A stretch of 26,963 bases of DNA from a virus. Location: the IMG/VR virus record IMGVR_UViG_3300049043_000186, positions 1-26,963 of that record. The stretch is one strand, 5' to 3'. Shown here one piece after another: positions 1 through 26,963 of this stretch. Below the pieces are notes generated by a model. That model did not search any database. It was not told the origin of the DNA and saw only the letters and a list, made by a program, of their open reading frames with translations. Position numbers and translations under genes: made by a program. The stretch's first letter is position 1; each line of letters starts with the position of its first letter.

Positions 1-29
1 TTTTGATATTCGTTCAGTTACGTATTGCT
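1..29 (+). other. Nanopore ligation adapter (left end)
   Basis: Bases 9-29 match the 3' part of the Oxford Nanopore ligation adapter top strand, ending GTTCAGTTACGTATTGCT; the first bases are the noisy start of the read. This is synthetic sequence. The biological insert begins at about base 30. Confidence 0.93.
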
Positions 30-1591
30 AGCAGGTACTGGTAGTGGTAATGCAGGCGCTTTAGCAGGTAACGGTTCTGATTCTGTATTATCAGGTTCTG
101 GTATTACAACTTTAACATCTGTAGGTGGAGAGTATAAGCTCCCATAGGAAATACTGGAATAGTAACTGGTGCTTCAGGCGGCTCAGGTGGTGGTGGTTGA
201 TCAAATTCAGGAGGAACAACAACTGGTGGAGCAGGCACATCAGGACAAGGTAATAACAGCGGAGGAAATGGATCATATTTAGCATCCCCATATCCATCTG
301 GTGGCGGTGGATCATCTGCTGCTGGTCAAAATGGTCAAAATTCTACAACATCAGGAAATGGTGGAGCAGGAACTGCATCTAGTATTTTAGGTTCAAGTGT
401 AACTTATGCAGGTGGTGGTGGTGGTGGAAGTTATAGCACTGGAACTGCAGGCACAGGAGGTTCTGGAGGTGGAGGAAATGGTCGTAAGTGGTGCTGGAGC
501 AGATGGAACTGCTGCAACTACAAACACAGAAGGTGGGGGCGGTGGTTCAGGTTCAGGAGCTACAGGTGGTGCTGGTGGCTCAGGCATAGTCATCATCTCA
601 TACGCAGCTAACAACAATGGACAGGCGGAACTGTAACTTCTTCTGGTGGTAACACCATACATACATTTACAAGCTCTGGTAGTTTAGCTCCAGGTGCTTA
701 TTCTGTTGACTATTCATCACGTTGCAGGTGGAGAGTACATCTTAGACAATTAGGTGGATATGCAGGTAGCTGGTGGCGGTGGTGCAGGCGGATACCAAAC
801 TTCTTCTGTATATATTAACTTCAGGTAACACTCATCACCATTACTGTTGGTGGTGGTGGATACAGGCGCTGGTTACTGCATCAGGTGCAGCATCCACAGA
901 TGGGTCTAACTCCGTACTATCTGGAACAGGTATTACAACGGTCGCGTGGACAGGTGGTGGCGAGAATTTCAGGTGGTGCAGATGCTACGGACCAGGTGCA
1001 AATGGTGGTTCAGGTGGAACAGGCACGGAAGTCAGTAGTGAAGTGCAGACCAGGTCAGGCTGGTACAGGCAACATCAGGTCAAGGTAACGATGGTGGAAA
1101 TGTTCGTCTTCCAGGTACAAATGCTTGTGCAGGTGGTGGTGGAGGTGGTGCTCAGGCGCAGGCACAGACGGTTCTGAACGAGCTGGGATCAGCGTGCGGC
1201 GCAGGTACAGGCGGTCTTGTACTGGATCACTCAGTCGGAACAGCTACTTATTACGCTGGTGGCGGCGGAGGTGGTGCTTGCATCTTCAGGTTCTACTGCT
1301 GGTACAGGTGAAGTTCTGGCGGTGGCGGTAACGGTAGGACGCTGGAGCAGGTAACACAGGAAATGCTGCTGGTAGCTGCTAACACAGGTGGTGGTGCCAG
1401 ACGGGTTGGCGGCCATGACCACTTAGGAGCAACCTATGGAGGTGGCAATGGTGGCTCTGGTGTTGTTATCCTTCGCACGTGCTTACATACTAAATATACA
1501 GGCACAACTACAGGTAGCCCAACTGTCACGACTGAAAATGGACTATATACAGTGGTAAAGTGTACGTGCTTCAGGAACTTACGTAGCTTAA
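30..1591 (+). CDS. Glycine-rich tail fibre/adhesin (5' end missing, frameshifted)
   Basis: The gene has no start because the insert begins inside it. Pieces in all three frames join into at least two glycine-rich domains. Domain 1 runs to about 640 and ends GGSGIVIISYA. Domain 2 begins near 700 with VDYLVVAGGGG-like sequence, carries AGGYQTSS and TVGGGG, and ends near 1480 with GGSGVVILR. A short non-glycine tail ends in TYVA and stop TAA at 1589-1591. Both copies share the phrase VLSG(S/T)GITT. This layout is known from glycine-rich domains of phage tail fibres and adhesins, where poly-glycine helices pack together and present host-binding loops. Fibre genes follow directly, which fits. The broken frame is attributed to read errors in G-rich homopolymers. 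Exact domain count is uncertain. Confidence 0.75.
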
Positions 1592-1607
1592 CTTAAAGGA
1601 AATAAAT

Positions 1608-1995
1608 ATGAAGGCACACTTTGCCAGATTAGAAAAACAATGTCGTAACTCAAGTAATCGTGGTGTCTAACCAAGATATTCTTGATGAGCAATGGTCAAG
1701 AGTCAGAAGAAAAAGGTATTGACTTTTTGCTCTAACCTTTCAGGTGGCACTTGGAAGCAAACATCTTACAACGGCTAATATCAGAAAGAATTACGCTGGT
1801 GTAAGGGCTTATACTTATGATGAAGGTCGTGATGCTTTGCATCCTCCTCCTACAACCATTTCATTACATGGCTACTTAGATGAAGCAACTTGCCAATGGA
1901 AAAGCACCTGTGAGGTCTGCCTACAGACGCGTGGTCGTTACACTTCGGAATGAAGGCTACAACTTCTTGGGTAGAAGCTACAGGAGACAGCATAA
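1608..1995 (+). CDS. Small tail-fibre-associated protein (frameshifted)
   Basis: Begins at ATG 1608 behind AAGGAA. The reconstruction starts MKAHFARLE and continues through VIVVSNQDILDEQW, GGTWKQTSYN, IRKNYAGVG, TYDEGRDAF, DEATCQW and a C-terminal TTSWVEATGDS. This pattern (a short protein with GTWKQTSYNG.IRKNYAG.G.TYD) is common in tailed phages next to fibre genes; I know it only as a conserved phage protein without assigned function. At least four single-base breaks are needed to read it through. The end at about 1995 assumes one extra A before TAA. Its position between two fibre-type genes suggests a virion or fibre-assembly role, but that is inference. Confidence 0.6.
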
Positions 1996-2019
1996 TGGGG
2001 ATCTCGAGCGTTTGCAACA

Positions 2020-2313
2020 ATGGGTAACACAGTAAGCTTTTACTGCTGCTTCAACTGCGCCATCAGCTGTGCAAGCTGAATCTAAAACTTTAGGTGGCAA
2101 TCAATATCGTATTTAATAATGGTACTGTGACTATTAATTTTTGGTTATGGAACTTCTGCAAGTGATAAGCAAATAATGTAGCTAATGTAGCTACAAGCTT
2201 ACCTTTACTTCCAGTACAGATGAAATTTTAACTTTTGTACCTAATGCTATTTTACAGGCAAAACTTCTAGTGGCACTGCTGTTGTTTACATCACTCCAGG
2301 AGATGGTTTATAA
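2020..2313 (+). CDS. Small beta-rich phage protein, paralogue of the 12497 gene
   Basis: ATG at 2020 gives MGNTVSFTAASTAPSAVQ, then after frame repair KTLGGNQYRI, NNGTVTINFGYGTSA, TSSTDEILTFVPNA and a C-terminus VVYITPGDGL. Two or three indels break the frame. The protein at 12497-12851 has the same length class, a similar N-terminus (MANNIAFQP) and nearly the same end (VYVTPGEGL), so the two look paralogous. High Thr/Ser/Asn content and no charged clusters fit a small virion decoration or fibre-chaperone-like protein. Function unknown. Confidence 0.6.
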
Positions 2314-2365
2314 ACCATCGCGGTATTAAATATAATATAATGGTATCTTTTTAAGGAATTGCCAA

Positions 2366-2819
2366 ATGAAAAAGTGTCATGTATGTGAAATAGAAAAATT
2401 AGAAACAGATTTTTATAAAGGTTATATTAAGTGTAAAAAATGTTGTTATGAAGTTAAAAAAATATAGAGCAACTGAAGCAAATTAGCAAGACAAAAAGAA
2501 GCAATTAATACTAGATTAACAGGAAAAAGATATATTAAGATAAACGTTATAAATCTAGTAAAAAATGTAAAGAAACAAATAAAAAATATGATAATCAACG
2601 TTATCAAACGCCAGAAGGAAAAGCAAATTGGCAGCAAAAATGCTGTGAGATACGCTTTAAGAAAAGGAAAATTAATTAAAATGAATTGTTTTATTTGTGG
2701 AAATGAAAAATCTCAAGCTCATCATCCATCTTTATGCTGCAGATATGAGATTAAATGTTATATGGTTATGTTCTAAACATCACAATGAAATTCACAATCC
2801 AGGAGTTTTATCATGTTAA
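2366..2819 (+). CDS. Zinc-finger HNH endonuclease-like protein
   Basis: Starts MKKCHVCEIEKLETDFYKGY at ATG 2366 behind AAGGAATT. Two CxxC pairs (CHVC, CKKC) at the N-terminus are followed by a Lys/Arg-rich middle and a C-terminal block NCFICGNEKSQAHHP, then after one indel LNVIWLCSKHHNEIHNP. CxxC...HH...W-LC-xxHHxxxH is the zinc-binding beta-beta-alpha signature of small phage HNH proteins. It sits between tail-fibre genes, a usual place for free-standing homing-type nucleases. It is markedly more AT-rich than its neighbours, which suggests insertion as a mobile gene. The last bases overlap the next start (2813). About five indels are assumed. Confidence 0.7.
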
Positions 2820-3597
2820 AAGTAGCTGGTGGAGGTTCGATAGCAACTGGTACCCTTACCTATCAAGATGAACGCTAGTACAAATTCACCTACACTAACA
2901 TCTAGTGTAGGAACACAAAATAATTATTATGTGGTTTCCACGGCTGGCTCTACAAACCTTGATGGAACTACAGATTGGCAAATTGGTGATTGGGCAATAT
3001 TTAAATGGAACAGTTTGGCAAAAGATTGATAACTCTGAAGTCACTTATGTAAGCAATGTAGCTACAGGTACAGGTTTAACTGGTGGTCCGATTACAACCA
3101 CAGGTACTATTGCTATTGCTAACACAGCCTGTAGACTTCTGGAACATACGGTAATGCAAGTACAGTAGCTCAATTTGAAGTCAATCCACAAGGTCAATTA
3201 GTTTCTGCATCCAATCAAACTATTGCTATTGCAGTAGGTGCTGTATCAGGTGCTGTGCCTAACACAGTAAATATTCTAACTTCTGCGATTAGCTTCTGGT
3301 GGTGGTGCATTAACAGGCAATGTAACTATCACAGTCAATGATGTACCTGCTGGTAATGTTACTGGCTTAGGTACTATGGCTACACAAAATGCTAATGCTG
3401 TATCTATCACTGGTGGCAATATTGCAGTGACTAATGTGTCAGCATCTAATGTCACAGTAACTACAAATCTTAATGCAAACCTAACAACATCTTCTAGTGC
3501 TACTTACGCAACATCTAGTTTGCCATTGGTGCCAGAAGGTTACCTAACTATTAACATTAATGGAACTGCTAAGAAGGTTCCTTACTATGGAGTATAG
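2813..3597 (+). CDS. Tail fibre / receptor-binding-type protein
   Basis: ATG 2813 overlaps the end of the HNH gene and reads MLKVAGGGSIATGTLTYQ, then NNYYVVSTAGSTNLDGTT, WQIGDWAIFNGTVWQKIDN, GTGLTGGPITTTGTIAIAN, a long Thr/Ser/Asn/Val-rich region, and a C-terminus LTININGTAKKVPYYGV. The phrase TGTGLTGGPITTTGTI is typical of phage fibres with repeated beta-strands, as is IGDWAIFNGTVWQKID. About 260 residues after repair of four indels. Probably a distal fibre segment working with the glycine-rich fibre upstream. Confidence 0.7.
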
Positions 3598-3598
3598 T

Positions 3599-3832
3599 AT
3601 GGAAAATCAATTAATGTTTAATTTGATTATTACAATCTCTGGAGCTCTAGGTGGCTGGATGCTTAAAGTGATTTGGGATGCTTTAACTGATTTAAAAAAA
3701 GATTTAAAAGATATAAATTATCAAATGCACACAGACTTTGTTAGAAGAAGATTATCGAGAAGATATAAATGACATTAAAGATATGTTAGAAAAATATTTG
3801 ATAAGTTAGAAAAGAAAGCAGATAAAAAATAA
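3599..3832 (+). CDS. Small membrane-anchored coiled-coil phage protein
   Basis: Starts MENQLMFNLIITISGALGGW at ATG 3599, two bases after the fibre stop. One N-terminal hydrophobic helix (LIITISGALGGWMLKVIW) is followed by a charged helix LTDLKKDLKDINYQMHTDFV and, after two indels, a Lys/Glu-rich end with FDKLEKKADKK. The layout (one TM helix, then a coiled coil of about 50 residues) resembles XhlA-type or spanin-like phage membrane accessories, but I cannot assign a family. Stop TAA (3830-3832) abuts the next ATG. Confidence 0.65.
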
Positions 3833-4174
3833 ATGGATATGGCAACATTATCCATTGTAAAATTTGGTGATGTTGATTCTCTAGCAGAATTTGCATTTGA
3901 AAATGGATTACAACATAGGCTCTTTCAAGAGACTTTTATGGATCAAGGAATTTCAGTTCCTGTGTTTCCATTGATAGATATAAACATAGATAATATTGAT
4001 GATTGGCTTTTAGCTCATCAAGTAGAACACCAAGCATTTGCTGGATTATTAGGATTAAATAATCCATTTAATTTGCTAGATGTAGATGTAAATAGGAAGA
4101 GGATTTCTACTGATTGGATTGCAAGTCACTTGTATATTCATCAACAGATTGCAGCTTCATTAAATTTAACATAA
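3833..4174 (+). CDS. Conserved phage hypothetical protein, 113 aa
   Basis: An unbroken 113-residue frame from ATG 3833 directly after the previous stop. It is acidic and helical (SLAEFAFENGLQHRLFQETF), followed by VPVFPLIDINIDNIDDWLLA, HQVEHQAFAGLLGLNNPFNL and IASHLYIHQQIAASLN. Such short proteins with 'WL..HQ..H..FA..LG' occur in aquatic phages near fibre and virion genes, without known function. No TM helix or metal site is clear, although two His-rich stretches could bind ligand. A GGGGATAGAA Shine-Dalgarno for the next gene follows its stop. Confidence 0.7.
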   Translation: MDMATLSIVKFGDVDSLAEFAFENGLQHRLFQETFMDQGISVPVFPLIDINIDNIDDWLLAHQVEHQAFAGLLGLNNPFNLLDVDVNRKRISTDWIASHLYIHQQIAASLNLT

Positions 4175-4193
4175 TTCATTTTTGGGGATAGAA

Positions 4194-4487
4194 ATGGATA
4201 ATAGAGCTTATGTCACTGCGGTAGCGCGTGTAGCCAAACCAGTACATTTGACTTATACACCTATTGCAAGCTTAGAAACGCCTTTCAAAGAGGCAAATAT
4301 AGACAGTTTAGACGTGCTTTTAATTAGCGTTTACTTCTGTGCATTATGGGATTGACGAGCATATAGCCAAATCGCTACTGCCAACCACCCCCAGGAAATT
4401 TTTGATTTTCTGGAAGAATAGAAGATAGAACCTAACAGCATAGAGGAAGCTGTGAGGTCAATTGATGAGAGTTTATTTATTGACTGA
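4194..4487 (+). CDS. Phage-encoded acyl carrier protein
   Basis: ATG 4194 behind TTGGGGATAG. The reconstruction is about 97 residues. It contains PFKEANIDSLDVLLISVYF, then GIDEHIAKSLLP, TTPQEIFDFLEE and a C-terminal KIEPNSIEEAVRSI. A DSLD motif at the head of a helix, then a 'GI' segment and 'TPxEIxDFLE', is the acyl carrier protein pattern. The Ser codon at 4305-4307 would carry the 4'-phosphopantetheine arm. The frame breaks at about 4366 and 4396, and there is an in-frame TAG at 4419-4421 that is probably a miscall (Tyr expected). Its end overlaps the start of the KS gene at 4465, so the two are likely co-translated. The phosphopantetheinyl transferase would come from the host. Confidence 0.72.
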
Positions 4488-5584
4488 TGGTAAAAGCAGC
4501 ATCAATACATACAGACTTATTAGAAGATTTACCGTTTCCTCAAAGGGTGCATTGGTTCCCTGAAACGTATAAGAAAGGTAGGTACAGGGTTATTTTATGT
4601 ACCACATCTAGTGGCTGATAAAGTACTACATCAGAATTTAGCAACAAGATTAAGAGAGAATCCTTTTGGGAAAACTGCTTTTATCTTAGCTGCAGGAACT
4701 ACAAACTTTGCAGGCGTAGGTCCGAAGAGTGATGTTAAAACGCAATTAACTTATAAGTATAAGTTTTTGCCATTTACGCTTACTCAAGTTTATGCAGGTA
4801 GAACTGCTCAAGCTTTTGGAAGCTAATGATTTAATTATGACTGATTGTAGTGCTTGTGCATCAAGCATTAAAGTAATGATGGATGTACAGAACTTAATCA
4901 ATCATTATGACTTTGATCGTGTCATTGTATTAACAGTGGAGGATCAAGTAAGTAATTTAGCATTAGAGTTCTTTGGTGAAGCTAAAGCTATTTTGTCAGA
5001 GGAAGAGGCTAAGACAATTAAGCCTTCTGCTTTTGATAATAAGAATTATGGGTTTTATGTAGGGCAAGGTGCAGCATTGCAGTGTTTATGTCAGAACGGG
5101 CTGTGGATAACTATGGGTTAAATCCTATAGCAGAACTTAAAGGTTCTTATACGGCTTCTGAACAATTAGACAATGCAATAGGACAAAGGGAAGATGGTGA
5201 AGGGTTTATGAAGGCAATAGAGGGTGCTTTGCACTGACTCTAAAGTCAGTCCAGATGAGGTAAAAGTGATAAAAACTCATGGGACAGGCACCCGTTCTAA
5301 TAACATTTCAGAACGACAAGCCACCACCAAAAAAATTCCTAATTTTGTAGCTACGTCTTATAAGCAAAGAATTGGGCATACCATGGGTGCTAGTGGTCTT
5401 ATAGAAACCTTGATGCTTTTTGATGATATGGGAAACGGATTCATTCCGGAGATACCAAATAGAACAGAACATGATACAATATTTTTATCAGAAAAAAGTT
5501 CTGTTCCGAGAGGGATATGTTATGACTTTAGCTGCTGGAATGGGTAATATATATTCAGCTGCAATATTTAATACAAGGATTTAA
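4465..5584 (+). CDS. Phage-encoded beta-ketoacyl-ACP synthase (KS fold)
   Basis: Reconstructed from ATG 4465 (MRVYLLTDG) to TAA 5582-5584, about 370 residues; FabB/FabF are about 410. N-terminal pieces include LLEDLPFPQRVHWFPETYKK and LVADKVLHQNLATRLRENPF. The core shows every catalytic element of a condensing enzyme: FILAAGTTNFAGVG, the nucleophile in TDCSACASS (Cys codon 4855-4857), GFYVGQGAA, the first His in KTHGTGTRSNN (5278-5280), the Lys in TSYKQRIGH (5362-5364) and the second His in IGHTMGASGLIET (5377-5379). The C-terminus AAGMGNIYSAAIF replaces the usual FGFGG-N loop. Five to seven indels break the frame. The enzyme class would join malonyl-ACP to an acyl chain on ACP. The N-terminal third is diverged, so substrate is unknown. 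Confidence 0.8.
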
Positions 5585-5585
5585 T

Positions 5586-6036
5586 ATGGCTGAGATGGTA
5601 AATAGTGATGAGAAACTGCTAAAAACGGAGGAAATTATCCAAAAAGCAGTGATGAATATTCGTCTCTCTTATTCTTACGATCTAAGTTTATAAATCCATT
5701 GCAGAAGAGTTACAACAACCTGGCACACAATTCATTCGTGAAGGCAATACCTTATTTATTGTCCATTACGATCATGGTCGAGTAGGCACATTCCGTGCTT
5801 TAAATGCAGACACAGCATTAAATTACATCAATAGTAGTTGGTTATTTGTTAAAGCTTGTTATGACATGGGATATGACACCTTAGTCACAGAGTTTTATGA
5901 CCCAACTATTGTAAATATCTTTAGAACTATATCTAAAAACCCGCCTTACCCCGATATGGGATACAACGTGAAACAAAGCGTTGACGGATGGATAGGCACT
6001 ATTAAATTAGGTCCAGACCGAGACGGAGAAATATAA
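5586..6036 (+). CDS. Uncharacterised phage protein after ACP-KS, possibly GNAT-like
   Basis: ATG 5586 follows the KS stop by one base. It reads MAEMVNSDEKLLKTEEIIQK, then after one or two indels near 5690 IAEELQQPGTQFIREGNTLF, HGRVGTFRALNADTALNY, GYDTLVTEFYDPTIVNIF, NPPYPDMGYNV and IGTIKLGP. About 150 residues. The alternation 'LFIVH..HGR.GTFRALNADTA..Y', a helix, 'GYDTLVTEF', then 'MGY.V' is reminiscent of a GNAT-type acyltransferase fold, but I see no unmistakable acetyl-CoA loop, so this is a weak call. Stop TAA overlaps the next ATG (TAATG, 6034-6038). Confidence 0.6.
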
Positions 6037-6993
6037 TGGGTGGAGTAGTCAGTGCAATTGGTGATGCAGTAGGTGGCGTAGCTGAAGCCGTAGGTAGCGT
6101 AGTAGAGACTGTAGTTGAAAATCCTATTCTAGCTACTGCAGCTTTTGCTGTAACAGGTGTTCCTTTGCCTGGTGTCATTGCTAGTTTACCTGCGCCTGTA
6201 TCTGCTGCTGCTATTTCTATGGCTTCTACTGCTATTCAAGGTGGAGATTTTGGTGACATTATCAAAGCTGGTGTAGGTGGTGCTTTAGGAAGTGCAGTGG
6301 GTGGTGTAGTAGGTGGCAAGGTTGCAAGCTCATTTGGTGAAACTGCTGGCAAAGTTGCAGGCTCTGCAGCTGGTGGTTTCACAGGCACCCTAGTTCAAAC
6401 AGGTGACGTAGGCACAGCATTAAAAGGTGCAGCTATGGGTGGTGCAGGTGCTGCATTACAAGCTGGCATTACTTCTGGTTTAGCAAGCTATCAAAGAACA
6501 ATTTCCAGGCACTAACTATTACTCAAGCTGCTGGTCCATCTGGATTACAAGTAGGCTCAACAAATTCCTACTTCTCCATTTGGCACTACAGAAACAGTAG
6601 CTCCTACCTCTCCATTTGGAACCAAAAACATTTGATACGCTTCCAAGCATGGAATATAAACCAAGCTTTGTAGAAAGAGCTATTGGTGCTGCAGGTCCAG
6701 CTGCTACTGAATTAGCAAGTGACGCATTGAAACCTACACTAGCATCTGTATTAGGATTTGGTGGTCAGCCTACTACACAAAGCACTGGTCCAGCTCCAGG
6801 CACATTACCTGGTCCAGCTATTTACAGGCGATGCAAGCCAACAAATTAATCCAACTGCAGCTAGCGCATTAGCTCAAGCATCTACGAGTAGGTGATCCTG
6901 GCGCACCACTATCTTGGATCAGAGAACAAAGGACAACAACAAGCAGTATGGAATACTGCATCACTTAAATTTAAAGATGAATTTGGAGGCTAA
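6036..6993 (+). CDS. Gly/Ala-rich hydrophobic virion protein
   Basis: Begins MGGVVSAIGDAVGGVAEAVG at 6036 and is unbroken for about 155 residues. A chain of small-residue helices follows (ILATAAFAVTGVPLPGVIAS, GVGGALGSAVGGVVGGKVAS, AAMGGAGAALQAGITSGLAS). After indels near 6500, 6565 and 6620 it continues through SPFGTTETVAPTSPFGT, YKPSFVERAIGAAGPAATEL and a Pro/Thr-rich linker to SLKFKDEFGG and TAA 6991-6993. Long Gly/Ala runs with GxxxG spacing suggest membrane insertion. Such proteins are commonly internal or ejected virion proteins of short-tailed phages. No specific family recognised. Confidence 0.65.
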
Positions 6994-6995
6994 TT

Positions 6996-8065
6996 GTGGC
7001 TAAAATATTAGAAGCATTGAGAGTAAATGTAATGGGTGACTTAACCCTGCCTGCATTAGCTCAAGTTATTCAATCTAAAGGTCGTGGTCCAGACACCATG
7101 TTAGCTCACATTACACCTAAAGAAGCAGAGAAACTTAAAAAAGATGGTGGTGCTGGTACAATTAATCCAGACACAGGATTACCAGAGTTTTATGAGGATT
7201 TTTATACTCCTACAGATACTTCTGGCTATCCATCATTCATGTCAGCTAGCTTACCAGATTACACACCTACAGAAACTTATGCTCCAGACTTTTCATTTAC
7301 AGGTGCTGGTTACACACCTGATTATTACACAGGTGGTGGCTACGATTATTCCCCTGAGCTGTTTCTGCTGCCCCTGAAGTAATGGCTCCATCTGGTTTTG
7401 AAGGTGGTATCAAAGTATTTGAAACTCCTAGAGGATTGCAACCTATTGAATCACTTTATGACCTAAGAACACCTGTAGAAGGTGAAATTAGACCAGGTGC
7501 TGCTGTGCAACTTCCTAGAGATGCTATTGAAATGCCAAGAGCAGGTGCAGAAAAACCTGGATTTACAGAAAAATTAAAAGAATATCTTACCAATCCAGAA
7601 GTTTTAGGTAAATTAGGTGTAGCTGCTATGGGTGCTTTCACAGGTGCTAGAACAGCTAAACAAGCTGCAGCACAAGGTCGCCAAGCTAAAGCTGAAACTC
7701 AAGCTATTGCACAACCATATATTACTAGAGGTCAAGAATTGGTAGGCAGAGCAGAGCGTGGTGAATTAACACCTGCTAATGCACAAGCTTATCAAGCAGC
7801 ACAAGCTGAGACTAGCTCAAGGTGTTGAAACTCGTGGTGGTGTAGGAGCTCAGACTAAGCTGTTACTCAATTAGCTGCATTAAGAAATGATTTGTTACAA
7901 AATCAATATGACTATGGTCTTAAGATTTTAGGTATTGGTGACAATATTGCAATAGGTGCAATTAAGACTGGTCTTGAAGCAGATCGATATGTCAATGAAT
8001 TAACAGGTAGTTACTTTAACAACATTGCTAGAACTGTATATGGTAGTTCTCGTGCAACCACCTAA
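6996..8065 (+). CDS. Virion-type protein with Tyr/Pro-rich middle and coiled-coil C-terminus
   Basis: GTG start at 6996 behind GGAGGCTAATT. It opens AKILEALRVNVMGDLTLPAL, GRGPDTMLAHITPKEAEKLK, then a Tyr/Pro/Thr-rich stretch (PDYTPTETYAPDFSF). After a frame break near 7355 it continues GFEGGIKVFETPRGLQPIES and LGVAAMGAFTGARTAKQAAA, a helical Ala/Gln region, and after two more breaks near 7815-7860 RNDLLQNQYDYGLKILGIGD and YFNNIARTVYGSS, ending TAA 8063-8065. About 355 residues. The 'APHI/AHITPKEA..L' opening and Ala-rich helical end are common in phage internal proteins. Likely part of the same virion complex as its neighbours. Confidence 0.62.
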
Positions 8066-8077
8066 GGCATAAATACT

Positions 8078-9595
8078 ATGGCTATTTCATTAAGAGAGTT
8101 TACAGACATCAACCCTCCATCGTTCCAGGATAAGTCAGCACCTTCTGTCGATATGGGTATAAGTGAAACTATCACTCCTGGATACAAGCTTCCTGATAAT
8201 GTAGGTAAAGCTGGTGGTGAGTATTTAAAAACAATTGGTCCAGCTATAGAAGATGAAAGACGCGCTCAAAAAGAAAAAGATATATTTGCATCTGAGCTTA
8301 AAGGAAGTGAATTTGCTGGTAAAGCTAAAATGGGTGAGCGTATGGCTGAAGCTTATAGAACTGAAAAAGCAGCCGTAGAAGGTTCTCCTGAGTTTGCTAA
8401 CTTAAGAAAAGTTGAAGATGAACTTATGAACTCAGAGTTCATTCCCACCAAAGATAATGCTAAAGACTTAGGTGGTTTGTTTAGCTTAATAGGAGTAGTA
8501 GGTTGGGCTATTGGTGGCTCTGGAAAAGACAATGCTATTCAAGCTATGTCAGCTATGAATGGTATGTTGACAGGTTATCAAAAAGGTAGAGCTGATTGAT
8601 ACAAACGTGAGAAGATATTTTTGATACTAATTTAAAAAACTTAAAGATTAAAGCTGACACACTTAGTACGCGTTTAAAACAAATTGCAGAGCTTGCAGCA
8701 GTAGATACTAAAGCAGCAAATCAAGAGGCTGATAATTTATTTAATCAAGAGCAAGCTGATTTTTATAAACAATATAAAGACAAATTTGGTTTACCTGCTA
8801 CAGTTGACTATGCTAAAAACAATGTAAAAGCTATCGATAAAGCTTTTGAGATTAAACTCAAAGAAGAAGAAAATGCAGCTAAGAAAAAAGATGAGTTAAA
8901 AGAATATAAAGATGTTAGAGGTCAGATGTATGGGCTCATGCAAAATTATGGATTTAATTCTGATGAAGTCCAAAGGCTTGGTGGAAAAGAAATTGCAGCT
9001 GTATCATCAACTATTGAATCTGGAAACTTACTCAAGAATTAGCTGATGACATATCAAAACTTAATGCAAAAGGCGCTGGTGTAGTAAGCTCATTTATTCA
9101 AAACATTGATAAATTTTTACCTCAACAATATCAAAACCAAGATTCTCAAGTTGGCGCTAGTGTTTTAAAATCAAAAGCAGATTCAGATTGATGTTAAAGG
9201 ATTAAGCCAAGAAGAGATTGCGAAAGTAAGATCAGTGGCTAAAAAAGCTGTAGATGTTATTAATGCTCGTGCTTTAGCTGCTTCCAGGTGGAAGTAGAGT
9301 TTTAGTGTATGAACTTTATTTGCAAAAGGAGTGATTGGTGTTGAAAACCTAATCTCCTGTTAGTGCAATATCTGTTTATAATAACATTGCAAACCGTGAT
9401 ATTAATACATTAGGTAAATATGGAGTTACCCCTGAAAAACAAAATTTTATTAAAGAAAGATTAAATCTTATAAGAAAAGAAAAACCATTAGATATTAATA
9501 CAGAAAGACAAAATGCTTTATCTGCTATTAAAAATGGAGCTGACCAAACAAAAGTTAAAGAAAGATTTAAACAAAAAACAGGACAGGATTTATAA
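8078..9595 (+). CDS. Large helical internal virion protein
   Basis: ATG 8078; frame intact for 173 residues (MAISLREFTDINPPSFQ...), then five or more breaks at about 8600, 9030, 9187, 9284-9320 and 9350, ending KERFKQKTGQDL at TAA 9593-9595. About 500 residues. A hydrophobic segment (LGGLFSLIGVVGWAIGG) lies near residue 130; long charged helices follow (FEIKLKEEENAAKKKDELKE). Coiled coils with one membrane segment fit an ejected core protein, but no catalytic motif is visible. The stop overlaps the next start as TAATG. Confidence 0.62.
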
Positions 9596-11259
9596 TGGAA
9601 GGTTATGAAGATTTAGTTCCTAAACAAAAAACAGTAGGTGACGTGATGGGTGATTCTTACGCTGATCCTTGTGCCTGAAAAGAAGCCTTCTATTTTTGAG
9701 CCTATCAAAGAAAAAATACCAGAACTTTTAATCCCTCCTCAAATTAAAGCTTATACATCTTTTCCAGAAAAGTATGGAACTGCTATTGGAAAAGGCGCTG
9801 TAGGTGAAACTGAAAAATTAGTAGGTGGTGCACTTGATTTGCTTCCTGGAGAAACAGGGAAAAAAATTATATGAATCAGGCGAAAGACAAGTCAAAGAAG
9901 CTGAAGAGATAAGTCCAGCTGCAACTGCACTGGTAGGACAAACTGGTCCTTATTTAGGAACTTATGCTGGAATTGGGAAGAGGATTAAAAGCATTAAAGG
10001 TTCCAAGCCCTACTGACAAAATTAAGGGTAGAGTTGCTGAAACTGCTGGTACTGCTGCAACTACAGGAGCCATTACTACACCAGGAGGAGTTGAGGAAAG
10101 AGCTAAAGAAGCTGCAGCTCAAGGAACTTTAGGTGGCATCCTTCAAACAGGATTTGAGGCTGTTCCTGGGAATTATTAAGGGAGTTAGAAAAATTCTATT
10201 AAAGGAGAGCCTGTTGGAAGCCCTACAGGATATGTTGAATTAGGAGAAAAGAATAAAATCTGAAATACCTAAGATAGCTCAATCAAAATATACTGCTAGA
10301 AAAAAATGAAGCAGAAACTTTATACAATAAAAGCAAAAGACATAGCTAGAACAAAACAAGAGATGGGAAATTCTTTTGCTGAATCTGATGCTGGAAGATC
10401 TATTGGTAAAAATGAGCTTAAGAAGATTTAAAACAATATTCAGCTAATGGTCAATCCTTTTTAAAAAGGTGAGGATTATGTAAAGGCTGTAGATAACTTA
10501 ATTAGTAAAAATTCCTCCCTTTAGTTAGAGGTGGAGAAAGAATTAAAAAAGAATTACCTAGAGGAGTGCTATTTACTGAAACAACTCCTAAATCAACAAA
10601 ACAAAAAGACATAGAAGCAGTCATTGAAGAGCTTAGATTTTAGAACAAAGTCACCGAGCCTGGTGCAATTTGAAAGAGGATACAATGCACTAGATGCAAA
10701 CGTATAGACGTGAGATTGTTGAGAGGTTAGAAAAAGCTATATATAGATGGAGCCCTGAGTATGCTCAAAGCAGACTGAAGCATATAAGTTAGCTTCTCAA
10801 AAGTTAAAGCCTTATGAAACAAACTTAATGAGAAAAGATATTAAATAAAGAAAAATACGATCCAAAAGAGTTAGCAGTAGATACAGAAGGCAAAGACTTT
10901 GCAAAAAAATTCTTTTCTACAAGAGATTCTGTAAAAGAATTAAAGTCTGCAGTTGAAAATGATAAGTTTGTTAAAGATTTAGCAGCTGATTATTCTGCAA
11001 CTATTTTTCAAAATAAAACACCTCAACAAATTAAATCTTATTGTAGCTGATCCTAATAATGCTGGGTGGCTTACTGAATCTGGTATTTATGATGCTGCTC
11101 AAAAGTATGCAAATACTATGATTGGAAATGAATCAAAAAAAGAAATTGCAAAAAAATATTAAAATATACTTTAATAGGAGCTGGAGCCTGGAGCTGCTAT
11201 AAACTTTGTGGTGGTAAAACAATCCCTTAAGAATGAAAACACCCTTTGGAGACTTTTAA
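9595..11259 (+). CDS. Large Gly/Ala- and Lys-rich internal virion protein (heavily frameshifted)
   Basis: Starts MEGYEDLVPKQKTVGDVMGD at 9595. Joined pieces give KPSIFEPIKEKIPELLIPPQ, AIGKGAVGETEKLVGGALDL, AATALVGQTGPYLGTYAGIG, AAQGTLGGILQTGFEAVPG, then a helical region (SKYTARKNEAETLY, FAESDAGRSIGK, RREIVERLEKAIYRWSPEYA, DFAKKFFSTRDSVKELKSAV) and a C-terminal glycine-rich helix (TLIGAGAGAAINFV), ending KTPFGDF at TAA 11257-11259. About 550 residues and at least twelve assumed indels. A membrane-active Gly/Ala N-terminus with a long helical body matches ejected proteins in layout only; no lytic transglycosylase motif was found. Confidence 0.6.
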
Positions 11260-11260
11260 T

Positions 11261-11446
11261 ATGCCATTAATGAAAGGTTCAAGTAAAAAAGACTATCGGA
11301 GCTAACATTGCTGAGATGGTTCGTAAGTTTAAAAGGTAGGCAAGATTGGTACAAGCCGACCAGAAAACAAAGGCATGGCTGTTAAACAAGCTGTGGCTAT
11401 TGCTTTTCGTAAAGCAGGTAAATCTAAACGTGGGAGCAAAAGATGA
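11261..11446 (+). CDS. Small basic phage protein, DUF6496-like
   Basis: ATG 11261, one base after the previous stop. The reconstruction reads MPLMKGSSKKTIGANIAEMV and, after two indels, NKGMAVKQAVAIAFRKAGKS to TGA 11444-11446. 'MPLMKGSSKKTI..NI..' followed by 'KQAVAIA..KAGKS' is the pattern of the short Lys-rich DUF6496 proteins of aquatic phages; biochemical role unknown. The stop overlaps the next ATG (ATGA). Confidence 0.68.
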
Positions 11447-11629
11447 AAGAAACTATGGAAAATGATAACAGGATGAAAGAAGGCATGATTGATAAATCAA
11501 ACATGAAGTTTGAAAATGAATATGCTAGAAGCAATCCTGCTTTACAAGAGATCAGAGATCAAGCCATGAAAAATGCTAAGACCTATGGCTAAACCTATGA
11601 TGAAACCAACTAGAAAATCAAGGAGATAA
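11443..11629 (+). CDS. Small Met/Lys-rich phage protein
   Basis: ATG 11443 within an ATGA overlap. Reads MKETMENDNRMKEGMIDKSN, FENEYARSNPALQEIRDQAM, then after one extra base near 11580 PMAKPMMKPTRKSRR and TAA 11627-11629; about 62 residues. Very rich in Met, Lys and Asn, with no hydrophobic segment. Part of a run of four tiny basic genes. Function unknown. Confidence 0.55.
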
Positions 11630-11630
11630 T

Positions 11631-11799
11631 ATGCAAGGATACAATGCATCGCATGGATGAATCATTAGCTATGCGTAATGGTTCTAAGTCACAGTCAATG
11701 AAAGACAGACGTGCTGAAAGTAAAGGCATGGAAAAAGCTATGGGTAAGCGTGCTTATGGTGCAGTCGTAGACTATGAAGCGTGGCAGAAAATCAGTTAG
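11631..11799 (+). CDS. Small basic phage protein
   Basis: ATG 11631 or, after an indel, ATG 11644 (MHRMDESLAMRNGSKSQSM). Continues KDRRAESKGMEKAMGKRAYG, ends VDYEAWQKIS at TAG 11797-11799. The phrase 'HRMDESL.MR.G....SMKDRR.ES' recurs in small phage proteins of unknown function next to DUF6496-type genes. About 55 residues. Confidence 0.55.
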
Positions 11800-11802
11800 A
11801 TA

Positions 11803-12024
11803 ATGGCTAAAAAACGGGACAAGGGGATAAACCCGGATTTAGAAGATGCAATTAGTCAGTTACTAAAAAGTGTCATGAGTGATCCAATGGCATCCCTGGA
11901 ACAGATAAAACTAAAGTATTGGATAGTATCATTGAAGTTAGAAGCTATTAAGCTTAAGATGAAAGACGATGAGTGGGGCGCATCTTTACTTGATGGTGAT
12001 GATGATGATGAGCAAAAAGATTAG
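11803..12024 (+). CDS. Small acidic-tailed phage protein
   Basis: MAKKRDKGINPDLEDAISQL from ATG 11803 to TAG 12022-12024, 73 residues as read. The centre as read (SLEQIKLKYWIVSLKLEAIK) is probably out of frame: the alternative frame gives TDKTKVLDSIIEVRS, which fits a helical protein better, and two compensating indels near 11895 and 11950 would restore KLKMKDDEWGASLLDG. The C-terminus is a run of Asp/Glu. Helical, no known motif; possibly DNA-packaging or virion related by position only. Confidence 0.6.
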   Translation: MAKKRDKGINPDLEDAISQLLKSVMSDPMASLEQIKLKYWIVSLKLEAIKLKMKDDEWGASLLDGDDDDEQKD

Positions 12025-12064
12025 TGTTATACTATGATTGCTTTTTTATTAAAAGGGGATAAAA

Positions 12065-12243
12065 ATGGATGCAGTACAAATGGTGCGATTGGCACTGAGC
12101 GTTATCACGGACAGGCTATTGACGATCTTAGCATTAGCAGGAACTTTCGTTCTGTCTCTGTGGATCATGCGAGAGCCAGAGCTAATACGTCTAGGGACAG
12201 AGATCATATTTGCAGTCTTTGCTTACCTACTCATAAAAAATAA
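12065..12243 (+). CDS. Two-helix membrane protein, holin-like
   Basis: ATG 12065 behind AAAAGGGGATAAAA, a strong Shine-Dalgarno. Reads MDAVQMVRLALSVITDRLLT, ILALAGTFVLSLWIM, then EPELIRLGTEIIFAVFAYLL: two hydrophobic helices separated by a short polar turn. I place the end at TAA 12241-12243, assuming one missing A in the preceding A-run; without that the frame runs on 17 more charged residues. The proposed stop lies directly in the Shine-Dalgarno AAGGAG of the next gene. Two-TM layout and position ahead of the lysis genes suggest a holin or antiholin. Confidence 0.6.
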
Positions 12244-12254
12244 GGAGAACAAAA

Positions 12255-12494
12255 GTGGAAAATTGCAACAACGAGACAGAGAACGGGATGAGTGAGTATG
12301 TTGGTGGCGCTGAAGCTTATCGCCCACAAACACCTACTGACGCTAAAGTAGCACAACCTAATTGGACACCTGGTAAACCTCCTGTAGGTGGATTTAGAAG
12401 TGTATTTGCTTTTGGCAATCAAGGCAAAACAACCACAGGCACAACACCCTTTAAGGCTCCATACTTTAAAGACAAAAAAGAAGGAACCTATTAG
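12255..12494 (+). CDS. Small Pro/Thr/Gly-rich phage protein
   Basis: GTG start at 12255, eight bases after AAGGAG. Unbroken 79 residues: MENCNNETENGMSEYVGGAE, YRPQTPTDAKVAQPNWTPGK, VFAFGNQGKTTTGTTPFKAP, ending KDKKEGTY. Low complexity, no hydrophobic helix, looks disordered. Followed after two bases by the next gene. Function unknown; likely a small structural accessory. Confidence 0.55.
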   Translation: MENCNNETENGMSEYVGGAEAYRPQTPTDAKVAQPNWTPGKPPVGGFRSVFAFGNQGKTTTGTTPFKAPYFKDKKEGTY

Positions 12495-12496
12495 TC

Positions 12497-12851
12497 ATGG
12501 CTAATAATATTGCATTTCAGCCTATGGGCAAAACTTATAAGTGTAACACTACAACAACTACACAAACAATTACTGTTAGTGCTGACAGCCCTGTAAATCA
12601 ATATATGTTTATTAGTCACGAACCTACAGGGTGGTGCTGGATTACCTGTGTATGTAAGAATTTCTACTTCATCATCAGCAACTGCTGTATTGCCTGGTAA
12701 TGGATCACCACAATATACATTTCCTGTGCCGCCAGATACAGTCATGGTAGTTACTGGTCCACAATGTTCTAATACAGCTAATGTATATATTTCATTTATA
12801 TCTGAATCAGGCACACCAGAAGTATATGTAACTCCAGGAGAAGGGCTATAG
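12497..12851 (+). CDS. Small beta-rich phage protein, paralogue of the 2020 gene
   Basis: MANNIAFQPMGKTYKCNTTT from ATG 12497, then QTITVSADSPVNQYMFISHE, one frame break near 12630, GLPVYVRISTSSSATAVLPG, FPVPPDTVMVVTGPQC and VYISFISESGTPEVYVTPGE, ending TAG 12849-12851; about 117 residues. Thr/Ser/Val-rich and predicted beta. Its C-terminus and general pattern match the protein at 2020-2313. Likely a small virion component; function unknown. Confidence 0.65.
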
Positions 12852-13214
12852 ACCCTATTACCATATTGTCGGCATTTGCACCAGTAGTGATGGATTTTGG
12901 TAAGTCACTTATCAATCGCTTTGTTGCACCTAGATGAATTTAAACCAGCAACTATAGAGCAATACTCTAAAATGAAACAAATTGATTTAGAGTTTTTTAA
13001 AGTGATGAATGATGCAGGTGCAGGTAACCCTAGCTATCCATGGGTAGAAGCAGTCACTCGACTAATGAGACCAGCGATTGGTCTTATTGTATTAGCTACA
13101 TGGGCTTATATGCACATTAACGCTATTGCTACACCTGAAGTAGATAACTTTGCAAGTGCTGTAGGTTTCTATTTATTTGGCGAAAGAAGTTTATTTTACA
13201 TTAAGAAAAAATAA
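12848..13214 (+). CDS. Holin, 3-TM family-like
   Basis: The reconstruction reads DPITILSAFAPVVMDFGKSL, INRFVAP, one extra base near 12932, DEFKPATIEQYSKMKQIDLE, then PAIGLIVLATWAYMHI and FASAVGFYLFGERSLFYIKK, with TAA 13212-13214; about 122 residues. A hydrophobic N-terminus, a charged middle and two hydrophobic C-terminal segments, plus the adjacent endolysin, fit the 3TM phage/GTA holin group. The start is unclear: the read has CTATAG where an overlapping ATGATAG would give MIDPITIL, so ATA 12848 marks the inferred position. Its stop meets the endolysin start (TAATGG). Confidence 0.62.
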
Positions 13215-13649
13215 TGGAGCTCACACCTCATTTTACTTTTGAGGAAATGTATGCCTCTGATACAGCTGATCGCTATAACATTAACAATGAACCTAAAGAC
13301 CCTATTGTTCTTAAAAACTTAAAGTTCTTAGCAGAAAGACTAGAAGATGTCAGAAGTTTGTTACGTCATCCTATCCATATTAACAGTGCTTACCGTAGCT
13401 TGCGCGTTAATAATCTTGTGGGTAGTAAGCCTACCTCTGCGCATACAAAAGGACTTGCAGCAGATATTATCTGTCCGTCTTTTGGTAGCCCTCGCAATGT
13501 GGTATATGCTATTGTGGGTAGCAATATTCAATACGATCAAGTTATCCTTGAGTATGATAGTGGTGTCATATTGCGTTTGCTGAAGAAGGCAAAACACCTC
13601 GTATGCAAAAACTAATTATTGATAAGAAGGAACTAGGGTATTTACATGA
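13214..13649 (+). CDS. Endolysin: M15-family peptidoglycan peptidase
   Basis: MELTPHFTFEEMYASDTADR from ATG 13214. Shows the M15 (D-Ala-D-Ala carboxypeptidase/L,D-endopeptidase) zinc site: INSAYRS, then the HxxxxxxD ligands in SAHTKGLAADI, and after a frame break near 13556 WCHIAF, whose His is the third ligand. The catalytic acid should be the Asp/Glu just before WCH (EYD). C-terminus EEGKTPRMQKLIIDKK. About 145 residues, normal for a single-domain phage endolysin. No signal peptide, so a holin is needed; the gene upstream is the candidate. The repaired stop overlaps the next ATG as ATGA. Confidence 0.85.
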
Positions 13650-13914
13650 GTGTAAGTTTATCTATTGGTCGTGGTGAAAAGTTACCTGTATCCTAAAGGT
13701 GCAGGTCTTACTGCTAAGGGTCGTGCTAAATACAATCGTGCTACGGGGTCTAAGTTAAAACCTCCAGCACCTAATCCTAAAACAAAAAGAGATGCAACGT
13801 CGTAAGAAATCCTTTTGTGCTCGTATGTCTGCGTATGCCTGGTCCTATGAAAGATAGTAAAGGCAGACCTACAAGGAAGGCAGCATCATTAAGACGATGG
13901 GGTGTGGAAGATGA
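13646..13914 (+). CDS. DUF6321-like small basic phage protein
   Basis: ATG 13646 overlapping the endolysin stop. Joined frames give MSVSLSIGRGEKLP, YPKGAGLTAKGRAKYNRATG, LKPPAPNPKTK, SFCARM, GMPGPMKDSKGRPTRKAASL and RRWG. 'KGAGLTAKGRAKYNRATGS.LKPP' through 'SFCARM.GMPGPMKD..GRPTRKAASLRRW' matches the small DUF6321 proteins of aquatic phages. Indels at about 13688, 13795, 13833 and 13902; adding one G to the GGGG run gives an end RRWGCGR with TGA 13912-13914 overlapping the next ATG. Role unknown; very basic, may bind nucleic acid. Confidence 0.7.
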
Positions 13915-14063
13915 AGCCAGGTTTATATGCAAACATTCATGCAAAGCGTAAACGCATAGAAGCAGGTAGTGGAGAGAGGATGAGAGCCCCAGGAAGTAAA
14001 GGAGCTCCCACAGCAAAAGCGTTTAAACAATCTCTAAAGACAGCTAGAAAAACTAAACGTTAA
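13911..14063 (+). CDS. 50-aa basic phage protein
   Basis: MKPGLYANIHAKRKRIEAGS from ATG 13911, continuing GERMRAPGSKGAPTAKAFKQ and SLKTARKTKR to TAA 14061-14063; unbroken, 50 residues, very Lys/Arg-rich. The 'MKPGLYANIHAKRKRI..GSGE.MR.PG.KGAPTAKAF' pattern recurs as the last small gene beside DUF6321-type proteins in aquatic phages. It contains one copy of the GTTTAAACA motif (14021-14029, encoding FK). Its stop shares TTAA with the stop of the opposing gene. Confidence 0.72.
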   Translation: MKPGLYANIHAKRKRIEAGSGERMRAPGSKGAPTAKAFKQSLKTARKTKR

Positions 14064-14801
14064 GGAGCAGGGACTAACTGTCCTTCAAAAGTATATGTCC
14101 CAATATGAGCAAGACGAGCCCATGGTGCTCCCCATACCTTTATGCCATCTTTCCTTGCAATATGACAAAAATGATAATCTTCAGAAAGCAATCTATTTGT
14201 TTCCGGTTTGATTGAAGTCGCAAAGTATTCCACAATTGGAGCATGAGCCTTTATCGATCCTCCTAGATCAGTCACATCATTATTATATGTAGGGCATTTA
14301 TCTTTTAATTGCTCAAACACTTCACGTTTGATAAGCATAAAGCCTGTGCCACCATTCCATATCTCTACTGGCTCATTGATAGGCACAACCTTCTCTCCAG
14401 CAGAACCTACTAGATTGACTACAAAAGAACCTGTGTAATATTTTAAGTCCTCTGTCTTGACACCATTCTGAATAGACTTGACTACACTAGGAAAGTTAAT
14501 TTCTTTCTTAGGATAAAGACCACAAATAATTTCTTTATCTGCTTCAATCATCTTCACAATATCAAGTGCATTAAATCGTATGTCACTATCAATAAACATC
14601 ATGTGTGTAGCATCAGAGTTTAAGAAGCCATGCGCTAATGCGTTCCTTGCTCGTGTAATCAATGATTCATTAAACATAAAACTAAAGATAGAACCTATGT
14701 TGTTTTGATTCGAATACTCTTTGCAGTGTGAGCATGGATTGTGTGTAGTAGCCATAACATTGACCACCATACATTGGTGTTGCAACAAATACTTTTGCCA
14801 T
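14060..14801 (-). CDS. Phage glycosyltransferase (family-2-like)
   Basis: Starts at ATG 14801 behind AAGGGGATTTAT: MAKVFVATPMYGGQCYGYYT, frame break near 14700, then MFNESLITRARNALAHGFLN, HMMFIDSDIRFNALDIVKM, KEIICGLYPKKEINF, EIWNGGTGFMLIKREVFEQL and LLSEDYHFCHIARKDGIKVW, ending FEGQLVPAP. FIDSDIRF is the DxD metal/nucleotide-sugar site of a GT-A fold; SEDYHFC is the acidic acceptor-side motif. About 245 residues. Such phage enzymes may glycosylate virion proteins, DNA or host surface sugars; here it is the last gene of the recombination operon. Confidence 0.82.
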
Positions 14802-14863
14802 ATAAATCCCCTTAAATAAAATTAGTGAGGATACCTGAAACGTCTTCTCGTAACGTCTTAACT

Positions 14864-14880
14864 AACCACAGGGCGTGGTT
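14864..14880 (-). other. Short hairpin after rusA
   Basis: AACCAC at 14864-14869 pairs with GTGGTT at 14875-14880 around a five-base loop, three bases past the RusA stop. No T-run follows on the minus strand, so it is at best a weak terminator or mRNA-end stabiliser. Confidence 0.35.
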
Positions 14881-14882
14881 TC

Positions 14883-15249
14883 TCATTCAGGCTTGAGGGG
14901 TTTAAATCGATCTACTTTTACTATGACCCCACCACCTGATACAATCTCTTTGCGTTCTATGGCCAAACGATAAACTTGTTTGTCATCATTATACAGTCCA
15001 GCATCTTGCAGTGCATCTAAAATAGATTTACAACAATTATCTATATCCATAAGTCTTTTGTTTCTAGGATACAAATCAATATGAACTTCAAGTAAATCAT
15101 CACCAAAAGATTTAGCACGGCTTTGAACTAAAGAAATCCATACAGCCTGTTTAAACTCTTTGCCTCTCTTGGATATAAACCTTCTATGTCCTGATGCATA
15201 TCCAATAGTTATTTACTGATGGCGGGTAAGGTAGATCAAGCACAACCAT
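14883..15249 (-). CDS. rusA: RusA-type Holliday junction resolvase
   Basis: Starts MVVLDLPYPPSVNNYW at ATG 15249; one indel near 15200, then GHRRFISKRGKEFKQAVWIS, AKSFGDDLLEVHIDLYPRN, RLMDIDNCCKSILDALQDAG, LYNDDKQVYRLAIERKEIVS and a C-terminus VDRFKPLKPE. The PPSVN opening, DxDNxxKxxxDAL and the following DDKQV acidic pair are the RusA signature; these Asp residues bind the catalytic Mg2+. About 122 residues, the usual length. The enzyme cuts four-way junctions made during recombination or replication. ATG overlaps the upstream stop (TAATG). One GTTTAAACA copy encodes FKQ. Confidence 0.87.
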
Positions 15250-15523
15250 TAAAATGGAACGTCATCATCATTGTGTGAATTGACTTCTCTTGGATATGAT
15301 TGCTGCACTTGTCGAGGATTATCAAATCGATAAGTATCCTCAGCCAATGTGATAAGCTCACCATGAGAAGTAGAACGTGTCCACCCACCAAGTTGAATAG
15401 TATCTCCTGCCTTGTAATCTCTTTTAATGACAAGCTTCCCTGTAAAGTGTGGAGACTTATCAGATTTCTTTTTTGTGTTTGTAGCAAACTACCTGTGCCG
15501 GGCTTGTGTATAAACTCTGCCAT
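15249..15523 (-). CDS. SSB-like protein with acidic DDDVPF tail
   Basis: ATG 15523 two bases after the recT stop. MAEFIHKPGTGSLL, frame break near 15475, then KSDKSPHFTGKLVIKRDYKA, GDTIQLGGWTRSTSHGELIT, LAEDTYRFDNPRQVQQSYPR and a C-terminus NSHNDDDVPF at TAA. About 91 residues. The last residues copy the Asp-rich, Pro-Phe-ending tip by which bacterial SSB recruits repair proteins. The body is too short for a full OB fold like E. coli SSB; small phage OB-like proteins with this tail exist. The RecT-SSB-RusA order supports a recombination role. Family not certain. Confidence 0.68.
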
Positions 15524-15525
15524 GA

Positions 15526-16348
15526 CTATTCACCTTTCCTAATTAATGTTGTTATTTTTGTAATTTCTACTTGCTCTACTGCAGATAGCTTGTGGATTAA
15601 ATCGATGTTAGCATCTCTTAGATCATCAAGCTTGTGACCCTTATCTTCAGTAGAGTATTTAGTGCTTGTCCAAATCTTTCTATATAAATCTGTGTAAGCC
15701 ATAATCCATTCCTTATTCGTTGCATACTGAGCATAAGGTGTTTCACTTCCAGGAATGAAAATAGGAATAGAAAGATCATTGAAAGGTTTGTCGTCTTTCA
15801 TATCACTAAAGTCACCAGCATTTTGTTTCTCTAATGCCTTGACCGTAGGTGTGACATCGACTTCTTTTGGTGTGCTATCAAAATCTTGTATCTCCTCTGG
15901 AGTATATGTGCCTACTACACAGCCTGGAAATACAGTTCTAATACCCTCACTAATTACCCTAGCCCTTAACATTGCACGAGGATACTTAGCCCAATTATCC
16001 TTGCCAGCTAGACCAATACGCTTGGCTTGTTCGAGTGTCCATGTCAATTCAATCGAACCGCCATTAGGATGGGAAAACACACCAGTGACTTTCTCATCTG
16101 TGTATGATGTCCAATCCACTTTACCCCCAGCGCTTTGAAATCTAGCCAGCATTGCATCAGCCTTGAGAGCTGGTCTGCCTTGGATAATATGGTAGTCCCG
16201 TGCAGCCATGGCAGGATGCAGCCCCTCAGCTTGCGCGATTGCCATGAGTGCCAGGACTTGTTCGGGTGTTTGCATACCGAACAGCTTTGATTTGGCTATG
16301 GCATCAGCCATGCCTTCCATTTCTTCAAAGCGGAATAATGTTGCTCAT
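15526..16348 (-). CDS. recT: RecT-family single-strand annealing protein
   Basis: ATG 16348 in an ATGA overlap reads MSNIIPL, then after one indel EEMEGMADAIAKSKLFGMQT and an unbroken 264-residue frame. Key stretches: EQVLALMAIAQAEGLHPAMA, RDYHIIQGRPALKADAMLAR, IELTWTLEQAKRIGLAGKDN, WAKYPRAMLRARVISEGIRT and GTYTPEEIQDF. This matches the RecT/RedB-like phage family in which 'YPR.MLRARV.SEG.R' is strongly conserved. It pairs single strands for strand annealing and works with the exonuclease encoded upstream (16757-17661). C-terminal 80 residues are variable. Shine-Dalgarno AGGGGAG lies 8 bases upstream. Confidence 0.88.
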
Positions 16349-16517
16349 CTTTTAACTCCCCTATGGTTAGATATTTTTTTTATGTTGCTCCAAGTTTGCG
16401 TGTTGATGTAAGGTTGCATATTGCGATCCTTAATCTCCTGCTTTTGTAGTATCAATCTAATTGCATACGCACTGAGGTTGGATAAAGTTGTCTTGCTCTT
16501 TCTACAAATTCTTTCAT
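16345..16517 (-). CDS. Small basic protein between HTH and recT
   Basis: MKEFVERARQLYPTSV from ATG 16517, one indel near 16470, then AIRLILQKQEIKDRNMQPYI and NTQTWSNIKKISNHRGVKR to TGA 16345-16347, which overlaps the recT start. About 55 residues, basic and helical. Tight spacing on both sides supports a real gene. Function unknown. Confidence 0.5.
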
Positions 16518-16518
16518 A

Positions 16519-16736
16519 TTAAGTCGCTGCCTTTCTTAAAGAATATTCAGCAATTCGTTTGGCTCCCCCCCTACCAGAAATTTTTACGATTTTGCAATCG
16601 ATTCATTTCCAGCTTGTGCCAAATCATAAATCCTTGCAGCCAACCTAAAACAACCATAAAGCTTTAATGCTTCTATTGCTGTGATTGTTTTATGTTGCTT
16701 TAAGTGTGACAAAACTTCTCTTGCTTGTGAATCCAT
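16519..16736 (-). CDS. Winged-helix/HTH regulator (HTH_39-like)
   Basis: MDSQAREVLSHLKQHKTITA from ATG 16736 behind TTTTAGGGAAAAAT. Continues IEALKLYGCFRLAARIYDLA, QAGN, one indel near 16590, IDCKIVKISGRGGAKRIAEY and SLRKAAT. About 72 residues. The 'VL.HLK.HK.IT..EAL...G..RLAARI.DL...G..I' pattern is the small winged helix-turn-helix domain common beside phage RecT/exonuclease genes. A candidate DNA-binding partner for the repeated GTTTAAACA motif, but nothing in the sequence links the two directly. Confidence 0.75.
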
Positions 16737-16756
16737 ATTTTTCCCTAAAAGTTAGA

Positions 16757-17661
16757 TTATTTGACTAAAAACCTCCTACTACCCGGCATTTCTACTACAA
16801 ACTCCTCATACACTCCTGGCATAGACTGTTTAAACAGATTCGCTATTAAAACGCTTGCTAGATTTAGCACTACGCCATGTCACAAGTGTTTCACCAGTAA
16901 TACTAAGAATATCAGAGTAATCTTGCATAGAGGCTCGTAATGCCACCTCAATTTGCTCTGCTTTTTCCTCATATTGCTTAATGACACTCTTGATCTCTTT
17001 TAATTGTGCAATGGCAGTCTCAACCGCTTGTGTTGCTATCATGGATTGACCATTATCTTTAGGATAGATCAATTTAAGTAGCTTCTAACGATTGTGGTTC
17101 TGGAAGTGTGTCAGCTTGGACATGACCCCAATACACAGCCATTTCTTTGATTAAATTTTCCTTTTCCTCGTCTGTAAATGTGAAATCAAACGTCTGAAAT
17201 TCTTGACCACCAAATAAGACAGCCAAAACGACACGATCAACTCGATGAACGGTTGCTTCGTGTAAAATTTGAGCATAATCAGCAGGAGGAATACGATTAG
17301 TATCGGCATCAAACTTATTCCTCGTATTGATATTGTAGTTTTTTGCTTCAACCAGCACTCTGCCATCAGCAGATATAAAATCGAAATGGGAACGTAGCCA
17401 ATTATGATCTGGGTGTGTGAGAGGATAGTCTGCATCTTTTAACTCCATTTTTAGTTTATCTTGTGCTAACCTACCAATAATGGGTTGCATAACATGACCC
17501 ATCTGAACAGCCTCTACTTGAGACAAATCAGGGGGCTCTATTTTGCCTTGTTTTTGCATCACAACCTCAACAGCTTTCCCATTCATGACCTGACGGGTAT
17601 CCGATGCCCACCATGCACTATTTCTGACCTCTGGTAAAAAATCGTCTCGATCGTTTGCCAT
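16757..17661 (-). CDS. YqaJ-type (lambda-exonuclease-like) viral recombinase nuclease
   Basis: MANDRDDFLPEVRNSAWWAS from ATG 17661 behind CTGGGAGAACTTCA. The PD-(D/E)XK nuclease core spans residues 1-160: the helix with VQMGHVMQPIIGRLA, then HFDFISADGRVLVEAKNYN, giving metal-binding Asp and the ExK pair. A single extra T near 17077 breaks the frame; the rest (LIYPKDNGQSMIATQAVETA, a coiled coil, TGETLVTWRSAKSSKRFN) and, after a second break near 16850, LFKQSMPGVYEEFVVEMPG and SRRFLVK belong to the same protein, as in full-length YqaJ relatives ending PGSRRFL. About 300 residues. It resects DNA ends to give 3' strands for RecT. GTTTAAACA occurs inside (16828-16835). Confidence 0.85.
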
Positions 17662-17816
17662 TGAAGTTCTCCCAGATTAAATCTGCTAGTGTTTGTTGTT
17701 TTTTCTCTAGTTCTGCTATGCGATCAGATAGCTTATTGATTTTGACATCAAGTTTCATATCATCGACTTTCAAAGCCTCGATCTGAACCCTTAAGTTCAT
17801 TCATGATTATTTCCAT
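17618..17816 (-). CDS. Small coiled-coil protein upstream of the exonuclease
   Basis: Start ATG 17816 (MEIIMNEL) behind GGGGATAATT, or ATG 17804; one indel near 17793, then IEALKVDDMKLDVKINKLSD and RIAELEKKQQTLADLIWENF. About 60 residues, almost entirely a heptad coiled coil. As read it runs to 17618, overlapping the exonuclease start by 44 bases; a missed base near 17665 may shorten it. Function unknown. Confidence 0.5.
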
Positions 17817-17846
17817 AATTATCCCCAGTTAGTATGTTTAAACAGC

Positions 17847-17989
17847 TTAAAGGCAGTTAGTCACATTACCGCAAGTTGTGCAGTTAATAATGCGACCATC
17901 TACGATATAAGTTTGTGTGTAGCACGCATAAGCTCTTAATGCGACTAATGCGAAGATATAAAACCTGTTGCGATTGCTATTTTTTTCAT
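17847..17989 (-). CDS. Small exported Cys-rich protein
   Basis: MKKIAIATGFI from ATG 17989 behind TAGAGGGGTCAATC, one missing base near 17957, then FALVALRAYACYTQTYIVDG and RIINCTTCGNVTNCL. A Lys-rich start, hydrophobic helix and ACYT look like a signal peptide with cleavage before or at the Cys; the mature part has four Cys in CTTCG/NC spacing. About 48 residues. Similar tiny secreted phage proteins are known without function. Its end leads into a GTTTAAACAT copy at 17836. Confidence 0.55.
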
Positions 17990-18006
17990 GATTGACCCCT
18001 CTAAAG

Positions 18007-18253
18007 TTAAAATGGATTGTTTTCTAAAGTTTGATCCCATTGATAGTCTTTTACCTTACTTTCAATTGGCTCAGAAATATTGTCCAGCAGTGCCACAATT
18101 TCCATTATATTGAACTGAAATACAAGATTGATGATGTCTTGTTCTCCTGTGACCAAATCAATAATGGGTGATTCGTTTACATACTGATGAGTAATCGATG
18201 TCTTGTTCGAAGTGTATGCAGTCTGCACATATTCTTATTTTACGACTATACAT
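18007..18253 (-). CDS. Small zinc-binding-type Cys protein
   Basis: MYSRKIRICADCIHFEQDID from ATG 18253 behind TCTAACTAGGGGACATT. Then YSSVCKR, frame shift near 18165, IIDLVTGEQ, frame shift, SCISVQYNGNCGTAGQYF, frame shift, ESKVKDYQWDQTLENNPF. About 80 residues. 'C.DC.HF....VCKR...DLVTGE....C.....NG.CG..G.YF' matches small phage proteins with a CxxC...C...C...C cluster, thought to bind zinc. Three indels assumed. Confidence 0.62.
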
Positions 18254-18286
18254 AATGTCCCCTAGTTAGAAAGTTAGTGTGTTATC

Positions 18287-18315
18287 AAATTAAATGATTA
18301 TATTTAGTTTGTCAA
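18287..18315 (-). promoter_or_regulatory. Possible sigma70-type promoter
   Basis: On the minus strand TTGACA (18310-18315), 17 bases, then TAATTT (18287-18292), about 35 bases before the ATG at 18253. The -35 is perfect, the -10 poor. The region lies directly after the HNH gene, so a fresh promoter would be useful there. Confidence 0.4.
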
Positions 18316-18322
18316 TCTTTTT

Positions 18323-18815
18323 TTATAAATATGCAAATTCACCATGATATTTTTTTCTAGCTGAAAATATTCGCACAGCACGCCTCAAAGAAATCTGTGC
18401 GGTAGCCAAGTTGATATTCCTTCCTTGTTTACATAAATTTTAGCCACCCATTTTTTATATTTTTTTGACCAATGAACACCTTTCACTCCTGAAGTGTTAT
18501 CACTTCTCATTTGTGAGTTGTAGTTGTTTTCTGATTCGAGTGCATGGTCTTAAATTTTCAATCCTGTTATCACATCTAACGCTATTAATACTGATCTATG
18601 GTCTCTGGAAAATATCCATGCACATATAACCAAGCCAATCTATGAGCCATGTAAGATTTCCTATTGATACATATTTTTACATAACCATGAGCATGGATTA
18701 ATCCAGCTTTTGTCCCACCTTTTACTCGGTTAAATTTATTGTCCTGCTTCCACAAAAATATCCCTGTTTTTTCGTTATAACTTAGTGCATTTTTTAATTC
18801 ATTTTGGGTTATCAT
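18323..18815 (-). CDS. HNH endonuclease with AP2 DNA-binding domain
   Basis: MITQNELKNALSYNEKTGIF from ATG 18815 behind AAAAGGAGATAGCT. Continues LWKQDNKFNRVKGGTKAGLI, HGYVKICINRKSYMAHRLAW, LYVHGYFPETIDQ, then after frame breaks RCDNRIENLR, NTSGVKGVHWSKKYKKWVAK and HGEFAYL. The AHRLAW...IDxIN....DNRxxNLR block is an HNH_3 nuclease with its catalytic His; NTSGVKGV.W.K..KKW.A is the AP2 DNA-binding domain. About 160 residues, at least five indels. A selfish homing-type gene placed directly beside the candidate origin. Confidence 0.8.
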
Positions 18816-18839
18816 AGCTATCTCCTTTTAAATCTATGC

Positions 18840-19040
18840 TAACACACATTGTGGATTAAATGTGGTATAGGTAAGTTGTGGATAACTTTTCATCGCTTAT
18901 AATATTTAAGTATTTTAATCTATGAATATAAACTTAGTTTATATTCATTATTAAATAGGTTTTAATACTACTATCTTATATATTACCTATATAATATTAT
19001 AATAGAGTGATTAAAATTTAAGCAGTCTTAAAAATCACTC
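18840..19040. other. Candidate replication origin / control region
   Basis: Gene-free, very AT-rich stretch between the HNH-AP2 gene and the small gene at 19048. It holds TGTGGATAA at 18877-18885, the exact complement of the DnaA box TTATCCACA, a one-mismatch box TGTGGATTA at 18850-18858, the 27-bp palindrome at 18922-18948, and about 70 bases of nearly pure A/T (18950-19020). Together these resemble a replication origin; function is inferred. Confidence 0.5.
18922..18948. repeat. Perfect 27-bp inverted repeat
   Basis: ATGAATATAAAC (18922-18933), three-base centre TTA, then GTTTATATTCAT (18937-18948): twelve paired bases with no mismatch. Not followed by a T-run, so not a terminator. Suits a dimeric repressor or an initiator protein site. 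Confidence 0.9.
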
Positions 19041-19047
19041 TCACAAA

Positions 19048-19234
19048 TCATCTACAAAACACTTTTACCCATAAAGACAAGCAAAGGTATATCTGGAAAC
19101 TAATCGTGCGTTTTTGGTGCCTTGCCGTTTGAAATTGGGCTATATAATTATCTCTATGTTGATGACTTTTGTGTAAATCATCAAATAAGGATAATTGCAC
19201 AAAAAATAAGCAATTCTCGGTCTAAATGTTGCAT
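19048..19234 (-). CDS. Possible small phage protein
   Basis: ATG 19234 (MQHLDRELLIF) behind TTAGGGGACAACT. After one indel near 19200, QLSLFDDLHKSHQHRDNYIA, QFQTARHQKRTISFQIYLCL and SLWVKVFCR, ending TGA 19048-19050. About 60 residues, basic. The Shine-Dalgarno is good and overlaps the stop of the gene upstream, but the protein is unlike anything I recognise and its last part may be read through by error. Confidence 0.4.
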
Positions 19235-19243
19235 AGTTGTCCC

Positions 19244-19628
19244 CTAATAAAAAATAAGATCATTTGGATAAGCTTTTAACTGACTAATTTTTTTATAGCC
19301 CCACGGATTTTTTATGTCCGCACTATGAAAATGTGTAGCCCCTCTGCGAATAATCTGACTTAATATTAAAGTTGATTATTTTTTGAGCAATGACCATGTT
19401 GTGTAAAATCGTTTTACTATCTGGATATGAATATTCCCCTCTGTTTAAACGGGTGATATATTCACTTGACCACTTTTTGTTAATGACTTCACATAATCGA
19501 TTGGGTTTAAAATCTGCCCTACGATAATAAACCATGCCCACAGCTATTTTGGTTTCCATTGGGGTTAAATCTCCCCCAGCTTCACCACTTATGACTAAAC
19601 CTAAACAATAAGCCCCTAATAAAGACAT
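19244..19628 (-). CDS. SleB/CwlJ-like cell-wall hydrolase
   Basis: MSLLGAYCLGLVISGEAGGD from ATG 19628 behind TAAGGAGGTCTT. Continues LTPMETKIAVGMVYYRRADF, NRLCEVINKKWSSEYITRLN, TILHNMVIAQKIIN, frame break near 19365, RRGATHFHSADIKNPWGYKK and LKAYPNDLIFY. The opening 'GEAGG....E..AV..V.YYR', a mid-domain 'VI....W', and the closing 'GATHFH......WG' are those of the Hydrolase_2 (SleB) family of lytic transglycosylase-like enzymes; the Glu of SGEAGG is the likely catalytic acid. About 128 residues. Its place in the early operon, far from the holin and M15 endolysin, is unusual. Confidence 0.75.
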
Positions 19629-19647
19629 AAGACCTCCTTACAAGTAA

Positions 19648-19852
19648 TTAATCAGGATATTCGTAAATCAATGGCTCCAAATCATTATACTCTACCCCTA
19701 CAATCGTAATATTAGGGCTTATTATGCTCACCCTGCTTTAAATCTAGGGTAAAATTAGCATTTCTCGCGTAATATTCCGCCTCTGTCTCATCTTTAGCCT
19801 CTACATCAATCCATACTTGGTAATGTAATGCCACACTATATAATTTCGTCAT
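19648..19852 (-). CDS. Small phage protein, DpnD/PcfM-like sheet
   Basis: ATG 19852 directly abuts a GTTTAAAC copy, after AAGGAGGCT. MTKLYSVALHYQVWIDVEAK, DETEAEYYARNANFTLDLKQ, one frame break near 19715, ISPNITIVGVEYNDLEPLIY, EYPD. About 68 residues. The pattern 'strand, V.A.DE.EA...A, strand' is a small alpha/beta fold seen in many tiny phage proteins and resembles the gene product at 20986-21162. Function unknown. Confidence 0.6.
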
Positions 19853-19854
19853 GT

Positions 19855-20089
19855 TTAAACAGCCTCCTTGTAATCACCTTGAGAAAAACATCGATCACAC
19901 AATGCTTGATACTTCTCATTAAAGTCATAATCACAATCCCAATTAAGTTCGTTCCATGTATGTTGAATAAGCCCGCACTTATCACAGCAATTCAAATCTA
20001 ATAGGCTCATGCGATTCATGACAATATTGTCCTTGTTTTTAAATCTGTTTATGTTTTTACCATGCAAGTTATGTATAGGTATATTTCAT
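19855..20089 (-). CDS. Small zinc-ribbon-like protein
   Basis: ATG 20089 behind AAGGAGGCTTAAAA gives MKYTYT, one extra T, LHGKNINRFKNKDN, then MNRMSLLDLNCCDKCGLIQH, TWNELNWDCDYDFNEKYQAL and CDRCFSQGDYKEAV. CDKC and CDRC about 33 residues apart form a plausible zinc ribbon. About 77 residues. The last codons and stop (GTT TAA) lie inside AAGGAGGCTGTTTAAACATG, which is at once the next gene's Shine-Dalgarno, spacer and start. Confidence 0.65.
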
Positions 20090-20091
20090 TT

Positions 20092-20347
20092 TTAAGCCTC
20101 CTTATAAAATGCGTTCTCTGTCATAGCTTCAAAAATCATGGGTTCACCTACTTTAAAACTTTCTGTGTCATCATATTCTGACATTGTGTCGTCAATATTA
20201 TGAAATACACACCAACTATCAGACTCACTCCAATATTGGATACGCTTCTGATGATCTGCAACCCCCGTTCAATCTCATAAAAAATTCATTATATGGACTA
20301 TCATCACAATGGTTCTTTAACTCACTAATACTTGTAATTGCTATCAT
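20092..20347 (-). CDS. Small acidic phage protein (frameshifted)
   Basis: ATG 20347 directly after GTTTAAAC and a GGGGGG Shine-Dalgarno. MIAITSISELKNHCDDSPYN, EFFMRLNGG, one extra base near 20263, QKRIQYWSESDSWCVFHNID, DTMSEYDDTESFKVGEPMIF and EAMTENAFYKEA. About 84 residues, acidic. Ends KEA with AAGGAGG overlapping the last codons, as its neighbours do. No family recognised. Confidence 0.55.
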
Positions 20348-20361
20348 GTTTAAACACCCCC

Positions 20362-20691
20362 CTAGTTAAAATAATATTTAGCGTTTTTGTCTATGCTCTC
20401 TTGGATAACCTGATACTTTTCTATCATGTCCTCCTCTGCATACCAGCAAAGAGATAGTTTTGCTAAATCGTCATTGAATGATAGCTGTTCTCTTATGTAA
20501 TCGATCAAGGCGCTTTCACTTGTTAGCGCCTGATCTGTAATGCCACAATCGAACCACTCCTGTTCGTGCCCGTTATAAGTCGCTATAACGTCAAGCCTCA
20601 CGTTGTCGATAAAATGAGTTTCATTTAATAACTTTCTATTGAACTCACAATCTGCTAATCCATGCTTTTCCATTTCCTGTAATAAGCTCAT
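20362..20691 (-). CDS. Hypothetical phage protein, 109 aa
   Basis: Unbroken from ATG 20691, placed directly behind AAAGGAGGTTGTTTAAAC. MSLLQEMEKHGLADCEFNRK, LLNETHFIDNVRLDVIATYN, GHEQEWFDCGITDQALTSES, ALIDYIREQLSFNDDLAKLS, LCWYAEEDMIEKYQVIQESI. Acidic, mixed alpha/beta, no metal motif. Stop TAG is inside TTAACTAGGGGGG, the leader of the next gene. Function unknown. Confidence 0.62.
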   Translation of the reverse strand: MSLLQEMEKHGLADCEFNRKLLNETHFIDNVRLDVIATYNGHEQEWFDCGITDQALTSESALIDYIREQLSFNDDLAKLSLCWYAEEDMIEKYQVIQESIDKNAKYYFN

Positions 20692-20693
20692 GT

Positions 20694-20983
20694 TTAAACA
20701 ACCTCCTTTGATTTGTTTAAATAATTTAAATATCTTTGATACCTTACTGAAACTTGATAAAGTTTATGTCCTAAGAGTTTCCCATTTTAAAACAGGCTCC
20801 CATAGTCCAAGCGTTATTGTCGTAAGCTTGATCTGCTATTAAGTAATGATCTCTTAATTTTTTTACATCAAAATTTAATAATTTTTGTTTATGTAAATTT
20901 CTATCGTGATCAAACCAATTTTTACGATATTTGAAATAATAAGTTTTGCCAAAATGTTCATAGGATAATTTTTTATATTCCAT
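20694..20983 (-). CDS. Hypothetical basic phage protein (frameshifted)
   Basis: ATG 20983 directly after GAGGAGGTTGTTTAAAC. MEYKKLSYEHFGKTYYFKYR, KNWFDHDRNLHKQKLLNFDV, KKLRDHYLIADQAYDNNAWT, MGACFKMG. As read it stops at 20771, but one base near 20785 restores LLGHKLYQVSVRYQRYLNYL and NKSKEVV, ending exactly in the next GTTTAAAC junction (TAA 20694-20696). The end KEVV matches its neighbours' KEAV and EEVV, which supports the repaired length of about 95 residues. Function unknown. Confidence 0.58.
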
Positions 20984-20985
20984 GT

Positions 20986-21162
20986 TTAAACAACCTCCTC
21001 TACAAAATCAATTTGAAAATGATCGGTGTCATCACTTTCCAGTCCAGCTTGCACCATTTCCATGAATAATGATTTGGCTTGAGCCTCGTCTTTAGCTTGA
21101 ACCCATTGTGAATAGATATGCGTTTCACTTGCTAACACGCGAAAAGTTTTAGTTTTTACCAT
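20986..21162 (-). CDS. Small phage protein, DpnD/PcfM-like sheet
   Basis: ATG 21162 behind GGAGGGAAATTAATC: MVKTKTFRVLASETHIYSQW, VQAKDEAQAKSLFMEMVQAG and LESDDTDHFQIDFVEEVV; 58 residues. As read it is fused in frame to the gene upstream, but the strong Shine-Dalgarno and the 'strand, V.AKDE..A' fold shared with the gene at 19648 argue for a separate protein. Stop TAA lies within GTTTAAAC at 20984-20991. Confidence 0.6.
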   Translation of the reverse strand: MVKTKTFRVLASETHIYSQWVQAKDEAQAKSLFMEMVQAGLESDDTDHFQIDFVEEVV

Positions 21163-21164
21163 GA

Positions 21165-21285
21165 TTAATTTCCCTCCAATTCCGTCTAATTTTTCCATGA
21201 ACTCGCGTAAGATTTCCTCTTTATCGTAAATCTTATTGCCGTCTTCGTCTTGATACCAATATAAGTCTTGAACAATCTGCTCCAT
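21165..21285 (-). CDS. Very small acidic phage protein
   Basis: MEQIVQDLYWYQDEDGNKIY from ATG 21285 behind TAGGGGGGCTTAATC. Continues DKEEILREFMEKLD; removing one G near 21180 gives ELEGN and a stop TAA (21165-21167) just before the next ATG. About 39 residues. As read it runs on into the next gene. Function unknown. Confidence 0.5.
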
Positions 21286-21287
21286 GA

Positions 21288-21480
21288 TTAAGCCCCCCTA
21301 GCCTGTTTAAACAGCGTTGAAATAATGTCCTCAAACTTATACTCAATCCCGCGTCTGTTGAGCTCGTTCTTCGATCTGGGATAAGTAAATCTCATCACGC
21401 ACCCCGCGCGCCATAAGCGTTGAATAGGTGTCATAAGCGTCAAGTAATTGATCGTTTGTATAGCTGGTAAAGTTAAGCAT
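21288..21480 (-). CDS. Small helical phage protein
   Basis: ATG 21480 behind AGAGGGGGTTCAAA: MLNFTSYTNDQLLDAYDTYS, TLMARGVRDEIYLSQIEERA, QQTRD, one indel near 21340, IEYKFEDIISTLFKQARGA to TAA 21288-21290. About 64 residues, helical. LFKQ is encoded by a GTTTAAACA copy (21305-21312). Function unknown. Confidence 0.58.
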
Positions 21481-21559
21481 TTTGAACCCCCTCTGTTTTG
21501 CATGAGAGTAGAAAGCGTAAAGATTGGATACGCGCCTTGTTTAGCTGTATTTTTTCCAT
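21473..21559 (-). CDS. 28-residue peptide gene
   Basis: ATG 21559 behind TCTAACTAAAAAAGGGGTTTATC: MEKIQLNKARIQSLRFLLSC and KTEGVQNA, stop TAA 21473-21475, overlapping the next ATG by a few bases. Basic amphipathic helix. The strong leader and the overlap are the evidence; it may instead be a leader peptide for the gene at 21480. Confidence 0.45.
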   Translation of the reverse strand: MEKIQLNKARIQSLRFLLSCKTEGVQNA

Positions 21560-21604
21560 GATAAACCCCTTTTTTAGTTAGAATATGGCTTAATTTAAGC
21601 CCAT

Positions 21605-21627
21605 AAGCGCGCTGTTTAAACGCGCTT
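21605..21627. other. Hairpin with GTTTAAAC loop (no T-run)
   Basis: AAGCGCG (21605-21611), loop CTGTTTAAA, CGCGCTT (21621-21627). Same loop and stem length as the terminator at 22556 but different arms. No T-run on either strand, so it is a weak terminator or an RNA structure at the end of the preceding gene. Confidence 0.7.
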
Positions 21628-21638
21628 AAAGATTAAAC

Positions 21639-22080
21639 TTATGCAACCTCTACGAACTCTTTCGCTCTTGCTTTTTGGTTTCCTCGCAATATTTAAAGAA
21701 GTCAACCCATGAACCCTCAAATATTTGGCGCTTTTCTTTGCCATAAGCGTTCTGCATAAGCTTTGATAGTGTCTTTGTAAATGTGATACTCATACTCCTG
21801 CCCGCAATCCATGTTTAATTTTGGCTGATAGATATAAACATTTCCCGCTTGCCCATGCTTTAAATGCCCGATTAATTGAGCACTTAAACAACCCATGCCA
21901 TTGGCTATTTTTAATTCTGGATTATCTGCGCCTAAACCATTGACTATTTTAAATTTGGATAGATAGCTGGCTATCTCTAAACCATGCCCAGATATATAGC
22001 CGTCATATTGACGATAAATGCAAGTTAAAACATCATTGTTATGATGATCGAAAACATAAGTTAATGATTCTAGTTCCCAT
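21639..22080 (-). CDS. Conserved phage MGTR-family protein
   Basis: ATG 22080 behind AACTAGGGAGGTTTTATC. MGTRIIN, one indel near 22060, VFDHHNNDVLTCIYRQYDGY, ISGHGLEIASYLSKFKIVNG, NGMGCLSAQLIGHLKHGQAG, MDCGQEYEYHIYKDTIK, indel near 21745, YGKEKRQIFEGSWVDFFKYC and FVEVA. 'MGTR...V.D.....LC.IYRQ.DGY.SGHG.E.A.FL' is a widespread phage/bacterial family of unknown function with a conserved YEYHI strand. About 147 residues after repair. Followed by the hairpin at 21605. Confidence 0.72.
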
Positions 22081-22096
22081 GATAAAACCTCCCTAG

Positions 22097-22180
22097 TTAG
22101 AATGATAAAATTAGAATTAAAAAGCAATAAAAAGAAAATAAAGACAAAATAAAATAAAAGATTAATTTGTATATATTCAT
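22097..22180 (-). CDS. 27-residue single-TM micropeptide
   Basis: MNIYKLIFYFILSLFSFYCF then LILILSF, stop TAA 22097-22099. The frame is unbroken, starts two bases after the previous stop and ends in the leader of the next gene (TTCTAACTAGGGAGG). Almost entirely hydrophobic. Too short for family assignment; could be a membrane-acting regulator or lysis/exclusion peptide, by inference only. Confidence 0.5.
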   Translation of the reverse strand: MNIYKLIFYFILSLFSFYCFLILILSF

Positions 22181-22182
22181 GA

Positions 22183-22440
22183 TTAAATTCTCTCATTAAA
22201 TAATTTATGGTTATTTTCTCTAATAATAGCTTGCCAGTCTTTTTGCTTTATAACTCTAAAATTTTTGTTATAAATGCTAGGCGCTGATTTTTTTAATTGT
22301 GAATAATTGCTGATCTCAATAAATTCATTAAGAATTTTGTTTGCTTCATTAAGTGTTTGAGCGCCTGATAAAGTGTAATAATTCTTAATTGATAGCGCGT
22401 CATTACTACTTGAAACTTGGATAAGATATTTTGATTTCAT
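22183..22440 (-). CDS. Hypothetical phage protein, 85 aa
   Basis: Unbroken from ATG 22440 behind TTCTAACTAAAAAGGGCTTAATT: MKSKYLIQVSSSNDALSIKN, YYTLSGAQTLNEANKILNEF, IEISNYSQLKKSAPSIYNKN and FRVIKQKDWQAIIRENNHKL. Begins with a beta strand then 'EANKIL' helix, like the small alpha/beta proteins further along. First gene after the promoter at 22501. Function unknown. Confidence 0.65.
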   Translation of the reverse strand: MKSKYLIQVSSSNDALSIKNYYTLSGAQTLNEANKILNEFIEISNYSQLKKSAPSIYNKNFRVIKQKDWQAIIRENNHKLFNERI

Positions 22441-22500
22441 AATTAAGCCCTTTTTAGTTAGAAATATTATAATATTAAAATATTAATAATGATTAATTAG

Positions 22501-22526
22501 ATTATATTAATTTTAATAATTGTCAA
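22501..22526 (-). promoter_or_regulatory. Probable promoter for the small-gene run
   Basis: Minus strand TTGACA (22521-22526) and TATAAT (22501-22506), both perfect, with a 14-base spacer rich in A/T homopolymers that may have lost bases in the read. Lies between the terminator at 22556 and the gene at 22440. Confidence 0.55.
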
Positions 22527-22544
22527 TAGTTATTATTAATTATT

Positions 22545-22578
22545 TATAAAAGAAAAAGGGCGCTGTTTAAACGCCCTT
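22545..22578 (-). terminator. Rho-independent terminator after SprT gene
   Basis: On the minus strand AAGGGCG, loop TTTAAACAG, CGCCCTT, then TTTCTTTTATA: a seven-pair GC-rich stem (22556-22562 with 22572-22578) and a T-run. It starts eight bases after the SprT stop. The loop contains the GTTTAAACA motif. Confidence 0.8.
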
Positions 22579-22585
22579 ATATTTG

Positions 22586-23178
22586 TTATTGCATTTGAAT
22601 ATTGCACGCTGGGCATATTGGCGCGCCTATTTCATATAACCATTTGCGCGTTATTCTGATGTTATAACCGCATTCACACTCACACTTAATAAGGCGGGTT
22701 GTTTGCTTTTTACCGCTGAATTAGCGATTGAATTTAAAGCAGCATGAGGATATTCACCGATAACTTGCTATCCAGCTATCGAGCTTTTATTTTAAATCAT
22801 CGCTTGCTATTGTCGCTGTCATTTTACCAGTCAATCCTAACGCTTAAGAGCGCAACGTTCTAAACACCTTATTATGCCCATTTTCATTGCCAACGATAGC
22901 GTGCACTATGTTCATGGATTAGAATATCCGCCACCCTTGCGCTATCCTTCTATCGTTGGTGATGATCATAATTTCATGTATATGCACCCTTGCTGGCACT
23001 GCATGAGAAATGCATACCCAATAGCTCTTGCATTTTTTGATCCGCGCCCTGAAGTTAGAGAGCATGAGAATTTCAATGACGATCTTAATTCTTTTGATAT
23101 TGTCATAACCAGCATTATTGAAAATGATCAAGTAAGAATTGATCGGTGAATTTATTCGAGCCAAGTTTCTCTATTCAT
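22586..23178 (-). CDS. SprT-like zinc metalloprotease-type protein
   Basis: ATG 23178 behind AAAAAGGGTATTAATT. After several indels: MNRETWLE, FTDQFLLDHF, SCSLTSGRGSKNARAIGYAF, SSPTIED, SARVADILIHE-x-VHAIVGN, ENGHNKVFRTL, LGLTGKMTATIASDDLK, YPHAALNSIANSAVKSKQ, TTRLIKCECECGYNIRITRK and a C-terminal PICPACNIQMQ. HExVH plus a downstream His (ENGH) is the zinc protease site; two CxC/CxxC pairs form the C-terminal zinc ribbon. The 'GL.GKMTAT...L...L' and 'YPH..L' phrases are typical of phage SprT-like proteins. About 195 residues, at least eight indels. A plus-strand frame over 22874-23149 is a shadow. Confidence 0.78.
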
Positions 23179-23574
23179 AATTAATACCCTTTTTAATAGT
23201 TAGAATTTAATCATATTTAATATGATTAATAAGAGTATATGATTATGTTTAAACAATGTCAATATAATATTTAAATATTTTAATATTTATATACTATTAT
23301 ATATATATATATATATAAATAGTAATTAATAATAGTATTTAATATTAATAATATTATAAGGGTTTCGTAATAATGGGAGGTTATGTAAAATGCATAACCT
23401 CCTCCCCCCTGTGATAATTAAAATTTATCATGGGTAATACAATGTTTAATGTTATTTATATATTTATATTATTAAAATCATTATGGTAATTATGGGTATT
23501 TAATAGATTTGAATACTAGAATATTTATATAGACTGGCAACTGAAAGGGTCATGCACCCCCTTGTGTGCGAGAC
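23179..23574. other. AT-rich gene-free region upstream of SprT
   Basis: Contains the SprT promoter (23234-23262), a TA-dinucleotide run near 23298-23317, long A/T-only stretches, and an inverted repeat GGAGGTTATG (23376-23385) / CATAACCTCC (23393-23402) with a seven-base loop, followed by a C-run on the plus strand. I see no gene in it; the phage insert is cut off here by the adapter. Confidence 0.6.
23234..23262 (-). promoter_or_regulatory. Sigma70-type promoter with GTTTAAAC in its spacer
   Basis: Minus strand TTGACA (23257-23262), exactly 17 bases, TATACT (23234-23239). GTTTAAAC occupies 23247-23254 in the spacer. Start of transcription expected near 23227, about 50 bases before the SprT ATG. 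A repressor bound to the palindrome would block RNA polymerase. Confidence 0.72.
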
Positions 23575-23621
23575 AGCAATACGTAATGTTTTTGAATGTA
23601 CTCCGTTCAGTTAGTATTGCT
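23575..23621. other. Internal nanopore adapter pair (chimeric junction)
   Basis: AGCAATACGTAA (23575-23586) is the reverse complement end of the ligation adapter; TGTACTCCGTTCAGTTAG (from 23597) through TATTGCT (23621) is the forward adapter with a few errors. Tail-to-head adapters mark where two separate molecules were read as one. Confidence 0.95.
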
Positions 23622-23811
23622 GACCGATCAGTTCGCCGAACATCTGGCTGATGCAGGGCGGCGATGAAGTCGCCTTCAGAGACCGAGGGTGGTCGCCGGG
23701 TGGCGTAATAGCCATCCGTGGGGTCGCGCAGGCACAGGTGCATGTAGTCGGCCACGCTGATCGGGCCGCTGCGTGCGGATCAGGTCCGCAATCCGCGCAC
23801 GCGAGGCTCAC
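23622..23811 (-). CDS. MidA/NDUFAF7-type SAM methyltransferase (3' truncated)
   Basis: GTG start at 23811 within a GTGA overlap with the lgt stop. Joined frames give MSLA, ADYMHLCLRDPTDGYY, PSVSEGDF and DISQMFGELIGQ. 'ADYM..CL.DP..GYY......G.GDF.TAPDISQMFGELIG' is the N-terminus of the SAM-dependent methyltransferase family of MidA/NDUFAF7, which acts in complex I assembly in mitochondria. The gene sits after lgt in many alphaproteobacteria. It is cut by the adapter after about 60 residues. Confidence 0.75.
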
Positions 23812-24646
23812 CGGGCGCCGGGGTCCAGGCGAGCGGCAAGGCCCCGGCGGATGAGCCAGGCGCCGAACGCCACCATGGGCAGGCTGAGGATCATTCCCAT
23901 GGTCAGTTCAAGGGGGAAGGCCGGCATGTAGAAGTCAGGCTCCCGGACGGTCTCGACCAGGATCCGGCACAGGCCACAGCCCTGTGAACGAAGAAGACCC
24001 GCCGTCACCCCGGGCCGGGCCAGCAGGCCCGCCCTGTGCGTCGCCCACCGAAGGACGAGGAAGAGGATCACGCCCTCCAGCAGAGCCTGATAGATCTCGG
24101 CTGGGATGCCGCAGGCTCAGGGCCCGCTGCAGGAAAGACCATGGCCCAGGGCAGGTCGGTCGGGCGGGCCCCGCGGACTCGCCGTTGATGAAGTTGGCGA
24201 TCCGCCCGAGGAAGAGGCCGGATGGGGACCACGGCGCACACGAGGTCTCCGAGGGAAAAGAGGGTCCAGGCCCGGCAGGCGGACGAAGAGGCCCACGGCC
24301 ACGAGGACGCCCAGACAGCCCCCATGGAAGCTCATGCCCCCGTTCCACACCCGCAGGATCTCCAGGGGATCGGACAGCACCACGCCGGGGGTGTAGAAGA
24401 GGACATGGCCAAGCCGTCCTCCCACGATGATCCCCAGGGTTATCCACAGGACCAGGTCCCTCTTGAGGGCCGCCTTGTCCACAGGCGGTCGCCCTGCCGC
24501 CCCACAGGGCGGGGCGGTTGATCATCGACCCTGCATAGCGCCAGGCGGCGAGGATGCCGACGATGTAGGCCAGGGCGTACCACCGGATGGCCAGGGGCCC
24601 GATCTGGATCAGGACGGGGTCCATCTGCGGATCAGGGCAGGGCCAA
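23808..24646 (-). CDS. lgt: Prolipoprotein diacylglyceryl transferase
   Basis: Start placed at TTG 24646 ([19 protein letters not shown], one indel assumed) or ATG 24624. Continues [96 protein letters not shown], then after several breaks [20 protein letters not shown] and RLDPGAR. GGRLGH, the MSFHGG loop and [10 protein letters not shown] are the Lgt signature motifs, including the catalytic His/Arg positions. An inner-membrane enzyme with seven TM helices that attaches diacylglycerol to lipobox Cys. About 275 residues. Divergent from ubiK. Confidence 0.9.
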
Positions 24647-24732
24647 GGCGCGTCTCCGTGTGAGGCTACGGACCCCCGGTCTAAGCCGAGAACCCCTTTC
24701 GCTTTCACCCCCGATGGGACCGTATTCAACCC

Positions 24733-25029
24733 ATGCAGACACAGAACCCCTTCCTCGATGAAATGGCCCGGCTGACCAACGCCGCCATGGGCCTGGCCCA
24801 GAGCGCCGGCGATGAGGCCAAGGCCGCCTTCCGCGCCCAGGCCGACCGCTGGGTGGCGGAGCTGGATCTGGTCCGGGCGCGACGCAGCTTGAGGCCCTGC
24901 GGCCGAGGTCGCCGCTCTCCGTGACCGAGGTCGCGGCCGCTGCGCCGCCCCTCCGGCGCGCGCGCGCCGCAAGCCCTGCGGCGAAATGGTGCGCAGGGTC
25001 CGGGGCCGAATAAGGCCAAGAAAGGGTGA
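24733..25029 (+). CDS. ubiK: UbiK/BMFP-family accessory factor
   Basis: MQTQNPFLDEMARLTNAAMG from ATG 24733; LAQSAGDEAKAAFRAQADRW and VAELDLV follow, then after a frame break near 24880 LEALRAEVAALRD and, after another, a Lys-rich end NKAKKG at TGA 25027-25029. 'NPFLD..A.L...A......A..E....FRAQ.DR...ELDLV.R..FEA.......LR' is the BMFP/UbiK family: a short trimeric coiled coil that assists ubiquinone synthesis enzymes. About 98 residues. Divergent from lgt, a familiar alphaproteobacterial arrangement. Confidence 0.8.
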
Positions 25030-25117
25030 ATCCCGCTGTACGGGAATCTCCGATCCCGGATTAGCCTCCCCTCAGGAGATCGACGATCCGAGCTCAGCGA
25101 GGAGGCTTTCAGGCCCC

Positions 25118-25630
25118 ATGGATTCTCCCCTGTCCGCGGACGAGGCCCTGCTCAGCCAGGACCCCCTGGACGTGGTCGAACATGTCCTTGAGGCCGAGAA
25201 CCTGCAGTTCGACAGGACGGAGCGCGGGGCGCTGGCCTCCGCCCTCTTCGGGGGTGGCGCGACTTCGGCCTCTGCTTCACCTGGCGGCCGGATCCTGCGA
25301 CTGCCTCCGGGTCGCTCTCCCTGGAGCATGCGCGCCCCCCAGGCCCTGCGCGGGCAGGTGTTCGAACTCCTCGCCGGGGTCAACGCCCGGGCGTCGCTGG
25401 GCCTGTTCGAGACGCGCGACGACGGCGAGATCCTCTTTCGCTTCGGTACGCCCCTCCTGCCGGGGCGAGTATCCCGGCCTCGCGCAGACCGCCGGGATGA
25501 TCGAGCGTCGCCATGGAGGCCGCCGAGCGCTTCTTCCCGGCCTTCGACTTTCGCATCCGCTGCAGGCGCGGCAGGCCCCCGGCGGAAGCGCTCGGCCGCC
25601 TGCATGTTCGAGACGGTCGGCGTGGCCTGA
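25118..25630 (+). CDS. YbjN domain-containing protein
   Basis: MDSPLSADEALLSQDPLDVV from ATG 25118 behind GAGGAGGC. EHVLEAENLQFDRTERG, one break near 25260, WRDFGLCFTWRPDPAT, LRGQVFELLAGVNARASLGL, FETRDDGEILFRFGTPLLPG, AERFFPAFDF and ACMFETVGVA. 'DPLD.VE.VL.AENL.FDRTE' and a central 'L..LAGVNA....G.FE...D.G.I.FR' match the alphaproteobacterial YbjN-like (type III chaperone-fold) family of unknown role, commonly found just upstream of proC. About 170 residues. Three GANTC sites lie in its leader and start. Confidence 0.78.
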   Translation: MDSPLSADEALLSQDPLDVVEHVLEAENLQFDRTERGALASALFGGGATSASASPGGRILRLPPGRSPWSMRAPQALRGQVFELLAGVNARASLGLFETRDDGEILFRFGTPLLPGRVSRPRADRRDDRASPWRPPSASSRPSTFASAAGAAGPRRKRSAACMFETVGVA

Positions 25631-25719
25631 GGCCGTTCGCCGCCCGTCGTTTTGTTCGCCCGGGATGGTTCCCTCCAACGCCCTGAGGCTCTGAAGGGGG
25701 CTGGGTCCTGGAGGCGGCG

Positions 25720-26531
25720 ATGAACCCTGTTCTCATGCTCTGGCGCCGGGCGTCTCGGCGGCGTCCTCATCGAAGGTTGGAGCCGCTTCGGCGGCCCCTC
25801 CGGAGCAGACCTGATCATCCTGGACCCTGCGCCCTCCGAGGCGGCCCTCGCGGCCGGACGGGCGGGCGACCCTCCGTCCCCCGGCTCCGGCGGACCTGCA
25901 GCGCGCCCAGACCGTATTCCTCGCCGCCAGGTGAAGCCCCAGGTGTGGCGGGAGGCCGCGGCGGCGATCGCCGGGAGCCTGGATTCCAAAGCCGTCATCA
26001 TCTCGGTCGCGGCGGGCGTCCGCGCCGCCGACATCGGACGGGAGGCCTTCGGAGGTCGCCGGGTCGCCAGCGGTGATGCCGACCACGGCGGTTGCGGTAG
26101 GCCGGGGCGGCGAGCCTTTTTCTCCGGATCCCAGGGTGCGCCGTCGCGCCCGGCGCCCTCTTCGGCCCTGCTCGGCCACCGTCGTGGATTCGCCGGGTGA
26201 AGAGCTGCTGCACGCCGCCACCGGGGTCTCAGCAACGTCGCCGTATCGACGCCTTCGTCGAGGCCCTTGAGGCGGCGGGCGTCGCCGCCGGCCTGACGGC
26301 CGCCGCCGCCCGGGACCTTCCCGGCCACCACGAGTCGCGCTGCAGCCCTGCTGGACGCCACGGAGAGGAACCAGCCGAGCTCAGGCGTCAGGTCACATCG
26401 CCCGAGGGACGACCGAGGCTGCGCTGGAGGTCCTGGATGGGCGAGGGCGGGCTCGGGCCGATTCCTGGAAGCCGGCGGTCGCCGCCGCGGCCCGTCGTTC
26501 GCGGGAACTGGGAGGCCAGTCCGCCTGGTGA
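25720..26531 (+). CDS. proC: Pyrroline-5-carboxylate reductase
   Basis: ATG 25720. Joined frames: MNPVLML, GAGRLGGVLIEGWSRFGGPS, GADLIILDPAPSEAALAAGR, KPQVWREAAAAIAGSLDSKA, VIISVAAGVRAADIG, DEELLHAATGVS-like sequence, FVEALEAAGVAAGLTA, EEPAELRRQVTSP, EVL-MGEGGLGP and RRSRELGG. The Rossmann GxGRLG, KPQ, SVAAG and the C-terminal GVAAGL...LRxxVTSPGGTT region are those of ProC, the last step of proline synthesis (P5C to proline with NAD(P)H). About 268 residues; many indels. Confidence 0.88.
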
Positions 26532-26938
26532 CTCCAGTTCCGGCCTCTGGCAGATGACCGCGACGCAACCTTCGACCTCGAGCACCCCTCCGCCCATAAG
26601 GCTGACGTTTCGAGTCGTAGGTCCTCCCAGTGTTCGGGTCATAAATCTTGCCGCCGCCCCAGCGTCCTTCCCGGCCCCGTGGGCTCTGAAGTCCCGGAGG
26701 ATCTGGAGGCCCAGGATCGGGCGGACTCCCGCAGGGCGGCGGACTTCGGATTAGCCTCGTCCCGCGCCTCGGAGGCCGGCTTTCCGTCCTCGCCCCGGCC
26801 CGCGATGACTGACTTCGCAGCTGCTTGTCGCCGCAGGGGGCGACGCGGACCTTCCCCTGTTCGCCTGGCGCGTACCAGACGCCGACTGGAGAAGCGCTTG
26901 CAATGGGCGCGCGCGGCGGAGAGCACCAGAGCGAGGCT
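26510..26938 (-). CDS. DUF2147 domain protein (5' truncated)
   Basis: Reads from the insert edge ALVLS-like hydrophobic sequence, PVGVWYAPGEQGKVRVAPCG, then IAGRGEDGKPASEARD, NPNPALR-like, GLQILRDF, GGGKIYDPNTGRTYDSK and LMGGGVLEVEGCVAVICQR. 'G.W......GKV.V..CG....' through 'G.IYDP..GRTYDSK....G..LEV.GC' is the DUF2147 pattern, a small exported beta-barrel-like protein. The hydrophobic start suggests a signal peptide cut by the adapter. C-terminal limit uncertain because of indels. Confidence 0.72.
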
Positions 26939-26963
26939 AGCAATACGTAACTGAACGGTAAAA

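Follow-up and report, generated by a model that had tools for sequence, protein, structure and literature searches.

A sigma-70-type promoter with an operator-like palindrome in its spacer precedes an SprT-like gene in the early region of the viral DNA analysed here, and the same palindromic octamer, GTTTAAAC, accompanies SprT-like proteins in unrelated phages. It is suggested that the SprT-like protein reads the palindrome as a switch: probably, it binds the operator in the spacer of its own early promoter, which would thereby be autoregulated, and further copies of the octamer serve as dispersed operators.

The window, meaning the whole stretch of DNA that was analysed, is an entire IMG/VR record of 26,963 bases, in which reading frames are interrupted every few hundred bases, resembling uncorrected long reads. 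Structural-type genes occupy the plus strand to about 14 kb, and the minus strand carries the early genes (RusA, RecT-like, HTH_39, YqaJ/RecE-like, HNH and SprT-like). The G+C content rises from 0.24 to 0.60-0.75 at about 23.5 kb, and 23500-26963 consists of high-GC bacterial DNA with pieces of Lgt (PF01790); therefore, the right end of the window (~23.5-27.0 kb) is probably a chimeric join. Frameshifted pieces of a beta-ketoacyl synthase (PF00109, PF02801) were also detected at 4792-5547, amid plus-strand phage genes; a gene of the fatty-acid or polyketide synthase type, if the phage does carry one, would be unusual.

The promoter was located on the minus strand, where 23262-23234 reads TTGACA TTGTTTAAACATAATCA TATACT. 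The octamer (23247..23254) begins 2 nt behind the -35 hexamer TTGACA (23257..23262), and a spacer of 17 bases, within the 16-18 nt of sigma-70 promoters, separates the latter from the -10 hexamer TATACT (23234..23239), 11 of the 12 hexamer positions matching the consensus. The original prediction of TTGACA-17-TATACT with the palindrome in its spacer, in which the strand was not given, was thus borne out. The number of TTGACA-N15-19-TATAMT matches expected in the shuffled window is 0.07. Among the 38 promoter-like matches found in 14000-23540, the SprT promoter was the best (11/12), although 42.7 +/- 6.9 matches are expected there by chance, so that the region holds no excess of them. The case for a promoter is carried by its conservation, which is strong evidence, the consensus score alone being weak evidence.

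In the relative L167, 31 identical bases surround the promoter inside an AT-rich leader of ~70-80% identity, and the same block is kept by L175, whose SprT protein shares 71% identity with the L167 one. Both of these SprT-bearing relatives retain the promoter letter for letter (TTGACATTGTTTAAACATAATCATATAAT), including the -35 hexamer and the palindrome, save for a -10 hexamer of TATAAT. The spacer motif, for which conservation in relatives had been proposed as a check, was kept wherever SprT follows and was missing in the SprT-less sisters L121, L131 and L133, which have another first gene, a site-free leader and ordinary SD-start junctions. An overlap of promoter and motif by chance in an AT-rich leader, as might be argued from the lack of an excess of promoter-like matches there, is refuted by the conservation in L167 and L175, and also faces the association data given below; its probability is next to nothing. 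The presence of an operator-like site within the putative SprT promoter is well supported by these comparisons, and it is plausible that SprT is the first regulated early gene, with a predicted transcript start at 23227.

A second iterated element, TTCTAACTA, was noticed on the minus strand just 5' of the SD sequences that precede several early genes, with five copies (23197-23205, 22455-22463, 22094-22102, 21575-21583 and 18263-18271) vs 0.40 expected. It is also found in the leaders of L131, L121 and L167, and thus in SprT-less relatives as well. The early region of L131, which has neither SprT nor the motif, contains an ORF that looks like a C5-type DNA methyltransferase by its sequence (L131:2001-3065).

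The SprT-like gene (phrog_6361 / PF10263 family) occupies 22586..23178 on the minus strand and has in this record several frameshifts of the read type; an intact orthologue of 189 aa is encoded by L167:1743-2312. The score of this orthologue against PF10263 was 29.4 bits, above the curated cut-off of 25.6, which the L224 and L216 proteins exceeded too; the phrog_6361 match had an E of 3.5e-35, and the HExxH zinc-protease motif is present in the L167 protein as HEIVH. The fold predicted for the SprT-like protein (pLDDT 90) has a core resembling that of zincins and, at the C-terminus, a ribbon of two strands. When this model was used in Foldseek, weak zincin matches alone were obtained (best abylysin 4jiu, E 0.08), and no DNA-binding fold of known type was matched; a sequence search of the PDB with the protein gave no informative match. 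The predicted structure would therefore contribute little to the mechanism. A 54-residue phage family, phrog_34373, matches just the C-terminal part of SprT-like proteins, which suggests that the QxTR/zinc-ribbon module may occur also by itself.

The octamer is present in the window in 13 copies vs 0.72 expected, all of them at 14021-23254, in the early half. Copies above chance in the early region together with a site at an early promoter are what would be looked for in dispersed operators. Besides the promoter copy, two were found in hairpin loops and four at SD-GTTTAAAC-ATG junctions, the others being intergenic or coding. One hairpin is the intrinsic terminator 3' of SprT (22556..22578, minus strand; AAGGGCG TTTAAACAG CGCCCTT followed by a T run), which is identical in L167, L175 and L135 and bears the octamer in its loop (22565-22572); the second hairpin (AAGCGCG/CGCGCTT) has it at 21614..21621. 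The junction copies, which double as the stop codon of the preceding gene, lie at 20984..20991 (GGAGGTT-GTTTAAAC-ATG, holding the TAA of the preceding gene), 20692..20699, 20348..20355 and 19853..19860, the last one 5' of the MTKLY gene, whose orthologue in the SprT-less L121 has GTTTAAAG. Other copies were located at the end of an early gene (21305..21312, as CTGTTTAAACAG), within coding sequence (19443..19450), in the intergenic region 5' of ORF 17618-17800 (17836..17843), on a stop codon (16828..16835, again CTGTTTAAACAG), near the RusA-like gene (15149..15156) and in a plus-strand gene (AKAFKQS; 14021..14028), where the copy may be incidental. All these positions were read on the minus strand.

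The four junction and two hairpin-loop copies could be taken to indicate a motif that acts on RNA. This is highly improbable, as the promoter-spacer copies are 5' of the transcript start, the motif is palindromic, copies within genes occur on both strands, and promoters carry the variant form GTTTACAC described below. A cassette-linker role of SD-GTTTAAAC-ATG in recombination had been considered, since the small genes between the junctions vary among relatives, and was rejected because it leaves the promoter and terminator copies and the SprT link unexplained. The alternative palindromes TATTAATA and TTTTAAAA, which the 75% and 69% relatives have at the homologous positions, were likewise discarded; they turned out to be AT tracts or scattered coding matches and not junction motifs.

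Viral contigs were scanned for AGGNKGTTTAAACATG, which yielded 119 stretches, 56 of them strongly enriched in GTTTAAAC (4-30 copies vs <1 expected). The enriched stretches represent at least ten unrelated phage groups with G+C contents of 0.30-0.59, in which the octamer is iterated about 10-40 times; the hosts of the motif-rich phages are actinobacteria, proteobacteria and a cyanobacterium. Nearly all groups prefer the flanks Y-GTTTAAAC-R. One-mismatch variants were mostly without enrichment, the exception being GTTTACAC in groups 0 and 2. In whole records, the sites cluster in non-structural regions in most genomes and show a 3-5 fold overrepresentation in non-coding sequence, yet the majority lie within genes. 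The many intragenic copies in other phages are a counterpoint to the operator reading, as ordinary operators need not be intragenic.

The HIP1 element of cyanobacteria (GCGATCGC) is a strict palindromic octamer that is highly iterated, also within genes. The phage octamer resembles it in being palindromic and iterated, with intragenic copies and mostly unenriched one-mismatch variants. In contrast to HIP1, it is tied to one protein family and its promoter and is concentrated in early regions; the whole-genome spread of HIP1 is absent from the window, where only the early region has copies, and is partly seen in some other phages.

The protein family in question was revealed when 1548 genes of motif-rich phages were compared all against all, the SprT-like family being the only one to span 9 of 12 unrelated groups; no shared methyltransferase or other common gene emerged as a candidate, SprT alone spanning most groups. 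With an SprT profile, 27/56 motif-rich contigs were positive vs 0/63 motif-poor ones (Fisher p 2e-11), most contigs being fragments of ~9 kb, for which absence is uninformative. A set defined through a primase-like protein comprised one branch of 53 motif-rich contigs and a sister branch of 27 motif-poor ones (27/27); the long records (42-57 kb) of the motif-rich branch all carry SprT (5/5), and SprT was absent from the long records tested of the motif-poor branch. Group 4 (L028 and kin), which had looked like a case of motif without SprT, was dropped as such because these five long records of that family carry the gene.

The search was also run in reverse, with contigs selected by their SprT protein and without use of the DNA motif, the query proteins coming from motif-rich phages; a closer alignment was used for this, as one of 20 rows was too divergent for a scan of the collection. 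Among the 76 new contigs, 68 were motif-rich (63 in GTTTAAAC and 5 in GTTTACAC) and 8 were neither, and GTTTAAAC was the top over-represented 8-mer in many of them. Named phages picked in this way included Venkman, Pan1 and R5C, with 34, 16 and 17 copies of GTTTAAAC, respectively. The variant GTTTACAC was present in 16-35 copies in KeAlii, Zeta1847, Maureen, Mabodamaca, Emotion and Marky, where the reversed-pattern control gave 0, and in 27 copies in Powerpuff; those with 16-35 copies, phages of Arthrobacter, Microbacterium and Streptomyces, have none or two copies of GTTTAAAC. The most over-represented 8-mer was GTTTACAC in KeAlii, Zeta1847, Maureen and Marky and GTTTAAAC in Venkman. GTTTAAAC is palindromic, and for GTTTACAC the orientations relative to transcription (same/opposite) were 15/8, 13/9 and 12/5, but 14/21 in Marky. 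The link between SprT and the octamer across unrelated phages is a correlation, and it appears in both search directions.

Not every record follows the correlation. No SprT was found in two motif-rich records that may be incomplete, L010 (37 sites in 30 kb) and L102 (18 sites in 32 kb); L121 (38 kb) has 7 sites without SprT. Conversely, the SprT-bearing phages Dismas, Armstrong and Eden (L224, L228 and L229, respectively), MW2 and Epa5 bear neither GTTTAAAC nor GTTTACAC; SprT phages of this kind may read another sequence or none. In Armstrong, 8-mers of the CTATTGTA type are enriched (6 vs 0.06), possibly as a different motif.

The repressor that the original prediction had in mind was the product of the HTH gene, which encodes a winged-HTH protein (HTH_39, PF14090) in the same early region (16519/16584..16736, minus strand). 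This candidate did not survive the comparison, as the gene does not track the motif: it is lacking in each of the 45 motif-rich records that lie outside the clade, and is present in the motif-poor relatives L138, L139, L164, L158 and L163. HTH_39 as the motif reader is largely refuted by this distribution, and that it acts as a repressor on GTTTAAAC is very unlikely.

The placement of the sites relative to SprT was then considered over all contigs. The motif stands at most 130 nt 5' of SprT in 42/106 cases vs 118/1286 for other ORFs of the same contigs, an excess with an odds ratio of 6.5 (p 3e-15) in which the contigs are partly non-independent. The role at the DNA level that had been proposed for the palindrome in the promoter is supported by this excess, as it is by the conservation in L167 and L175. 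The actinophage-like contigs L008, L018, L035 and L073 have TTGACANN-GTTTAAAC, arranged as in the window. Mano, Persinger, ECO1230-10 and Mica contain 4-7 sites per genome, one of them 15-19 bp 5' of the SprT start and behind a -10-like box. In Powerpuff, TTGCGC/T-N18-TAGACT is followed directly by GTTTACAC before the SprT gene 49, gene 50 and two farther genes, and KeAlii and Maureen share this type of repeated promoter.

SprT/Spartan proteins take part in DNA-protein crosslink repair (PMC5128726, PMC5127644). Along this line, the octamer might be a genome-maintenance signal of the HIP1, Chi or crosslink-repair entry type, with SprT acting in repair, recombination or replication and the promoter placement being secondary; the numerous copies in coding sequence, genome-wide in some phages, would fit such a role. 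It is nevertheless quite unlikely in view of the marked excess of sites at SprT's own promoter, the recurrent promoter architectures with a site behind the -10 and the concentration in the early region of most genomes.

Regulation by the SprT-like protein itself is the reading preferred here, and its most likely target would be the operator YGTTTAAACR. A protein bound just behind the -35 would exclude RNA polymerase and so shut down the SprT gene, an effect that we take, conditionally, to be repression; direct binding would be involved at the remaining early-region copies as well, at junctions and terminator loops, which the same protein could use as dispersed stoperator-like operators for the control of early genes. 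On this view, which is our inference, the SprT-like protein would be a regulator that binds DNA with sequence specificity and, in this phage, controls its own gene. The DNA would most likely be read by the C-terminal module, composed of YPH...KKQ[ST]TR and the zinc ribbon, since the DNA motif persists where the protease motif of the zincin domain has been lost: all 10 HExxH-less members of the family are in motif-rich contigs (10/10), and rows without QxTR are motif-free in 15/17. The protein tree offers three supported independent contrasts of QxTR vs motif, which does not suffice for a sign test, and two changes of HExxH; because independent contrasts are few, the QxTR and HExxH patterns are indications and not tests.

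Protease-repressor pairs such as ImmA with ImmR are known. SprT could by analogy be the protease partner of another, perhaps host, factor that reads the octamer, with a promoter controlled by this factor inducing SprT; the retention of HExxH by most family members and the operator-like sites at the SprT promoter would be compatible with it. Such an arrangement is unlikely, given that the motif-rich groups have no other protein family in common, that the hosts span actinobacteria, proteobacteria and a cyanobacterium, and that HExxH-less members keep the motif.

Compared with other SprT/Spartan metalloproteases (PF10263), the phage proteins share the zincin domain with HExxH and the zinc ribbon, and differ in the added conserved YPH...KKQ[ST]TR, in the dispensability of HExxH in one actinophage branch and in the octamer link, of which no description for this family was found in the open literature. 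Among dispersed phage sites, the stoperators of cluster A mycobacteriophages are 13-bp asymmetric sites of the L5 gp71 repressor (see also PMC3203893). They resemble the system proposed here in that one short motif, the presumed target of a phage regulator, is dispersed in many copies at promoters and gene boundaries of temperate phages. Unlike them, the octamer is an 8-bp palindrome (or GTTTACAC) with many coding copies and very diverse hosts, and its partner is a zinc protein of the SprT type and not an HTH repressor. The SAS of cluster K is a 13-bp asymmetric sequence, GGGATAGGAGCCC, beside start codons, and putative promoters overlap the ESAS, including one before the SprT gene Adephagia 75 (PMC3203893, PMC11373665). 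As in cluster K, a short motif stands between the SD and the start of early genes and is confined to the non-structural half; the window motif is, however, the palindromic GTTTAAAC, occurs also in promoters and terminator loops and does not belong to the SAS, and cluster K has an HTH repressor. Cluster K SprT was not among the SprT matches that gave the named phages.

Powerpuff, of cluster AZ, forms stable homoimmune lysogens and has no identifiable repressor, and an SprT-like gene is common to clusters AZ and EH (PMC8758107). The SprT-like protein is therefore put forward as a candidate repressor of these temperate actinophages. In its widest form, the proposal would make phrog_6361 proteins pan-phage, non-HTH master regulators derived from a protease, which read GTTTAAAC or GTTTACAC through a C-terminal QxTR-zinc-ribbon module and act as the immunity repressors of AZ/EH; this we hold only tentatively, at somewhat less than an even chance. 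In the open literature, subscription papers and preprints aside, no description was found of GTTTAAAC as a phage motif or of an SprT-like phage regulator, and the novelty of the octamer-SprT pair is provisional to that extent. Where phage proteins are annotated as 'SprT-like protease' or 'transcription elongation protein SprT', the same open literature gives the protein no function and leaves the octamer unremarked; since the pair recurs in phages whose hosts are actinobacteria, proteobacteria and a cyanobacterium, it points to an overlooked regulatory system.

A dense array of the octamer was observed in the contig L046, in which 340 non-coding bases (L046:9392-9740) hold six copies of GTTTAAAC, five of them spaced 45-54 bp, so that these copies may be helically phased.
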